Program-made: the position numbers and the translations under genes
DNA from: Bacteroidia bacterium
GTDB taxonomy: Bacteria > Bacteroidota > Bacteroidia > Bacteroidales > GWA2-32-17
Direction: 5' to 3'
DNA: 64,000 bases
Assembly (NCBI GenBank): GCA_016218155.1
Contig: JACREQ010000038.1
Coordinates: forward strand, 1-64,000
Shown: positions 1 through 64,000 of the stretch, piece by piece
How positions within the stretch are numbered: the first letter of the stretch is position 1
Layout of the letters: the number at the start of each line of letters is the position of its first letter
The notes under the pieces: generated by a model
Seen by the model: only the letters and a program-made list of their open reading frames with translations
The model's database searches: none
Told to the model about the DNA's origin: nothing

Positions 1-1
1 G

Positions 2-445
2 TGGAGAATTTATGATGAAACAGGTGACCTTGTTTATTCAACTACTCAGGAAGCTCCAAATTATATTTTCGAAGACGAGGGTTGTTTCCAGATAGTATTA
101 GTTGCAGAAAGCAAATGGGGATGTAAAGATACAACAGAGTACAACCCACTTTGTGTTGATGCATATCCTTCTTTAGAGGTACCAAATTCATTTACACCTA
201 ACGGTGATGGAATGAACGATGTATTTAAAGTACATGGAAAATCAATAGTTGAGTTTCATGGTGTAATCCTTAATCGCTGGGGTAAAAAACTATACGAATG
301 GAATAATGCTGATGAAGGCTGGGATGGAAAAATTAGCGGAAGTGAAGCCTCTCCTGGTGTTTATTACTATATAATTACAGCAAAAGGGAAAAAAGAAGTA
401 GATTATGAATTCAAGGGATTCTTCTATCTGCTGAAAGAAAAATAA
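2..445 (+). CDS. T9SS type B (gliding-motility-associated, CHU_C) C-terminal domain protein, 5' truncated
   Basis: The reading frame is open from the first bases of the window, so only the last 147 codons of a longer gene are present. The end is a classic type B sorting domain: VPNSFTPNGDGMNDVF, then NRWGKKLYEW, a DGWDGKISG-like stretch and PGVYYYIITAKG before the stop. In Bacteroidota this domain directs large exported proteins through the type IX secretion system to the surface or medium. The upstream residues include spaced cysteines and look like the end of a PKD- or Ig-like repeat, as is usual for these adhesin-like proteins. The full size and the nature of the N-terminal part cannot be seen. 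The gene is followed at once by a strong terminator. The family call is secure; the specific function is unknown. Confidence 0.9.
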   Translation, partial: WRIYDETGDLVYSTTQEAPNYIFEDEGCFQIVLVAESKWGCKDTTEYNPLCVDAYPSLEVPNSFTPNGDGMNDVFKVHGKSIVEFHGVILNRWGKKLYEWNNADEGWDGKISGSEASPGVYYYIITAKGKKEVDYEFKGFFYLLKEK

Positions 446-447
446 GA

Positions 448-489
448 TTTAAACGAAAAAGGAGGCATTTGCCTCCTTTTTCGTTTAAA
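448..489 (+). terminator. Strong rho-independent terminator
   Basis: A perfect 19-bp inverted repeat (TTTAAACGAAAAAGGAGGC and its complement) encloses a 4-nt ATTT loop three bases after the stop of the T9SS gene. The right arm carries the TTTTT run. Because the arms are A-rich on one side and T-rich on the other, the element could work on both strands. A TTG-started extension of the next gene would run through this hairpin, which argues for its ATG start at 550. Confidence 0.9.
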
Positions 490-549
490 AGTTTCTTTAA
501 AATAATCAATATTTATACAGATCTTTTTATATTTACAAAAACATTTTAT

Positions 550-1224
550 ATGAGATTTATTTACCTTTCATTTGTCGCAATTTTATTTTTTTCTTGTCAA
601 TCAAACGAAAAAATTAATTCAAATCAAACAGATTCATTATTAACCAATGCAAGTAATTCACTAAATTCTGACATTAAAATTCTTGAAGATTTATTTTTAA
701 TAAAAAATGAAAAAGAATTAAAACAACTTTTTGGCGATCAAAATGTAAGTTTTGATACTATTTGGGGTGCAGAAGGTATGTTTTATATGGGCACAAAATT
801 ATTTAACAAAACTCCTAATGAAGTAATAATAACATGGGGCGACACTTTATCAAATTCAAATATTACAAATTTAGGTATCCGTTGTTATTATGATATTAAC
901 ACCAATGAATATGATTTAAAAAGCTGCTGGAAATCAAAAACCGGAATCTCACTTGGTACAACTCTTACAGAACTAGTTAAACTTAACGGCAAAGATTTTA
1001 CATTTTACGGTTTGGGTTGGGATTATGGTGGATTAATTTCTTCATGGAATGGTGGTAAACTAGAAAATGCCGGCATCGGTATTAGCTTAGGTACAGTTTC
1101 TTTCGACAATCAGACTAATGATTATAATAACATTGTAGGAGACACTGAGATAAATTCATCAAACTCAAGTGCAGTAAAAGTTAATCCTATTGTTTTAGAA
1201 CTATTTGTTTCAAAAGCAAAATAA
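550..1224 (+). CDS. Putative lipoprotein of unknown function (224 aa)
   Basis: The start chosen is the ATG opening MRFIYLSFVAILFFSCQS. This gives a short signal peptide with lipobox FFSC and the lipidated cysteine near residue 17. The frame is open further upstream from a TTG at 469, but that start lies inside the terminator of the previous gene and would bury the signal peptide. The mature part has a serine/asparagine-rich linker, then a globular region with WGAEGMFYMGTKLFNK and a GWDYGGLISSWNGGKL segment. I do not recognise a family. It appears monocistronic, with 146 bases before the SPFH gene. A lipoprotein anchored in the inner or outer membrane is likely; nothing shows its role. Confidence 0.75.
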   Translation: MRFIYLSFVAILFFSCQSNEKINSNQTDSLLTNASNSLNSDIKILEDLFLIKNEKELKQLFGDQNVSFDTIWGAEGMFYMGTKLFNKTPNEVIITWGDTLSNSNITNLGIRCYYDINTNEYDLKSCWKSKTGISLGTTLTELVKLNGKDFTFYGLGWDYGGLISSWNGGKLENAGIGISLGTVSFDNQTNDYNNIVGDTEINSSNSSAVKVNPIVLELFVSKAK

Positions 1225-1313
1225 GCTTAATTCCTTTTTCGAAAAATATTACTATTTTTTATGTCACATTATCAGCTTGTTATACAATGCTGTTCAAAAT
1301 TTATTGAAAAATA

Positions 1314-1345
1314 TTTGCAATACGACATTTTGAACGATATCTTTG
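1314..1345 (+). promoter_or_regulatory. Bacteroidota-type promoter for the SPFH operon
   Basis: TTTG at 1314-1317 and TATCTTTG at 1338-1345 are separated by 20 bases. This matches the Bacteroidota primary-sigma consensus (-33 TTTG, -7 TAnnTTTG). The -7 box is flanked by GATATC on both sides. The ATG at 1371 lies about 25 bases downstream, giving a short leader. Confidence 0.65.
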
Positions 1346-1370
1346 TGATATCATTTTAATATCATTCATT

Positions 1371-2237
1371 ATGGAAAAAGCTAAAACATTATCAGCAAAT
1401 TCGGGTTATTATGGTCTACTAATTGGATTTATTATGTTATTATCGCCGTTAATTAACATTTTAATTCTTGAAAACCCTGTAATAATCGGCATTACAATTT
1501 TTATTGCATTACTTGGGATATTTGCATTTGCAGGCTTAATGGTTGTAGATCCAAATGAATCAAGAGTTCTTATTCTGTTTGGAAAATATAACGGAACAGT
1601 AAAGCAAAATGGTTTTTATTGGGTAAACCCGTTTAATATTAAAAAGAAAGTAAGTCTTAGAGCAAGAAATTTTGATAGCGAACTTATTAAGGTTAATGAT
1701 AAAATTGGAAATCCAATATTAATCGGTGTTATTTTAGTTTGGAAAGTTGACGAAACATTTAAGGCAGCTTTTGCAGTAGATGATTATGTTAACTTTATTA
1801 AAATACAGACCGAATCTGCAATAAGAAAATTAGCTCATTCGTACCCTTACGACAATTTTGACGACGAAGAAAAAGATATAAGTTTACGTTCTGGTGGCGA
1901 CGAAATAAACCACAAACTCGAAGAAGAAATACGTGAAAGATTAGAAATAGCGGGAATTAATGTACTCGAAGCTCGTATCAGTAACTTAGCTTATGCCCCT
2001 GAAATTGCAAGTGCTATGTTACAAAGACAACAAGCAACAGCTGTTGTTGCAGCAAGATTTAAAATAGTTGAAGGTGCTGTAAGTATGGTTGAAATGGCAT
2101 TGGAACAACTTTCAGAAAAGAAAATTGTTGACCTTGATGAAGAAAAGAAAGCTGCAATGGTAAGTAATTTAATGGTTGTTCTTTGTTCAGATAAATCTGC
2201 CTCCCCTATTGTTAACGCAGGAACATTAAACCATTAG
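1371..2237 (+). CDS. SPFH / band 7 (stomatin-prohibitin) membrane protein
   Basis: This 288-residue protein has two hydrophobic segments near the N terminus (about residues 13-35 and 37-60). An SPFH/PHB domain follows, from VVDPNESRVLILFGKYNGTV to about residue 235. Typical family features are GFYWVNPFN, the LRARNFDSELIKVNDKIGNPI stretch and EARISNLAYAPEIASAMLQRQQA near the end, followed by a helical tail. SPFH proteins oligomerise on membranes and scaffold microdomains or regulate proteases; the client here is unknown. The gene is first in a short operon with a small DUF5652 membrane protein (27 bases downstream) and a ribbon-helix-helix protein. It is driven by the promoter at 1314-1345. 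The family call is firm; the physiological role is open. Confidence 0.92.
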   Translation: MEKAKTLSANSGYYGLLIGFIMLLSPLINILILENPVIIGITIFIALLGIFAFAGLMVVDPNESRVLILFGKYNGTVKQNGFYWVNPFNIKKKVSLRARNFDSELIKVNDKIGNPILIGVILVWKVDETFKAAFAVDDYVNFIKIQTESAIRKLAHSYPYDNFDDEEKDISLRSGGDEINHKLEEEIRERLEIAGINVLEARISNLAYAPEIASAMLQRQQATAVVAARFKIVEGAVSMVEMALEQLSEKKIVDLDEEKKAAMVSNLMVVLCSDKSASPIVNAGTLNH

Positions 2238-2264
2238 CATATTGTTAAACTAAAAAATAATATT

Positions 2265-2468
2265 ATGGAAACGCAAATGTGTTCTCATTTTACATGGTTA
2301 ATTCCTTTAATACTTTTTGCAGCATTATGGGAAACCATATGGAAAATAATAGCTATGTGGAAAGCTGCTCGAGCTAATAAAATAGCCTGGTTTATTTGCA
2401 TTGCATTAATAAATACTGTTGGAATTTTACCAATAATATATATTTTAACACATCGTAAAAAAGAATAA
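2265..2468 (+). CDS. DUF5652-like small membrane protein (67 aa)
   Basis: A short protein beginning METQMCSHFTWLIPLILFAALWETIWKIIAMWKAARAN and ending IINTVGIL-type residues, IYILTHRKKE. The order of an aromatic helix, the W-K-x-x-A-M-W-K-A-A-R-A-N motif, a second hydrophobic helix and a basic tail resembles DUF5652, a family of two-helix membrane proteins of unknown function. It lies 27 bases after the SPFH gene and 9 bases before the small RHH gene, so all three are probably co-transcribed. I cannot say what it does; a role as partner of the SPFH protein is inference from position only. Confidence 0.75.
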   Translation: METQMCSHFTWLIPLILFAALWETIWKIIAMWKAARANKIAWFICIALINTVGILPIIYILTHRKKE

Positions 2469-2477
2469 ACTTTAGCT

Positions 2478-2651
2478 GTGGGAAAAAAGAAAGCTTTTGT
2501 ATTACGATTGAACGAGGAAACTCTTGAAGCTGTACAGAAATGGGCAGATGATGAATTCAGGAGTATTAACGGACAACTTGAGTGGATAATTGATCTATCG
2601 CTTAAAAAAGCTGGTCGCCAGAAAAAATCCAAAGAAGAAAAGATACAATAA
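2478..2651 (+). CDS. Small Arc-like ribbon-helix-helix protein (57 aa, GTG start)
   Basis: Translation from GTG at 2478 gives VGKKKAFVLRLNEETLEAVQ, then KWADDEFRSINGQLEWIIDLSLKK and a basic lysine-rich tail. The strand (AFVLRLN), the first helix (EETLEAVQKWADDE), the turn with SINGQ and the second helix (LEWIIDLSLKKAG) follow the MetJ/Arc ribbon-helix-helix pattern. Such proteins dimerise through the strand and bind DNA. No ATG is available in this frame: the only upstream codons back to a stop are ACT TTA GCT. That stop is the TAA of the DUF5652 gene, so the two genes lie in the same frame, separated by one stop and three codons. Probably an autoregulator or partner of the SPFH operon; that role is inference. 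Confidence 0.72.
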   Translation: MGKKKAFVLRLNEETLEAVQKWADDEFRSINGQLEWIIDLSLKKAGRQKKSKEEKIQ

Positions 2652-2662
2652 TCTGAACTTTG

Positions 2663-3241
2663 TTAATTTGGTGTAATGGAATTAAATATTTTCATCTCGT
2701 TATCAGATTCCTTTATTTTTCCTAGCTGTTTGTATATTATAGCTAAGTTATAATGCGACTGAGCGTGATTAAAATTTCTTTTTATATTCTCATTCAAAAT
2801 TTCAATAGCAATTTCGGGCTTATTTATATTTAAATAACAAGTTGCATAATCGCACCTGACGTTTATATTGTTATCGTCAAGCACAAGCGCTTGCTGATAA
2901 TATTCCAACGCTTTATCGAACCGCTGGGTATCATAATAAACATTTCCTAAATTGATAATTGCATCTAAATTTTTACTGTCAATATTTATTATTTTAGAAA
3001 AATGAAATATGGCCTTTTCAAATTCATATTTGGAATAATACCTTAAAGCAAGATCAAGTCTGTTATCAATATTTAACGAATCCTGAATTAGTGCATTTTC
3101 AAGCATTTGCACTGTGTCAGTTTCAATAGCAATACTATCCACAAATTGCTTGTTATTTTTATCGGATTCGCCGGAATTGCACGATATTAGTAATGTGCAG
3201 AATAATGCAATATTGCAAAAACAAAGTATACGTAAAAACAT
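2663..3241 (-). CDS. TPR-repeat lipoprotein
   Basis: The 192-residue product starts MFLRILCFCNIALFCTLLISCNSG, a signal peptide with lipobox LISC and Cys at about residue 21. From about residue 55 to the end it is helical with tandem tetratricopeptide repeats, including FEKAIFHFSKIINIDSKNLD, FDKALEYYQQALVLDDNN and a third unit ending in YKQLGKIKESDNEMK. TPR lipoproteins usually scaffold protein-protein contacts at the periplasmic face of a membrane. The stop lies only 11 bases from the stop of the RHH gene on the other strand. Upstream, 7 bases separate it from the OB-fold lipoprotein gene on the same strand, so the two are probably one operon. Partner proteins are unknown. Confidence 0.85.
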   Translation of the reverse strand: MFLRILCFCNIALFCTLLISCNSGESDKNNKQFVDSIAIETDTVQMLENALIQDSLNIDNRLDLALRYYSKYEFEKAIFHFSKIINIDSKNLDAIINLGNVYYDTQRFDKALEYYQQALVLDDNNINVRCDYATCYLNINKPEIAIEILNENIKRNFNHAQSHYNLAIIYKQLGKIKESDNEMKIFNSITPN

Positions 3242-3248
3242 TAAGAAA

Positions 3249-3965
3249 TTATTTTACAACTTTTGCATCTTCAACCAAAACATCATAAAAATAACCATAA
3301 CCAAAGTCTTTATCAATAGCAACAGTTCCTTCTATGGTTACAATATCTCCAACCTTAAATTCTTCGGCTGTTGTAACTGTCAAGTCAAATTTGCCGTCCG
3401 CTTCTGTTCCATCCTGTAAATGAATCCAGTTCTTTTTCATAATTTCTACGCTGAACTTTGTTACTTCGGCTTTTATCTTTACAGTTTTACCAGCATAGTT
3501 TGCTTTATTCTTAAATAATTCACCAACAGTAATTGTACCTGCAGCCGCTTCAATTTTAATTTCTTTTTTCTCAACAGTAACTGGACCCGGACTTGTCATT
3601 GCCTGCTGTGTATTACCCATTGCATTTGTAGTTGCAGCTTTATCTGTAATAGGTTCTTTAGAAATTTTATCTACAAAATAAACTGACTCAAAAGTTCTGT
3701 TTAACTCTTTACTTTTAAATTGATTCATTTCCATTGCACCTTCATAATAGTAAACATCACCAACTTTAGCATCCATTGCTGTAACAGCAAGCCATATTTC
3801 TTTATCATTTTCTTTACCTTTTAAATATGTATATGAGCCTGCACCAAGAACTTCTGTTACTTCAATTTTGTGCGAATTTGGATTTTTGTTTTCGGTCTGA
3901 TCTGTCTGACAAGAAGATGTGAAACCAATTACAAATAATGCTATAGAAATTAAAAAGAGTCTCAT
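3249..3965 (-). CDS. OB-fold lipoprotein, possibly linked to cytochrome biogenesis
   Basis: The 238-residue product has a signal peptide ending in SSCQ (lipidated Cys at about 19). An N-terminal half holds VLGAGSYTYLKGKENDKEIWLAV, and a C-terminal half holds TVGELFKNKANYAGKTVKIKAEVTKF, WIHLQDGTE and FKVGDIVTIEGTVAIDKDFGYGYFYDVLVEDAKVV. Both halves look like OB-fold domains. The second is the more typical, with the GK-VKI-AEV / W-H-LQDG / VT-EG-V pattern. This type of periplasmic OB protein is often found near c-type cytochrome genes, and the next gene, divergently placed 258 bases away, is the CcsBA cytochrome assembly protein. Whether it binds a ligand or nucleic acid is not shown. It is co-directional with the TPR lipoprotein downstream. 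Confidence 0.75.
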   Translation of the reverse strand: MRLFLISIALFVIGFTSSCQTDQTENKNPNSHKIEVTEVLGAGSYTYLKGKENDKEIWLAVTAMDAKVGDVYYYEGAMEMNQFKSKELNRTFESVYFVDKISKEPITDKAATTNAMGNTQQAMTSPGPVTVEKKEIKIEAAAGTITVGELFKNKANYAGKTVKIKAEVTKFSVEIMKKNWIHLQDGTEADGKFDLTVTTAEEFKVGDIVTIEGTVAIDKDFGYGYFYDVLVEDAKVVK

Positions 3966-3993
3966 TTTTTTTAAATTTAAATTAATAATGGTG

Positions 3994-4001
3994 CAAAATT
4001 A
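3994..4001 (-). promoter_or_regulatory. Candidate -7 box (TAATTTTG) for the OB-fold/TPR lipoprotein operon
   Basis: On the minus strand this octamer matches TAnnTTTG and ends 29 bases before the ATG of the OB-fold lipoprotein. No good TTTG was found at the expected upstream distance, so only the -7 element is supported. The rest of the 258-base divergent region up to 4223 shows no clear promoter for the ccsBA gene and no RNA gene. Confidence 0.4.
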
Positions 4002-4223
4002 GTCAGAAATTTTTAAAATACTATAGTTGGCATTTTATGTTTTCTAACATTTATTAATAGCATTAAGATTGCCTACAGATTGCGATTTTTATATTAACTC
4101 TTTTTATGAAATTGACTGATTTTTAATTCTATTATTATTTCTAAATTTACGAACTTTTAAAGCTTATAACTTTAAGCACTTAAGGCCTGTATATTAGAAT
4201 ATTAATTAATACTTTTTCTTATT

Positions 4224-7200
4224 ATGAAGCGCATTTTAGACCTTCTGTTTTCTTCAAAACTTACAGTTATATTATTAATAATTGTTGGATTTGCATTAGG
4301 ATTAGCAACATTTATTGAAGATAAATATGATACAGCAACAGCAAAAGTTCTTATATATAATTCAAAATGGTTAGAGTTTCTTTTCCTTTTGATGATTATT
4401 AATTTTATAGGACATGTTAAAAAATATAATTTTTTGAAAAAAGAAAAGCTTGCCGGTTTCTTATTTCATCTATCGTTAATTGTAATGATACTTGGAGCCG
4501 GAATTACCAGATATTTTGGTTTTGATGGCAGCATGCATATCCGTGAAGGAGAATCATCTAATGTAATGTATACATCCGAAGCCTACTTTCAGGTATTAAT
4601 GAACGGAAAAGATGGTGATTACAAATATGAAAAACCCATGATGTTTAGTCAGGTAAGCAGTAATACTTTTAGCATTAGCATACCATCAACAGATAAAGGT
4701 GACATTAAAATTGATTTTGATAGTTTAATTAAAAACCCTGTTGAAAAAATCGAAGAAAATGTTGAGAATGGAGTAAATATTATTGAATTAATGAGATTTA
4801 CGCAAAACGGGCAAGAAAAAATACTTATTGAAAATGGCGAAACAAAAAATATTGAAGGAACAGATATTGGCTTTAATGTTAACAATAACAACACTTTTAA
4901 TATATCAGATAAAACCGGTAATTTAACTTTTACTGCTCCTTTTGACGTTGTAGCTGCAAGCATGAGTGATCAGGCAATTCAAGATACAATTAAAAAAGAT
5001 TCTATTGCAGAATTTAAATCGGGTTTTGTATATAAAGCTAATTCAGGAACCTTTTTATATGCAAATTATTATAAAAAAGCCAAAAAGTTTCTTGTAAGTG
5101 GTGGTGTTGAAATGGAAAATCCAGGACCCGATGCTTTTATTTTAACTGTAACTATTAATGGCAAAAAACATACTGCAAATGTGTTTGGTGGTGCAGATTA
5201 TTATGAAAATTTTCAGGAATTTAATTTTGACGGAACAAAAATAAATTTTAGCTATGGGAACAAAAAAATTGATCTTCCTTTTTCTCTTAAACTAAATAAA
5301 TTTGAACTAGAAAGATATCCTGGCTCAATGAGCCCATCTTCATTTGCTAGTGAAGTTACCCTGATTGACTTAAGAAATAACCTAAATGAAAATCATCGAA
5401 TTTTTATGAATAACGTTCTTGATTACGACCAATACAGATTCTTCCAGTCATCATATGACAAGGATGAAAAAGGAACCATTTTATCTGTAAATCACGACTT
5501 CTGGGGTACATGGATTTCATATTTTGGTTATGCTTTGTTATCTTTGGGATTTGTTGTAACATTCTTTACTAAAAAGTCTCGCTTTTTAACACTTCGTAGA
5601 AATATTGTTGAAATAAGAAACAAAAGAAAAGCCAGTCTTCTAACAATTGCATTTTTACTCGTTTTTAGCACATTCTCATTCTCGCAGAATGTTAGCACTG
5701 TTAACGACAGTACAGCTGACAAATTTGGAAAATTACTTGTACAAACATACGACGGCAGGTTTTCACCAATAAGTTCTCTTACAAATGATATTATGCATAA
5801 AATTTCCCGCAAAGATAAGTTTGAAATTGAGGGAAAAGGGAAAATGGATGCTGTTAAAGTAATTATTGACATGTTGATTAATCCTGAATTCTGGAAAGAA
5901 CAAAAGATTATATATATTAGAGAAAAATCAGTTCGTGATGTTATTGGTATAAATGACGGCTATGCATCTTTTTCTGATTTCTTTGAAAAAGACGGTAAAT
6001 ATAAATTACAAACATACGGCGAAGAAGCTTTCAGAAAAAAACAGCAGGAACAAAACAGATTCGACAAAGAAATAATAAAAGTTGACGAACGTGTAAATAT
6101 TTTTATGATGGTTTTAAATGGAAGTATTTTAAAAATATTTCCTGAACAAAACTCACCTGAAAATAAATGGGTAAGCTGGGATGAACCTACTGCATCTGTT
6201 CCACTTACAGGCATGCTTACTATAATTAACGATGATTTAAAACTAGCTAATTTTAATTACTCTAACATTTTAGTCACATTCTTAGCTGAAGTAAAAAAAG
6301 GTGATTTTGCAAGAGCAAATGTTATTATTTCCTACATTTCAAAAATACAACGATCGGGAGCCATTGCCGACCAATTACCATCTGACAATAAAGTTAATGT
6401 TGAAATTTTTTATAATAATGCCAATATCTTTATTTTCCTTAAAAACTTTTATGCAGGAATTAGTGTTATTTTGTTATTACTTGCATTTATTGATAACTTA
6501 AGAACTAAAAAGAGTAAATTTTTAACTTACTCATTAAATGTTCTTATTGGAATTCTAGCATTAGCTTTTATATACCATACCGTTGGCCTTGCTATGAGAT
6601 GGTATTTAACCGGTCATGCGCCATGGAGTAACGGTTATGAGACATTGCTTTTAGTTGGTTGGGGAGCATTGTTAGCAGGCTTTACTTTTGTAAGGTATTC
6701 TAAAATTACATTGGCGGCAACTGCGTTACTTGCTTTCTTTGTATTAATGACTGCCAGTCATAGTAGCTACGATCCTCAGTTAACAAACTTACAACCCGTA
6801 TTAAAATCTTATTGGTTAATTATTCATGTGGCAACACTAACTATTAGCTATGGCTTTTTAGGACTAGGCTTTATGCTTGGAATTATGAATCTGTTAATTA
6901 TCTTTTTTAAATCAAAAAAGAACAGCGAAAAACTCGACCTAATAGTTACCGAACTTACATTAATTAACGAAATGAATCTTGCTGTTGGCATTGTGTTAGC
7001 AACAATAGGCACATTTCTTGGCGGTGTTTGGGCAAACGAATCGTGGGGAAGATACTGGGGTTGGGATGCTAAAGAAACATGGGCATTAATTATTGTTATT
7101 GCTTACACTATTGTTTTACACTTAAGGCTAGTGCCTAGTTTAAAAAGTAAATATATATTTAACGTTGCCTCAATAATTGCATTTGGAAGTGTTGTTATGA

Positions 7201-7355
7201 CTTTTGTTGGAGTAAATTATTACTTGTCAAAAGGAATGCATAGTTATGGAGCTGGCGACACACCCGTATTCCCACTATGGGCATGGGGTTTAATTCTTGC
7301 AACTTTGCTTTTAATCGTACTTTCGGGATTACGTGAAAAGTTTTCGAAAAAGTAA
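4224..7355 (+). CDS. ccsBA: Cytochrome c biogenesis protein CcsBA (ResB-CcsA fusion)
   Basis: This 1043-residue membrane protein joins both parts of the system II haem-delivery machine. The N-terminal ResB part has helices at about residues 10-32, 47-65 and 75-95, a long periplasmic domain, and another helix near 430-450. A further periplasmic region follows, then the CcsA part from about residue 740 with many helices. The CcsA signature ANESWGRYWGWDAKETWALI (WWD domain) is present near residue 940, and candidate haem-ligand histidines occur in HTVG, HVAT and HLRLVPS. Such proteins move haem across the inner membrane and attach it to CXXCH apocytochromes in the periplasm. The gene stands alone, divergent from the OB-fold lipoprotein. 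The length is typical for the Bacteroidota fused form. Confidence 0.95.
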   Translation: MKRILDLLFSSKLTVILLIIVGFALGLATFIEDKYDTATAKVLIYNSKWLEFLFLLMIINFIGHVKKYNFLKKEKLAGFLFHLSLIVMILGAGITRYFGFDGSMHIREGESSNVMYTSEAYFQVLMNGKDGDYKYEKPMMFSQVSSNTFSISIPSTDKGDIKIDFDSLIKNPVEKIEENVENGVNIIELMRFTQNGQEKILIENGETKNIEGTDIGFNVNNNNTFNISDKTGNLTFTAPFDVVAASMSDQAIQDTIKKDSIAEFKSGFVYKANSGTFLYANYYKKAKKFLVSGGVEMENPGPDAFILTVTINGKKHTANVFGGADYYENFQEFNFDGTKINFSYGNKKIDLPFSLKLNKFELERYPGSMSPSSFASEVTLIDLRNNLNENHRIFMNNVLDYDQYRFFQSSYDKDEKGTILSVNHDFWGTWISYFGYALLSLGFVVTFFTKKSRFLTLRRNIVEIRNKRKASLLTIAFLLVFSTFSFSQNVSTVNDSTADKFGKLLVQTYDGRFSPISSLTNDIMHKISRKDKFEIEGKGKMDAVKVIIDMLINPEFWKEQKIIYIREKSVRDVIGINDGYASFSDFFEKDGKYKLQTYGEEAFRKKQQEQNRFDKEIIKVDERVNIFMMVLNGSILKIFPEQNSPENKWVSWDEPTASVPLTGMLTIINDDLKLANFNYSNILVTFLAEVKKGDFARANVIISYISKIQRSGAIADQLPSDNKVNVEIFYNNANIFIFLKNFYAGISVILLLLAFIDNLRTKKSKFLTYSLNVLIGILALAFIYHTVGLAMRWYLTGHAPWSNGYETLLLVGWGALLAGFTFVRYSKITLAATALLAFFVLMTASHSSYDPQLTNLQPVLKSYWLIIHVATLTISYGFLGLGFMLGIMNLLIIFFKSKKNSEKLDLIVTELTLINEMNLAVGIVLATIGTFLGGVWANESWGRYWGWDAKETWALIIVIAYTIVLHLRLVPSLKSKYIFNVASIIAFGSVVMTFVGVNYYLSKGMHSYGAGDTPVFPLWAWGLILATLLLIVLSGLREKFSKK

Positions 7356-7360
7356 TACCG

Positions 7361-7422
7361 ATGTTCGTCATGGCGGTCTCGAACCGTCATCTCATTTTAA
7401 CGCGAGTTAGATTTGGAAATCT
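7361..7422. repeat. Degenerate extragenic palindromic element
   Basis: Between the convergent ccsBA and T9SS cargo genes lies ATGGCGGT-CTCGA-ACCGTCAT (7369-7390, near-perfect hairpin), then AGATTT-GG-AAATCT (7409-7422). The layout and GC-richer composition resemble interspersed extragenic palindromes (CGTCATGGCGG type) seen in many bacterial genomes. Only this copy is clear in the window, so repetition elsewhere is inference. Confidence 0.4.
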
Positions 7423-7456
7423 TAAACAGAGTCCCTTTCAGAAGACTCTGTTTGAG
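7421..7456. terminator. Bidirectional terminator hairpin between convergent genes
   Basis: Arms AAACAGAGTC (7424-7433) and GACTCTGTTT (7444-7453) pair perfectly around a 10-base loop and extend by three more pairs including one G-U. The arms have A-rich and T-rich outer ends. The hairpin sits between ccsBA (plus) and the SBBP cargo gene (minus), so it can serve both. Confidence 0.65.
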
Positions 7457-7469
7457 AAAATCTGATCAA

Positions 7470-10400
7470 CTAATCTTTAGCAAATTTGCGAAACTTAAAT
7501 GAGTTACCAGCACTAAGTTTTAAAAGATAAAAACCTGAAGTAAACCCAGTTGTGTTAACAATAGTTTTTTGTATTAAGTTCCCCTGAAAAACAACTTCCC
7601 CGATTGAATTTATAATTTCAAAATTTTGTTTTTCAAAGTTACCGTTATATTCAATTATTAATTCATTGCTAACCGGATTGGGATAAATAAACAATTTATC
7701 TGTTTTTTCTAAATAAACCCCAACTGTTGTTATATAAACACAATAAGATGTATCTGAGCATAATCCCTGAGTAATTATTACCGCATAATTTCCATTTACA
7801 GTGGCTGTGAAATTTTGATTTATTTCACCACTGATGGGTGCATAACCATTATCGCAATCAAGCCATTGATATGAGCTGCCATTCATATTTGCTGTTACTG
7901 TAGGTTCAGAAACAGTAAGTGAAGTATCAATATTTACAACAGATAAATTCAACTCAAATATACTATCGCAGCTATTTGTAGTTAGCAAACTATCATAGTA
8001 ATGTCCGGCAATTGAATATGTTGAATTATGCCAGTTATAAGATTCACCACCACAGATTGAATAGTTTTCGGAAAAAGAATAAACGGGATTAACGGTTAAA
8101 TTTAAAGTATATATACTGTCACATCCATTTATGGTGTTGTGAGAAGAAAAATATGTGCCTGAAGTTGTGTAATTATTGCCATGCCAATTGTAAACAACAC
8201 CATTGCAGATAGAATGATTTTCGTCAAAATTAAAAGCCGGATAAACAGTAAGATTAAGTGTGCTAATGCTATCGCAACCATGAATAGAAATTAAACTGTC
8301 ATAATAAACCCCCGCTATTGAATAATCAATACCATGCCAGTTGTAAGTTTGATTATCACAAATCTGTACGTTGTTAGTTGTGTTGTATAACGGACTTACA
8401 TCAAGCGAAAGAATGTAAATGCTGTCACAATTATTAACAGTTTGCAAACTATCATAATATATACCAGACGTAAAATACGTATTACCATGCCAGTTGTAGT
8501 TTTCGCCATTGCAAATAAATTGAGTTTCTGCAAAAGAATAACTTTGATTAACTGTGAGATTTAATATAAATATACTGTCGCAACCATTAATAGTATTTAG
8601 GCTATCATAATAAGTTCCTGTAATTGTATAAACATTTCCATGCCAATTATAGGTTTCACCATTACATATATCAATGTTATTTATAAATAAATATGTTGGA
8701 GAAACCGTTAGATTTATTACAAATATACTATCACAACCGATAGTATTAAAAATAGTGTCATTAAAAATACCTGATATTGTGTATGAATGTCCATTAAATA
8801 TATAACTATCACCATTGCAAATGGACTGTGGATTATTAATTGTATAAATGTTGGTAACTGTTAAAGTTGCAGAATTTGATGTGTCGGCTCCAAAATTATT
8901 GGATATAAAACATCTGTATTCATAATTACCAGATACAAGAGTGCCGCTTACAATCATTGTGTCGGCAGTTTGATTGTTATATAAAGCACCTGAAGGGTTA
9001 CCATTTACGACATTATTCCAACTACCATTATAAAATTGCCATTGATAAGACAATGGTGCTGTACCTGATGCATTAATACTTAAACTTGTACTACTTTCTT
9101 CACACATTGTCACGTCCAGTGGTTGAGAGATTATTGTAGTTTGTTTATATTTTGCAAAAAAAGCATCAATAGTAATTGCTGTAAGATTTGCTATTCCTGT
9201 GTTAGGATCAAAGTCAGCTGTACCTTGGAAAGATCCTGTTATATATACATTTCCTGAACCATCAAATGTTATGTAGTTGGCCACATCAGAATTTGTGCTA
9301 CCTATGTTTTTTGCCCAAAGATAATTTCCGAAAGCATCGAATTTGGAAAAGAAAATATCATAAGAGCCAGCCGATGACAGATTTGTTATTCCTGCATCAG
9401 GGTCAAAGTCAGCTGTATTTTGAAAAGTACCGGCAACATATATTTTACCTAAACTATCTATAGCAATACTGTTACTATAATCATAATTTGTACCCCCAAA
9501 GATTTTGGCAAAATTATAGTTTCCACTATTATCGTATTTAGCAACAAATATGTCAGTATAGCCATGCGACAATAAGTTTACTATTCCTGTGCCAGGGTCA
9601 AAGTCCGCACCTTCAGACTCTCCAGTAATATATACATTTCCTAAGTGGTCAACATCTATGCTCCTTCCATAATCAAAACCAGTACTTCCGATATCTTTTG
9701 CCCAAAGATAATTTCCGTTAATATCATATTTAGCAAAGAAAATATCATCATAATTATTTGAACCATGTACAGACAGATTTGCAGTACCTGAGCCTGGATC
9801 AAAGTCGGCTATTCCTTGGAACGACCCAGTAATATAAACATTACTTAAGTCATCAATTGCGATACAATAACCTCTATCGTTAGAGGTTGACCCAATACTT
9901 TTAGCCCACAGGTAATTCCCAATATTATCGTATTTGGCAAAGAAAATATCATCATAGGTAGAAACAGTTGTGAGGTTAGCTGTACCTGTACCTGGATTAA
10001 AGTCAACTGTATTTCGGAAACACCCTGTAATATAAACATTTTCTGAGCCATCAACTTTTATGCTGTAACTGTGATTACTAGATGTTGAAACACCTATTTT
10101 TTTTGCCCAGATATAATTCCCGTTATTATCATATTTAGCAAAAAAAAGACCATTAGGACCTGAAAGATTTGCTGTTCCTGTGCCAGGGTCAAAGTCAATG
10201 TCTCCTTGATACTCTCCTGTAATATATACATTTCCTGCGCCATCAACTGCTATACTTCTACTATATTGATCGTTTATATTGCCTATTCTTTTTGCCCAAA
10301 GATAATTCCCATTATTGTCATATTTTGCAAAGAAAATATCATTACCACCTGCAGATATTAAGTTTGCAGTACCTGTGCTAGGGTCAAAATCGGCTGTACC

Positions 10401-10562
10401 ACTAAAATGCCCTGTAATATATACATTGCCCATGCCGTCAACTATTATACAATAACTAATTCCTTTTCCGATTGTATTTGCCCATTGATATTCCTGAGAA
10501 TAACAAGGATTACAAAAACTAACAATAATCAGAAAAAAACTAAAGTGTAATAAACTTTTCAT
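7470..10562 (-). CDS. T9SS type A cargo protein with SBBP repeats and a six-fold CDSI repeat module
   Basis: The 1030-residue protein begins with a signal peptide (MKSLLHFSFFLIIVSFCNPCYSQ). Residues about 25-485 hold seven SBBP-type repeats, each with NVYITGxFxGTADFDPxTGTANL and DIFFAKYDNNGNYLWAKxIG, predicted to form a beta-propeller. An Ig-like domain with SYQWQFYNGSWNNV follows at about 487-575. Six repeats of about 48 residues come next, each with ICNGxxYNWHGxxY, YYDSL and CDSIxxLNLTV. The last part is a type A sorting domain: LFIYPNPVSNELIIEY, then GFYLLKLSAG and a basic KFRKFAKD end. T9SS type A domains direct export and surface attachment in Bacteroidota. The ligand or substrate is unknown. 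It is the last gene before the terminator at 7421-7456 and lies just downstream of the PD40 array. Confidence 0.88.
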   Translation of the reverse strand: MKSLLHFSFFLIIVSFCNPCYSQEYQWANTIGKGISYCIIVDGMGNVYITGHFSGTADFDPSTGTANLISAGGNDIFFAKYDNNGNYLWAKRIGNINDQYSRSIAVDGAGNVYITGEYQGDIDFDPGTGTANLSGPNGLFFAKYDNNGNYIWAKKIGVSTSSNHSYSIKVDGSENVYITGCFRNTVDFNPGTGTANLTTVSTYDDIFFAKYDNIGNYLWAKSIGSTSNDRGYCIAIDDLSNVYITGSFQGIADFDPGSGTANLSVHGSNNYDDIFFAKYDINGNYLWAKDIGSTGFDYGRSIDVDHLGNVYITGESEGADFDPGTGIVNLLSHGYTDIFVAKYDNSGNYNFAKIFGGTNYDYSNSIAIDSLGKIYVAGTFQNTADFDPDAGITNLSSAGSYDIFFSKFDAFGNYLWAKNIGSTNSDVANYITFDGSGNVYITGSFQGTADFDPNTGIANLTAITIDAFFAKYKQTTIISQPLDVTMCEESSTSLSINASGTAPLSYQWQFYNGSWNNVVNGNPSGALYNNQTADTMIVSGTLVSGNYEYRCFISNNFGADTSNSATLTVTNIYTINNPQSICNGDSYIFNGHSYTISGIFNDTIFNTIGCDSIFVINLTVSPTYLFINNIDICNGETYNWHGNVYTITGTYYDSLNTINGCDSIFILNLTVNQSYSFAETQFICNGENYNWHGNTYFTSGIYYDSLQTVNNCDSIYILSLDVSPLYNTTNNVQICDNQTYNWHGIDYSIAGVYYDSLISIHGCDSISTLNLTVYPAFNFDENHSICNGVVYNWHGNNYTTSGTYFSSHNTINGCDSIYTLNLTVNPVYSFSENYSICGGESYNWHNSTYSIAGHYYDSLLTTNSCDSIFELNLSVVNIDTSLTVSEPTVTANMNGSSYQWLDCDNGYAPISGEINQNFTATVNGNYAVIITQGLCSDTSYCVYITTVGVYLEKTDKLFIYPNPVSNELIIEYNGNFEKQNFEIINSIGEVVFQGNLIQKTIVNTTGFTSGFYLLKLSAGNSFKFRKFAKD

Positions 10563-10593
10563 AAAGCAAAGATTATTTGAGAATTTTAATCTC

Positions 10594-12222
10594 CTACCTC
10601 TTCTTCACCACCCCAATAGGATTTAAAATAATAGGTTTATTAATTTCTTTGAACGCTGTTTTTTCGGGTATGCTTATTTTTTCAGGTGAAAAAATATAGT
10701 CGGGTGTTTCGCATGAAAACAAATAATCTTTTCCTTGTTTCAATATAATGACATAGTTGCCCGTTTCTTTATTAGGTTTATAACTTCCGATTAATTTTCC
10801 TGTCTTTGATTCCTTAACATTAATCACAATATTTTTAGGAACTTCTGCATTACCTTCCATTTTTATTGTACCCTTTATTACAGCCGAAGATCTTTCGGGA
10901 AGCGAAAGTAAATTCATTACATAAATATCTCGACCTCCTATTCCATCCTCCCTAACAGATGAAAAATAAGCTCGTTTACCATCAGCCGACATAACAAAAT
11001 ACACATCATCAGATGTTGTATTTACAGGATAACCCATATTTGTAGGTGCTCCCCATGTTCCGTCTGCTTGTAATTCGCTGTAAAATAAATCATATCCTCC
11101 CATACTATTATGTCCCTTAGACGAGAAATAAAGCGTGCTTCCATCAGGGTGTATAAATGGTCCTTCTTCGTCATACTGTGTATTTAAAATATCGCCCATG
11201 TTTTGAGCTAAACCCCATTCACCTGTAGGGTTACGACGAACTATATACAAATCCTTACCACCTTTTCCATTACCTCTATCGCTGGTAAAAATTAGTGTTG
11301 TTCCCTCTGAAGAAATTGTTGCATGACTTTCATTAGCAGAGGTACTAATATTTGAGCCAAGCTTTACAGGCACAGTCCAGTCATTGTTTTCAAATTCGCT
11401 TACATATATATTTCCATCACCATAATCGTCTTTGTAAATATACATTTCCTGTCCATCGGCTGATAAACCAATAGTAGCTTCATGCCCTTTAGTGTTAATT
11501 TTATCACTTATTTTTTCAGGAAAACTCCATTTCCCATCAACTTTTTTTATAATATAAATATCTTCAAAATATTTTCCGTCATCAGTAAGTAAACCGCCGG
11601 TATTTCCTCTTCTGCGGGAGGTAAATACCATAGTTTTTTCATCAGCGGTAATACATGGTGTATGCTCATCAAACTCGGTATTAAAATTAGCTCCTAAATT
11701 TTCAATAGAAATTTCGACAGAATCTTTTATCAGTTTTTGTGCATTCTTACACATTTCAATATACCTGTCGGCAAGTTGAAGTTCTTTAGGATTACTAAAA
11801 ACAAGTTCTTTATATTTTACAAAAAAATTATCTGCTTTATCAAACTGGTAAGCAAAATGATATGCCTGACCAATATGATACATTGTTTTGTACGGGGATT
11901 TTTTTTCTTTAAAATTTAACTCTTTATATTTTGCAGCCATATTGCGTGATGCAACATTAAAATAAGGAATTGATTTTTCCTTTTCGAAGGGACTATTAAG
12001 ATAACACAATCCAACCAGATAATTCAAATTTGCATTAGAGGTATCTGCACGCTGTAACTTTAAAAACAAAGGCAATGCTGCGGAATAGTTTGAAAATAAA
12101 ATAAACCTCTTAGCATCATTAAAATTACTCTTCTTCGCAGACTTTGTTTGTTCTTGTGCACCAACTGCAAAAGCAATAAAAAGAAATGCTGTTGAAAAAA
12201 ATAACTGCTTAAACTGCTTCAT
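10594..12222 (-). CDS. TPR-PD40 exported protein without OmpA domain (542 aa)
   Basis: A signal peptide (to about residue 23, ending AVGAQ) is followed by TPR-like helices (about 35-130; FSNYSAALPLFLKLQRADTS and a later FDKADNFFVKYKEL). Residues about 185-440 hold five or more WD40-like PD40 beta-propeller repeats, such as DEHTPCITADEKTMVFTSRRRG, GHEATIGLSADGQEMYIYKDD and YDEEGPFIHPDGSTLYFSSKG. A carboxypeptidase regulatory-like beta domain closes the protein (about 450-540; GTIKMEGNAEVPKNIVINV). This is the PorE-type architecture of T9SS-associated peptidoglycan-linking proteins but without the OmpA end. It is one of four paralogues in a row and is closest to the 537-residue one. It has its own promoter-like signal at 12239-12269. 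A periplasmic or outer-membrane scaffold is likely; the exact role is unknown. Confidence 0.82.
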   Translation of the reverse strand: MKQFKQLFFSTAFLFIAFAVGAQEQTKSAKKSNFNDAKRFILFSNYSAALPLFLKLQRADTSNANLNYLVGLCYLNSPFEKEKSIPYFNVASRNMAAKYKELNFKEKKSPYKTMYHIGQAYHFAYQFDKADNFFVKYKELVFSNPKELQLADRYIEMCKNAQKLIKDSVEISIENLGANFNTEFDEHTPCITADEKTMVFTSRRRGNTGGLLTDDGKYFEDIYIIKKVDGKWSFPEKISDKINTKGHEATIGLSADGQEMYIYKDDYGDGNIYVSEFENNDWTVPVKLGSNISTSANESHATISSEGTTLIFTSDRGNGKGGKDLYIVRRNPTGEWGLAQNMGDILNTQYDEEGPFIHPDGSTLYFSSKGHNSMGGYDLFYSELQADGTWGAPTNMGYPVNTTSDDVYFVMSADGKRAYFSSVREDGIGGRDIYVMNLLSLPERSSAVIKGTIKMEGNAEVPKNIVINVKESKTGKLIGSYKPNKETGNYVIILKQGKDYLFSCETPDYIFSPEKISIPEKTAFKEINKPIILNPIGVVKKR

Positions 12223-12238
12223 GTTTATTAGTTTTAAA

Positions 12239-12269
12239 CAAAAATACAGTATTGCAAACTCAAAACAAA
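12239..12269 (-). promoter_or_regulatory. Bacteroidota-type promoter for the 542-aa PD40 gene
   Basis: Read on the minus strand, TTTG (12266-12269) and TATTTTTG (12239-12246) are 19 bases apart, matching the -33/-7 consensus. The start codon at 12222 is about 17 bases beyond the -7 box. This suggests the gene can be transcribed apart from the upstream PD40-OmpA gene. Confidence 0.55.
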
Positions 12270-12309
12270 ATAATAATAAAGAATCGGGTTTTTTTACCTA
12301 TAAAAGCAG

Positions 12310-15198
12310 TTATTTGTATTTCTCTGTATTAACAATAAAAGCATTACCATAACCGGCTTTCTGAATTTTCTTAATTTCCTTTCTTGCCTCATCCACAGTT
12401 GTATATTTACCGTACAGATATTTATACTTTCCATCGTTACCAATTATTTCGCGTACACCTTTAAGATTTTCATAACGACTTAAATTTACGGGTTCAGATA
12501 ATGATTCTAGCTGAATTGTAAACTCACCCTTTTGCTCAACCTTTTTATTAAAGTTTTCGAGTTTTACAAGAAATGCTCCCGGAAAACCAAGTTCTATCAT
12601 TCTTTGTTTTTCTTTTTGAGCAGCTGCCAGACCTTCTATTTCACCATAAGTATATCTATAAAATCCATCAAGGCAGAGGTTTTCTTTAACACCCTTAACA
12701 TTCTTAAATAAAGCCATTTCAGCAGGTTTTGTTAGTGCACTTAGCTGAATAGTATATAAGGTTTCATCATTAACAACTGATAAAGCTGAATCTGATTGGT
12801 TAAGGTTATATGAAATATTTATTTCATTCTTAATCTTTCCTATTGCTGATTGGTTTTCGATAGTTGCCTCGGGGAAATTCTCATCTATAACAATGTTCAA
12901 AAGCTTCATCGCATCTGATTTGTTAGCAAAATCACCAACAGTGTACATCACCATATCATCAACCTTTGTTTCATTTATTGGCGATCCTGTTGTTTTTGAG
13001 AACATCTCTGTTTTAGATAGAGTGCCAACAAGTGTCAACATTTTATTTGTTATATCGAAAGTAATGGTATTACCTTTTTGTTTAAGTAAAAGTATGGTAT
13101 ATCGTTCTGAAGAATGTTGTTGTCTTCCTTCACGCGAAAATCTTAATGTTTCTGGAACTTTAATATCTTCAACTACAATATTCTCTGCTGTTGAATTTAG
13201 AAGTTTCATTTCTACACGACGGTTAAGCTGACGACCTTCGGGGTTATCGCTTCCGTCTGCATTCTGATTAATTGCTATAAAATGTGATTTACCCATCCCT
13301 TTTGAAACAAAGCGACTCTGATCAATACCTTGAGCCACTAAGTAATCAATTGATGCTTTTGATCTGTTCTCTGAAAGTTTCTGATTAAATTTATCGCTAC
13401 CAAGAGCATCGGTATGTCCAACAATTTCGATATAAAGTGAAGGATTTTTTCTCATTAAATCAGCAAGACGCTGTAAATCTTCCTGTGATTCTCTTCTTAA
13501 ATCAAACTTGCCATAGTCAAAGAAAATACTTCTGATTACGTAGTATTCACCTTTGGTAACTTCAATTGGAACCATTTCTACGTTAATAACAACTTCAGAT
13601 CTGGTATAAACCTCAGGTATATACAAATTCTCATAATGAGTTTTATACCCATTACACTTATATTCTATTTTAAAGTTTCCTGATTTTATTTGTGTTAAAT
13701 AATTACTTAACAAATAATTTGGTTTACATTTTATTAGTGTATCACCTTTTATGCTATCAATTAATGAAATTATAAAGTCATGGGGCAATTCATTTTTCTG
13801 ATCCTGAAGTGTTATATCTCCTTTTAGAATAATCTCGGTTTCGTGCCCATCAGGAATACTAACAGCAATCTTAAAAATATCATTTGAGCCAATACCTCTT
13901 TCGTTATTATTTAGAGGGAAAAAAGCATATTCTCCATTTGCTTTAGGCAGATAAAACAAATCGTTACCTACTGTATTAATTGGATATCCAATGTTTAATG
14001 GCGACGACCAAGTATTATTGTCTAACAACGTAGTGTGAAAAACATCAAAACCTCCCATGCTGTAATGTCCCTGCGAACTAAAATAAAGAGTTTTACTATC
14101 ATTCAAAATAAACGGAGTTTCTTCATCGTATTTTGTATTAATTGTTGGACCAAGATTTACAGCTGGTCCCCATTCTCCCTGCTCATCTTTTACCGAACGG
14201 TAAATATCAAGGCCGCCGAAGCCACCAGGTCTGTCGCTTGTAAAATAAAGAGTTTTTCCATCTATTGTAAGGGTTGCATGAGATTCCCACTGTTTTGTGT
14301 TAATGTTCTTGTTTAGTAATTTCATGTCGGACCACTTATTATTCTTATAATAGCTAACACAAATATTACCGTTGTCATTATCATCGCGAACTAAATAAAG
14401 CTCTGTTCCATCTGCGCTTATAGTAACAGGAACAGTTCTGGAAGTTGCGCCAATTTGCTTTGTTACATTTACAGGATCAGTCCATTTACCCTCAGCTTTT
14501 TTGGAGAAATAAATATTATCCATCTGATAATCATAATTGATAACATTAATATCTATTTCTGCTGAAAAAACATTTTTATCACCGGCTGTAAAAATAAGTA
14601 CAGTTTCATCATCAGAAATAACCGGACAATTTTCAACTTTTGATTCGGAATTTATTACTTCTCCAAGATTTTCTGTGATTAATTTTAGTGGCAACTTAAC
14701 CAGCTCTTTTGCGTTTTGTGTACATTGAATTTCACGGTCGATATAGTCAATATAAAAAAGATCTTTTGTATTTAATATTTCGCGATACTTTTTATAATTT
14801 TCTACTGCTTTATCAAACTCTAAAAGGTTTCTATACGCATTTCCTAAATAAAATAATGCATCTTTTGGTGCACCTTTTTCTAAATAAGAACCCTCTTTAT
14901 ATTTAGGATTTATATTTGTAATCGCCTTTTGAAGATATTCAAGTGCTTTTCTGTTTTCGGCAGGATCGGGAACATGTAATAAACAAATACCAATTCGGTA
15001 ATTTATATTTGCATTGTCGGGTTCTAATTTTATTAACTCAAGGTAAATTGGCAATGCTTCACTAAATTCTTCGTAAAGGAAATAATATTCCGCATTTATA
15101 AACTTCTTTTTAAAATCCTGGGCAGTTGCAGCATTTGCTAACACAAAAAAAATACTTATGCAAACAACTGTTTTTATTATTGCTATAAATTTCATCAT
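12310..15198 (-). CDS. TPR-PD40-OmpA protein with three C-terminal SPOR-like units (962 aa)
   Basis: After a signal peptide (to about residue 27, ATAQ) come TPR helices (about 30-150) and PD40 repeats (about 190-430; WESHATLTIDGKTLYFTSDRPGG, YDEETPFILNDSKTLYFSSQGH). A carboxypeptidase regulatory-like domain follows, then an OmpA-like peptidoglycan-binding domain at about 549-668 (IFFDYGKFDLRRES, VGHTDALGSDKFNQKLSENRSKASIDYL, NRRVEMKLL). The last 290 residues hold three SPOR-like units near 698-785, 813-882 and 892-957, with YTIQLSAL and FTIQLESL strands and FPGAFLV / YGNAFIV ends. OmpA and SPOR domains both bind peptidoglycan, so this protein probably tethers an outer-membrane complex to the wall, as PorE does for the T9SS. 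Two tandem ATGs exist; the first is used here. Confidence 0.88.
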   Translation of the reverse strand: MMKFIAIIKTVVCISIFFVLANAATAQDFKKKFINAEYYFLYEEFSEALPIYLELIKLEPDNANINYRIGICLLHVPDPAENRKALEYLQKAITNINPKYKEGSYLEKGAPKDALFYLGNAYRNLLEFDKAVENYKKYREILNTKDLFYIDYIDREIQCTQNAKELVKLPLKLITENLGEVINSESKVENCPVISDDETVLIFTAGDKNVFSAEIDINVINYDYQMDNIYFSKKAEGKWTDPVNVTKQIGATSRTVPVTISADGTELYLVRDDNDNGNICVSYYKNNKWSDMKLLNKNINTKQWESHATLTIDGKTLYFTSDRPGGFGGLDIYRSVKDEQGEWGPAVNLGPTINTKYDEETPFILNDSKTLYFSSQGHYSMGGFDVFHTTLLDNNTWSSPLNIGYPINTVGNDLFYLPKANGEYAFFPLNNNERGIGSNDIFKIAVSIPDGHETEIILKGDITLQDQKNELPHDFIISLIDSIKGDTLIKCKPNYLLSNYLTQIKSGNFKIEYKCNGYKTHYENLYIPEVYTRSEVVINVEMVPIEVTKGEYYVIRSIFFDYGKFDLRRESQEDLQRLADLMRKNPSLYIEIVGHTDALGSDKFNQKLSENRSKASIDYLVAQGIDQSRFVSKGMGKSHFIAINQNADGSDNPEGRQLNRRVEMKLLNSTAENIVVEDIKVPETLRFSREGRQQHSSERYTILLLKQKGNTITFDITNKMLTLVGTLSKTEMFSKTTGSPINETKVDDMVMYTVGDFANKSDAMKLLNIVIDENFPEATIENQSAIGKIKNEINISYNLNQSDSALSVVNDETLYTIQLSALTKPAEMALFKNVKGVKENLCLDGFYRYTYGEIEGLAAAQKEKQRMIELGFPGAFLVKLENFNKKVEQKGEFTIQLESLSEPVNLSRYENLKGVREIIGNDGKYKYLYGKYTTVDEARKEIKKIQKAGYGNAFIVNTEKYK

Positions 15199-15281
15199 TT
15201 TCCTTTGAACTTTTTTCTAAAATGGCTTATACGTTGTTTTTGGTTAATGGTTTAATAATATGAGCCGAAAATAGAAAATAT

Positions 15282-15818
15282 TTATTGTTTATTATTAATT
15301 AATTGAAAAAAACCTGCCTGTTCCCATTTGTTTGAATTTAAAATCCAATCGTTAATAATTCCACATTTCTCAAATTTACTTTTTAAAAACAAGTCTATAC
15401 TTGCCTTATTATTTATTGAAATAAAGCAATATAGTTGATGTAAATTTAATATTGAAAAACTATAGTTCACTAAAATTTCCAGAGCAGTACATGCAACACC
15501 CTTTTGTCGGTAATTATGATTTCCGATTAAAATTCCAATACCTGCTTTCCTGTTTATAGCGTCATAATCAAACAGATCTACCATTCCAACAGTTATCTCT
15601 TCTGAACCATCAATAACATCAATCATCAGTCTGAGTTGTTTTGCAGTTTGTATATCAGCATTTGCAAAAGAACAGTACTCTTTTAATGTGTATTTTGAAA
15701 ATGGCGAAATTGTTTGACTTACCCGCCAAACCTCTATCTCGTTTTCCCAAAGATACAGACTTTCCAGATCTGAAGGTTCTACCGCACGAAGCTTAACATT
15801 TTCTTTTTCAAGAGTCAT
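15282..15818 (-). CDS. GNAT-family N-acetyltransferase (RimJ/RimL-like)
   Basis: The 178-residue protein starts MTLEKENVKLRAVEPSDLESLYLWENE, the usual first strand and helix of RimL-type GNAT enzymes. It contains the acetyl-CoA-binding region AGIGILIGNHNYRQKGVACTALEILVNYSF, a variant of the R/Q-x-x-G-x-G/A motif with RQKGVA, and HQLYCFISINNKASIDLF near the C terminus. GNAT enzymes transfer acetyl from acetyl-CoA to amines; the acceptor here is unknown (protein N-terminus, amino sugar or small amine). It begins 3 bases after the stop of the 537-residue PD40 gene, so it is surely read from the same transcript. Its place inside an envelope gene array is unusual but may only reflect a convenient promoter. 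Confidence 0.85.
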   Translation of the reverse strand: MTLEKENVKLRAVEPSDLESLYLWENEIEVWRVSQTISPFSKYTLKEYCSFANADIQTAKQLRLMIDVIDGSEEITVGMVDLFDYDAINRKAGIGILIGNHNYRQKGVACTALEILVNYSFSILNLHQLYCFISINNKASIDLFLKSKFEKCGIINDWILNSNKWEQAGFFQLINNKQ

Positions 15819-15821
15819 ATC

Positions 15822-17435
15822 TTATTCTACCTCAACTATCGGATCTAACACAATTGGTTTCTGTAAATAATAGAATGAAGAATTATCTGGTATACTTAAA
15901 GGTTCTGTTGGAAAAGTTAACCCGCAACCATTACAGGATAAAGTATATTGCTTTGACTTTGGCAACACAATAGTGTATTTGCCTGATTGTCTGTTTGGTT
16001 TAAATTCTCCGATAAGAGTTCCAGTCTTAAAATCATTTATTTTTAAAATAACATCCTTAACGACTTCTCCGGTTTTTTTGTTTTTAATAAAACCATTAAC
16101 CACTACTAATGCACGCTCTGGCAATGAAAGTAAATCCATTAAATAAATATCTTTTCCGCCTACTCCTTCTTTCTGAACTGTTGAATAATATGCTCTTTTG
16201 CCATCAGCCGATAAAACATAAAAAACATCATCATCAATTGAGTTAATAGGATATCCCATATTTTCTGGTCGCGAAAATGCTCCATCATCTTTCAAAATTG
16301 TAAAAAACAAATCATAACCTCCCATACTATTGTGACCTTTAGAGCTAAAATACAAAGTACTTCCATCTGGATGAATAAATGGTCCACTTTCATCTTTTTC
16401 TGTATTAATAATACTTCCTGCATTTTTTGCTAAACTCCAATCTCCGTTTGGCAAACGATATGAAATATACAGATCATAACCACCTAAACCACCGGGTCGG
16501 TTACTTGAAAAGTATAATGTTGAACCATCTGAAGATATTGAGGCATGGCTTTCATCATAACTGGAATTTACATTAGAACTGAGTTTTTCTGGCTTAGCCC
16601 ATTCTGTTCCATTAAAATGACTTAAATACAAATTACCATCTCCAACATCATCTTTATAAATAATCAAATCATTTCCATCAGCAGAAAGGGCAACAGAAGC
16701 CTCGTGTTCCATTGTATTTATGTTTTCACTGATTTTTTGAGGAGCCCCCCATTGTGAATTTTCTTTACGTGAAATATAAATATCTTCGAAATATTGTTTA
16801 TCACTGGTTTTAAAATTACCTGTACTTCCCTTTCTTTTGGAAGTAAAAATCATTACAGTTTCATCAATATTAAATACCGGACTGTGATCATCAAGTTCTG
16901 AATTAATAACAGCACCCATATTTATAAGACTGATCTTAACCGGATTCTTTATTAATTCCTTAGCGTTATTAGATAAAGAAATCATTTTTTCAGCATCTTT
17001 ACTTTTCTGTACATCAGTTTTTACAAATTCTTTATATTTCTCGAGTGAGGTTAATGCATTATCAAACATACTATTCTTATATTGAGCCAAGGCTAATATC
17101 CACAATGCCTCAGGTGAAGCTTTGTTTTCTTTTGCGTTTGATTCCTGATACTCCGGATTTATTTCTGTTGCTTTTAAAAGATAAGGAATACATTGACTTT
17201 TAGTAGCATCGGTTTTAAAATAACACGAACCAAGTAAATAGTTAACATTTGAATTTGTGGAATCATTTTTAAAATACAAAAGTAAATCTTCAATAGCTAA
17301 TTGGGTTTCGCCCAGCTGCATATGCTTTTGTGCATTAATAAATGTTTGCTTGGCATTAAATTTTTGAGCAAATGCCGGCATTTGTAACATTATAACTGCC
17401 ACAAAAAGCGATAGAAAAACCAGTTTCTTAGTCAT
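15822..17435 (-). CDS. TPR-PD40 exported protein without OmpA domain (537 aa)
   Basis: The start chosen is ATG at 17435, giving MTKKLVFLSLFVAVIMLQMPAFAQ, a clean signal peptide. A longer frame reaching 17492 overlaps the previous gene and hides the signal. TPR-like helices follow (about 28-130; FINAQKHMQLGETQLAIEDLLLYF), then five or more PD40 repeats (about 180-430; DDHSPVFNIDETVMIFTSKRKG, YDESHASISSDGSTLYFSSNRPGG, DESGPFIHPDGSTLYFSSKG). A carboxypeptidase regulatory-like domain ends the protein (NGFIKNKKTGEVVKDVILKI). It closely parallels the 542-residue protein and also lacks OmpA. It lies 19 bases after the 795-residue PD40-OmpA gene and 3 bases before the GNAT gene. Likely an envelope scaffold or a subunit paired with an OmpA-bearing paralogue (inference). 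Confidence 0.83.
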   Translation of the reverse strand: MTKKLVFLSLFVAVIMLQMPAFAQKFNAKQTFINAQKHMQLGETQLAIEDLLLYFKNDSTNSNVNYLLGSCYFKTDATKSQCIPYLLKATEINPEYQESNAKENKASPEALWILALAQYKNSMFDNALTSLEKYKEFVKTDVQKSKDAEKMISLSNNAKELIKNPVKISLINMGAVINSELDDHSPVFNIDETVMIFTSKRKGSTGNFKTSDKQYFEDIYISRKENSQWGAPQKISENINTMEHEASVALSADGNDLIIYKDDVGDGNLYLSHFNGTEWAKPEKLSSNVNSSYDESHASISSDGSTLYFSSNRPGGLGGYDLYISYRLPNGDWSLAKNAGSIINTEKDESGPFIHPDGSTLYFSSKGHNSMGGYDLFFTILKDDGAFSRPENMGYPINSIDDDVFYVLSADGKRAYYSTVQKEGVGGKDIYLMDLLSLPERALVVVNGFIKNKKTGEVVKDVILKINDFKTGTLIGEFKPNRQSGKYTIVLPKSKQYTLSCNGCGLTFPTEPLSIPDNSSFYYLQKPIVLDPIVEVE

Positions 17436-17454
17436 AAAGTTTAATTCTGAAATA

Positions 17455-19842
17455 TTATTTGTTATTAATTTTATATTGTTCCGGTACCTCAACAGGCTTA
17501 AATGTTATTGGTGTTTTGCCTTCTTTTAAAAGTTTAAATTCTACTCTTCTGTTTAATTTTCTCGATTCAATATTTAAATTTTTGGCTACTGGATTTTTTT
17601 CACCAGCACCCTTAACAGTTATCTGTTCCTTTTTAGAGCCTTTATCAATCAAATAATTTTTCACAAAATTTGCTCTTCTTAAACTTAGAGTTTTATTATA
17701 CTTGTAACTCCCTTTATTATCGGTATTACCGGTAATTTCAATTATTGCATCAGGATTTAACACAAGCCACTGAGATAAATTATTTAAATTTTCGATAAAT
17801 GACTTTGTTGAATATTTATCGAATTTAAAAAAGATACATTCAATAATTAAACCATTTTCACTATTAATTTTATTTATTACGTCAGTATTGGTATTTGTCT
17901 GTACCTGATTTTGGGTTGTGTTTTTTTCATCAGAAACAATATATAATAATATCGCTTCTTTATTTCCTGAAGGTTTCTTAAGTGTTTTAATCTGACCTTG
18001 AGGAACCTTTAGATCTAATAAATTCTCAGTAATGATTTCTGCTCTAATGTTATTTAGGTCAACATTTGAATTATTTGAAGGAAGAATAATTTCAGCATTA
18101 TATTTTTCGGCAAACAATAATATTTTAGCTATTGTTATAAAATTATTGGATTCTTTATCATTTAACACGGTTCCCGAAGGGTCAAAATGAAAGTAATATT
18201 CCTTTGTTAGTTTGCCAAGTAAAATCGGATCTAATTTAATTGCTCTTTGAATTTGCTGATAAGATGTACCGTCTTTTACCATTAAGTCGTCGCTAAAAGG
18301 CAAAAAGCCTTCAGCATCAACTGTAACAGTATAATTTTTACCAGGTTTTAAAATAAACAAATACTTTCCTGTTTTTGAGTTGGGTGTATATGTACCAACA
18401 ACTTCTTTTGTATCCTTATCAGTAACTGTAATTGAAACGCTATTAAGCTGGGTTCCGTCGGCCATTGTTATAACACCAGACATAACAGTAAGTGATTTCT
18501 CTTCGCTTTCAGGGAGAGTTATCAAATAAATATCATTTCGTCCAACACCTCCTGCTTGCTGAGATGCATAATAACCTCTTTTCCCATCAGGAGTTGGAGT
18601 ATAAAAAATGTCATCAGCAGTAGTATTTATAGGATATCCAAGGTTAGTTGGTTCTGCCCACACACCTTCTTCGTCTTTACTAGTAAAGAAAATATCAAAA
18701 CCACCCATATTCATGTGACTTTTACTACTAAAGAATAAAGTTACTCCGTCAGGATGAATAAAAGGACCTATTTCATCTTCTGAAGAATTTACTATTGTTC
18801 CAAGATTCTGTGCAGGTGCCCAATCTCCATTTGGTAATTTATTTGAACAATAAATATCCATGCCGCCATATCCACCTGGCCTATCACTTGTAAAAAACAA
18901 CTGAGAACCATCAGCAGAAAGTGATGCATGGTTTTCGTTATCTTTTGTGTTAATTGTTGGTCCTAATTTTATTGGAGTTGACCAAACTTCACCATCCAAT
19001 TTACTATAATAAATATTACCGTCTTTTTCATTTACAACATTTGATTCATCTTTGTAAATAAACAACTCCTGACCATCAACAGAAAGACCAATTGTAGCCT
19101 CGTGGCCTGTGGTATTTATATTTGAACTTATTGAAACAGGACTATTCCACGCTCCATCTTCTTTTTTATGAGAAATATAAATGTCCTCGAAGTACTGCCC
19201 ATCTTCAGTAGTTTTTTCGCCTGTACTACCTGTTCTTTTAGAGGTAAAAATTAAGGTGGATTCATCAGCGGAAAAAACAGGGCTATGTTCATCGAACTCT
19301 GAATTAATTGCATTTCCCAAATTGGTAACAAACATTTTAACTGGATACTTAATTAGGCTAATACCATAATTACAGTTTTCATAAAGATTATCTATGTTCT
19401 CAACAAATTCTGCTTTATAATCCGGAATCATAATTTTTAATGTGTCGAGTAATTTTATGGCTTTTTCAAATTTATAATCTAAATGATATGCTTTTGCTAA
19501 ATAAAGATATGATTCTATAGGAGCAGATGTTTCATAATAAAATTCGGGTTGTGCTTTTAAATTAATATTTTTAATTGCTTTCTCGAGATATGGAATTGAT
19601 TTTGATTTTTCGAGTACAGTATTCATGTAACAAAATCCAGCTTTAAAATTAAGGTTTGCATTTTCCGGATCCATCTGTAATAATTCTTTATATACAATAA
19701 GTGCTGCTGTGAAGTCTCCCTTTTCCAGCAAATTTTCTGCATTTGTAAAGTTCTTTTCAAAAAGATCTTTATCAATTTTCTGAGAAAATGAATTTAAGGC
19801 TAAAAACCCAATAAAAACAAATACTACAAATACCTGCTTCAT
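17455..19842 (-). CDS. TPR-PD40-OmpA PorE-like protein (795 aa) with an extra degenerate OmpA-like segment
   Basis: A signal peptide (to about 21, LNSFSQ) is followed by TPR helices (about 25-150; FTNAENLLEKGDFTAALIVYKELLQM). PD40 repeats occupy about 190-430 (DEHSPVFSADESTLIFTSKRTG, NENHASLSADGSQLFFTSDRPGG, EDEIGPFIHPDGVTLFFSSK), and a carboxypeptidase regulatory-like domain lies at about 450-540. Residues about 553-650 (YYFHFDPSGTVLNDKESNN and onward) look like a worn OmpA-like fold. A well-kept OmpA domain lies at about 663-772 (IFFKFDKYSTKS, ITGNTDNKGSYKYNKTLSLRRANFVKNYL, KLNRRVEFKLL). This is the PorE architecture that links the T9SS to peptidoglycan in other Bacteroidota. It is first in the array, with a -7-like box at 19886-19893. 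Confidence 0.88.
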   Translation of the reverse strand: MKQVFVVFVFIGFLALNSFSQKIDKDLFEKNFTNAENLLEKGDFTAALIVYKELLQMDPENANLNFKAGFCYMNTVLEKSKSIPYLEKAIKNINLKAQPEFYYETSAPIESYLYLAKAYHLDYKFEKAIKLLDTLKIMIPDYKAEFVENIDNLYENCNYGISLIKYPVKMFVTNLGNAINSEFDEHSPVFSADESTLIFTSKRTGSTGEKTTEDGQYFEDIYISHKKEDGAWNSPVSISSNINTTGHEATIGLSVDGQELFIYKDESNVVNEKDGNIYYSKLDGEVWSTPIKLGPTINTKDNENHASLSADGSQLFFTSDRPGGYGGMDIYCSNKLPNGDWAPAQNLGTIVNSSEDEIGPFIHPDGVTLFFSSKSHMNMGGFDIFFTSKDEEGVWAEPTNLGYPINTTADDIFYTPTPDGKRGYYASQQAGGVGRNDIYLITLPESEEKSLTVMSGVITMADGTQLNSVSITVTDKDTKEVVGTYTPNSKTGKYLFILKPGKNYTVTVDAEGFLPFSDDLMVKDGTSYQQIQRAIKLDPILLGKLTKEYYFHFDPSGTVLNDKESNNFITIAKILLFAEKYNAEIILPSNNSNVDLNNIRAEIITENLLDLKVPQGQIKTLKKPSGNKEAILLYIVSDEKNTTQNQVQTNTNTDVINKINSENGLIIECIFFKFDKYSTKSFIENLNNLSQWLVLNPDAIIEITGNTDNKGSYKYNKTLSLRRANFVKNYLIDKGSKKEQITVKGAGEKNPVAKNLNIESRKLNRRVEFKLLKEGKTPITFKPVEVPEQYKINNK

Positions 19843-19885
19843 AAACTGTAATTTAATAATAGCATGATTAGCAATGCAATAGCCG

Positions 19886-19893
19886 CAAAACTA
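19886..19893 (-). promoter_or_regulatory. Candidate -7 box (TAGTTTTG) for the PD40 array
   Basis: On the minus strand this octamer fits TAnnTTTG and lies 43 bases before the ATG of the 795-residue PD40-OmpA gene. The -33 element is weak. It would head a transcript covering at least the 795-aa, 537-aa and GNAT genes, which are separated by only 19 and 3 bases. Confidence 0.45.
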
Positions 19894-19948
19894 GTCAAAA
19901 TTAATCATGCAATTTAGTATAATATTTTAAGAGATTGACCTTTGGTGA

Positions 19949-21250
19949 TTAAAATTTCCTTAAAATGTCGAAATTTTCAAGGTATTCTGCAGTTCTTTTT
20001 AAAAATGCTCCGGCTAATGCTCCGTCAACAATTCTATGATCAAAAGTTACCGAGAGCATTGTTATTTGTCTTATAGCAATCGCATCACCAGCAGGAGTTT
20101 CAATTACGGCTGGTTTTTTATTAATTGTACCAATAGCAAGAATCGCAGCCTCGGGTTGGTTGATAATTGGTGTTCCGGTATATGTCCCGAACGAACCAAG
20201 ATTAGTTATTGTAAAAGTTCCACCCTTTATTTCATCCGGCAAAAGTTTGTTTTGACGGGCTCTGTTTGCTAAATCGTTTACTGACTTTGAGAGTCCTATT
20301 AAATTTTTTTGGTCGGCATTGTGAATTACAGGCACAATTAAATTCCACGAAGGAAGTGCTGTTGCAATTCCAATATTGATATTCTTTTTTATCAGAATTT
20401 TTGTACCATCAACAGAAACATTTATTAAAGGAAAATCTTTAATTGCCATTGCTGTAGCTTCTATAAACACCGGCATAAACGTTAGTTTTTCACCATGTTT
20501 ATTCTGAAATTCTTCTTTCAGTTTGTTTCTCCATTCCACAATTCTTGTAACATCAGCTTCAATAAAAGAAGTAACATGTGGTGAGGTATGAACAGAACGA
20601 ACCATATGTTCAGCAATTATTTTTCTCATTCTGTCCATTTCAACTACCTCAACTTCACCGGTCGAAATTGCAACTTCTGATTTAATTGGTTCTTCTATTA
20701 ATTGTGGTTTAACATCGTTAACAACTACAACTTTTTGAATTTGGCTTTTAATATTTATAAAATTTTCAATATCTGTTTTTGTTATTCTTCCCTCAAGACC
20801 TGAACCCTTTAAGTTTTTTATATCATTTTCGGTAATCAGATGTTCTTTCATTATCTGACGAACAAGCGGGCTTAAAAAAGCTTTGCCAGATGTTTTTACT
20901 ATTTCATTTTCTGTAATTTGGTTTTCCTGTTTAAAATCTGGAGTTGCAACTGTAGAAATTTCGTTAACTTCAGTTAAAATTACTTGCTTATTTAAATTCT
21001 CGCCAGCAACATTAGTTTTTAAAATTAAAATTGGAGTACCAATTTGAACTACATCTCCTTCGTTAAACAATAGCTTTTGTACAACTCCCTGCTTTGGCGA
21101 TGGAATTTCAGAATCAACCTTATCAGTTGCAACTTCAACTATTGGCGTATCCTCATTAACAGAATCACCTTCCCTAACAAGCCATTTAGTTATCGTTGCA
21201 TCGGTAAAGCCCTCACCCATTGAAGGTAAAAGCATTTCGAAATCAGCCAT
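19949..21250 (-). CDS. 2-oxo acid dehydrogenase E2 (dihydrolipoyl acyltransferase)
   Basis: The 433-residue protein has an N-terminal lipoyl domain (residues 1-75) with the lipoylation lysine near 44 in VATDKVDSEIPSP. A peripheral subunit-binding domain follows at about 128-168 (LSPLVRQIMKEHLITENDIKNLKGSGLEGRITKTDI), then the catalytic acyltransferase domain from about 200 to the end. The catalytic HRIVDG motif is at about 405-410 with the expected His and Asp. E2 carries acyl groups from E1 to CoA in pyruvate, branched-chain or oxoglutarate dehydrogenase complexes. A single lipoyl domain and the general motif pattern fit a branched-chain or pyruvate type, but the substrate cannot be fixed. 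No E1 or E3 gene is adjacent, so this is an isolated subunit gene. It is divergent from the following lipoprotein gene. Confidence 0.93.
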   Translation of the reverse strand: MADFEMLLPSMGEGFTDATITKWLVREGDSVNEDTPIVEVATDKVDSEIPSPKQGVVQKLLFNEGDVVQIGTPILILKTNVAGENLNKQVILTEVNEISTVATPDFKQENQITENEIVKTSGKAFLSPLVRQIMKEHLITENDIKNLKGSGLEGRITKTDIENFINIKSQIQKVVVVNDVKPQLIEEPIKSEVAISTGEVEVVEMDRMRKIIAEHMVRSVHTSPHVTSFIEADVTRIVEWRNKLKEEFQNKHGEKLTFMPVFIEATAMAIKDFPLINVSVDGTKILIKKNINIGIATALPSWNLIVPVIHNADQKNLIGLSKSVNDLANRARQNKLLPDEIKGGTFTITNLGSFGTYTGTPIINQPEAAILAIGTINKKPAVIETPAGDAIAIRQITMLSVTFDHRIVDGALAGAFLKRTAEYLENFDILRKF

Positions 21251-21259
21251 TTTTAATAT

Positions 21260-21276
21260 TTATTTAGTCTAAATAA
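21260..21276. promoter_or_regulatory. Short perfect palindrome between divergent genes
   Basis: TTATTTAG-T-CTAAATAA is a perfect 8-bp inverted repeat with one central base, located 10 bases upstream of the E2 start in the divergent region. It could be an operator half-site pair, but AT-rich palindromes of this size also arise by chance. No regulator gene is nearby. Confidence 0.25.
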
Positions 21277-21362
21277 TGCGCTAAATTAATTCAATTGTAT
21301 AAAGATTCAAAATTATTTTGAAGAAACCTCTATTTTTAAATACATTTGAAAAAATATTTTAT

Positions 21363-22055
21363 ATGAAAAACCTGATTTACTTTTCGTTCATAATTATTTT
21401 AGCTGTTTCCTGCGCACCAGCTTATACACCTAATATGGTAAACACACCTCTGTTATCAAATGAAGGAGAATTTCAGGCAACAATTGGAACAGGGACATCC
21501 GGAATTGATCCTCAGGTTGCTTATGCAATAACAGATCAGATTGGAATAATGGCTAATGCCAGCTTTGCAAATCGAAGAGACAGTTCAAATTTTCACAAAC
21601 ATTCTTTTGCAGAAGCGGGACTTGGTTATTTTTTAACTATAGCAAAAAGAGGGCGTTTTGAAGTTTACGGTGGTGCCGGATATGGAACTGTTGATGCTAT
21701 GTATCGTCAAGACATCTTTTATGGCAGGTCACATGCAAAATTAACAAGGGTTTTCATCCAACCTTCAATTGGATTATCTTCTGATGTTTTTGAGGGAGCA
21801 TTTACACCTCGTATTGTTTTTTTAAACATCAATAATTACAGTAATGTATTACATTCAAGTTCTTTTGAGCCTTTTATTGAACCAACTTTTACTGCTAAAG
21901 TTGGATGGAGATATGTAAAAATGATGTTTCAGGTTGGATTATCCTTACCATTAACCGAGTTAAGAACATATTCAAACCAGCCATTTATGTTTTCAATAGG
22001 ATTAGTTGGAAAAATTCCTGGCAAAAAGAAAACAACAACTGAGTTAACAGAATAA
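21363..22055 (+). CDS. Putative outer-membrane lipoprotein, beta-barrel-like (230 aa)
   Basis: The ATG at 21363 gives MKNLIYFSFIIILAVSCAPAY, a signal peptide with lipobox AVSC (Cys at about 17). A TTG 45 bases upstream would extend the frame but spoils the signal. The mature protein has alternating polar and aromatic strands, such as FQATIGTGTSGIDPQVAYAITDQIGIMANASFANR, AEAGLGYFLTIAKRGRFEVYGGAGYGTVDA and FTAKVGWRYVKMMFQVGLSLPL. The pattern resembles small outer-membrane beta-barrels with a lipidated N terminus. I do not recognise a named family. The 3' end overlaps the 3' end of purN by 12 bases on the opposite strand. The function is unknown. Confidence 0.72.
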   Translation: MKNLIYFSFIIILAVSCAPAYTPNMVNTPLLSNEGEFQATIGTGTSGIDPQVAYAITDQIGIMANASFANRRDSSNFHKHSFAEAGLGYFLTIAKRGRFEVYGGAGYGTVDAMYRQDIFYGRSHAKLTRVFIQPSIGLSSDVFEGAFTPRIVFLNINNYSNVLHSSSFEPFIEPTFTAKVGWRYVKMMFQVGLSLPLTELRTYSNQPFMFSIGLVGKIPGKKKTTTELTE

Positions 22056-22643
22056 AAGCTTTTCTATTTCTTTTGGGAAGTGTTCGTACTCTAATAAATG
22101 AATCTTTTTTGCTAAACTATCTGGTGTATCATCTTTTGTAATGGCACACTTTGCTTGAAAAACAATATCACCTTCGTCATATTTTTCATTTACATAATGA
22201 ATAGTAATACCAGATTCCTTTTCACCCATTTCAATAACTTTCTCGTGAACAAAGTGTCCGTACATTCCTTTACCACCATACTTAGGCAATAAAGCTGGGT
22301 GAATATTGATAATTTTATTTGTAAAATTTGAAGTAATATTTTCAGGAATAAGCCATAAAAAACCTGCTAAAACAATAAAATCAATATTCTCGGCTTTTAA
22401 ATCGTCAATTATTACTGTTGATTGTCTGAATTCATCTTTATTAAAAATAAATACCGGTACATTTAATCTTATTGCTCTTTCAATTACACCGGCTTCTGCG
22501 TTATTTGTGTATATTTTTGAAACTTTTACATATAAATTGGAATTAAAATGCTTAATGATGTTTTCCGCATTAGTTCCTGATCCAGAAGCAAATATGGCGA
22601 TATTTTTTACTTTTTGATTTCTTTCCTCCTTAAAAATGTTCAT
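22044..22643 (-). CDS. purN: Phosphoribosylglycinamide formyltransferase (GAR transformylase)
   Basis: The 199-residue protein transfers a formyl group from 10-formyltetrahydrofolate to GAR in purine synthesis. It has the N-terminal phosphate-binding ASGSGTNAENIIKHF, the folate-site and catalytic stretch VLAGFLWLIP with INIHPALLPKYGGKGMYG, and HYVNEKYDEGDIVFQ carrying the conserved catalytic Asp. The length is normal for PurN. It is divergent from acpP, an arrangement common in Bacteroidota (purN next to acpP-fabF-rnc). The start is the ATG at 22643. The 12-base tail overlap with the convergent lipoprotein gene leaves no room for a terminator. Confidence 0.96.
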   Translation of the reverse strand: MNIFKEERNQKVKNIAIFASGSGTNAENIIKHFNSNLYVKVSKIYTNNAEAGVIERAIRLNVPVFIFNKDEFRQSTVIIDDLKAENIDFIVLAGFLWLIPENITSNFTNKIINIHPALLPKYGGKGMYGHFVHEKVIEMGEKESGITIHYVNEKYDEGDIVFQAKCAITKDDTPDSLAKKIHLLEYEHFPKEIEKLLFC

Positions 22644-22714
22644 AAATTATTATATTATATATTGCTGAATATCAGAATCAACTTCTAATTATTTGGCAAA
22701 TTTTGCTATTTTTT

Positions 22715-22746
22715 TTTGATTTATCGCTGTCAAATAGCTTACTTTG
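22715..22746 (+). promoter_or_regulatory. Promoter for the acpP-fabF-rnc operon
   Basis: TTTG at 22715-22718 is followed after 21 bases by TACTTTG at 22740-22746, a one-base-short version of TAnnTTTG. The ACP start codon lies about 50 bases downstream at 22796. Confidence 0.55.
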
Positions 22747-22795
22747 CAATCTCAAAATTATAAAGTTTTAGTATTAACCAATAAATTTTTTGAAT

Positions 22796-23032
22796 ATGTC
22801 TGACATTGCTTCTAGAGTTAAAGCAATAATCGTTGACAAACTAGGTGTTGACGAAAACGAAGTTACTAACGAAGCTAGCTTCACAAATGATTTAGGTGCC
22901 GATTCACTCGACACAGTTGAATTGATTATGGAATTTGAAAAAGAATTCAACATCGCTATTCCAGACGATCAAGCTGAGAAAATTGGAACAGTAGGAGACG
23001 CAGTTTCTTACATCGAAAAAAACGCAAAATAA
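22796..23032 (+). CDS. acpP: Acyl carrier protein
   Basis: The 78-residue acidic protein carries growing acyl chains on a phosphopantetheine arm. The attachment serine lies in the conserved [19 protein letters not shown]. The start used is the ATG giving [18 protein letters not shown], the usual ACP N terminus; an in-frame TTG two codons earlier is ignored. The gene opens an operon with fabF (16 bases downstream) and rnc. The composition and length are standard. Confidence 0.98.
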
Positions 23033-23048
23033 TTTTTAAAAAAGTTTT

Positions 23049-24302
23049 ATGGAACTCAAACGGGTAGTAGTAACCGGGCTTGGAACAATTAATCCTTTAG
23101 GTAATAACATTTCAGATTATTGGAATGGCCTAGTTAATGGTGTAAGTGGTTGCGATTTAATTACCTATTTTGACACTTCCAAATTTAAAACTAAGTTTGC
23201 CTGTGAAGTAAAAAATTACGATGCAGGTAACTTCTTCGACCGCAAAGAAGCCAGGAAATTGGACAAATATGCCCAGTTTGCCCTGGTAGCTGCGGACGAA
23301 GCTATTAAAGATTCAAGTTTAGCGTTAGACCAAATTGACCTCGACCGCGCAGGTGTAATTTGGGCATCTGGAATAGGTGGTATCGAAACATTTCTTGAAG
23401 AAGTAAGAGGATATGTACTTGGAGATGGTACTCCACGTTTTAGTCCGTTTTTTATTCCTAAAATGATTGCTGACATTGCAGCTGGTCATATTTCAATAAA
23501 ATACGGTTTCCGTGGACCAAACTTCTGTACTGTATCCGCTTGTGCTTCATCAACTCATGCAATTATCGATGCTACAACTTATATCAGACTTGGAAGAGCC
23601 GATATAATTATTACAGGTGGTTCCGAAGCTGCAATTAATGAAGCCGGAATGGGCGGATTTAATGCAATGCAAGCTCTTTCTACAAGAAACGACGATTTTA
23701 AAACAGCTTCAAGACCTTTCTGCTTAACCCGTGATGGTTTTGTAATGGGCGAAGGAGCCGGTTCTTTAATTCTTGAAGAATATGAACATGCAATTAAACG
23801 CGGTGCAAAAATTTATGCTGAAGTAGTTGGATCCGGCTTAACAGCAGATGCTCATCATCTTACAGCTCCACATCCAGAAGGAATTGGTGCAAGAAATGTA
23901 ATGTTAATGGCATTAAAAGAAGCTGGTTTAGAACCAAGTGTAATTGATTATATCAATGTTCATGGAACTGCTACTCCACTTGGAGATATTGCCGAAACAA
24001 AGGCAATTAAAGAAGTTTTTGGCGAACATGCATACAATCTTAATATAAGTTCTACAAAATCAATGACAGGACATCTTTTAGGTGCTGCCGGAGTTATTGA
24101 GGGTATTGCATCAATACTTGCAATTAATAATCAAACCATTCCGCCAACGATTAACCATCACGAAGTTGATCCGAATATTGATCCGAAACTCAATCTTACA
24201 TTTCACAAAGCTCAACAAAGAAGTGTAAATTATGCCTTAAGTAATACTTTCGGCTTTGGAGGACACAATGCCTCTATCCTTCTTAAAAAGTACCAAGGTT
24301 AA
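23049..24302 (+). CDS. fabF: Beta-ketoacyl-ACP synthase II
   Basis: The 417-residue condensing enzyme elongates acyl-ACP with malonyl-ACP. The active-site cysteine is in NFCTVSACASSTHAI, the two catalytic histidines are in NVHGTATPLGD and KSMTGHLLGAAG, and FGFGGHNAS is near the C terminus. The start MELKRVVVTGLGTINPLG is the family norm. It lies between acpP and rnc in the usual order and is co-transcribed with both. Nothing is missing. Confidence 0.98.
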   Translation: MELKRVVVTGLGTINPLGNNISDYWNGLVNGVSGCDLITYFDTSKFKTKFACEVKNYDAGNFFDRKEARKLDKYAQFALVAADEAIKDSSLALDQIDLDRAGVIWASGIGGIETFLEEVRGYVLGDGTPRFSPFFIPKMIADIAAGHISIKYGFRGPNFCTVSACASSTHAIIDATTYIRLGRADIIITGGSEAAINEAGMGGFNAMQALSTRNDDFKTASRPFCLTRDGFVMGEGAGSLILEEYEHAIKRGAKIYAEVVGSGLTADAHHLTAPHPEGIGARNVMLMALKEAGLEPSVIDYINVHGTATPLGDIAETKAIKEVFGEHAYNLNISSTKSMTGHLLGAAGVIEGIASILAINNQTIPPTINHHEVDPNIDPKLNLTFHKAQQRSVNYALSNTFGFGGHNASILLKKYQG

Positions 24303-24307
24303 TTTAC

Positions 24308-25045
24308 TTGCCTGCTAACTTTTTTCATCGGATTAATAGACTGTTTATTAAAAAAAACAGACTATATCTTTTTATTCGTGAAATTACAGGTTACTCACCA
24401 AATAATATTGAATATTACGAACTGGCTTTTGTACATAAGTCGGCATCGGTTTACCATGGAAAAGGATTTTCGGTAAATAACGAAAGGCTCGAATTTCTTG
24501 GCGATTCTATTCTTGATGCTATTATTGCAGATTATCTTTTTGAGAAATTTTCCAATGAAAATGAAGGTTTTCTAACAAATCTAAGATCAAGATTGGTAAA
24601 CAGACAATCACTAAATGAACTAGCTGCAAAAATTGGTCTCGATAAACATATAGTTGCGCATACAGATAAATCAGGACTTGCGCCATCTGTTCTTGGCAAT
24701 GCGTTAGAAGCATTTATTGGTGCAGTGTTTCTAGATATTGGTTATAATAAAACACGAAAATTTATTATAAAAAAACTAATTGAACCACACATTGATTTAA
24801 AAAGATTAGGTGAAACAGACACAAACTTTAAAGGACAAATAATTGATTGGGCTCAGAAGCAAAAAAAAGAAATTGAATTTATTTGTTCTGAAGAAATATC
24901 AAACAATAAATCTGGTAAAATATTTATAGCCAAATTAATTGTAAATGGACAGGAAATTGGTTGTGGACAAGCTGAATCTAAGAAAGAGGCTGAACAAAGA
25001 GCAGCTGAATCTGCGCTAAAAAATGGAATAAAAAAAGTAGAATAA
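24308..25045 (+). CDS. rnc: Ribonuclease III
   Basis: The 245-residue enzyme cleaves double-stranded RNA. The nuclease signature NERLEFLGDSILDAIIADYLF (about 57-77) has the conserved Glu and Asp metal ligands, and ALEAFIGAVFLDIGY carries the second acidic pair. A double-stranded RNA-binding domain ends the protein (FKGQIIDWAQKQKKEIEF, CGQAESKKEAEQRAAESAL). No in-frame ATG precedes the domain; a stop lies 22 bases upstream, so the TTG at 24308, 5 bases after the fabF stop, is the likely start. The N-terminal extension with RLFIKKNRLYLFIREITGYSP is normal for Bacteroidota RNase III. Confidence 0.96.
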   Translation: MPANFFHRINRLFIKKNRLYLFIREITGYSPNNIEYYELAFVHKSASVYHGKGFSVNNERLEFLGDSILDAIIADYLFEKFSNENEGFLTNLRSRLVNRQSLNELAAKIGLDKHIVAHTDKSGLAPSVLGNALEAFIGAVFLDIGYNKTRKFIIKKLIEPHIDLKRLGETDTNFKGQIIDWAQKQKKEIEFICSEEISNNKSGKIFIAKLIVNGQEIGCGQAESKKEAEQRAAESALKNGIKKVE

Positions 25046-25088
25046 AGTTTTCACTAAATTCTACTCTCTAAAAAATCATTAAAAATTA

Positions 25089-25409
25089 CTAGCAGCCTTC
25101 GCCGTATGTAACTTCTTTTACTTTTATGTCTTCGCCGTACTCAACGATTTTTACTTTAAATTTTTCGCCATACTCAACAGCTTTCCAGCAACCTACTTTA
25201 TCTTCGCCATAATCTACGTATTTAATTTTAAGATCTTCGCCATAGTCTACAAATTTTACTTTGTAATCTTCGCCATAGTCTACAAATTTAATTTTTCCAT
25301 AAACATGACAGCCTTTGCTTTGAGTATCTTTTACAGTATCAAAAGACATTAAGCTTAACAGAAGTACAGATGCTACTCCAAATAAAATGAATGTTGATTT
25401 AAATTTCAT
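25089..25409 (-). CDS. Small exported protein built of YGE repeats
   Basis: The ATG at 25409 gives MKFKSTFILFGVASVLLLSLMSF, a signal peptide or N-terminal anchor. The remaining residues, about 80, are almost wholly repeats of about 11 residues: KIKFVDYGED, YKVKFVDYGED, LKIKYVDYGED, then AVEYGE, VKIVEYGED and VKEVTYGEGC. Alternating basic and hydrophobic residues before each turn-like DYGED suggest a regular beta structure, such as a short solenoid or hairpin stack. Cysteines lie at the start (GCHVYG), in the middle (VGCWKAVEYGE) and at the C terminus (GEGC), so disulphides are possible after export. The repeats are visible in the DNA as about 33-base units. I know no function for it. It stands alone, convergent with rnc. 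Confidence 0.8.
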   Translation of the reverse strand: MKFKSTFILFGVASVLLLSLMSFDTVKDTQSKGCHVYGKIKFVDYGEDYKVKFVDYGEDLKIKYVDYGEDKVGCWKAVEYGEKFKVKIVEYGEDIKVKEVTYGEGC

Positions 25410-25486
25410 ATGCAATTTAATTTAGTGATTAATAATTTTTAAGTAAAAATATAACTATTTACGAAACAAACTTAAAAAAGTTTAAA

Positions 25487-27196
25487 CTATTTAAGTTGTT
25501 CTGTTTTATTAAGCTTACTTCTACTCATGCTATAAAAAAAGTATATCAATAATCCTGCCACAAGCCAAATTAAAAACCTCATCCAATTTGTTACTCCAAG
25601 CTCAGACATGAGATAAAGATTTGTTAATAGGCCAAGAACCGGAATTAATGACCACTCACGAATTATAGCAAATACTGTGACAACAATTGACACTAATATA
25701 AAAATTAATGTAGGTAATGATTCCAAGCTTAGATTTTTAAAAACCAACATTGAATCAAAACCCTTACGATTTAAGAAAAATAAACTTAATGCAACTGCAA
25801 TCCAAATGGGGATTAAGAAATATCTTGAATTAATAAAATAAATTTTAAACTTGCCATTAAGAGGATTTTTGCTTTTTTTATCATCAAGTACAAGAACTCC
25901 ACCAGAAACCAATACAAATGCAAATAAAGTCCCGATACTTGTAAGATCAGTAACTTCTGTAAGATTCATAAATAATGCTGGAATAGCAACTAAAAACCCA
26001 TTTACAACAGTTGCAAACCCTGGTGTTTTATATTTCGGATGTAATTTTGAAAATCGAGGAGGTAATAATCCATCTCGACTCATGCTCATCCAGATTCTTG
26101 GTTGACCTACCTGAAATACAAGTAATACACCAGCCATTGCAATAATAGCTCCTAATGCTATGAAGCCTGAAAACTGTGTTAATCCAAGTTTTTGAAAAGC
26201 ATATGCAAGTGGATCACCAACATTTAATTCAGAAGAATGAACAAGACCGGTTAAAACAAGGCTAATAACAACGTACAGAACAGTTGTAATAACAAGTGCA
26301 TAAATCATGCTCCTTGGCAAGTCGCGTTTCGGGTTTCTACATTCTTCGGCAGTTGTAGAAATTGCATCAAACCCAATATATGCAAAAAAGACTCCGGCAA
26401 CACCTTTCATAACACCAGGGAAACCGTTTGGAGCAAAAGGATTCCAATTATCCGGATTTACATAAAACGCACCTACGGTAATTATAATTAAAAGAATAAC
26501 AAGTTTCAATAAAACCATAATATTCCCAGCAACTTTAGTTTCATATATCCCAATATAAACTAGTGTTGCAATAAGGGCAACTATGCAAAAGGCAGGAATG
26601 TCGGCAATAAGTTTAACATCAAATAAAACAGGAGCATTACTCCACGCATGATATGCTTCCTGAATATAATGCGGTAATGAAGAAAGCACATGACCGGATT
26701 GCATTTGGCTAACAGCTTCGGTAAAACCTCTGGATGCCGTAACATAATCTACAGTTAAAAATTCCGGAATATGTACCCCTAAACCATTAAGTAAACTAGT
26801 AAAATAATCACTCCACGAAATTGCAACAGCTATATTGCCCACTGCATATTCCATAATTAAATCCCAACCAATAATCCATGCTATTAATTCTCCAAAACTT
26901 GCATATGCGTATGTGTAAGCACTCCCACTAATTGGAATTGATGAAGCAAACCTTGCATAACACATTGCAGAGAAACCACAGGCAATTGCAGTAAAAACAA
27001 ATAACAATGAGACTGCCGGGCCACCGCTTGATGCAGCTGTACCTATTGTACTAAAAATACCGGCTCCAATAATTGCTGCAATTCCAAGCGCTGTAAGATC
27101 AACAACGCCCAGACTCTTTTTCATTTGTGTTCCGCTGGTATCCTCTGCATCACGAAGAATAGAGGACAGCGTTTTTTTTCTGAATAATTGCGACAA
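25487..27196 (-). CDS. APC-superfamily amino acid permease
   Basis: The 569-residue membrane protein has about 14 hydrophobic segments. The first carries ALGIAAIIGAGIFSTIGTAAS, the APC glycine-rich substrate-binding region, and a later loop holds AYIGFDAISTTAEECRNPKRDLPRSMI, typical of YfnA/CAT-type permeases. Such carriers take up cationic or other amino acids by proton symport or exchange. The start is TTG (codons TTG TCG CAA); no ATG is available before the conserved N-terminal LSSILRDAEDTSGTQMKKSLGVVDLTALG and a stop lies upstream. No neighbouring gene suggests the substrate. It is a single-gene unit. Confidence 0.9.
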   Translation of the reverse strand: MSQLFRKKTLSSILRDAEDTSGTQMKKSLGVVDLTALGIAAIIGAGIFSTIGTAASSGGPAVSLLFVFTAIACGFSAMCYARFASSIPISGSAYTYAYASFGELIAWIIGWDLIMEYAVGNIAVAISWSDYFTSLLNGLGVHIPEFLTVDYVTASRGFTEAVSQMQSGHVLSSLPHYIQEAYHAWSNAPVLFDVKLIADIPAFCIVALIATLVYIGIYETKVAGNIMVLLKLVILLIIITVGAFYVNPDNWNPFAPNGFPGVMKGVAGVFFAYIGFDAISTTAEECRNPKRDLPRSMIYALVITTVLYVVISLVLTGLVHSSELNVGDPLAYAFQKLGLTQFSGFIALGAIIAMAGVLLVFQVGQPRIWMSMSRDGLLPPRFSKLHPKYKTPGFATVVNGFLVAIPALFMNLTEVTDLTSIGTLFAFVLVSGGVLVLDDKKSKNPLNGKFKIYFINSRYFLIPIWIAVALSLFFLNRKGFDSMLVFKNLSLESLPTLIFILVSIVVTVFAIIREWSLIPVLGLLTNLYLMSELGVTNWMRFLIWLVAGLLIYFFYSMSRSKLNKTEQLK

Positions 27197-27246
27197 TTTT
27201 TTAAATGTTTAGTGTAAAGATAAAATCAATTTCATGTAAAATAAAA

Positions 27247-27273
27247 AAACCGCAATTTTTTTAATTGCGGTTT
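27247..27273 (-). terminator. Terminator after lpxA
   Basis: An 11-bp perfect stem (AAACCGCAATT and complement) with a 5-base loop lies 22 bases past the lpxA stop. On the minus strand it ends in GCGGTTTTTTTAT, a clear T-run. It ends the lpxC/fabZ-lpxA transcript before the permease gene. Confidence 0.88.
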
Positions 27274-27294
27274 AAGAATAATTTTATGATATTA

Positions 27295-28095
27295 TTAATC
27301 TACTACTGATTCTTTATCGTTAGAATAGCCACGCATAATTCCACGAGTTGAGTTTCTTACAAAAAGTAAAATTTCATCACGTTCTTTTGAAGCCGGCAAT
27401 TCTTTTTCGATAAAATCCAAAGCCTGACTGATATTATGTCCTCTTAAGAATAAATATCTGTATATTTCTTGAATTTGCTGAATTTGCTCGTTAGAGTAAT
27501 TTCTTCTACGTAAGCCGATAGAGTTTATTCCAACATAACTTAATGGTTCGCGAGCTGCTTTTACAAAGGGTGGAACATCTTTACGAACAAGACTTCCGCC
27601 CGTAATATATGTATGTGGCCCAATATGAACAAATTGATGAACTGCAGCCAAACCTCCGATATTTGCATAATCCTCAATAACAACATGTCCTGCAAGAGTT
27701 GCATTGTTAGCTAATATACAATTATTTCCAACGAAACAGTCGTGGGCAATGTGAACATAAGCCATTAAAAGAGTGTTATTTCCTACTACAGTTTTATAGC
27801 TTGCCTTTGTTCCACGATTAATTGTAACGAATTCACGTATAAGACAATTATCTCCAATTTCAGCAGTAGTTTGTTCGCCGGTAAATTTTAAATCTTGTGG
27901 TACAGCAGAAATAACCGCACCAGGAAATATTTTACAATTTTTCCCGATTCTGGCACCTTCCATAATAACTACGTTTGGACCAATCCATGTTCCTTCACCT
28001 ATTTCAACGTTTTTATCAATAGTAACAAATGGCTCTATTACAACATTACTGGCTATTTTAGCTTCTGGGTGAACGTATGCTAAGGGTTGTTTCAT
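27295..28095 (-). CDS. lpxA: UDP-N-acetylglucosamine acyltransferase
   Basis: The 266-residue left-handed beta-helix enzyme puts the first acyl chain on UDP-GlcNAc in lipid A synthesis. Hexapeptide repeats run through the first 190 residues (IEPFVTIDKNVEIGEGTWIGPNVVI). The catalytic region TLLMAYVHIAHDCFVGNNCILAN with the conserved His is present, as is HQFVHIGPHTYITGGSLVRKDVPPFV. The C-terminal helical domain has GLRRRNYSNEQIQQI. It lies 23 bases after the lpxC/fabZ gene and is followed by a terminator. Confidence 0.97.
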   Translation of the reverse strand: MKQPLAYVHPEAKIASNVVIEPFVTIDKNVEIGEGTWIGPNVVIMEGARIGKNCKIFPGAVISAVPQDLKFTGEQTTAEIGDNCLIREFVTINRGTKASYKTVVGNNTLLMAYVHIAHDCFVGNNCILANNATLAGHVVIEDYANIGGLAAVHQFVHIGPHTYITGGSLVRKDVPPFVKAAREPLSYVGINSIGLRRRNYSNEQIQQIQEIYRYLFLRGHNISQALDFIEKELPASKERDEILLFVRNSTRGIMRGYSNDKESVVD

Positions 28096-28118
28096 TTACT
28101 AAATATTAATTAGTTCTA

Positions 28119-29537
28119 TTATTTTTTAGGTTTATCGTCAGTAACTTTTGTAATCTGAGCAAGCATTTCAGCTTCCATTACTATCTTATTGCCAACAGTT
28201 GCAACGCCTTTCATATGGCAAAGTCCACGACGAATAGGTGACAATAAATCCAATCTAAAAATAAGTGTATCTCCTGGAATTACCTTGTTTCTAAATCTTA
28301 CATTGTCTATTTTCATGAAAAGAGTTGTATAATTCTGTGGATCAGGAACTGAACTTAGAGCCATAATTCCACCTGTTTGAGCCATTGCTTCAATCTGCAG
28401 AACTCCAGGCATAACAGGTTCGTCGGGAAAATGACCAACAAAAAAACCTTCGTTAACAGTTACATTTTTTAATCCAACAACATAAGTATCTTTCATCTCT
28501 AGAATTTTATCTACTAGAAGAAATGGATACCTATGTGGCAATCTTTTTCTTATCTCATTAATATCAAGTAAAGGCTTGGCATATATATCATATGTAGGAA
28601 CTTGATTCTTAACTTTTTCTTTTTTAACCTGTTGTTGAATTAATCTTGCAAGTTCGATATTGGTTTTATGACCAGGTCTGGTTGCAATTATTTTTCCTTT
28701 TATAGGTAATCCAACTAAAGAAAGGTCACCAATTAAATCAAGAAGTTTGTGACGTGCAGGTTCATTTGAATGCCTTAATTCTGTATTGTTAAGTATTCCT
28801 TTTTGTGGTTCAAAATCGAGATGCGGTTTTTGAAATAAATCTGCAAGATGATCTAATTCGCCTTTTGGTAAATCTCTATCAACAATTACAAGTGCATTAT
28901 CTAAATCGCCACCTTTTATTAGCCCGTTTTTTGCTAAAATTTCGAGCTCGTGAAGAAAAACAAAAGTTCTTGCAGTAGATATTTCTGTCTTATAATTTTC
29001 AATATTTTCAAGAGAAGCAAACTGGTTTACTAAAATAGTTGAATTATAGTCAATTAACACAGTTACATTATAGCCACTGTCTGGAATTACAAGATATTCA
29101 ATCCCTTTTTCGGGGACTGACAATGTAATCGGCTGTTTTATTTCAAAATAAACACGAGCCTCATTCTGTTCTAAAATTCCGGCTTTGTCAATTGCGTCAA
29201 CAATTTCACCTGCACTTCCGTCAAGAATTGGAACTTCAGGTCCATCTATTTCAATAAGGGCATTGTCAATTCCTAACCCATAAAGCGCACTTAATAAATG
29301 CTCTACAGTATTCACTGTAACTCCATTTTCGCCAAGAGTAGTACCACGAGCAGTTTCAGAAACGTTATCAATAATTGACCTGATTGTAGGAGTTCCTTCA
29401 ACGTCAACACGTTTAAAAATATAACCGTGATTAACTGGTGCTGTTTTAATTACAACTGTTGCAGGCTTACCTGTGTGTAATCCAATACCGGAAATTGATA
29501 CCGGCGATTTTAGTGTTTTTTGTTTTTCGCCTGCCAT
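28119..29537 (-). CDS. lpxC-fabZ: LpxC-FabZ fusion: UDP-3-O-acyl-GlcNAc deacetylase / 3-hydroxyacyl-ACP dehydratase
   Basis: Residues 1 to about 310 are LpxC, the zinc deacetylase that commits the pathway to lipid A. It has LKSPVSISGIGLHTGKPATV, NTVEHLLSALYGLGIDNALIEIDGPEVPILDGSA and RHKLLDLIGDLSLVG with HKTN. Residues about 325-465 are FabZ, with HRYPFLLVDKI, GHFPDEPVMPGVLQIEAMAQTGG and the catalytic His/Glu pair. This fusion is characteristic of Bacteroidota. The two activities draw on related 3-hydroxyacyl-ACP substrates, so the fusion ties fatty acid and lipid A flux. It is co-transcribed with lpxA and has its own promoter at 29564-29593. Confidence 0.97.
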   Translation of the reverse strand: MAGEKQKTLKSPVSISGIGLHTGKPATVVIKTAPVNHGYIFKRVDVEGTPTIRSIIDNVSETARGTTLGENGVTVNTVEHLLSALYGLGIDNALIEIDGPEVPILDGSAGEIVDAIDKAGILEQNEARVYFEIKQPITLSVPEKGIEYLVIPDSGYNVTVLIDYNSTILVNQFASLENIENYKTEISTARTFVFLHELEILAKNGLIKGGDLDNALVIVDRDLPKGELDHLADLFQKPHLDFEPQKGILNNTELRHSNEPARHKLLDLIGDLSLVGLPIKGKIIATRPGHKTNIELARLIQQQVKKEKVKNQVPTYDIYAKPLLDINEIRKRLPHRYPFLLVDKILEMKDTYVVGLKNVTVNEGFFVGHFPDEPVMPGVLQIEAMAQTGGIMALSSVPDPQNYTTLFMKIDNVRFRNKVIPGDTLIFRLDLLSPIRRGLCHMKGVATVGNKIVMEAEMLAQITKVTDDKPKK

Positions 29538-29563
29538 TGGCAGAATATTTTTTATTTAAAAGG

Positions 29564-29593
29564 CAAAGATATAGCTTGTGATTAATTTACAAA
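29564..29593 (-). promoter_or_regulatory. Promoter upstream of lpxC-fabZ
   Basis: On the minus strand TTTG (29590-29593) and TATCTTTG (29564-29571) are 18 bases apart, close to the Bacteroidota consensus. The start codon at 29537 lies 27 bases beyond the -7 box. The 132-base gap from lpxD therefore holds an internal promoter. Confidence 0.55.
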
Positions 29594-29669
29594 AACAAAA
29601 GCGTAGTTTAATCACAACTTTTATGAAATAAATATATAATTTTATTAAAGGAGAAAGAAATTGAGCTTA

Positions 29670-30722
29670 TCAGGCATTATCCTGATGTAATTCTTTTAAT
29701 AATTCTAATTCGTGTTGAAGCTGATTTATTCTTTGTTGTAAATCAGGAAGATTTTTAAACACGACATAAGATTTCTGATAATTTTTAATTGAAAATGCTG
29801 GAGAGCCCTGAACAACTTCACCCTTTTGAGTAATATTATTACCAATACCAGATTGTGCTGCAATTTTCACATCATCTGCTATTGTAAGATGACCTGCTAT
29901 TCCGCACTGTCCGCCAATCATACAATTTTTACCAATTTTTGATGACCCTGCTATTCCTGTTTGAGCAGCGATTACAGTATTTTCTCCAATTTCTACATTA
30001 TGTGCAACCTGAATAAGGTTATCAAGTTTAACACCTTTTCTTATTATTGTTGATCCCATTGTAGCACGATCGATACTGGTATTCGACCCTATCTCTACAA
30101 AGTCTTCGATTATAACATTTCCAATCTGAGGAACCTTTTTGTAGTTAGTATCCTGCTGAGGTGCAAATCCAAAACCATCAGAACCAATAACAGTATTAGA
30201 ATGAATTATACAATTACTCCCAATAATGCAATTGTAGTATATTCTTGTTCCTGAGGATATTACGGTATTGTCGCCAATTTTTACGTTTTCACCAATAAAA
30301 ACATTGGGGTAAATTTTTGAGTCTTTACCAATTTTTGCATTTTTTGCTATGTAAGTAAAAGCACCAACATAAACATTTTCTTCAATAGTAGCTGTGTTAT
30401 CTATAAAACTCTGAGGCTCTATCCCTTTGGGGCATGAGATTGTTTTCTGATAAAGCTCCAGTAAATCTGCAAATGCCTGATAAGCATTTTCTACCCTAAT
30501 TAATGTAGCATTAACTTTTTGGCTTGGTTCAAAATCGTTATTGATTAAAATTATACTTGAATTAGAGGTATAAAAATATTTTTCATAAAGCATATTGCTC
30601 AAAAAGGATAAATCTCCTGCTTTCCCCTCTTCAATTTTTGCAATAGAAGTGACAATAACATCTGGATCTCCCTCAATAGTTCCATTTAAAAATGCAGCAA
30701 TATTTTTTGCAGAAAATTCCAT
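29670..30722 (-). CDS. lpxD: UDP-3-O-(3-hydroxyacyl)glucosamine N-acyltransferase
   Basis: The 350-residue enzyme adds the second (N-linked) acyl chain in lipid A synthesis. It has the N-terminal uridine-binding domain ([41 protein letters not shown]). A long hexapeptide left-handed helix follows ([37 protein letters not shown]). The catalytic His lies in [29 protein letters not shown], and the protein ends in a helix ([22 protein letters not shown]). The start is the ATG at 30722; a TTG one codon upstream is ignored. It lies between the HD phosphohydrolase gene and lpxC-fabZ. Confidence 0.96.
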
Positions 30723-30815
30723 CAATAAACTTTTTGTAAAAGTAATTCCAAAATTAACAATATCAAAATTCCTAAACCGTTTAGCTACTGCGCTAATTAA
30801 CTATTTATTATGCTA

Positions 30816-32051
30816 TTATTTGCGACATTCTTCGGGATAACAAAAAAAGTATTTTACAACATTTTTCGACAATATCTGAAGATTCAGCATATCAGAAGCT
30901 ATAGTGATATCTTTAATATCTCCTGATTTGTAAAGAATATTTATTCGGTCATCATTTGCATTATAGGCATTATTTGTTGCTGAATTTGTAAACACAAAAG
31001 ACTTAGCCTCATCACCGGTAATTCCAAATATTTTTGAAGTTTTAGCAATGTATTCGTCTATTTTCTCTTTTGAAAAAGGCTCATTCTGAATTTCAATCTT
31101 TAGGAGCTGTCTGTTTATAAACCTGTTGCAAAGTAATGAAAACGCCTTATTATCACATTCTGCCCAAAGTTTTATTGATGAAAGCAAATCGTTATCATCA
31201 AGTTTTGAAAAATCATTTAATAAATTAGGATTATTACGAAAATCATTCTCAGTGTAATTGTTAGACAAAAACTTAAACATTGTTGTTGTCATCTGTAAAT
31301 TTACTTTCTGCAAAATTAATTCTCTTGCCTTTTGCATTATATTAACTAACATCTGCTCTGCAGCAAGTACTGTTTTATGAAAATAAACCTGCCAGTACAT
31401 TAATCTTCTTGCGATAAGAAATTTTTCTATAGAATATATTCCCTTCTCATCAACAACTAAATTATCGTTAACAACGTTCAACATTTTTATTATCCTATCA
31501 CTACCTATAACTCCTTCGGAAACACCGGTAAAAAAGCTGTCGCGCTTAAGGTAGTCTAATCTATCCATATCTAGCTGACTGGAAACAAGCTGATGTAAAA
31601 ATTTTTTATGGTAATTATTTTTAAATATTTTCAAAGTTAAATCAAGGTGACCGCCTAACTCTTTATTTAGGCTTTCCATAAACAATTCAGAAATCACTTC
31701 ATGTCTAATGTTATATAAAAAAGTGTGTTCAAGTGCATGTGAAAATGGTCCATGTCCAATATCATGCAATAAAATTGCAGCACATATTGACGAAGATTCT
31801 TCATTAGTTATTTCAGTACCAGTACTTCTAATAACATCAACAGCAAGTGTAGTTAAATAATGTGCACCAAGCGCATGCTGAAAACGTGTATGTATAGCAC
31901 CCGGATAAACTAAAAAAGCCAATCCAAGCTGTCGAATATGCCTTAATCGTTGAAACCATGGATGTTTTACGAGTAAATGATTTTTACCTAATGGCATATT
32001 AATAAATCCATAAACAGGATCATTAATAATTTTATATTTTTCTGTTGTCAT
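30816..32051 (-). CDS. HD-domain phosphohydrolase (dGTPase-like)
   Basis: The 411-residue protein opens YKIINDPVYGFINMP, as in the conserved family of HD hydrolases related to dNTP triphosphohydrolases. HD-box metal ligands are visible: RFQHALGAHYLT (first His), LLHDIGHGPFSHALEHTF (His-Asp) and SSQLDMDRLDYLKRDSFFTG (distal Asp). The C-terminal half is helical with no second known domain. Members of this group hydrolyse nucleotides, but the substrate has not been fixed for this type. It lies between the ComF-like gene (6 bases upstream) and lpxD (93 bases downstream), a neighbourhood common in Bacteroidota. Confidence 0.9.
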   Translation of the reverse strand: MTTEKYKIINDPVYGFINMPLGKNHLLVKHPWFQRLRHIRQLGLAFLVYPGAIHTRFQHALGAHYLTTLAVDVIRSTGTEITNEESSSICAAILLHDIGHGPFSHALEHTFLYNIRHEVISELFMESLNKELGGHLDLTLKIFKNNYHKKFLHQLVSSQLDMDRLDYLKRDSFFTGVSEGVIGSDRIIKMLNVVNDNLVVDEKGIYSIEKFLIARRLMYWQVYFHKTVLAAEQMLVNIMQKARELILQKVNLQMTTTMFKFLSNNYTENDFRNNPNLLNDFSKLDDNDLLSSIKLWAECDNKAFSLLCNRFINRQLLKIEIQNEPFSKEKIDEYIAKTSKIFGITGDEAKSFVFTNSATNNAYNANDDRINILYKSGDIKDITIASDMLNLQILSKNVVKYFFCYPEECRK

Positions 32052-32057
32052 ATTAAT

Positions 32058-32744
32058 TTAAGCTGTTGCCAATGCGGCAATATTTACTTTTACACCTTCG
32101 GTTTTTAATATTGCCTGAGCACATGCTTCTAATGTTGCACCTGTAGTTACAACATCGTCCACTAAAAGGATATGCTTGTTATTAAGTTTTTCGGGTTTCT
32201 TTATTTTAAAGATGGAGTCTAAATTTTGCCACCTTTCAATTCTTGACTTTTTTGTTTGAGTTTGGGTTTCAACACTTCTCACCATATTTCGGGACTGAAT
32301 CTCAATTCCCATACTATCTGCAATTCCTTTAGCAATGCATTCTGCTTGATTATATCCACGTTTTTTCTCGCGTTTAGGATGTAATGGTACCGGAATAACA
32401 ACGTTAACAGAATTAAATAATTCAGATTTTTTTAATTCAAAGCCTAATTGTCTTCCTAATTCTTCTCCAATATCTTGCCTACCATTATATTTAAGTAAGT
32501 GTAATAAGTCCTGAAAACGAGACCCTTTTTGAAACCGGAATAATGCTGTTGCATTTTGTACGTTTACTCTACCCCAAAACAACTGGCTTACAGGGTTATC
32601 ATGTTCATAATGAAAATTGGTACGAGGCAAATCTACAAGACATCTAGTACAAATAACTTTCTCTTGTGTTAAAAGTCTTTCACCACATGCAGCACAAATA
32701 TTCGGATAAAAAAGCTGAAAGAAATCAGCAAGCCAATTTCGCAT
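32058..32744 (-). CDS. ComF-family phosphoribosyltransferase-like protein
   Basis: The 228-residue protein has an N-terminal zinc ribbon (CAACGERLLTQEKVICTRC) and a type I phosphoribosyltransferase fold. The fold shows VVIPVPLHPKREKKRGYNQAECIAKGIA and the PRPP loop ILLVDDVVTTGATLEACAQAI. ComF helps take up single-stranded DNA in competent bacteria; in non-competent genomes the role is less clear. It is 6 bases upstream of the HD hydrolase gene, so the two share a transcript. The length and motifs are complete. Confidence 0.92.
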   Translation of the reverse strand: MRNWLADFFQLFYPNICAACGERLLTQEKVICTRCLVDLPRTNFHYEHDNPVSQLFWGRVNVQNATALFRFQKGSRFQDLLHLLKYNGRQDIGEELGRQLGFELKKSELFNSVNVVIPVPLHPKREKKRGYNQAECIAKGIADSMGIEIQSRNMVRSVETQTQTKKSRIERWQNLDSIFKIKKPEKLNNKHILLVDDVVTTGATLEACAQAILKTEGVKVNIAALATA

Positions 32745-32840
32745 TAACTAAATAATTTTAAAGAAGTAAAATTATACAGAAAATTAAGAAATGGAAATAC
32801 AGAGTAAAATAACAAATTACAAAAAGAAAATAAATAGAAA

Positions 32841-33836
32841 TCAGCTATTATAGCCCCATTTTAAATAAATAGCTCCCCATGTAAATCCGGCTCCAAATGC
32901 AGATAAAATAATATTATCGCCTTTTTTAAGTTGTGGTTCCCAGTCACTCAAACATAATGGCAAGGTAGCAGAAGTTGTATTGCCATATTTCTGTATGTTA
33001 ATCATAACCTGCTTCTTATCTAATTTCATACGATTAGCAGTTGCATCAATTATTCTCATGTTTGCCTGATGAGGAACAAGCCATGCAAGATCTTCGGGTT
33101 TAATGTTATTTCGTTCCATAATTTCAACGGAAACATCTGCCATTTTAGAAACAGCCCATTTAAAAACGGGTTGACCTTCCTGATATATAAAATGCTCTTT
33201 AGCTGCAATGGTTTCAAAGGATGCAGGTTTTACCGATCCTCCTGCTTTTTGATGTAGATGAACTCTGCCAACTCCATCTGAAAGTAAAATCTCGTCAATA
33301 ATTCCGATATTCTCAGTTGTTGGCTCTAACATTACGGCACCTGCACCATCGCCAAAAATCGGACAAACAGAACGATCTGTATAGTCAACAATTGATGACA
33401 TTTTTTCGGTACCTACAACAATTACTTTTTTATATTTTCCTGTTTCAATAAACTTACAACCAGTAGCTAAAGCATAAAGAAAACCGCTGCAACCTGCATT
33501 TAAGTCATAACTGAAAGCATTTTTTATTCCTACTTTATCGCAAATAACATTTGCAGTTGCAGGAAATTGCATATCAGGAGTAACTGTAGCACAAATTAGC
33601 AACTCTATTTCTTCAGGTTTTATTTTTGTTTTTTGCAGAAGTTGATTTACCGCCTCAACACCTAAATCACTAGATCCTTTTCCCGGTTCGCGTAAAATAT
33701 GTCTTTCTTTAATACCAATGCGTGTCATTATCCACTCATCAGTAGTGTCAACCATCTTACTAAGTTCCTCGTTAGTTAAAATATAATCAGGAACATAACT
33801 GCCAACTCCAGTAATTACAGCTCTTAAGTTTTGCAT
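32841..33836 (-). CDS. fabH: Beta-ketoacyl-ACP synthase III
   Basis: The 331-residue enzyme starts fatty acid synthesis by condensing acetyl-CoA with malonyl-ACP. The active-site cysteine is in [17 protein letters not shown], the catalytic His in [13 protein letters not shown] and the Asn in [14 protein letters not shown], with FGAGFTWGA at the end. The start [26 protein letters not shown] is typical. It is 4 bases after plsX in the yceD-rpmF-plsX-fabH operon, the classic order. No terminator is evident before the ComF gene. Confidence 0.97.
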
Positions 33837-33840
33837 GATT

Positions 33841-34779
33841 TTAAAAAATTTCTTTCAGTTTGTAAATTAATTTTGAATTTTCAACATTATAGGTGAGAAT
33901 AATCATATTCATTATTGCTTTAGAAGTAGAAGCTCCATGACCAATAACAACAGTTTTGTTTACACCCAAAATTGGTAATCCACCATAATTTTCAAAATTA
34001 AACCTTTCAACATATTCGTTAGCTAAATTGCCTTCTTTAAGCATTTGGTAAAATCCTTCGGCTTGTTTTAATAAAATATTTCCAACAAAGCCATCACAAA
34101 TAGCAACATCGGCTTTATCACTATTAAATAAATCGTTTCCTTCTATATTTCCAATGAAATTAAAATGAGAAGTTTCTTTCATTAAATCATAGGTTGCTTT
34201 AGCAAGAAGATTCCCTTTTTCTGGTTCAGAACCAACATTTAAAAGTCCAACGCGTGGATTGTTAATGTTATAAATATGTTCTGCATACTTTGATGCCAGA
34301 ATTGCATACTGATATAACACATCAGGTTTGCAATCGGGATTAATACCAACATCGGCAAGAATCAGATTACTTCCGTCTTTACGAGGTACGGTAGCAGCAA
34401 TACATGGGCGAATAACACCTGGTATTGATTTTATTGTATAAGTTGCCCCAACTAAAACAGCACCAGTATTACCAGCACTTGCAAAGCTATCAATTTTACC
34501 AGTATTTAACAGGTCGAAACCAACAGAAATACTGGATTTTGGTTTTTGAGCAAATGCTTTTGCAGGATGATCGCCCATTTCAATAACATCAGGGGCATCA
34601 ACAACCTCATAATTATTTAAATTTTCATTTTGTTCTAAAAGAAGTGTATTAATTCTTTCGGCAGGGCCTATTAAAACTAATTTTACTTCCTCAGAAAGTT
34701 GTTTACGTGCCATTACAGCACCTTGTAGTGTAAACTCGGGGGCGAAATCGCCACCCATAATATCAACACCAATCTTCAT
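33841..34779 (-). CDS. plsX: Phosphate acyltransferase PlsX
   Basis: The 312-residue soluble enzyme converts acyl-ACP to acyl-phosphate for phospholipid synthesis. Motifs include the N-terminal [61 protein letters not shown] and [15 protein letters not shown]. It lies 9 bases after rpmF and 4 bases before fabH on one transcript, the standard arrangement. The length is normal. Confidence 0.97.
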
Positions 34780-34788
34780 TAACGAAAA

Positions 34789-34974
34789 TTAAACAGCTAC
34801 TTCTTTCTCAATGGCTTTTTTGCCTCTGTAGAAACCGCATTCTGGACAAACATGATGAAATTGTACAGTTGCTCCGCAATTTGAACAAGTTGCTAAGGTA
34901 GGAGCTATAGCCTTATCGTGGGTTCTCCTTTTGTCTCTTCTTTGTTTAGAGTGTTTTCTTTTTGGATGTGGCAT
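34789..34974 (-). CDS. rpmF: Ribosomal protein bL32
   Basis: The 61-residue basic protein of the large ribosomal subunit starts MPHPKRKHSKQRRDKRRTHDKA. It has a zinc-binding CSNCGATVQFHHVCPECGFYRGKKAIEKE, with all four cysteines retained, so this is the zinc-dependent form. It lies 11 bases after yceD and is co-transcribed with the fatty-acid genes plsX and fabH, as in many bacteria. Confidence 0.98.
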   Translation of the reverse strand: MPHPKRKHSKQRRDKRRTHDKAIAPTLATCSNCGATVQFHHVCPECGFYRGKKAIEKEVAV

Positions 34975-34985
34975 TTTCTTATTAT

Positions 34986-35498
34986 TTAATTATTCAACAA
35001 ATTTTTTAAATCATTCCAACGTGGATCTGATGTTTCTTCTACATTATCAACTAAATGTGACTTTAGTTTTTTAATCATTTCCGGATTACATTTATTTTTT
35101 CCTCTCTTATCAGGATGAACTCTTCTTAAGGGCAAAGAAAAAACAATGCATTCGTAAATAAATTGTGATATATCTATCTCGCTCTCATCTGGTTTAAGAT
35201 ACACTATATCATCTTCTGCATCCTCAACATTTTCGCGTTTTGCAATAAGGTATGAATGATAGTCAACAGGTAAGCTTACATCGTCGAGGCAAATATCGCA
35301 CTCAACCTGCACACTTCCATTTAGCTGAAAATTGAATTCCAGTAAATTATTGTTTTTTATCATTTTCACTTCCACGTTCAGCTCAATGTCTTTTATTTCA
35401 GAATTATTAAAATTCTTCAAAAATGAAGTCCCTATCTTATAGTCGAATACGTGCTCACCCGTCTTCAATCCTATGAAAGGAATTATAAACTCTTTCAT
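34986..35498 (-). CDS. yceD: YceD/DUF177-family protein
   Basis: The product (170 residues from the ATG at 35498) belongs to the DUF177 family that sits upstream of rpmF in most bacteria. In several lineages it is linked to 23S rRNA accumulation or processing. It shows VQVECDICLDDVSLPVDYHSYLIAKR, then an acidic stretch with DEIDISQFIYECIVFSLPLRRVHP-like residues and a basic CNPEM tail. A GTG three codons upstream could also be used (adding three residues). It opens the yceD-rpmF-plsX-fabH operon and is preceded by a -7-like box. Confidence 0.9.
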   Translation of the reverse strand: MKEFIIPFIGLKTGEHVFDYKIGTSFLKNFNNSEIKDIELNVEVKMIKNNNLLEFNFQLNGSVQVECDICLDDVSLPVDYHSYLIAKRENVEDAEDDIVYLKPDESEIDISQFIYECIVFSLPLRRVHPDKRGKNKCNPEMIKKLKSHLVDNVEETSDPRWNDLKNLLNN

Positions 35499-35524
35499 CT
35501 TTTTCACTTTCGAAAAAATTTTCG

Positions 35525-35532
35525 CAAAGGTA
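35525..35532 (-). promoter_or_regulatory. Candidate -7 box (TACCTTTG) for the yceD-rpmF-plsX-fabH operon
   Basis: On the minus strand this matches TAnnTTTG exactly and lies 26 bases upstream of the chosen yceD start. T-rich sequence precedes it, but the TTTG-like -33 element is about 24 bases away, slightly far. Only the -7 element is well supported. Confidence 0.45.
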
Positions 35533-35637
35533 TAAATATTATCAGAATAAAAAACTCAAAAACTAATTTTATAAAGGTAAACAAGTGTTATTTAAGGAAA
35601 TAAATATACTTTTTGTCAAAAAGTATAAATCCGACAA

Positions 35638-36789
35638 TTATTTTTTCAAAGCAATACGAAATGTAGTACCCACATTAACTTCCGAAGATTTTACAAATAT
35701 TTTTCCATTATGATACACCTCAATAATTCTTTTTGACAGGCTCAAACCCAAGCCCCAACCACGTTTTTTGGTAGTATACCCAGGTTGAAAAACTGTTTTT
35801 TGTTTTGACTTTGGAATTCCTCTTCCGGTATCCTTTATATCAATAAAAAGTACCTGCATTTGATCAAACAATGAAATTTCAATTGTACCAGAACTTTCCA
35901 TTGAATCAATAGCATTCTTACAAATATTCTCTATAACCCACTCAAAAAGGGGAGGGTTTAGTGGAACTATCAATTCTCCTGTTACTGGAAATTTTAATAT
36001 AAACTGAACTTTTGATGAAGTTCTAGTTCGCATGTAACTAACAACATTATTAAGTACTTCTATAACATTTACAGGTACCAGGCTTGTGCCAGAACCAATT
36101 TTAGAAAACCGTTCGGTAACAATTTCCAATCGTTTAATATCCTTACCAATTTCTAATAGTATTTCCTGATCTACATTTTTTAGTGATAGTAATTCTATCC
36201 ATGCCATTAATGAAGAAATTGGCGTACCTAATTGATGAGCTGTTTCTTTTGCCATTCCAACCCAAACCTGATTCTGCTCTGCTTTACGTGATGAACTGAA
36301 AGCAAAATATGCAACCAAAATAAAAAGAAATATTACAGCTAATTGAATATAAGGGTAATAAAGAAGTTGAATAAGAATGGTAGAATCTTCGTAATAAACA
36401 ATTCGAGTTAATTTCTCTGACCTTATCATTTCTATTGGTTCGCAGTGCTTTTTCATTTCCGTAAGCCTGCTTTTTAAATATGATGGATCATTAGTTTTTA
36501 GAGAATCAAGATTACGAAATACAACTATACTGTCATTTTCGTCAGCTATAATTACAGGAACAGTTTCGTTATTTTTTATTACTTCAAAAATAAAAGTTAT
36601 ATCCTGATTGGGGTTTTCAGTATTAGCCAGAGCTTTCATTCCTTTTGCCCAGAGTTCGATTTTTTTTCTTTCTTCAAGTTCTAACTTATTTACTAAATTA
36701 TTTGTAACCCAAAGAGATGATATTCCAATTATTACGGCAATAATCAGAAGTAAAAGTTTCCAGACTTGTTTTCTTGAGTATATGTTCAA
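35638..36789 (-). CDS. Membrane sensor histidine kinase (orphan)
   Basis: The 383-residue protein has a first membrane helix (about 12-32; LLLLIIAVIIGISSLWV), an extracytoplasmic region of about 110 residues, and a second helix (about 147-165; IQLAVIFLFILVAYFAF). The kinase core follows. The H-box is WVGMAKETAHQLGTPISSLMAWIELL with the phospho-acceptor His, the N-box is IENICKNAIDSMESSG, and the G-boxes are DTGRGIPKSKQ and GWGLGLSLSKRIIE. The signal is unknown. No response regulator is adjacent. The start is TTG at 36789; no ATG fits, and a TACTTTTG -7 box lies about 25 bases upstream (36813-36820). The family call is certain. Confidence 0.92.
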   Translation of the reverse strand: MNIYSRKQVWKLLLLIIAVIIGISSLWVTNNLVNKLELEERKKIELWAKGMKALANTENPNQDITFIFEVIKNNETVPVIIADENDSIVVFRNLDSLKTNDPSYLKSRLTEMKKHCEPIEMIRSEKLTRIVYYEDSTILIQLLYYPYIQLAVIFLFILVAYFAFSSSRKAEQNQVWVGMAKETAHQLGTPISSLMAWIELLSLKNVDQEILLEIGKDIKRLEIVTERFSKIGSGTSLVPVNVIEVLNNVVSYMRTRTSSKVQFILKFPVTGELIVPLNPPLFEWVIENICKNAIDSMESSGTIEISLFDQMQVLFIDIKDTGRGIPKSKQKTVFQPGYTTKKRGWGLGLSLSKRIIEVYHNGKIFVKSSEVNVGTTFRIALKK

Positions 36790-36812
36790 TGATCTAGTGC
36801 TAAAATGAAACG

Positions 36813-36820
36813 CAAAAGTA
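36813..36820 (-). promoter_or_regulatory. Candidate -7 box (TACTTTTG) for the histidine kinase
   Basis: The minus-strand octamer matches TAnnTTTG and would place transcription about 17 bases before the TTG start at 36789. This supports that start. No clear TTTG is seen at the -33 position, where the upstream glgP terminator hairpin lies. Confidence 0.4.
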
Positions 36821-36827
36821 AAAAATT

Positions 36828-36858
36828 TTAGGTGGAATTAAAAATTAATCCCACCTAA
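36828..36858 (-). terminator. Terminator after the glycogen synthase-phosphorylase gene
   Basis: Arms of 13 bases (TTAGGTGGAATTA at 36828-36840 and TAATCCCACCTAA at 36846-36858) pair with one mismatch around a 5-base loop. On the minus strand the hairpin is followed by AAAATTTTTTAC. It lies 18 bases beyond the stop of the GT3-GT35 gene. Confidence 0.75.
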
Positions 36859-36876
36859 CAATAGCATCTAAAATCA

Positions 36877-39800
36877 CTAAATCCATTTAACCAAAGGGAA
36901 GTCCATTCGATGAGGCAAATCGTGATTTTTAGGGAATACCCTGAAAGAGTAGTCATAAACACCTGAACGGGTTGCCGGAACAACACATTTAAATGTAACG
37001 ACTCCACCATGTTCTGCAATTGGTTTCATTTCTTCAATAAAATGTATTTCTTTCACCTCGTCAAATACTTTTTGTCCAAAAACAATTTCAATCCCTATAT
37101 CAGAAGTTGGTATTTCGTGGAGGTTTAATACTATTTCTGCAACAAAGTCTTCACCAAGTAATAATGGTTTTTGTGTAGAATCGTGACAATCGACTGAAAC
37201 AATTTCAACACTTTCCCATCCTCTAATCATTTTTTGTTTCCAGGCAGCAATCTTTCTAACCATTTCGAAATTGTTCTCAAAAAGCAAGCTTCTTCTTTCT
37301 AACAATTTGTTATAATATTTTGAATAATAGTCGTCAAGCTGACGTTTCATTGTAAAGCGTGGAACTATATCAGCAATTGTTTTCTTAATGTGAGCAATCC
37401 ACTTTGTAGGCAAACCAGATTTATCATTATTGTAGAATGTTGGAACAATCTCATTTTCGAAAAGGAAGTATAATGTTTCTGCATCCAGTTCATCCTGAAA
37501 ATTTTGATTGTCATATGTACGTTCTTCTTTAAGAGCCCAGCCTGCACCTTTAACATATCCTTCTGCCCACCATCCATCTAACACACTGCAATTAACTACT
37601 CCGTTCATTACTGCTTTTTCTCCACTTGTTCCGGAAGCCTCTAGTGGTCGGGTTGGAGTGTTTAACCAAACATCAACACCTTGCACTAATTTTTTTGCAA
37701 GCTCAATATCATAGTTGTCAAGGAAAAGGATTTTACCTACAAACTCTGGTAAACGTGATATTTCTACTATTTTTTTAATTAAATCCTGTCCGGCTTTATC
37801 TGCAGGGTGTGCTTTTCCTGCAAAAATAAATTGTACTGGCTTTTCCTTATTATTTACTAATTCTGCTAATCGTTTTAAATTACTAAAAATTAAATGAGCT
37901 CTTTTATAAGTTGCAAAACGACGTGCAAAGCCTATTGTTAATGCGTTTTCGTTAAGTCTTTCAACAGTTTCTAAAACTAATGTAGGATTTTCCTGGCGAT
38001 TTTCAAGTCCTTCCATTAATTTTTTGCGAATTGTTACAAATAATTCCTGACGCAATTGTGATCTTACTTCCCAGATTTTTTCATCGGGAACTTTATTTAT
38101 TGCCGACCACGAATTTTTATTTGACTGATCGTTAATAAATTCTTTTGGTAAATATTCGTTATATAATCCCCACCATGGTTTTGCAACCCAGGTTGGAAAA
38201 TGAACTCCATTTGTTACATAACCTACATGTAATTCCTGCGGAAAATAATCACTCCACAAAGGATTAAACATAGTACGTGAAACTTTTCCATGTATTTTAC
38301 TTACACCATTTACTTCCTGAGAAAATTTACATGCAAGAACCGACATCGAAAATGTTTCCTTTATATCATCTTCGCGAACACGACCCAGTCCCATTAATGT
38401 TTCCCAACTAATATTTAGTTTATCTGTAAAATATGAAAGATAAGTTCTTATCATGTCTTCGCGGAAGGCATCGTGCCCTGCAGGAACCGGTGTATGGGTT
38501 GTAAATAATGAAGAAGCGCGAACAACCTCTAATGCTTCATAAAAATTCATGCGTCTTAATTCAACACATTTCCTTAACCTTTCTAAACCAATAAAAGCTG
38601 CATGACCTTCATTACAATGATATATTTCAGGTTTTATACCAATAGCATCAAGCATTTTAATACCACCAATACCTAACAGAATTTCTTGTTTAAGGCGATG
38701 TTCCAAATCTCCACCATAAAGTTGATAGGTAATTGATTTGTCGGCATCAGAGTTTTCTTCAATATCTGCATCAAGTAAGTACAATGGAACTCTTCCCACA
38801 TCAACTCTCCAAACTTTTGCATGTAACAAACGACCCGGCATTGGTAAATTAATAATTACCCATTCTCCTTTTTCATTTCTAACAGGGTGCAAAGGAAGTG
38901 CAGTAAATCTTTGTGGAACATAATTTGCAATTTGTTCGCCGGAAACTGAAAGAGATTGTGCAAAATATCCATATCGATATAACAAACCGATTCCAACAAT
39001 ATTAGCTCCTGAGTCGCTTGCTTGCTTTAGATAATCCCCTGCCAATATTCCCAATCCTCCTGAATATATTTTTAAAGTATCGTGCAAACCAAACTCCATA
39101 CTAAAATATCCAATTTGCTTATCATTGGTAGTATGTTTGGATTTCATATATTCATCAAAAGCAGAATTTACTCTGTTTAATTTTTCGAGAAACATTTGAT
39201 CTTTTTCCAGTTCTCTGTATTTTTCAAGTGTAATTGACTCAAGCAATACAATTGGATTGTGTCCTACCTCTTCCCATAATTGACTATCAATCATTTCGAA
39301 CAGCTCGTGAGCATCGTAATTCCACGACCACCAAAGATTTTTAGAAAGTTTTTGTAAATTAAAAAGACTTTCAGGAATAAATGATTTAATAAAAACTTTT
39401 TTCCATGCAGGTTTTACTGTATCAATATTTTTAAGTGATTTTAACCCTTCTGGTAATTGTTTGTGTTTATAATCCTCTATTCTTAATTCGGCTTTTGTAA
39501 GAGCAACATGATATGCTTCATGATAATAAGCTATAAGATTTTTCCATAAAACAGTTTGAGAAATTTCATATGCGATTTGTCTGGCCGATGCAATTTCACT
39601 TTCTGATTTAGAATCATATTCCAAAATAAATTTTGCAATTTTATGAAATACCTCATCCTGATTAAAATCATCACGTTCAATAACTTTGATGCCATCACCT
39701 CTTTCGTCTCCCTGTTGTTTTATCCATAGTCCAAATCCAGCTAATGTTGTTGTAACTGTTGGAATATGAAATGCAACACTTTCTAACGGAGTATATCCCC

Positions 39801-41121
39801 ATGGCTCGTAATATGAAGGAAATACCGATAAGTCAAAACCAATTAACAAATCATAATAAGGTAAGTTAAATACTCCATCTACTCCATTAAAATAACAAGG
39901 AACAAATATTATTTTAACTTTATCATTAGGACCATTGTTAAGATTTTTCTCTTTTATTCTTTTTAAAATCGGATCGTACTCAAAATCGTGAAGATTATGA
40001 GTTAAATATTCATGTGAAATAGGATTGTTAAAATCACAGTTATGAATTCGCTCTATTAATTCGGTACGCGGACCAGCATGATTTGCCGGAACAGTAATAT
40101 AAGCAACAATTTGTTTCTTAAAATCCGGATTATCATTTATTTCGGCCATCGAATCAATAAAAAGATCAATTCCTTTATTTCTAAACTCATAACGACCACT
40201 ATTGATAATCAACAGGCTGTTTCGGTCAATTTCCTGATTAAGTAGTGCTTCGGTAACGTTAAATAATTTATTTCTTGCAACTTGTCGCTTTTCTTCAAAA
40301 TCACAATCTAACGGTACAAATGAATCTTCAAAACCATTTGGTGTAATTACATCTGCTTTTTTATTATGAAACTGAATACATTCCCTATCGGTAATTTCAC
40401 TAACAACGGTAAATGCGTCACAGTTATTTGCAGAAAGCATTTCGAGTGATTGCTTTGACTGAATATTAAATTTTTCGGCAAGTTCGTTTGCATTATATTT
40501 TTCAAGATCTCTGTATAATGGTAATCCGTTTCCTGCAATTGAACGACCAACAGTTGTGGCGTGAGTAGTAAATAGCGTTCCAATTTGTGGAACTTCTTTT
40601 TTCAAATATAGTATTCCTGAGCCTGTCATCCACTCATGAAAATGAGCTATGATGCGATCTTTTGAGGTATGCGAAAATTCATAAAAACTTTCAATAAGCT
40701 TAGCAGCAGCATACCCAAAAAGAGTAGGCTCCATATAATCCCACTGACCATGAAGTGAATCCAAGTGGTAATTTTCCCAGAAATCGTAAAATATTTTATC
40801 TTTCTGACTGAAGTATGGAGTAAAATCAACTAATATAACTACTGGTGAACCAGCAATATCCCAACGACCAATCTTAAATTTATGACCTTCAATCTCAGCC
40901 TGCCTGCGCCATGTTTTAAATAAAAATTTATCTTCAATAAATTCTGTATTATGATGTGTTTCTTTCCAAACATCAGGTCCGATTAATATGTAATTATCTT
41001 TTAAATCATCTACTATTGACTTTGCTTTTGTTGAGATTACAGTGTAAATACCACCAACTTTATTGCATACTTCCCAGCTTACTTCAAAAAGATAGTCGGG
41101 TAAAAGTTTAATTTCAGCCAT
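36877..41121 (-). CDS. Glycogen synthase (GT3)-alpha-glucan phosphorylase (GT35) fusion
   Basis: This 1414-residue protein joins two opposing glycogen enzymes. Residues 1 to about 545 resemble eukaryotic-type GT3 glycogen synthase: LLPDYLFEVSWEVCNKVGGIYTVISTKA at the start, HFHEWMTGSGILYLK, the TTHATTVGRSIAGNG stretch, and SYYEPWGYTPLESVAFHIPTVTTTLAGFG. Residues about 580-665 match the helical DUF3417 lead domain (LQKLSKNLWWSWNYDA). About 670-1290 is a short-type phosphorylase, with YFSMEFGLHDTLKIYSGGLGILAGDYLKQASD, TNGVHFPTWVAKPWW and the PLP-lysine region EASGTSGEKAVMNGVVN. A beta-rich tail closes it. Synthase adds glucose from a nucleotide sugar; phosphorylase releases glucose 1-phosphate. 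It is a single-gene unit with a terminator. Confidence 0.92.
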   Translation of the reverse strand: MAEIKLLPDYLFEVSWEVCNKVGGIYTVISTKAKSIVDDLKDNYILIGPDVWKETHHNTEFIEDKFLFKTWRRQAEIEGHKFKIGRWDIAGSPVVILVDFTPYFSQKDKIFYDFWENYHLDSLHGQWDYMEPTLFGYAAAKLIESFYEFSHTSKDRIIAHFHEWMTGSGILYLKKEVPQIGTLFTTHATTVGRSIAGNGLPLYRDLEKYNANELAEKFNIQSKQSLEMLSANNCDAFTVVSEITDRECIQFHNKKADVITPNGFEDSFVPLDCDFEEKRQVARNKLFNVTEALLNQEIDRNSLLIINSGRYEFRNKGIDLFIDSMAEINDNPDFKKQIVAYITVPANHAGPRTELIERIHNCDFNNPISHEYLTHNLHDFEYDPILKRIKEKNLNNGPNDKVKIIFVPCYFNGVDGVFNLPYYDLLIGFDLSVFPSYYEPWGYTPLESVAFHIPTVTTTLAGFGLWIKQQGDERGDGIKVIERDDFNQDEVFHKIAKFILEYDSKSESEIASARQIAYEISQTVLWKNLIAYYHEAYHVALTKAELRIEDYKHKQLPEGLKSLKNIDTVKPAWKKVFIKSFIPESLFNLQKLSKNLWWSWNYDAHELFEMIDSQLWEEVGHNPIVLLESITLEKYRELEKDQMFLEKLNRVNSAFDEYMKSKHTTNDKQIGYFSMEFGLHDTLKIYSGGLGILAGDYLKQASDSGANIVGIGLLYRYGYFAQSLSVSGEQIANYVPQRFTALPLHPVRNEKGEWVIINLPMPGRLLHAKVWRVDVGRVPLYLLDADIEENSDADKSITYQLYGGDLEHRLKQEILLGIGGIKMLDAIGIKPEIYHCNEGHAAFIGLERLRKCVELRRMNFYEALEVVRASSLFTTHTPVPAGHDAFREDMIRTYLSYFTDKLNISWETLMGLGRVREDDIKETFSMSVLACKFSQEVNGVSKIHGKVSRTMFNPLWSDYFPQELHVGYVTNGVHFPTWVAKPWWGLYNEYLPKEFINDQSNKNSWSAINKVPDEKIWEVRSQLRQELFVTIRKKLMEGLENRQENPTLVLETVERLNENALTIGFARRFATYKRAHLIFSNLKRLAELVNNKEKPVQFIFAGKAHPADKAGQDLIKKIVEISRLPEFVGKILFLDNYDIELAKKLVQGVDVWLNTPTRPLEASGTSGEKAVMNGVVNCSVLDGWWAEGYVKGAGWALKEERTYDNQNFQDELDAETLYFLFENEIVPTFYNNDKSGLPTKWIAHIKKTIADIVPRFTMKRQLDDYYSKYYNKLLERRSLLFENNFEMVRKIAAWKQKMIRGWESVEIVSVDCHDSTQKPLLLGEDFVAEIVLNLHEIPTSDIGIEIVFGQKVFDEVKEIHFIEEMKPIAEHGGVVTFKCVVPATRSGVYDYSFRVFPKNHDLPHRMDFPLVKWI

Positions 41122-41182
41122 TTAAATAATTTTATTTTGTAATGATATATATCGAAATAATCTCGTAAAGTTAAAAGCAAAA

Positions 41183-41216
41183 TGAATATTTCACCTATTA
41201 ATAGATAAAATATTCA
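41183..41216 (-). terminator. Possible AT-rich terminator hairpin after the 361-aa T9SS gene
   Basis: TGAATATTT (41183-41191) pairs with AAATATTCA (41208-41216) around a 16-base loop, downstream of the stop at 41254. The stem is AT-rich and the T-run weak, so this is only a candidate. Confidence 0.3.
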
Positions 41217-41253
41217 CCTTGTTTGAAAAAAATATTTTCTTTGTCGTAACTGT

Positions 41254-42339
41254 CTATTTTACAACAAAATTTGATTTAAATACTTTGCCGGTTTCTGTTT
41301 CAATTTCTACAAAATATAAACCTTGGTCAAAAGTTTTTACAGAAATTGAATTTAGATTGTCTTTAGAGCTTTGCTTAAAAATCTCTTTACCCGAAAGATC
41401 TAAAATTCTAATTAAATATTTTTCACCCTTTAAATTACCATCGATTTTAATTGTTGCATAATCTGAAACAGGATTTGGGAAAACAGAAATTGAAACTTCA
41501 TCAGAATTAACCTGATTAACATTCAGATGTGCCCATGACACATACTCTATTCTTTGCAAAATCCCTGCATTATTACAATAAGCAATTGCTACAGGATGCC
41601 TTTCGGTTGGAGCCCAGAATAAATATTTATTTATTGTGTCTTTCTTAAATAACAATGAATAATACGTTGTACCACCAAATGATGCAAATACACTATCTGT
41701 TGTAACTGAAAACTCATGTACTCTTATAACATTTGAAAACACTCCATAAGGTGTGGTCATGCTTCCCCATGCATCGCAATTAATATTTTTATGGGTACGG
41801 CTTCTGTATAAAGTGTCAAAGTCAGTTGGAACATATGCAATACTCACTTCCCATTTCGAATCATAATTCTGATTATGACCATAAGTACAAGGAACAGGCA
41901 TCAGCATTTCTTTTGGATTTGGATTAATGTTTTTCTCACCATGTCCATCATAATCGCTGCGATAACCTTCAACCCACATTCCGGTTGAATTTACAGACCA
42001 CATTGTATAACCAACGCCGGCACCCGGACTTGGAGCTCCTGGCCCGCCATACAAAACAGCAGGACCGTAAGTATAAGTATTAGAGTTTGGAAAAGAAGCA
42101 CTAAAAGCAAGATTTGCTGTTATTCCGTATGGCGCATATTTGGTTGAATCATTTGCCAATGCACTATAGTTCCAAACCTGAGCCGAAGCAGATGCTGTTC
42201 CCAAAGAAACAGTTGGAGTTTTATCTACATAAAGCATAAATGTATCTCCCGGTTGAGGAAGATCCTGTTGATAAATTGTAATTTGTGCGTTTGAGTACAA
42301 ACATAAGATAACTAACAGAATAGGTAATAGTTTTTTCAT
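41254..42339 (-). CDS. T9SS type A sorting-domain protein (361 aa)
   Basis: A signal peptide (MKKLLPILLVILCLYSNAQ) is followed by a 250-residue beta-rich region of unknown fold (ITIYQQDLPQPGDTFMLYVDKTPTVSLG, NSTGMWVEGYRSDYDGHGEKN, NINCDAWGSMTTPYGVFSNVIRVHEF). A type A sorting domain ends it (SISVFPNPVSDYATIKIDG, LDLSGKEIFKQ, GLYFVEIETETGKVFKSNFVVK). The pattern suggests an exported surface or secreted protein; I see no catalytic motif. It is the last of four T9SS cargo genes on this strand. A terminator of the preceding gene lies just upstream, so it probably has its own promoter. Confidence 0.85.
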   Translation of the reverse strand: MKKLLPILLVILCLYSNAQITIYQQDLPQPGDTFMLYVDKTPTVSLGTASASAQVWNYSALANDSTKYAPYGITANLAFSASFPNSNTYTYGPAVLYGGPGAPSPGAGVGYTMWSVNSTGMWVEGYRSDYDGHGEKNINPNPKEMLMPVPCTYGHNQNYDSKWEVSIAYVPTDFDTLYRSRTHKNINCDAWGSMTTPYGVFSNVIRVHEFSVTTDSVFASFGGTTYYSLLFKKDTINKYLFWAPTERHPVAIAYCNNAGILQRIEYVSWAHLNVNQVNSDEVSISVFPNPVSDYATIKIDGNLKGEKYLIRILDLSGKEIFKQSSKDNLNSISVKTFDQGLYFVEIETETGKVFKSNFVVK

Positions 42340-42387
42340 AATAGTTTATTTTTGTTGAGGTAAATATACAAATTTCTGGAAATAAAA

Positions 42388-42414
42388 AAAAGCTGCAAAT
42401 TTCGAGCAGCTTTT
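42388..42414 (-). terminator. Terminator after the 1116-aa T9SS gene
   Basis: A perfect 9-bp stem (AAAAGCTGC at 42388-42396 with GCAGCTTTT at 42406-42414) and a 9-base loop, with a run of eight T on the minus strand immediately after. It is the second hairpin beyond the stop at 42473 and is the more typical terminator of the two. Confidence 0.8.
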
Positions 42415-42438
42415 AAATATAATGTTATAACATTACCT

Positions 42439-42464
42439 GTTGTCAGGTCTTTCGACTTGACAAC
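42439..42464. repeat. GTCAGGTC hairpin, copy 1
   Basis: GTTGTCAGGTC (42439-42449), loop TTTC, GACTTGACAAC (42454-42464): an 11-bp stem with one G-U pair, 9 bases beyond the stop of the 1116-aa gene. The core is the same as in the hairpin at 45913-45940, so it is a dispersed extragenic element. Confidence 0.6.
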
Positions 42465-42472
42465 ATTTCATA

Positions 42473-45400
42473 TTACAGTTTTACAAATTTCTCTCTTTTT
42501 ACAAACTTATCGTTTTTAATTTCTATTGTATAAATTCCTGAACTAAGTGAACCTAGGTCAACTTTCGTTTCAGACCGTAAAATTGTTTTTTCTATTACTG
42601 CCTTGCCTTCAATGTTGTATATTGTTATTATTGAAGATTCATTAATTTCATTACTAAAAATTATTTTTATAAAATCAGACGCCGGATTTGGGAAACATAT
42701 AAAATCATTGTTCTCTACAAAAATTTCATTTACTCCAATAAAACCTGTAGTGTCGGCATAAATTCCAAATCCATAGTCTTTGTAAATAGAAGTAGTGTCA
42801 ACAATAAAATTAACATTTGCAAATACTGTATCGTTTGAATTTATAACTATATGATGATTTGTTACCTGAGGTAATCCGGGCATATCAACATACAATTTAT
42901 AATTACCGTTTGGAATATTGTTAATTGAATAATATCCATTCTGATTTGTTAATTCAAATCGTGCAGGAAGCTGATTAGGTTGATACCTAATATATACAGT
43001 AGCATTTGCAACAGGAGCAAGAGAACCATCATACCTAACAAAACCATAAATTCTGCATTGTCCCCCAGTAGCTGGTGTCATTGTATACAAAGGTAAATTT
43101 GCCGCTAATGTATCACAACTACCAGTAGCTGTTAAAATAGTTGCATTTTCCCAGCTGTAAGAGTTATTGTAATATGAATTTGCAATGCCCGGATAAAGTA
43201 ACGGATTAATTTTAGATAATTTTAAATAGTAGTTTTGATTAGGTTCAGCCCAAAGAGAAAAACTTCCTGATGAAGTAAGATTGCAATTGCTAAATGGACT
43301 ATTTTCGTAACTAACATCATTAAATAATTCTGCCTTAAAATTAGAGAAATCAGTAACCAAAGATGATTGAGCAATTCCTTCTATTTTATTTGTTTTAAAA
43401 TTAACCCTGACAACAGTTGACGTGTCTCTACAAATTCCATTTACTGTAATCCAGTAAAAATCGTGATAACCATAATTATTGCTGTTAATTGTTACAACAG
43501 GATTTAGATTTGTAGGGAGAGGCGTGAAAATTGTTGACATTACAGTATCTAACCAATATCCATAACCATACCCTGATGATTGTGCATTCAAAAGATTAAA
43601 AACAGGACCACAAACTACAGAATCAGCAGGATTTACAAGATGGTTTGCAGGCATAATACTGCCAAAGTATACATTTACTGAATCGTAATTTGTACAGGAA
43701 CCATTATTTTCGAACCAATACATTGTAACGGTATCATTTTCATAAACTATAGCACGAATCCATGTACTGGAAGAATCGGCATAAGTAGGATTATAGTGAC
43801 TCGTAGAATCAATAGGGGCATCATAATATGCTATACCAGCTGGACCACTCCACTGACCACCAGTAGTAGTTGTTGTTGCAGAAATATGTGCAAATTTTCC
43901 GCATACAAAAAAATCTAAGCCCGCATCTGGCATTGGTACCGAATTAAAAATAATTGTAACAAAATCTGAAGAATCGCAAATGCCATTAATTTCGTGTAAT
44001 TGAAAAGTATATGTCCCAGCTGATGTAACAGTAACATTATAGCCAATAATATTAGAAATTCCAGGACCAGATACCATAGACCAACTTGATACATTCCCCG
44101 GAGCAGGTAAAGAACCTTGTAACTGATATGTTAAACCACATACTGCAGTATCGGGTCCGGCATTTGGCGTTGGAATAATACAGCAACCTGGGGTTCCAGA
44201 ATTTACCTGAACCTGATGATTGGTTAATATGCTCATACAACCATTATTTTGAACAACAAGGCTAATATCATAAATTCCCGCAGCACTCCATGTAACATAA
44301 AATGGTCCGACACCAGTGCCAGATAATACTGTTGCGGTTCCAAAATTCCATGAATAAGTAGACATAAATCCTCCGGTACCAGTGTAAACAACAACACCTG
44401 AATCACCTAAACAAATAGGAGATTCTGCGGCAAAAGTTGAAGTAGGAACCGATTGAAAATTAATTGTTACAGTATCAGAATCAACGCAGCCACCGTTGGT
44501 TTCAGTCCAAATGAACGAATAAGACCCTGGTTGAGGCACAGTAAAAGAAGAAGTTGGAGAAGTCGGATTTGTTAATACACCCATTACTGGTCCACTTAAT
44601 TGAGTCCACACTGCAGCACCCATTACACTAGGAATTGCTGCCATTGTATAATTTAGTTGACAAACATTAGCATCGGGTCCTGCATTTGCAACAGGTTGTT
44701 GAGTAAAAGTTACTTTAACAGTATCAGTACAAGTAATTCCAACAGAATTTGTTACCTGCCATATTAAATTAAATATTCCAGGATAAGAAGCAGTAATTAC
44801 GGCAGTTGGAGAATATATATTAGTATATGTTATACCTGATTGTGGTAGCCATTGAGTATTAACATCGCCTGTATTTACTGTAGCATTAAGCGTTGTAGTT
44901 AAACCACACACTGAAATATCGGGACCTGCATTTGCTGTACAAGTTAAGCATGCAGCAGGTGCAATATATGTTGTAGTATACATACAATTAGGGGCATTAG
45001 TAAAGATTGCAGTTAAAGTGTGTGAAGCTCCATCAGAAAAATTACCATATAGATTAAATGCTACAGGACTTGAAGAGTTTATGAATGGCCAATTAAAAAT
45101 ATAGGTGATTCCACTTGGTTGATCAGTTAAAATAATCTCGCCAGTCATTAAATAATTTGATGGGGAAAAATGAAAATACATATCACCAGAAACAGAATAT
45201 TGATTTGTTAATGGATTACAAGCTCCAACAATTGTAGTGATTGTATCAAAATTACAATAAACATTATAATTGTTAATAGTGCCTGCACCTCCCTGCCCAA
45301 TATTAGTTTGCTTAAATATAATATTTGCTGCCTGATTTAACGGATTTGTAAATAAAATAATATAGTATTGTCCGGTTTGTGAATTTGGAATATAAGCATA

Positions 45401-45823
45401 CTCCTGCCATGAAGGATCGGAACTACAATCTATCATATTGCCATCAGGATAACCACCCCCGGCACCTGAACTATGATGCGATACTGGAGTTCCAATTGCA
45501 GTAAGTTGATTTAAACAAGGTGCAGTATTGGAAGTAAATGGTCCCCACAAAACAAAATCAACATCTTGTTGTGGAACTGTATGAATTTCAATAGAGATAT
45601 CTCCCGGTTGTTCTACTAATAAATAGTACCATGAAGGATTTGGTAACGATGTTAGACATCCATAATTTGGACCTACTTCAGCTGTTCCTGTATTAATACT
45701 TAATGGAAAAATAAATGTTGTGTCGGTTCCTAAAGGTAATGCTCCATTACATAAACTATTTTGAGAATTTCCTTTAAAAGTTAACAAAGCAAATAATAAT
45801 AACAGATAAATATAGTTTTTCAT
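42473..45823 (-). CDS. T9SS type A cargo protein with repeated PKD/Ig-like modules (1116 aa)
   Basis: A signal peptide (MKNYIYLLLLFALLTFKGNSQ) leads into a domain with NPSWYYLLVEQPGDISIEIHTVPQQDVDFVLWGPF, a form seen in many exported Bacteroidota proteins. Beta-sandwich modules follow, each opening with NAGPDxxVCG or GLDFFVCG and closing with a VTINF- or VNVYF-type strand. A carboxypeptidase regulatory-like domain lies at about 945-1030 (CRIYGFVRYDGSLAPVANATVYIRYQPNQ). A type A sorting domain ends it (FICFPNPASDFIKIIFSN, GIYTIEIKNDKFVKREKFVKL). Modules such as GGQWSGPAGIAYYD and NPADSVVCGPVFNLLNAQ are shared with the 1098-aa neighbour. It is probably a surface adhesin; the ligand is unknown. 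Confidence 0.85.
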   Translation of the reverse strand: MKNYIYLLLLFALLTFKGNSQNSLCNGALPLGTDTTFIFPLSINTGTAEVGPNYGCLTSLPNPSWYYLLVEQPGDISIEIHTVPQQDVDFVLWGPFTSNTAPCLNQLTAIGTPVSHHSSGAGGGYPDGNMIDCSSDPSWQEYAYIPNSQTGQYYIILFTNPLNQAANIIFKQTNIGQGGAGTINNYNVYCNFDTITTIVGACNPLTNQYSVSGDMYFHFSPSNYLMTGEIILTDQPSGITYIFNWPFINSSSPVAFNLYGNFSDGASHTLTAIFTNAPNCMYTTTYIAPAACLTCTANAGPDISVCGLTTTLNATVNTGDVNTQWLPQSGITYTNIYSPTAVITASYPGIFNLIWQVTNSVGITCTDTVKVTFTQQPVANAGPDANVCQLNYTMAAIPSVMGAAVWTQLSGPVMGVLTNPTSPTSSFTVPQPGSYSFIWTETNGGCVDSDTVTINFQSVPTSTFAAESPICLGDSGVVVYTGTGGFMSTYSWNFGTATVLSGTGVGPFYVTWSAAGIYDISLVVQNNGCMSILTNHQVQVNSGTPGCCIIPTPNAGPDTAVCGLTYQLQGSLPAPGNVSSWSMVSGPGISNIIGYNVTVTSAGTYTFQLHEINGICDSSDFVTIIFNSVPMPDAGLDFFVCGKFAHISATTTTTGGQWSGPAGIAYYDAPIDSTSHYNPTYADSSSTWIRAIVYENDTVTMYWFENNGSCTNYDSVNVYFGSIMPANHLVNPADSVVCGPVFNLLNAQSSGYGYGYWLDTVMSTIFTPLPTNLNPVVTINSNNYGYHDFYWITVNGICRDTSTVVRVNFKTNKIEGIAQSSLVTDFSNFKAELFNDVSYENSPFSNCNLTSSGSFSLWAEPNQNYYLKLSKINPLLYPGIANSYYNNSYSWENATILTATGSCDTLAANLPLYTMTPATGGQCRIYGFVRYDGSLAPVANATVYIRYQPNQLPARFELTNQNGYYSINNIPNGNYKLYVDMPGLPQVTNHHIVINSNDTVFANVNFIVDTTSIYKDYGFGIYADTTGFIGVNEIFVENNDFICFPNPASDFIKIIFSNEINESSIITIYNIEGKAVIEKTILRSETKVDLGSLSSGIYTIEIKNDKFVKREKFVKL

Positions 45824-45912
45824 AATTATAATTTTAAGCAGTATGTTAATAAGACAAATTATTTTTGATTTGGTTGCCCGATAAATTAATTTTATTAAAA
45901 CTGTTGGTATAC

Positions 45913-45940
45913 TGTAGTCAGGTCTTTCGACCTGACTACA
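45913..45940. repeat. GTCAGGTC hairpin, copy 2
   Basis: A perfect 12-bp stem (TGTAGTCAGGTC at 45913-45924, loop TTTC, GACCTGACTACA at 45929-45940) lies 8 bases beyond the stop of the 1098-aa T9SS gene. It may act in termination, but the shared core with the hairpin at 42439 suggests a mobile or dispersed palindrome. The G+C content is above that of the surroundings. Confidence 0.65.
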
Positions 45941-45948
45941 ACAATAAG

Positions 45949-48900
45949 TTATAGTTTTATTACTCTTTTTACCGACTGCCCTTCATTAGTTACCATTCTG
46001 ATTAAATAGAATTGTTCTGTGGTGTTATTCTGAAAACTATAATTAATGGTGTGATTGCCTTGTTGCTTTGTTTCGTTACATATTGTTGCAACTTTATTTC
46101 CAAGCAAATCATAAATTTCAATCACAACAGGAGATGATTCCTGCAAATAGAAATGAATGTTGCAATTATCTGTAAATGGATTTGGTGAAACATATAAATT
46201 ACTTTCATCTATTGTCTGTTCGCTTACCGAAATCGGATCATAAATGTAAGATGATGTAGTATTCGTAACAACTGGTAAGTTATAATCGAAATAAATATAA
46301 GCTGTATTTTCTATCAAATCACCAACAGTTAAATTTGTTTTTGGTTTAATACTGTAACTTATATAACCATTACTTAGTGGTTCGTTAACATTGCTATCTG
46401 GCAATAAGATATTTGGGAATGTCCAAATTACAGTACCATGATCAAGTATTTGCATGTTTACAGGATGACTTGAACCTATTATTTGTAATGTTCCAACATC
46501 TAACAATGAACTTAATGTGTCTTTTAAAACAACAGTAAATGCAGTATCTGTTCCTGTATTTTGAAAATGTATTGTATAGTCCAGACTATTACCTGCTGCT
46601 AATTGCGCTGGTGTAAGCCCATTTATTGGACTAACTGTCTTTTCATTTGGATCAAAAGATCCAGCAACTGCTCTTTGAGGAAAAGTTGAATTATTTAAAG
46701 GTTGTATATCTCCTATAACAGGAAAAACATATGCAGAATCTTTAAGTAAAGTTCCTATTGCTAAGGTAGAAGGAATTGTTGTATTAATACTAATTCCTCT
46801 ATAAAAATTGGCAGGCAATAGAATATTATTCCATTCTAAAACATTACCATTAATAACATCCGGAGCAATTGAAGCTGAATCAAAAGTAATTCTTGAATCA
46901 ATAATAATTTTAATACTTGTGATAATTGAATATTGACCATTATTACATGCATTAAAATTATGCATACAAGTAAATCCGGGTCTTGCATTAGTTAAATAAC
47001 CATATATAGATAAACTTGTATCAGTACATAATGTTAATGCAAAATTATTTAGAGAATCTATTGCCCCCGACCCCGAAAAAACAGCAGTGTGTGTATTTGG
47101 ACTTGCCTGAATTGAATTTGGAAGAGACGGAATTGAAATATTATGATTACCTGACAAAGCAATATAATTATACTTACCAAATAAATCGGTAGCTACATAA
47201 TCATTATCTATTTTAACAACAATATTAGCTGCAGATTGATCTCCATTATCAAAGGTTCCATTTAAATTTAAATCATAAAAAACAGTCCCTTTTATTTCAT
47301 TACAGCCGTCAAAAAAAGTAATGCTTACTGTATCTGAGTTACTAAAAGAATTTAAAAGATTTGTTTCGGTAAGCACAAAAGTATAAACAGTACTAACAGA
47401 AGAATAATTTGGTAAAATTACTTGTGGATTTAACAACGTGCTATTTGAAAACAATACAGGTGCTGTTAAACAACTCCATTGAAAAGAACTGCCATTAATA
47501 AAATTCGGTATAGCATTAAAAGTATAAGATTGCCCACAGGTAATATCATCAGGTCCGGCAAATCCACAATCCTGAAAAGAAACATCAATAGTATCAACAG
47601 ACAAACAATCGTCAAATAATACCCCCCATCTCATCATCTTTAAAACATTTACAGATGAAGACTTAATCCAGGTGGATGGTAATAAACTATTTGTAGGCAT
47701 AAGATTCCCGTTTATTGTATCATAAAACTCTACACCGCCAGAGAGGCAAATCCATTGACCAACCCCTTGAATTGCAGGCGTTGCATTTAGATGAGCCCAT
47801 TGACCACAAACTGTAATATCGGTTCCGGCAACAGCTCTTGGAGACTCTTTAAATCTAACCCTAACAACGTTTGAAGTATCTCTGCATATACCATTAACAG
47901 TAATCCAATAAAAAGAATGAATACCAGAATAATTTATACCACCGGTATCAATTAAAGCATAAGGATCTGGAACATTTGCTGATGGTATAAATTGTGTGTT
48001 CATAACAGTATCCATCCAGTATCCATAACCATATGCAGGCAATTGGGCATTTAAAACCGGGCAAACAGGACCGCAAACTACTGAATCTGCCGGATCACCT
48101 AATGAAATAGCTGGTTGAATAGAAGCAAAATAAACATTTACAGAATCATATCCAGTACAAACACCATTACTTTCAAACCAATACATTGTTACTAAATCAT
48201 TTTCAGATGGGTATCGAATCCAGGTACAAGCAGAATCTATCTGTGAAGGAGTATAAGTTCCATTTTGTATATCATAATATGCTATGCCTGCTGGGCCACT
48301 CCATTGGCCACCAGTCACGCTTGGTGTTGCACAAATATGTGCCCATGAACCGCAAACTGTTATATCTAAACCTGCTGATGGCATTGGAACAACTTTAAAT
48401 TCAACCCTTACTGTATCTCTGTCAAAACATACTGAATTGTTAATATTTATTTCTTTCCAGACAAAATAGTAAATACCATAACTTGAAACCGTAACAACAC
48501 CATTAGGATCATTTGCAGGCACAAAATTAGAAGAACCTGGACTAGGTGGAACTGTTTGCATTGACCAAATACCACTGTGACCTGTTATACTCCACGCAGC
48601 GCCCAAATCATAAGATTGTCCGCAAATAGCAGTATCCAATCCTGCATTTGCATCGGGTTTCTGATAGAATGTTACAAGAACACTATCTGTACTAAAACAT
48701 GCTTGTGAATTTTGTCCATGCCAGTAAAACCAAACAGCCCTTTGACTATTTACCCAAAAACCAGAACCTAATACCGAAGCATCAACAATGGGATTCCAGG
48801 GAATAGGATCTAAAGCTGAAGGTGTAATGAGTATTCCGGGTACACTTGAAGTCCACCAACCATTTACAATACCCGAGCCTAATGTATCAGCTGCTAGTTG

Positions 48901-49245
48901 CATTGTTGTTCCACAAACAGATTGGGACATTCCGGCTTCTGAATGAGGTGGTTTAATAAATGTTATAACTACGTCATCAGCAGGTGTACAACCTGTTTCG
49001 TTCCATGTAAACGTTGCCTGAACTGAAGCACCTACATATGAAGGAATAAAAACATTAGCATTCGGATCAGTATTGGAAGGCGAATAAATTGCACCTACAG
49101 GTCCGGTCCAATAACCACTTACACCCAAAGAATGTAATTGTGTTGTTTGTCCACAGGCAATAGCATCGGGTCCTGCAGAAGGACATTGTGCAAAAATGCT
49201 AAATGTTATTACCAAAAATAACATTATAGATAAAAAGTATTTCAT
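45949..49245 (-). CDS. T9SS type A cargo protein with Ig-like modules and a DUF11-like region (1098 aa)
   Basis: A signal peptide (MKYFLSIMLFLVITFSIFAQ) is followed by about six beta-sandwich modules starting SAGPDAIACG, AGMSQSVCG, NAGLDTAICG, SAGLDITVCG, VCGPVCPVLNAQ and VAGTDITVCG. An SdrD-like B domain follows (CNEIKGTVFYDLNLNGTFDNGDQSAANIVVKIDNDYVATDLFGKYNY). A DUF11-like region (GNSLDYTIHFQNTGTDTAFTVVLKDTLSSLLDVGTLQIIGSS, ENTAYIYFDYNLPVVTN) precedes the sorting domain (LYVSPNPFTDNCNIHFYLQ, QFYLIRMVTNEGQSVKRVIKL). It is the likely full-length relative of the 474-aa gene next to it. A surface-exposed structural or adhesive protein is inferred. Confidence 0.85.
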   Translation of the reverse strand: MKYFLSIMLFLVITFSIFAQCPSAGPDAIACGQTTQLHSLGVSGYWTGPVGAIYSPSNTDPNANVFIPSYVGASVQATFTWNETGCTPADDVVITFIKPPHSEAGMSQSVCGTTMQLAADTLGSGIVNGWWTSSVPGILITPSALDPIPWNPIVDASVLGSGFWVNSQRAVWFYWHGQNSQACFSTDSVLVTFYQKPDANAGLDTAICGQSYDLGAAWSITGHSGIWSMQTVPPSPGSSNFVPANDPNGVVTVSSYGIYYFVWKEININNSVCFDRDTVRVEFKVVPMPSAGLDITVCGSWAHICATPSVTGGQWSGPAGIAYYDIQNGTYTPSQIDSACTWIRYPSENDLVTMYWFESNGVCTGYDSVNVYFASIQPAISLGDPADSVVCGPVCPVLNAQLPAYGYGYWMDTVMNTQFIPSANVPDPYALIDTGGINYSGIHSFYWITVNGICRDTSNVVRVRFKESPRAVAGTDITVCGQWAHLNATPAIQGVGQWICLSGGVEFYDTINGNLMPTNSLLPSTWIKSSSVNVLKMMRWGVLFDDCLSVDTIDVSFQDCGFAGPDDITCGQSYTFNAIPNFINGSSFQWSCLTAPVLFSNSTLLNPQVILPNYSSVSTVYTFVLTETNLLNSFSNSDTVSITFFDGCNEIKGTVFYDLNLNGTFDNGDQSAANIVVKIDNDYVATDLFGKYNYIALSGNHNISIPSLPNSIQASPNTHTAVFSGSGAIDSLNNFALTLCTDTSLSIYGYLTNARPGFTCMHNFNACNNGQYSIITSIKIIIDSRITFDSASIAPDVINGNVLEWNNILLPANFYRGISINTTIPSTLAIGTLLKDSAYVFPVIGDIQPLNNSTFPQRAVAGSFDPNEKTVSPINGLTPAQLAAGNSLDYTIHFQNTGTDTAFTVVLKDTLSSLLDVGTLQIIGSSHPVNMQILDHGTVIWTFPNILLPDSNVNEPLSNGYISYSIKPKTNLTVGDLIENTAYIYFDYNLPVVTNTTSSYIYDPISVSEQTIDESNLYVSPNPFTDNCNIHFYLQESSPVVIEIYDLLGNKVATICNETKQQGNHTINYSFQNNTTEQFYLIRMVTNEGQSVKRVIKL

Positions 49246-49315
49246 AATTAGTTTATTTAGTTGTTCTGCTATTTAAGACAAAATAGGGGTAAGTTTCGTT
49301 GCCTGTGACAGCTTA
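48210..49315. repeat. Tandem duplication, copy A: N-terminal coding part plus leader
   Basis: The coding sequence for residues 1 to about 345 of the 1098-aa protein and about 70 bases upstream align closely with 49710-50815. Long identical runs include the leader containing AAGACAAAATAGGGGTAA. A second shared block lies at 45949-46180 and 49321-49552 (sorting domain). Boundaries are approximate. Confidence 0.8.
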
Positions 49316-49320
49316 TTATT

Positions 49321-50745
49321 TTATAATTTTATTACTCTTTTTACCGATTGCCCTTCATTAGTTACCATTCTGATTAAATATAATTGTTCGGCATTACTAT
49401 TCTGAAAACTATAATTAATGGTGTGATTGCCTTGTTGCTTTGTTTCGTTACATATTGTTGCAACTCTATTTCCAAGCAAATCATAAATTTCTAGCACAAC
49501 AGGAGATGATTCCTGCAAATAGAAATGAATGTTGCAATTATCCTTACAAGGATTTGGAAATATTGATAAATTATCAAATACGATAGTATTATATAGGTTA
49601 AATATATTTTGTGGGTTATTGAAAGTAACATTTAAAGTATCAAAACCCGTACAAACGCCATTACTTTCAAACCAGTACATTGTTATAGTATCATTTAGGG
49701 AAGAATTATAAATCCATGTACAAGGTTGAAATTGATTTAAAGGAGTAATGTTACCATTTTGAGTATCATAATATACAATACCACCCGCAGGACTTGACCA
49801 AGATCCACCAGGAACAGATGGAGTTGCACAAATATATGCCCAATTACCAGCAACAGAAATATCTAAACCTGCATCAGGCATTGGAACAACTATAAACTCA
49901 ACCCTTACTGTATCTCTGTCAAAACATACTGAATTGTTAATATTCATTTCTTTCCAGACAAAATAGTAATCACCATAATTTGTAACTGTTACAGTTGCTG
50001 TTGGAGAAGTTGGTGGAATAAAGTTAGATGAACCTGGATTAGGTAGCGGTGCTGTTGACATAGACCACATACCACTGTGACTTGTTATACTCCATGCAGC
50101 TCCCAAATCATAAGACTTTCCGCAAACAGCAGTATCTATTCCTGCATGTGCATCGGGTTTCTGGTAAAATGTTACAAGTACACTATCCGTACTTAGGCAG
50201 CCTGAGGTGTTTTGTCCGTTCCAGTAAAACCAAACAGATCTTTGACTATTTACCCAGAAACCAGAACCTAATACCGATGCATCAACCATTGGATTCCACG
50301 GAATAGGATCAGTTCCTGAAGGTGTAATAAGTACTCCCGGCACACTTGATGTCCAATAGGCATTAATAATACCTGTACCAATAGTATCTGCAGCTAACTG
50401 TGTTGTTGTTCCACAAACAGAAAGTGACATACCCGCCTCAGCATGGGGAGATCTCATAAATGTAATAATTACATCATCAGCAGGTGTACAACCTGATTCG
50501 TTCCATGTAAATGTTGCCTGAACTGAAGCACCTACATATGAAGGAATAAAAACATTAGCATTCGGGTCAGTATTGGAGGGCGAATAAATTGCACCTACAG
50601 GTCCGGTCCAGTAACCGGCTACACCTAAAGAATGTAATTGTGCTGTTTGTCCACAGGCAGTTGCATCTGGTCCAGCAGAAGGACATTGTGCAAAACTGCT
50701 AAATGTTATTATCCAAAATAACATTATAGATAAAAAGTATTTCAT
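49321..50745 (-). CDS. T9SS type A cargo protein, shortened tandem paralogue (474 aa)
   Basis: The first 345 or so residues match the 1098-aa neighbour almost residue for residue (signal peptide, SAGPDATACG, AGMSLSVCG, HAGIDTAVCG and DAGLDISVAG modules), and the last 70 residues match its sorting domain. The central modules, the SdrD-like B domain and the DUF11-like region are absent. The frame is intact and the junction (FNNPQNIFNLYNTIVFDNLSIFPNPCKDN) reads cleanly, so this looks like a functional short form, not a pseudogene. The 70 bases upstream are also nearly identical to those of the neighbour, so both probably share regulation. The fourth module has lost its usual cysteine (ISVAGNW instead of ITVCGSW). 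Confidence 0.85.
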   Translation of the reverse strand: MKYFLSIMLFWIITFSSFAQCPSAGPDATACGQTAQLHSLGVAGYWTGPVGAIYSPSNTDPNANVFIPSYVGASVQATFTWNESGCTPADDVIITFMRSPHAEAGMSLSVCGTTTQLAADTIGTGIINAYWTSSVPGVLITPSGTDPIPWNPMVDASVLGSGFWVNSQRSVWFYWNGQNTSGCLSTDSVLVTFYQKPDAHAGIDTAVCGKSYDLGAAWSITSHSGMWSMSTAPLPNPGSSNFIPPTSPTATVTVTNYGDYYFVWKEMNINNSVCFDRDTVRVEFIVVPMPDAGLDISVAGNWAYICATPSVPGGSWSSPAGGIVYYDTQNGNITPLNQFQPCTWIYNSSLNDTITMYWFESNGVCTGFDTLNVTFNNPQNIFNLYNTIVFDNLSIFPNPCKDNCNIHFYLQESSPVVLEIYDLLGNRVATICNETKQQGNHTINYSFQNSNAEQLYLIRMVTNEGQSVKRVIKL

Positions 50746-50815
50746 AATTAGTTTATTTAGTTGTTCTGCTATTTAAGACAAAATAGGGGTAAATTTCGTT
50801 GCCCGGGATAACGTA
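49710..50815. repeat. Tandem duplication, copy B: N-terminal coding part plus leader
   Basis: Partner of copy A at 48210-49315. The differences are mostly single bases, pointing to a recent event or continuing gene conversion. From 50820 to 50932 the sequence is AT-rich and I see no gene in it. Confidence 0.8.
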
Positions 50816-50932
50816 TTTTACATAATTTCAACACTATTACAACATGCAACTATTTACATATTTTAATGTCGCGCTTTACATTAAACAGCATTTTTTAGAA
50901 AAACATAACAGTATATTACACAATTATAACAT

Positions 50933-53900
50933 TTAATACTTTGATAAGCTTACTCTGCCCGAATAAACAATTTCTCCCCCCTTTGCCCCAGCACCGGGTC
51001 CAGTTTCTATATGCCAATCTGCACACTTTAATAATAGCGGTTCGTGACTAACACAAATAATAGAACTTCCTTTTTTTATAATTTGCTGAAAAAGATTTAT
51101 TAATTTTTCAATATCATAAGCATGAAGTCCCCCAGTTGGTTCGTCAAGCAAATAAAGTGTTTTACTTTTTAAAGATTCCGAAATTGCCTTTACTAATTTT
51201 AACCTTTGCATTTCACCGGTTGACAAAGTATTTAAAGGTTGCCCAAGTGTTAAATATCCCAATCCAATTTGTTCAATTAATTGCAATATCGAATTAAATT
51301 TTGCTTTGTTCTTCTCGGCTAAGTTCTTTTCGAAAAATAATTTAAGTTCAGAAAAAGATATATTTAACAAATCGCCTATTGAAAAACCATCTATTTTTAT
51401 TAATAAAACTTCTGAATTATATCTAAATCCATTACAAATTTCACAAGGCACTTTTGCATCAGTAAAATAATCAAGGCTTACAGATATACTTCCCGCTCCT
51501 AAGCAATTAGGACATTGCCCATCTTTCGTGTGATATGAAAAATGCGATAATTTATAGCTTTTTGTTACACCTTCTTTCGATTTTGCAAATGTGTCGCGAA
51601 TTATATCAAATATTTCAAGATATGTAGCCGGAATGCTTAAAGCAGATTGAAAGGGCATTTCCTGCTCAACAGAAACTATCTGTTCAAATTTATTAAACCC
51701 TGAAATATTCTTACAGTTAACAGGTTTTTCGGCTAAATACGATTCGTAAATAACATCGTTCAGTAAACTTGTTTTTCCACTTCCGCTAACTCCAGAAATT
51801 ACAACAAACCCACCTTCGGGAATTTCTAAATTAATTTCTTTTAAATTATTTGCAAATGCCTTTTCTATTATAATTCCCTTTGTTAAAGAGAAATTAAATG
51901 GCAATACTTCTGATTTTTTTCTTTGAGATAGAACTCTGTCTGGAACTCCTTTTGCAATAATACTTCCTCCTTTTTTACCTCCTTCTGGTCCAAGTTCTAT
52001 TACATAATCTGAGATTGAAATTAGTTCCTCTGATTGTTCTACCATTACGACAGTATTTCCTGCATCTTTTATTCCTGTTATAACTGATTTAATTTTTGAC
52101 AAATCATTAGAATGTAACCCGAAAGATGGTTCGTCAATTAAATATGTAATTCCTGTTAATCCCGAACTTAGTCCGGCAGCTAATTGCAATCGCTGAAATT
52201 CGCCACCAGAAAGACCTGAAAGAATTCTATCAATAGAAATATATCCAAGTCCTACATTTAATAACGGTTCAAGCAAAGCTATAATTTCTTTAGAAATAGT
52301 TAGAGTAATTGAGCTTTGTTGTTGAGTTTTGAAATTAATTAAAAACTTATTGTCATTTAATAGATAATAACATTCTTCAATAGGTAATGCTGAAAACTCT
52401 GAAATATCCATACCTGCAACAGTTACAGAAAGAGATTCCTGATTTAATCGTTTACCATTACATACAGGACATTTTTCATGTCTCATTAAAGAAAGCATCG
52501 CTTCACCACGACCATCTTCATGTTTTCTAAAATATTCATCATTAACAAGGTTCACAAATCCTTTCCACTCTGTTTTAAAATTATGAGTTCCTTCAACATT
52601 TCCACGTTTATAATTCCAATCTACATCGAACATTCCGGAATGACCATACATTGCAATATTTTTCTCTCCTTCTGATAACAATTGCCACGGTTTATCATAA
52701 TCAATGCCTAATGATTTACCAACTGTTATTAACGCAGCAACATATTGTCCGAATGGATCTCCATAAAATTTTCCGGTTTTTGACCCATTCATTGCACCAT
52801 TAATTAGTGACAATTCTTTATTAGAAACTAATTTATCCGGATCACATGTGGTAACATACCCCATTCCCTTGCAATCTTGACATGCACCTGATTCGTTATT
52901 AAAAGAAAAAGAAGATGCTAAAAGCTGGTTTACTCCTTCAGGATATTTTCCGGCGCGACTATAAAGTAGTCGTAACAAATCATAAATCCCTGTAAAAGTT
53001 CCTACTGTTGAACGGGGATTTGAACTTACTCTTTTCTTTTCAATACTTACCGATGGTGTTAAACCAAAAGCTGAAACAACCTCAGCATTTCCTGTTTTTC
53101 CTATAAATTGTCGGATATAAGACGAAAGACTATCATTAAACCGTCGCTGACTTTCTGCATTTAAAGTATCAAAAACCAATGAGGATTTACCACTTCCAGA
53201 GACTCCACAAACTGTTGTTATGCTGTTTAATCGAAATGCTAATTTTAAGTTTTTTAAATTATGAGTAGTTATTCCGTTTAGTTCTATTTCTTCTTTGAAA
53301 GAAGAGTGGACATATGTTTCATTTTTTTGCGAAAAACAACTAAGCTTTTCACCATCATTTGCAATATGTTTTTTTAGTTCTATTCCGGTAATACTATTTG
53401 TACAATCAATAAGTTCTTTAGGAGTTCCTGAAAATAACAATTGCCCTCCATTTTCACCACTTCCCGGACCAAGATCAATAACGTGATCAGAAGATAAAAT
53501 AAAATCAGGATGATGTTCAATTGAAAGAACAGTATTTCCTTTTTCTATAAGCTTTTGTAGCGCTAAAAGTAAAACTTTAATATCGGCTAAATGAAGCCCG
53601 GTTGTTGGCTCATCAAGAATATACAGAATTTTTCCTGTTGAAGTTTTGGCAAGTTCTGTTGCAAGTTTTACGCGTTGAGCCTCACCACCAGAGAGAGTAT
53701 TACTTGATTGACCAAGTTTAATATAACCAAGCCCCAAATCAAGTAATACCTGTGTGTATTGTGTTATTTTATTTTCTTTCTCAAAAAACTCATGCGCTTC
53801 TTTTATTGAAAGCTCAAGTACTTCATATATATTTTTGTCTTTGTATTTAATTTCAAGAGTTTCTTTATGAAATCGCTTTCCATCACATTCTTCACATACC

Positions 53901-55816
53901 ACTTCAACATTTCCTAAGAAATGCATTCCTACTTCCTGCACTCCAGCACCCTCGCATGCTTCACATCTTCCACCTTTAACAACAAAAGAAAACTGTCCTT
54001 TTTTATAGTCACGTTTTTGTGATTCTGGCAATGCGGCAAATAGATCACGTATGTAATCTGACATACCGGTATAAGTAGCCGGATTGCTCTTTGGTGTTCG
54101 TCCAATCGGGGATTGGTCTAAATGAATAACTCTTTTGAAAATTTCTGTGCCATTTGTTTTATTTGCTACAGACTTTTCTATTAATTCATCTATTAAACTT
54201 GATTTACCACTACCCGATACTCCTGTTATTACATTAAAACAATTTGCTTTAAATTCTACAGTAATGTTTTTAAGGTTGTGTTTTATTGCGTTTGGGATGC
54301 CAAAAGCATTAATTTTCGTAACAATACTCCTGCCAGATAATGGTTCGACTCCGCTCACCATGACATTACTGGCAGGTCGTTGCTCAGTATGACTATAAAT
54401 AAATTCTTCTTTATTTATTAGAAAATTATGAGTTCTACTATTTGGCAAATCACTTTTTAAAAACTCTTCAAGACTTCCGCTAAAAAGAATTTCGCCTCCA
54501 GCTTCACCTGATCCGGGACCAATATCTATTATATAATCTGCTTCAAGCATTGTTTGTCTGTCGTGCTCAACAACGATTACGGTATTTTTATTTTCAACCA
54601 GAGATTTAATTACTTTCATCAATCGTTGATGGTCTGCAGGATGCAATCCGGCACTTGGCTCATCTAAAACATATAGCACATTTCTTAAACCTGTAGCAGC
54701 CTGATTACCTAATCTTATTCGTTGATATTCTCCACCAGAAAGGGTTGTGGATTCGCGATCTAACGACAGATAACCTAATCCCAAATTCATTAAAATCTTT
54801 GACCGATTTAAAATAAGTTCCCGAACAGGATCAACAATTTCCTTTTCTTGTACTGATACTTTAAGATTAGTAAAATATTCAAAAATCTGATTAATGTTAT
54901 ATTCTGTAAAATCGGAAATACTTTTTCCCCATAAATAAACAGAAAGTGATTGATCGCTCAACCTTTTTCCATTACACTTATTGCAATTAACCGATTTAAC
55001 AAATCGAAGAATGTTTGGATTTCTGTCGCGCTTAAGAATTTCTTCCATCACGGGTAAAATTCCTTTATAAAAACCTTCTTCACGTGGTTTGGCTGTAATG
55101 CCTGTCCACTTCATTCGCGACTCCAAAGTGTGTTTGCCAAATGGAATTTTGATTTTCTCTGTTCCGTTCCAGATAATATTTTTCTGGTAATCCGTCAACT
55201 CATTCCATGGAATATCTACATTAAACCCTTCAGCATTGCAAACATCGTTCAAAACATCAATTGTTACCTGAGAATAAATAATGTAGCCATTTGGGGTTGA
55301 CAAAACCATGCACCCCTGTCGCAATGTTTTTGTGGAATCTGAAATAATTAAGTCAGGGTCTATTCTGTCTTCTACACCCAACCCCTTACAAATCGGGCAT
55401 TGTCCTTGAGGAAGGTTAAAAGAAAAAAGGCTTCGATTTATTTTTAAATTTTCGACTTCAGTTTTACCAAGTCTTGCAAATAAAAGTCGTAAATAGTCAT
55501 AAAGTTCAGTTAATGTTCCAACTGTAGATCGTGGGTTTCGTACCGAATTCTGTTGATTTACTGATATAATCGGGAAAAGACCTTTTATTTTATTTACATG
55601 TGGCTTTCTAAGCTTTTTTCCTGCCTGCTGACTCCCAGCTAGAAAATTTTCTAAAAATAATCGTTGACCTTCTCTACAAATAACATCATACACAAGACTG
55701 GATTTACCACTTCCTGAAACACCTGTAACAACAGTTAACTTATAATGCGGTATTTTAACACTTACATTTTTTAAGTTATTTTCGTTTGCGTTTTCTATTA
55801 TTATTTCTGGATTCAA
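50933..55816 (-). CDS. Quadruple-ABC UvrA-like protein lacking UvrB-binding regions (1627 aa)
   Basis: This is two UvrA-like units fused in tandem, with four ABC ATPase domains. Walker A motifs lie at about residues 32, 539, 874 and 1344 (GVSGSGKSS in the first three, GVSGSGKTS in the fourth). Signature motifs lie at about 360 (LSGGEYQR), 708 (LSGGEAQR), 1207 (LSGGEFQR) and 1533 (LSTGEMQR). Walker B-type LDEPSAGLH, LDEPTTGLH, IDEPSFGLH and LDEPTGGLH follow. Each half keeps CxxC zinc modules (CPICKGLG/CNKCNGKR, CEACEGAG/CEECDGKR, CQDCKGMG/CPVCNGKR, CPNCLGAG/CEICNGFR). Where UvrA has its first zinc finger and UvrB-binding domain, these units run straight from LLFARLG or LLYSRAG to SFSFN. It therefore resembles UvrA paralogues thought not to work with UvrB. 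The start is TTG. Confidence 0.9.
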   Translation of the reverse strand: MNPEIIIENANENNLKNVSVKIPHYKLTVVTGVSGSGKSSLVYDVICREGQRLFLENFLAGSQQAGKKLRKPHVNKIKGLFPIISVNQQNSVRNPRSTVGTLTELYDYLRLLFARLGKTEVENLKINRSLFSFNLPQGQCPICKGLGVEDRIDPDLIISDSTKTLRQGCMVLSTPNGYIIYSQVTIDVLNDVCNAEGFNVDIPWNELTDYQKNIIWNGTEKIKIPFGKHTLESRMKWTGITAKPREEGFYKGILPVMEEILKRDRNPNILRFVKSVNCNKCNGKRLSDQSLSVYLWGKSISDFTEYNINQIFEYFTNLKVSVQEKEIVDPVRELILNRSKILMNLGLGYLSLDRESTTLSGGEYQRIRLGNQAATGLRNVLYVLDEPSAGLHPADHQRLMKVIKSLVENKNTVIVVEHDRQTMLEADYIIDIGPGSGEAGGEILFSGSLEEFLKSDLPNSRTHNFLINKEEFIYSHTEQRPASNVMVSGVEPLSGRSIVTKINAFGIPNAIKHNLKNITVEFKANCFNVITGVSGSGKSSLIDELIEKSVANKTNGTEIFKRVIHLDQSPIGRTPKSNPATYTGMSDYIRDLFAALPESQKRDYKKGQFSFVVKGGRCEACEGAGVQEVGMHFLGNVEVVCEECDGKRFHKETLEIKYKDKNIYEVLELSIKEAHEFFEKENKITQYTQVLLDLGLGYIKLGQSSNTLSGGEAQRVKLATELAKTSTGKILYILDEPTTGLHLADIKVLLLALQKLIEKGNTVLSIEHHPDFILSSDHVIDLGPGSGENGGQLLFSGTPKELIDCTNSITGIELKKHIANDGEKLSCFSQKNETYVHSSFKEEIELNGITTHNLKNLKLAFRLNSITTVCGVSGSGKSSLVFDTLNAESQRRFNDSLSSYIRQFIGKTGNAEVVSAFGLTPSVSIEKKRVSSNPRSTVGTFTGIYDLLRLLYSRAGKYPEGVNQLLASSFSFNNESGACQDCKGMGYVTTCDPDKLVSNKELSLINGAMNGSKTGKFYGDPFGQYVAALITVGKSLGIDYDKPWQLLSEGEKNIAMYGHSGMFDVDWNYKRGNVEGTHNFKTEWKGFVNLVNDEYFRKHEDGRGEAMLSLMRHEKCPVCNGKRLNQESLSVTVAGMDISEFSALPIEECYYLLNDNKFLINFKTQQQSSITLTISKEIIALLEPLLNVGLGYISIDRILSGLSGGEFQRLQLAAGLSSGLTGITYLIDEPSFGLHSNDLSKIKSVITGIKDAGNTVVMVEQSEELISISDYVIELGPEGGKKGGSIIAKGVPDRVLSQRKKSEVLPFNFSLTKGIIIEKAFANNLKEINLEIPEGGFVVISGVSGSGKTSLLNDVIYESYLAEKPVNCKNISGFNKFEQIVSVEQEMPFQSALSIPATYLEIFDIIRDTFAKSKEGVTKSYKLSHFSYHTKDGQCPNCLGAGSISVSLDYFTDAKVPCEICNGFRYNSEVLLIKIDGFSIGDLLNISFSELKLFFEKNLAEKNKAKFNSILQLIEQIGLGYLTLGQPLNTLSTGEMQRLKLVKAISESLKSKTLYLLDEPTGGLHAYDIEKLINLFQQIIKKGSSIICVSHEPLLLKCADWHIETGPGAGAKGGEIVYSGRVSLSKY

Positions 55817-55935
55817 ATCTTTATATTTTGGGTTGAAATTAGAAAATTTTCTTCAAAATATTTTTATAACTCGATTTATAAAGTTTAAAAACACATTTAT
55901 TTTTTTATTTAATTTGCTTTTGAAAACCAAAAACT

Positions 55936-56334
55936 ATGAAATACAAACAAGCTAAAAACCGGTTTGCCTGGCATGTGCTGTCTATGCCGGTAATTTACAG
56001 CATGATAATTCCACTGGTAGTTCTCGACATTTGGATTGAAGTATACCATAGAATATGCTTTGCTGCATATGGTATTCCTTATGTAAAAAGAGGCAAATAC
56101 GTTAGAATTGACAGACATAAGCTACAATATCTTAAACCTTTTGAAAAATTTAATTGTATGTATTGCGGTTATGCAAACGGGTTACTTCAATACTCGTGTG
56201 TAATAGCTGGCGAAACAGAAAAATACTGGTGTGGAATAAAACACAAGCCTGATAATGAGTTTTGCGAGCCTCAACATCATGCAGATTTTATTCCATATGG
56301 TGATGAGGAAGCATATAGGAAATTACAAGTCTAA
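55936..56334 (+). CDS. Conserved hypothetical protein with cysteine motifs (132 aa)
   Basis: The protein opens MKYKQAKNRFAWHVLSMPVIYSMIIPLVVLDIWIEVYHRICFAAYGIPYV, a membrane-associated segment of one or two helices. A soluble part follows with KFNCMYCGYANGLLQYSCVIAGETEKYWCGIKHK and a further Cys in EFCEPQHHADF. The CxxC plus C, C and C with two adjacent histidines could bind a metal, but I know no function. The ATG at 55936 is well placed. It is convergent with the Na/Pi cotransporter gene, whose stop lies 3 bases away, and divergent from the UvrA-like gene. I recall similar uncharacterised proteins in other bacteria, but cannot name a family. Confidence 0.75.
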   Translation: MKYKQAKNRFAWHVLSMPVIYSMIIPLVVLDIWIEVYHRICFAAYGIPYVKRGKYVRIDRHKLQYLKPFEKFNCMYCGYANGLLQYSCVIAGETEKYWCGIKHKPDNEFCEPQHHADFIPYGDEEAYRKLQV

Positions 56335-56337
56335 GAT

Positions 56338-58383
56338 CTAATTAATTCCTTTCAGCAATATTCTTGCAATATTAGATGCATGACGATTTATTGCATTAAA
56401 CATTCCCAGCAATTCCATATGAAACCGGCTGCTATCAACTGATTGCCGAACCTCTCCTGCAAGTCTTAAAAAATGACTTTTTTCAAGTTCAATTGCTAAA
56501 TCACTGTATTTCTTTCCTTTTCTATTAATGACTTTTGCTTTTTCTAAATTCACATCTCTAAATACTTCTATTGCACGTGACAATTGCTTTTGACATCGAT
56601 TATGAAAATCAACTATTTCCTTTTTTCCCTCATCGCTCAAGCTATGGCCACACACAACCCATTCTTTGGCTTTTGACAAAAGATTTACAGCAACAATATC
56701 CGCCATTTGTTCAAGTTCCTTAACAACAGATAACATTTGAAATGCTTCATTTGTGTTTTCTTCATGAACATTTAAACGACTGATTTTTACCAGATATTCT
56801 GAAATTATATCTCTTAAATAATCAACCTGTTTTTCATTTTTTTCAACTTCCGGTATAACGTTTCCTTCATTTAACAGAAACGGTAACAATACATCATTAA
56901 CCATATCCTGAACTATATGTGCCATTCGTATTGTTTCCTGTTTTGCAAGGTTAAGCGCAAGTGGCGGAGTAGATAAAAGATTATCATCAATAAACTGAAC
57001 TGAAAGAAAAGTTTGAGTATCGGTTTTTTTTGTTGGAACAAGTTTATCAATAAACTTTGCAAATAAACTTGTTAATGGAAGTGAAATAATTGTTAGACCC
57101 AAATAAAACAATGTATGCGAATTTGCTATTTGTCTTGGAATTGCAACAGAAACACCTGCAGTAGCTTCTGAGACAGAAACAGACCTAACAATCTCTGCAA
57201 AAGCAGGAATCCACCAAACAATTAAACCTGCACCAATAATTCTGTAAACGGTATGAGCAACAGCAACTTTTTTGGCTTCTGTAGAAACCCCAACAGCAGC
57301 AATAATTGCTGTAACAGAAGTCCCAACATTTGCACCGATTAAAAGTGGAATTGACGCTTCTAATGAGAGTAATCCTTGCGAACCAAGAATTATTACTATT
57401 CCAATAAATGCACTTGCGCTTTGTGTTATGGCAGTAAAAATTATTCCTGCAAGAACGCCAATTAGTGGATTTTCCATTTCAAGCAAAGCATCTATTACGG
57501 GCTGAAAGGTTTTAAGTGGAGCAATTGATTCTGACATTAACATTAAACCCAAAAACAATAATCCCAATCCAGTTATTATTTGCCCCAAATGTTTAAAATA
57601 ATGCCGCTTTGCAAAAAAATTAAGAATAAAACCCACAGCAACAAAAGCCAATGCATATTTACTGATATTTAGAGCAACAAGTTGAATAGTAAGCGTAGTT
57701 CCAATTGCAGAGCCTATTATAACCGGAACAGTTTGTCGGAATTTCATAAGCCCTGAATCTACAAAGCTTATAAGCATTACAGACATTGCACTACTGCTTT
57801 GGATAACCGTAGTAATAAATGATCCAATTCCTAAACCCGCAAGTCGGTTTTGTGTGAGATTACTTAAAATGGTACGCAATTTATTCCCGGCTGCACGCTG
57901 TAAACCATCACTTAAATAATTAATACCAAATAAAAATAATCCCAACCCTCCAAGCAAACCAAATACAACCCACCACGCCCAATAATTATTTCTAACTGTA
58001 GCTTTATATGCAAGTATTCCTGAGTTTGTGTCATTTGTTAAGGATGCTGCTAATAAATAATCACCCGATTCCTCAGCAGGTAAATAATTAAACTCGGCAA
58101 TCCCATTATTATTTGTAATTATGGTTGCAGGAGAGACTATTCCTTTATTATTTATATCCGGAGATAATAAAACTTTTAACTCTACAGATACTCCAGAAAC
58201 CGGATTACCTTTTTCTGAAACTAAAACTTTTATTGTTTTAAATAAATGCTGACCTGAAGTTACTACTTGATTATCTCCACAATAATTTAACGAATCTTTT
58301 ATTGTTGGCTTAGACAAAACATTTTGGCCACTGACAAAGCCGGTAAAAAAAAGTAAAACAAAAATAAAAGTTATACTTCTCAT
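56338..58383 (-). CDS. Na/Pi cotransporter (NptA-like) with exported N-terminal Ig-like domain
   Basis: A signal peptide (to about residue 19) is followed by an exported beta domain of about 110 residues (IKVLVSEKGNPVSGVSVELKVLLSPD, ITNNNGIAEFNYLPAEESGDYLLAASL) of Big_1-like type. The transporter begins at about 140 (GLLGGLGLFLFGINYLSDGLQRAAGNKLR) and carries the repeated QSSSA (VIQSSSAMSVMLISFVDSGL) and QSASA (AITQSASAFIGIVIILG) motifs of the PNaS family. A PhoU-like helical tail fills residues about 490-675 (MAHIVQDMVNDVLLPFLL and onward). It should import phosphate with sodium or act in phosphate balance. The N-terminal domain is not a usual part of NptA and may sense or bind something in the periplasm. 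Confidence 0.88.
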   Translation of the reverse strand: MRSITFIFVLLFFTGFVSGQNVLSKPTIKDSLNYCGDNQVVTSGQHLFKTIKVLVSEKGNPVSGVSVELKVLLSPDINNKGIVSPATIITNNNGIAEFNYLPAEESGDYLLAASLTNDTNSGILAYKATVRNNYWAWWVVFGLLGGLGLFLFGINYLSDGLQRAAGNKLRTILSNLTQNRLAGLGIGSFITTVIQSSSAMSVMLISFVDSGLMKFRQTVPVIIGSAIGTTLTIQLVALNISKYALAFVAVGFILNFFAKRHYFKHLGQIITGLGLLFLGLMLMSESIAPLKTFQPVIDALLEMENPLIGVLAGIIFTAITQSASAFIGIVIILGSQGLLSLEASIPLLIGANVGTSVTAIIAAVGVSTEAKKVAVAHTVYRIIGAGLIVWWIPAFAEIVRSVSVSEATAGVSVAIPRQIANSHTLFYLGLTIISLPLTSLFAKFIDKLVPTKKTDTQTFLSVQFIDDNLLSTPPLALNLAKQETIRMAHIVQDMVNDVLLPFLLNEGNVIPEVEKNEKQVDYLRDIISEYLVKISRLNVHEENTNEAFQMLSVVKELEQMADIVAVNLLSKAKEWVVCGHSLSDEGKKEIVDFHNRCQKQLSRAIEVFRDVNLEKAKVINRKGKKYSDLAIELEKSHFLRLAGEVRQSVDSSRFHMELLGMFNAINRHASNIARILLKGIN

Positions 58384-58467
58384 AAAGTATTTAAGAGTCA
58401 GTTTTAATATTCAAACCTACATTTTTTTGAAGATTTCACAAAATTAATATTTAATAAGTGCCTTAAA

Positions 58468-58496
58468 TACTTAAAGTTTAAAGTACTTAAAGTTTA
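58468..58496. repeat. Short direct repeat in intergenic region
   Basis: TACTTAAAGTTTA occurs at 58468-58480 and 58484-58496, 16 bases apart, in the 241-base divergent region between the Na/Pi gene and the PLP enzyme. It could be a pair of regulator sites, but the AT-rich context makes chance repetition possible. The remainder of this gap holds no gene. Confidence 0.3.
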
Positions 58497-58601
58497 TTAA
58501 AAAAATCTGGGGCAATTCACAATCAGTTATCTCGAGCTTAAATTATTTTTTTGTCTAAATTATTACTTTACTCTATTTCGCTATATTTTATAACAGAACA
58601 T

Positions 58602-58609
58602 TATCTTTG
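58602..58609 (+). promoter_or_regulatory. -7 box (TATCTTTG) for the Cys/Met PLP enzyme
   Basis: TATCTTTG matches the Bacteroidota -7 consensus and lies 15 bases before the ATG at 58625. A weak TTTC lies at 58576-58579. The leader is therefore very short. Confidence 0.5.
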
Positions 58610-58624
58610 CAAAAAATTTAAATA

Positions 58625-59806
58625 ATGGAAAATACAAACAGTGGTTTTAACACAAAACTGATTCATGCAGGTGATGCTCACGATCAGTGGGGAAGTGCAG
58701 TAACTCCTATTTATCAGACTTCAACTTTTGCTTTTAAAAATGCAAAACATGGTGCAGATTGCTTTGCCGGCAAAGAAAAAGGATTTATTTATACCAGAAT
58801 TGGCAATCCAACAATTGAAGCCTTAGAAAAAAAGGTAGCGGTTTTAGAAAATGGTTTTGGTGGAATCGCGTTAGCGTCTGGAATGGCTGCCGTTACTGCT
58901 GTTTACATGACTCTTTTATCAAAAGATTCACATGTGTTAAGTACAAGTGCTGTTTACGGTCCGAGCCGAAGTGTTTTAGAAACTCATTTCATGAAATTTG
59001 GAGTTGAGTGCACATTTGTTGACACTTCAAATATCGAAAATATTGAAAAAAATATTCGCCCAAATACAAAAATGCTTTATATCGAAACCCCTGGCAATCC
59101 AACTATTTCTATTACAGATATTGCTGCATGTGCTGAAATTGCTCACAAACATGGAATTCCGGTTGTTGTTGACAATACTTTTTGCAGTCCATATTTACAA
59201 AAACCTTTAGACTTAGGTGCAGATATAGTTTTACATTCTATAACCAAATTCATTAATGGACACGCCGACGTTGTTGGTGGAGTTATAATTGCAAAAGATT
59301 CAGAAATGTATGCAAAACTTCGTAAAACAATGGTTTACATGGGTGGCAACATGGACCCACATCAGGCATATTTGGTAGTGCGTGGTATTAAAACTCTTAC
59401 AATTCGTATGGATCGCGCTCAGGAAAATGCAATTAAAATTGCAGATTATTTAGAAGCACATCCAAAAGTTGAAAAAGTAATGTTTCCTGGACTAAAATCA
59501 CATCCACAATACGAACTTGGAAAAAAACAAATGAAAGGTCCGGGTGCTATGATCAGTTTCGAACTTAAAGGTGGATTTGAAGCAGGTGAAATTTTAATGA
59601 ATAATGTAAAAATAGCTATGCTAGCTGTTTCACTTGGTGGAATAGAAACTTTAATTCAACATCCTGCATCAATGACACATGCGGGAATGGGAAAAGAAGG
59701 CAGATTGGCGGCAGAAATCACCGACGGACTAGTTCGTTATTCGGTAGGAATTGAAGACGTTGAAGATTTAATTCAGGATTTAGACCAGGCTTTAGCAAAA
59801 ATTTAA
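58625..59806 (+). CDS. Cys/Met-metabolism PLP-dependent enzyme (cystathionine/methionine gamma-lyase family)
   Basis: The 393-residue enzyme is of fold type I. The N-terminal part shows FNTKLIHAGDAHDQWGSAVTPIYQTSTFAF and YTRIGNPTIEALEKKVAVLE. The PLP ring contact is ALASGMAAVTAVY, the nitrogen-binding Asp is in VVVDNTFCSPYLQ, and the PLP lysine is in LHSITKFINGHADVVGG. The C-terminal part has VSLGGIETLIQHPASMTHAGM and RYSVGIEDVEDLIQDL. Candidates are methionine gamma-lyase, cystathionine gamma-lyase or gamma-synthase, and O-acetylhomoserine sulphhydrylase. The loop that in Pseudomonas methionine gamma-lyase holds the active-site Cys (YGCT) here reads YGPS, so methionine gamma-lyase activity is doubtful. 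It has its own -7 box. Confidence 0.88.
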   Translation: MENTNSGFNTKLIHAGDAHDQWGSAVTPIYQTSTFAFKNAKHGADCFAGKEKGFIYTRIGNPTIEALEKKVAVLENGFGGIALASGMAAVTAVYMTLLSKDSHVLSTSAVYGPSRSVLETHFMKFGVECTFVDTSNIENIEKNIRPNTKMLYIETPGNPTISITDIAACAEIAHKHGIPVVVDNTFCSPYLQKPLDLGADIVLHSITKFINGHADVVGGVIIAKDSEMYAKLRKTMVYMGGNMDPHQAYLVVRGIKTLTIRMDRAQENAIKIADYLEAHPKVEKVMFPGLKSHPQYELGKKQMKGPGAMISFELKGGFEAGEILMNNVKIAMLAVSLGGIETLIQHPASMTHAGMGKEGRLAAEITDGLVRYSVGIEDVEDLIQDLDQALAKI

Positions 59807-59823
59807 CAAGAATAAATTCCAAA

Positions 59824-59856
59824 TCTCAATCCGCCTCGGCGGAACAAATTCCAATT
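59824..59856. repeat. Short extragenic element with TCCGCC-T-CGGCGGA palindrome
   Basis: Between the PLP enzyme and tyrS a small G+C-rich palindrome (TCCGCC-T-CGGCGGA, with CGCC/GGCG pairing) is framed by AAATTC-type repeats, in a region otherwise AT-rich. It may act as a terminator or be a remnant of a dispersed element. Confidence 0.3.
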
Positions 59857-59896
59857 TAAAAAGGAATAATAATTAAGATTTAGCAAAAACAACCCT

Positions 59897-61171
59897 ATGA
59901 ATTTGATTCAAGAATTACAGTGGAGAGGCATGGTTCAGGATATAATGCCGGGAACAGAAGAAAAACTTTTAAAAGAAAAAACCATAGGTTATATTGGTTT
60001 TGATCCCACAGCTGATTCACTTCACATAGGAAGTTTAGTACAAATAATTTTACTTATGCACCTTCAAAGAGCCGGTCACCAGCCGGTTGCTTTGGTTGGT
60101 GGTGCAACAGGAATGGTTGGTGATCCATCCGGAAAATCTGAAGAAAGAAACCTGCTTTCTGAAAATATTTTGAAACACAATGTAGAATGTGTTCACAATC
60201 AACTAGCAAGATTTCTTGATTTTACTTCTACAACAAATCCTGCAATCATGGCAAATAACTATGATTGGTTTAAGGATATGGGTTTTTTAACTTTCATCAG
60301 AGATGTAGGTAAACACATTACAGTTAATTACATGATGTCGAAAGATTCTGTAAAAAAGCGTATGGAAACAGGCATTTCATTTACAGAATTTAGTTACCAG
60401 CTTTTACAGGGCTACGATTTTTACTGGCTCTTTAAAAACAAAAATTGTCACCTTCAAATGGGTGGTGCCGACCAATGGGGAAACATGACCACAGGTGCTG
60501 AACTTATTCGTAGAATGTGTGGTGGCGAAGCATTTTCGTTTACAACACCATTAATTACAAAAGCAGATGGTGGCAAATTTGGAAAAACAGAAAAAGGTAA
60601 TATCTGGCTTGATGCAGCAAAAACATCACCTTACGAATTTTATCAATTTTGGGTAAACGTTTCAGACGAAGATGCAGAAAGGTATATTAAAATTTTTACA
60701 TTCATTTCAAAAGAAGAAATAGACACTTTAATAAATCAACACAGGCTTGAGCCACATATGCGTTTACTTCAAACCAGGCTGGCAAAAGAAGTTACGTGTA
60801 TGGTTCATTCAGAATCTGATTATAATACTGCTGTTGAAGCATCGCAAATACTTTTTGGAAAAGGCACAAAAGAAATGCTTGAAAAAATGGATGAAAATTT
60901 ATTTTTATCAGTTTTTGATGGTGTACCACAATTTAATATTTCTAAATCAGAACTTGAACAGGGAATTTTGATTACAGATTTACTCGCAGTTAAAACACAG
61001 GTTTTTCCAAGTAAAGGCGAGGCAAGAAAAATGATTCAGGCAGGTGGATTAAGCATTAATAAAGAAAAAGTAGGCGAAGATATTAATCTAAATTCAGCCG
61101 GTTTACTTAATGGAAAATTCTTGCTAATTCAAAAAGGAAAAAAGAATTATTTTATTTTAAAAGCAGAATAA
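59897..61171 (+). CDS. tyrS: Tyrosyl-tRNA synthetase
   Basis: The 424-residue class I synthetase charges tRNA-Tyr. It has the HIGH-type motif in [20 protein letters not shown], then [21 protein letters not shown] and [34 protein letters not shown]. The KMSKS-equivalent loop is KFGKTEKGN. The C-terminal S4-like RNA-binding domain has [22 protein letters not shown]. The length and motif order are normal. It lies 90 bases after the PLP enzyme on the same strand, but the extragenic element between makes co-transcription uncertain. It is convergent with the flippase gene. Confidence 0.97.
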
Positions 61172-61187
61172 AATACAGAAAGTAATC

Positions 61188-62639
61188 TTATTCTTCGTCC
61201 CTGTTTTTAATAATTTGAAACATCCCTTTTAAATCAATGAGTTTTAAAGCAAACGCTGCTAAAATTCCGGTAACTCCAATTAATACAAATCCAGTAAACC
61301 AACTTTCGAAAGTGTTTTTGAAAAGAATTCCTATTCCTGTAACACCAACCACAAAAACAGAAAGAATAAATATAAATGTATAATTTGCCTTAAATTGAAA
61401 TGCCTTATTTGCAATAAGTATTTGAATAATAGCAGTAAGAGATTGAGTGGTTAGACTTGCCACTGCAGAACCAAGTGCCTGAAATCTGGGAATCAGAATA
61501 ATGTTTAAAATTATATTTAATACCATTGCCGAAGCAGCCATTATATTTAATTGCTTAAAACTTCCATTAGCCGTAAGCAAAGTTCCATATATATAAGTTG
61601 TTGACATTGCTATTAATCCCGGAATGATAATAGCGAATATCTCTGCAGAATATGATAATCGACTACCATGATATAATAGTTTAATTATTTCTTCTCTGTA
61701 AATAATTGCGCCAATTACAAAAACAAGTGCAGGAACAATAATCAACCTATAAGAAAATTGAACTAATTGATGAACCGGATCTTTATGCTTAAGCATTTTA
61801 GAAAAAATAGGCAATAAAAGACCTGCAAAAAGATATGCAATCATTGAAGCTGCATCCAAAACTCGGTATGACTGAGCATAAATACCCGCTTCTTCCGCAC
61901 CATTTGGCAGCATTCTTTCAAGCATAACAGAATCAATTCTGTTATAAAATGCCATTAAAAAAATTAAAAGAGCAAAAGGATAACTTTGCTTTAAAAAAAC
62001 AACAAAAAAGTGCCAGTCGAAATTTAATTTTAATAAACCCGACTTTCTTAATACCAAAAAGAAAGTAATTACTGCGGTTGTAAGATATGCTGCAGTTTGA
62101 GAATAAACAAACCATTCTATTTTAAAAGGAGTAGAGGTTATATGCCCCCAAAGTAAAACACTACAAATTAATATCATTAACAAACGATCAAGTACAGAAA
62201 TAAAACTATCTGTCTTAAACATGTGCAAACCACTTAAATTTGACCGTAAATAAAGAATAAACGAAAGCAGAAACTGATTTGCAACAAGAAACAGCAACAT
62301 CTGTATTTGTCTGAAATCATATTTGATAATAAATGCAATTGTTAAGCAAACAATAGTATAAAAAACTGCCAATAAAAATTTTAAAACGATTACGTTAGAT
62401 AAGTGCTTGTTAAGCAGCTGATTGTTTTGTGCAATGTTTTTATTGTTGTAATTAGTTATTCCTAAATCAAGTAAAATATTTAGAATTAAGCTAAAATTAA
62501 AAAGTGCTATATAAAATCCATAATCTCCTGATCCTACAACATTTTGAACGCTTCGGTCAATGCCAAACATCCAGAATGGTTTAACAAGCAGGTTAAGAAA
62601 AAGTACTAATCCAAGGTTTGTAACAAATAGTCGTTTCAA
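61188..62639 (-). CDS. Polysaccharide flippase (Wzx-like, MATE/MVF superfamily)
   Basis: The 483-residue membrane protein has about 12-14 hydrophobic segments and the usual flippase features: DLGITNYNNKNIAQN after the first helices, ILYLRSNLSGLHMFK, FYNRIDSVMLERM and GIYAQSYRVLDAASMIAYLFAGLLLPIFSK. Wzx-type proteins move lipid-linked sugars across the inner membrane for O-antigen, capsule or other glycans. The start is TTG (TTG AAA CGA); no ATG is in frame before the first helix. It is divergent from the Wzz gene, as expected at the edge of a polysaccharide locus that runs off the window. Specificity cannot be told. Confidence 0.88.
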   Translation of the reverse strand: MKRLFVTNLGLVLFLNLLVKPFWMFGIDRSVQNVVGSGDYGFYIALFNFSLILNILLDLGITNYNNKNIAQNNQLLNKHLSNVIVLKFLLAVFYTIVCLTIAFIIKYDFRQIQMLLFLVANQFLLSFILYLRSNLSGLHMFKTDSFISVLDRLLMILICSVLLWGHITSTPFKIEWFVYSQTAAYLTTAVITFFLVLRKSGLLKLNFDWHFFVVFLKQSYPFALLIFLMAFYNRIDSVMLERMLPNGAEEAGIYAQSYRVLDAASMIAYLFAGLLLPIFSKMLKHKDPVHQLVQFSYRLIIVPALVFVIGAIIYREEIIKLLYHGSRLSYSAEIFAIIIPGLIAMSTTYIYGTLLTANGSFKQLNIMAASAMVLNIILNIILIPRFQALGSAVASLTTQSLTAIIQILIANKAFQFKANYTFIFILSVFVVGVTGIGILFKNTFESWFTGFVLIGVTGILAAFALKLIDLKGMFQIIKNRDEE

Positions 62640-62785
62640 CTTTTTACTTATATAAAAGATGGCAAAAGTAAAAAAATATGTGGTATTTATTGAAAATTAG
62701 ACTGAACTCTTATATAAAAGGTTGTTTTTTTAATGTTTTTAATTTCCCGTTAATTATTTTAATTTTGACCGAAATTATTTGAAGA

Positions 62786-63808
62786 TTGAATCAAACAATA
62801 GAACAAAACGGTTTTAACTCAATTAAGCTTTACGAATTTATTTTACGTAATCTTAAACCATTAATTGTTATTGGTATAGCTGCTTTTATTGTTTCTTTAG
62901 TTATAGCAATTATCCTTCCATCGAAATACAGAGCAACTGTTGTTTTGTTTCCGGCAACTTCAGAATCTGTATCAAAATCGCTGCTTTCAGACAATCAAAC
63001 TACAAAAGGATTATTAAATTTTGGTACATCAGAAGAAGTTGAACAATTTCTTCAGGTTCTTTATTCTGATGACATCAGAAAAAAAATTACAAAAAAATAC
63101 GATCTGTTTAAACATTATAATATTGATACTGCTTCAGATTATCCCAATACTCAGCTTCGTAAAAAATTCGAAAATAACGTTTCATTTAGAAGAACTGAAT
63201 TTTTATCAATTGAAATTGAAGTTTTTGATAAAAATCCGATAATTGCAGCTGATATTGCTAATGATATTTCTGATTATGCTGATAGTACAATAAATATTAT
63301 GCAACACGAAAGAGCGTATAAAGCATACACTTTGGTTGAAAAAGAATATTTAAATGCAAGTAATTATCTTGATTTTATTCAGGATTCATTAACAAAATTA
63401 AGAGAACTTGGAGTATTTAATTATGAGGCACAATCAGAAGTTTTTAGCGATGCATATGCTGTTGCTATTGCAAAAGGAAATAAAGAAGGCGTTCGCGATT
63501 TAGAAGAAAAATTTAAAATTCTGGCAAAATATGGAGGCGCATATCAGAATTTTAACGAAATGGTTACCAATGAAACCAAACGCTTAAGTCAGTTAAAACA
63601 AAAGCTTGCAGAAGCAAAAATTGATGCAGAACAAAATATTCCTCATAAATTTGTAGTTAGCCGGGCAGAGGTTGCCGAAAAAGAATATTATCCCATCAGA
63701 TGGATGATTGTCTTTTCGGGAGTGTTATCATCACTTTTCTTTGGTTTAATTATTCTTGCATTCGCTGAACTACTAAAAAAAAAACGATATACTTCACCCA
63801 AAACTTAA
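62786..63808 (+). CDS. Wzz-type chain-length determinant protein (340 aa)
   Basis: The protein has a first membrane helix at about 30-50 (PLIVIGIAAFIVSLVIAIILPSKYRATVVLFP) and a long periplasmic helical region. A second helix lies near the end (about 308-330; RWMIVFSGVLSSLFFGLIILAFAELL), followed by a basic tail. The pattern of two helices with coiled coils, and VSRAEVAEKEYYPIRWM before the last helix, is that of Wzz/polysaccharide co-polymerase proteins, which set glycan chain length. The start is TTG; a stop is directly upstream in frame. No kinase domain is present. It is followed 56 bases later by a second related gene. Confidence 0.85.
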   Translation: MNQTIEQNGFNSIKLYEFILRNLKPLIVIGIAAFIVSLVIAIILPSKYRATVVLFPATSESVSKSLLSDNQTTKGLLNFGTSEEVEQFLQVLYSDDIRKKITKKYDLFKHYNIDTASDYPNTQLRKKFENNVSFRRTEFLSIEIEVFDKNPIIAADIANDISDYADSTINIMQHERAYKAYTLVEKEYLNASNYLDFIQDSLTKLRELGVFNYEAQSEVFSDAYAVAIAKGNKEGVRDLEEKFKILAKYGGAYQNFNEMVTNETKRLSQLKQKLAEAKIDAEQNIPHKFVVSRAEVAEKEYYPIRWMIVFSGVLSSLFFGLIILAFAELLKKKRYTSPKT

Positions 63809-63864
63809 ACATAAACAAACTTAAAGCCCTCGAAAATAAAGTAATATTATTTAATTACGATAAT

Positions 63865-64000
63865 ATGGAAGCGTTCTTCAAAAACAAAAGCCTAATTGAA
63901 ATGGCAAACAGATGGAAAATACATCTGATAATAATTACTGTCATTTCTGCTGCAATTGGTGTATTTATTTCTTCACCCATTGTTATGACACCAAAATTTA
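63865..64000 (+). CDS. Second Wzz-type chain-length protein, 3' truncated by the window
   Basis: The open frame from ATG at 63865 gives MEAFFKNKSLIEMANRWKIHL, then a membrane helix (IIITVISAAIGVFISSPIVM) and TPKF, at which point the window ends. The layout of a short cytoplasmic lead, an RWKIHL stretch, one helix and TPKF matches the start of many Bacteroidota Wzz-like proteins. The rest is out of view. It begins 56 bases after the previous Wzz gene and is most likely part of the same polysaccharide operon. Confidence 0.7.
   Translation, partial: MEAFFKNKSLIEMANRWKIHLIIITVISAAIGVFISSPIVMTPKF

Follow-up and report, generated by a model that had tools for sequence, protein, structure and literature searches.

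A partly conserved array of TPR-propeller paralogues with and without wall-binding modules in a Bacteroidales genome, possible outer membrane-peptidoglycan scaffolds

Introduction

PorE-like proteins have been proposed, without a targeting signal, as the means by which Bacteroidetes hold their outer membrane to the wall and constrict it. The PorE-like family is already known, and passages of PMC12204202 argue that PorE represents a CpoB-TolB-Pal fusion that tethers the outer membrane to the wall; a survey cited there detected no pal gene in this phylum. The 64,000-nucleotide stretch of DNA analyzed here (the window) carries at positions 10594-19842 four TPR-propeller (PD40) paralogues of 542, 962, 537 and 795 aa, all on the minus strand and designated P1 to P4. 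What role would be served by such a set, in which P1 and P3 terminate ahead of any wall-binding module?

Results

Gene order

The four open reading frames had been described as a row of paralogues; their positions and lengths were borne out, but the row is interrupted by a GNAT acetyltransferase gene between P2 and P3 (Table 1). In order of transcription, the locus reads E2 - OmpA (P4) - short (P3) - GNAT - OmpA+SPOR (P2) - short (P1), with a gap of 3 bases from P3 to GNAT. P3 is counted from an ATG (537 aa) rather than from the TTG of the mechanical ORF (556 aa) because three orthologues are 537 aa in length. The GNAT gene, three SPOR-like modules in P2 and a degenerate OmpA-like domain in P4 are features absent from the preliminary description.

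Table 1. Features of the array and its flanking genes.
Feature	Position	Strand	Domains and evidence
T9SS type A cargo, SBBP propeller repeats	7470..10562	-	Pfam SBBP 2e-30, Por_Secre_tail 1.2e-10
P1, 542 aa	10594..12222	-	Signal peptide, TPR, PD40 propeller, CRD region (alignment); short; Pfam PD40
P2, 962 aa	12310..15198	-	Signal peptide, TPR, PD40 propeller, CRD-like beta domain, OmpA, three SPOR-like folds
GNAT acetyltransferase, 178 aa	15282..15818	-	Pfam Acetyltransf_3 2.6e-16
P3, 537 aa	15822..17435	-	Signal peptide, TPR, PD40 propeller, CRD region (alignment); short; Pfam PD40
P4, 795 aa	17455..19842	-	Signal peptide, TPR, PD40 propeller, CRD, degenerate OmpA-like domain, intact OmpA
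E2, 2-oxoacid dehydrogenase acyltransferase	19949..21250	-	Pfam 2-oxoacid_dh 2.8e-80, Biotin_lipoyl, E3_binding; heads the conserved neighborhood

Domain architecture

By sequence, the four proteins are paralogues, with pairwise identities of 36-47% over their common region. Each begins with an apparent Sec-type signal peptide that lacks a lipobox; scanned with a simple pattern of our own, none of the genome's 27 PD40 proteins showed a lipobox within its first 30 residues. The layout that all four were thought to share was recovered in part: PD40 was detected in every member (E 2.8e-31 to 2.5e-14), while TPR matches were weak and CarboxypepD_reg exceeded its cut-off in the 795-aa protein only. 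The assignment of OmpA to the two long members alone was confirmed, at about residues 553-667 of P2 (Pfam 8.4e-19) and 665-773 of P4 (2.1e-21). P3 stops 4 residues past the common region.

The AF2 model of P2 (mean pLDDT 78.4) places SPOR-like folds at about residues 700-782, 814-879 and 893-957. Residues 891-956 match Pfam SPOR (PF05036) at 36.6 bits (5.9e-9; gathering cut-off 21); the other two modules fall below Pfam detection and were seen by our own profile and by fold, and the SPOR tail found no match when its sequence was searched against the PDB. All three modules are kept in 9/9 family P2 orthologues. At what we take to be the position of the SPOR Gln motif in the alignment, read by eye, Gln is present in module 2 in 12/12 rows and in module 3 in 10/10, and in module 1 in 0/12. 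According to passages of PMC6895207, the Gln of SPOR is Q270 of RlpA; this glycan-contacting residue binds denuded glycan. P4 (AF2 model, mean pLDDT 85.5) has its degenerate OmpA-like domain at about residues 541-640, with residues 538-660 matching OmpA at a profile comparison probability of 94.5. The stem-binding residues of the intact OmpA domains are D597/N605/R612 in P2 and D708/N716/R723 in P4, and the D/N/R set is intact in 9/9 family P2 orthologues and 11/11 P4-type sequences.

For the P2 model, the first PDB matches in Foldseek were TolB (2w8b) and 6top, the C-terminal domain of PorE, with Pal close behind, and in a second structural comparison TolB, Pal and GH62 propellers were tied (Z 16.8-17.5). 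The P4 model aligned best with propellers of S9 peptidases and glycosidases and not with TolB. An enzymatic propeller was considered and not favored: P4 is nearest to S9 peptidases in Foldseek and to GH43/62-type propellers, which are five-bladed, in structural comparison (Z 19.9), but Pfam Glyco_hydro_43 remained under its cut-off. As judged from their domains, P2 and P4 are probably able to hold on to peptidoglycan, and P1 and P3 are not. The two kinds of wall-binding module in P2 suggest that the set acts at the wall or in division and is not a simple copy of the secretion protein PorE.

Relationship to PorE and the T9SS

P4 and P2 have the PorE-like order of TPR, propeller, CRD and OmpA in one chain; P1 and P3 do not, as their chains stop behind the CRD region. 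PorE (NF052230, cut-off 600 bits) and CHU_0125 (NF053607, cut-off 620) were both compared through the NCBI models alone. P1 to P4 score 197, 246, 175 and 277 bits with the PorE model and 189, 273, 208 and 269 bits with the CHU_0125 model, in every case under the cut-off; none of the four is PorE by NCBI's model. A search for a bona fide PorE elsewhere in the genome yielded two genes over the 600-bit cut-off, C69:132319 and C29:50614, and no gene of the genome exceeded the CHU_0125 cut-off.

P1 to P4 may serve the T9SS or its surface cargo as additional anchors of the PorE-like kind, similar to the published PorE-PorP-type B complex, in which the OmpA members would hold barrel and cargo to the wall. 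The PorE model E-values of P2 (6.4e-73) and P4 (2.3e-82) place them in the same superfamily, a type A cargo gene begins 31 bases downstream of P1, and PorE homologues are proposed as type B cargo anchors in F. johnsoniae in passages of PMC12618676 and PMC9143113. However, the scores lie far below the PorE cut-off, and although the genome has 19 PorP/SprF genes, with a PorP gene within 100 bases of 7 of its 27 PD40 genes, none was found within 50 kb of the array on the contig, which begins 10.6 kb beyond P1 and limits the search on that side to 10.6 kb; the nearest is 51 kb away. The SBBP cargo gene was discarded as a linked component, since in three further genomes of the genus (G001, G003 and G004) no orthologue adjoins the array. 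In view of the scores, the genes over the cut-off elsewhere, the distance to PorP and the unconserved cargo neighbor, the T9SS tie raised in the preliminary description is not supported, and we consider an anchoring role of this kind unlikely.

Conservation of the gene cluster

The array is kept through the genus, save for one member not found in one incomplete genome; in genus g2 the array members are dispersed. P2 was used as the query against 295 genomes drawn from the order and produced 22 matches, 21 of them with OmpA+SPOR. The 21 P2-type clusters include GNAT in 14, E2 in 10 and a tail-less PD40 sibling in 10. Results of another search of the 295 genomes are given among the matches listed, the locus set is the top 80 when ranked on similarity to P1, and the phylum sample comprises 395 genomes. 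Families f1, f89 and f65 each have a cluster that unites P4-, P2- and short-type genes; in f119 a P4-type gene, a P2-type gene and GNAT share a cluster, and families f80, f134 and f151 have P2-type clusters with E2 and GNAT.

GNAT lies between P3 and P2 in 5/5 genus genomes, and in the loci fetched around PD40 genes, a biased set with five from this genus, 12/12 GNATs lie at most 92 bases from a PD40 gene. In 49 other genomes of the phylum sample, a PD40 gene beside GNAT was found in none; at distances of up to 300 bases, GNAT is accompanied by dapF in 43 genomes and by a YceG/mltG gene in 41, with both gene identities confirmed by Pfam at two of the loci. In L233-L236, four genomes that belong to the same order, GNAT follows a gene that we take to resemble recR or its neighbors. 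The idea of GNAT as a dedicated partner of the PD40 proteins was rejected on the 0/49 count. Given its presence in 14/21 P2-type clusters and 0/49 phylum genomes, GNAT is a common inherited neighbor in the order and not an obligate one. E2 is a metabolic gene, and the conserved order may therefore reflect inheritance only.

Phylogeny of the four paralogues

Trees were built on chosen rows (103, 85 and 42 rows). All four genes fall inside one array-type clade (support 99 in the 103-row tree, 89 in the 85-row tree and 100/100 in the 42-row tree), which argues against four unrelated acquisitions. P1 and P3 form a clade with support of 100/100 in the 42-row tree; on these sequence trees the short members are sisters and the long P2 and P4 are older, separate lineages. 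Block duplication of a long-short pair was rejected, as a tree constrained to unite the family's P2 and P4 in a single clade is 152 log units worse (p-AU 9e-51). P1 to P4 as a single clade was also rejected (p 1.8e-95), in part because GWF2_33_38 has both P4- and P2-like genes. One origin of the short forms, comprising P1, P3 and three Marinilabiliaceae-type rows, was not rejected in the 42-row set (p 0.0975).

The array could be plain tandem paralogy without joint function, in which a large, fast-duplicating envelope family leaves its members adjacent by descent. The 27 PD40 genes of the genome and its further tandem arrays would fit this, as would the dispersal in genus g2 and the parsimony count on the 103-row tree, with at least eight changes between short and tailed forms, counted irrespective of direction, and at least five changes of SPOR. 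Conversely, clusters uniting the P4-, P2- and short-type lineages are found again in three families, the P4- and P2-type genes with GNAT and the P2-type gene with E2 and GNAT recur in the other four named above, and the stem-binding residues are intact throughout the P2 and P4-type sequences compared. We regard paralogy alone as quite unlikely.

Association of short and long members

The preliminary description proposed that short and long members form hetero-oligomers, giving wall-anchored and free versions of a scaffold for different secretion or motility complexes. A check on whether the two kinds co-evolve gave a mixed answer. Tail-less siblings occur in 10 of the 21 P2-type clusters, and the three families with all three gene types in one cluster also speak for the proposal. 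In contrast, one of the 10 family genomes, G007, contains the two long members but no orthologue of either short one, P1 is separated from the other members in G005, G006 and G008, and short and tailed forms mix in 12 of 30 tandem arrays versus a shuffle mean of 15.0, not above chance. Short and long members are thus not strictly co-occurring. Mixing was seen in 10/13 arrays with a strong E2/GNAT match adjacent versus 2/17 others, or 10/14 versus 2/16 if the weaker E2 match of L100 is included; this split is a hand count chosen after seeing the data, on related rows, and is a hint only. The conserved neighborhood also contains no recognized secretion or motility gene. We consider the hetero-oligomer proposal unlikely.

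Discussion

We tentatively favor, at a little short of an even chance, a reading in which the array derives from an old operon with the order E2 - several TPR-propeller proteins - GNAT and encodes inherited CpoB-TolB-Pal-like outer-membrane/peptidoglycan scaffolds, a function that we infer. The products would be soluble periplasmic scaffolds of the PorE-like superfamily whose TPR-propeller heads bind an outer-membrane partner. P4 would tie this partner to ordinary peptidoglycan and P2 to both ordinary and amidase-processed (septal) peptidoglycan, while P1 and P3, as free heads, would join the same partners or compete for them, such that the ratio of free to anchored heads may set the wall-bound share of the partner. 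The predicted outcome is an outer membrane tethered to the wall, most likely in a division-linked manner, and not core anchoring of the T9SS. In favor of this reading we count the PorE-type stem-binding residues, the conserved SPOR modules and their Gln, the TolB and PorE matches of the P2 model, the lack of genes over the TolB and Pal cut-offs, the argument of PMC12204202, the phenotype of the CHU_0125 deletion, the dapF and YceG/mltG genes beside GNAT in other genomes and the distance to PorP. Against it stand the CHU_0125 mutant's lack of a division defect, the missing short members of G007, mixing no higher than in shuffles, the non-obligate GNAT, the metabolic nature of E2, the P4 model's closer match to propellers other than TolB and the tie of TolB, Pal and GH62 propellers for P2. 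A more speculative extension, to which we give only a small chance, makes the operon this lineage's counterpart of Tol-Pal constriction built in PorE-like chains: P2 would mark and hold the dividing wall and P4 would hold the rest, and P1 and P3 would be TolB-like free propellers binding the OmpA domains of their long siblings and releasing them from the wall.

In the literature searched, mainly outside subscription papers, no description was found of an OmpA+SPOR member, of the operon or of PD40 combined with OmpA and SPOR. A P2-type protein with TolB- and Pal-like parts and a septal-type SPOR, in an operon with wall-free siblings, makes the tethering proposal directly testable. If the Tol-Pal counterpart reading is true, it would supply a visible targeting module for the 2025 proposal of PorE-like septal trafficking.

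Comparison with known systems

P4 and P2 resemble PorE in the order of TPR, PD40 propeller, CRD and OmpA and in the three stem-binding residues D/N/R, with identical spacing (8 and 7 residues); in PorE these residues hold the meso-DAP stem, according to passages of PMC7192894. The array proteins differ from PorE in scoring 175-277 bits against a cut-off of 600, in having no lipobox seen and no PorP gene seen nearby, and in the absence of OmpA from P1 and P3, the extra SPOR of P2 and the extra degenerate OmpA-like domain of P4.

CHU_0125, an outer-membrane integrity protein of Cytophaga hutchinsonii, shares the TPR - PD40 - OmpA layout, and its model scores above that of PorE for P2 (273 bits) and P3 (208). 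All four proteins nonetheless fall under its cut-off of 620, with modules gained or missing, and here they stand in a tandem operon. Passages of PMC5891637 report that deletion of CHU_0125 damages outer-membrane integrity and raises vesicles sixfold, with no division defect seen by electron microscopy and normal spreading in the mutant.

The Tol-Pal-CpoB system and the SPOR proteins FtsN, DamX and DedD of Escherichia coli offer the same kinds of domain, namely TPR, propeller, OmpA and SPOR. With the TolB (TIGR02800, cut-off 343.15 bits) and Pal (TIGR02802, 125.35) models, no gene in the genome passed either cut-off (best 60.1 and 91.9 bits); P1 and P3 scored 21.6 and 21 bits with TolB, and P4 and P2 70.5 and 52.2 bits with Pal. 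The array thus differs from Tol-Pal in scoring under the family cut-offs, in a P4 propeller nearer to other propeller folds than to TolB, and in having these domains fused in one chain.

Organization and conservation of the array

Four paralogous TPR-PD40 proteins, P1 to P4, are encoded together with E2 and GNAT genes. In Pfam searches the PD40 propeller repeats were common to all four proteins and TPR matches were weak; OmpA was restricted to P4 and P2, with SPOR additionally in P2, and P1 and P3 end before any wall-binding module. All four N-termini resemble signal peptides of the Sec type, without a lipobox by a simple pattern. Intergenic gaps calculated from the coordinates, from E2 through to P1, are 106, 19, 3, 83 and 87 bases; because these are short, the six genes likely form a single transcript.

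Features of the window and of the compared loci
Feature	Coordinates	Size	Description
Array	10594-19842, minus strand	four genes	transcribed in the order P4 (795 residues), P3 (537), P2 (962), P1 (542)
E2			2-oxoacid dehydrogenase gene, upstream of P4
GNAT		178 aa	between P3 and P2
Small ORF	25089-25415	108 aa	repeats like VDYGEDxKVK after possible signal peptide
Fusion protein	36877-41121	1414 aa	glycogen synthase joined to phosphorylase-type region
Sorting tails	42473-50745	three adjacent ORFs	type A T9SS tails
UvrA-like protein	50933-55816	1627 aa	ABC_tran and UvrA DNA-binding domain, two stretches each
PorE-like protein	L146:5258-6919 (source genome, C42:8257-9918)	553 aa	OmpA-less, adjoining PorP gene
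PorE-like protein	L197:6056-7624	522 aa	OmpA-less, adjoining PorP gene (by eye)
PD40 pair	L145:5533-8695	two genes	tandem, tail-less; same genome as array, different place
PD40 member of E2-GNAT cluster	L078:9908-11929		tryptophan-rich, hydrophobic C-terminal helix replaces wall-binding module
SPOR-like protein	L067:12371-12922	183 aa	stand-alone inside the array of that locus; Pfam SPOR only 14.3 bits, own profile 64

Within the genus, the order E2-P4-P3-GNAT-P2-P1 is complete in the source genome, G003 and G004. G001 contains P4 to P1, with a contig end soon after P4; in the 74%-complete G002, two short contigs carry P3-GNAT-P2 and P1, and P4 was not found. Across the ten genomes of the family, a search at E 1e-90 combined with a tree placed P1, P2 and P4 in nine each and P3 in seven. 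E2-P4 and P3-GNAT-P2-P1 occupy separate contigs in G009. The set is dispersed in the second genus, with P4-P3 in G005, E2-P2 in G005, G007 and G008, and P1 separate in G005, G006 and G008; in G007, where P2 and P4 are present, this search found no orthologue of either short protein.

With P2 as query, 295 genomes of the order Bacteroidales searched at E 1e-130 gave 22 matches in 10 families, 21 of them carrying OmpA+SPOR. Of the clusters around these 21, six stand at contig ends; 14 include GNAT, 10 include E2 and 10 a tail-less PD40 gene. The succession E2, tail-less (427-460 aa), long, OmpA+SPOR, GNAT recurs in two genomes of family f134, in two of f151 and, for f80, in one genome out of three. 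One f89 genome has E2, P4-type, P2-type, short and GNAT genes in series; the other, where the cluster meets a contig end, has all of these but E2. A run of three genes, short, SPOR-tailed and GNAT, is present in Marinilabiliaceae and their relatives (L098, L101, L084). GNAT homologues lie beside dapF in 43 and mltG in 41 of 49 other Bacteroidota genomes sampled (L204-L252), a weak pointer to a possible role in wall metabolism.

Tail diversity and predicted structures

In a 42-row tree, P1 and P3 were sisters (support 100/100), P2 grouped with OmpA+SPOR proteins from two other lineages (100/100), and the partner of P4 was an 801-aa GWF2_33_38 protein (91/76). Pair duplication as the origin of the array was rejected by a tree test. 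Tails have been swapped often during the evolution of PD40 proteins. By our own profiles, 180 of them divide into OmpA (92), none (39), SPOR (20), OmpA+SPOR (14, one weak), degenerate OmpA (8) and other (7), the SPOR-only class being partly provisional because the Pfam cut-off was exceeded by 6/9 such tails in one tested set and 0/4 in another.

The AF2 model of P4 (36 alignment rows, mean pLDDT 85.5) runs from helices through a propeller and a beta sandwich to two alpha-beta units. The first (547-637) matches OmpA profiles with an hhalign probability of 94.5; read from the alignment, it has lost the TD motif and kept the arginine in 11/11 P4-type sequences, and the second (665-773) has the complete D/N/R set in all 11. 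Profile matching counted between two and four OmpA-like stretches in the P4-type proteins of f89 and f65. The P4 model was structurally closer to propellers of S9 peptidases and glycosidases than to TolB. The P2 model (25 rows) contains OmpA and three SPOR-like units in an arrangement that is uncertain, given a mean pLDDT of 78.4 and pTM of 0.52. The conserved SPOR glutamine, as described in the available text of PMC6895207, is kept in two of the three units (alignment, by eye). TolB and the PorE C-terminal domain were the first PDB matches of P2 in Foldseek; on a second look TolB, Pal and GH62 propellers were tied.

Proposed role and relation to PorE

Judged by their anatomy, the heads of the array proteins would make protein contacts and the tails wall contacts. 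Since PorE binds both the wall and the barrel PorP (accessible parts of PMC9143113 and PMC7192894), an outer-membrane partner is by analogy likely. In excerpts of PMC12204202, PorE is proposed to act as a tether of the Tol-Pal kind and perhaps to travel to the septum; the SPOR modules of P2 are what septal movement of a PorE-like tether would need. Counting against a division role, the mutant of CHU_0125, a TPR-PD40-OmpA protein of Cytophaga hutchinsonii, divides normally (available text of PMC5891637). The lack of a strict linkage between short and long members also counts against the proposed role.

The source genome (113 contigs) has 27 array-like PD40 genes by our own profile. Six of the proteins, P1 and P3 among them, stop at most 6 residues from the end of the common region. 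A PorP gene lies within 100 bases of seven of the 27; the array genes, only 10.6 kb from a contig start, are not among these. Two genes of this genome, both outside the array, passed the PorE cut-off, and none passed those for CHU_0125, TolB or Pal. T9SS type B tails are frequent (44 matches, 35 above cut-off). The L145 pair groups in trees with tail-less array members of other lineages (L065, L071, L080, L109).

We found no description, in the literature searched, of the OmpA+SPOR member, of tail-less members as standing cluster parts, or of the E2-PD40-GNAT locus. The protein family itself is already known, and PorE homologues are numerous, with 14 in Tannerella forsythia and >20 in F. johnsoniae (accessible part of PMC7192894). 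At both L146 and L197 a long gene matches the type B tail weakly, below cut-off, and the OmpA-less proteins of these loci occupy the place of the PorE homologue in the published PorE-PorP-type B triads.
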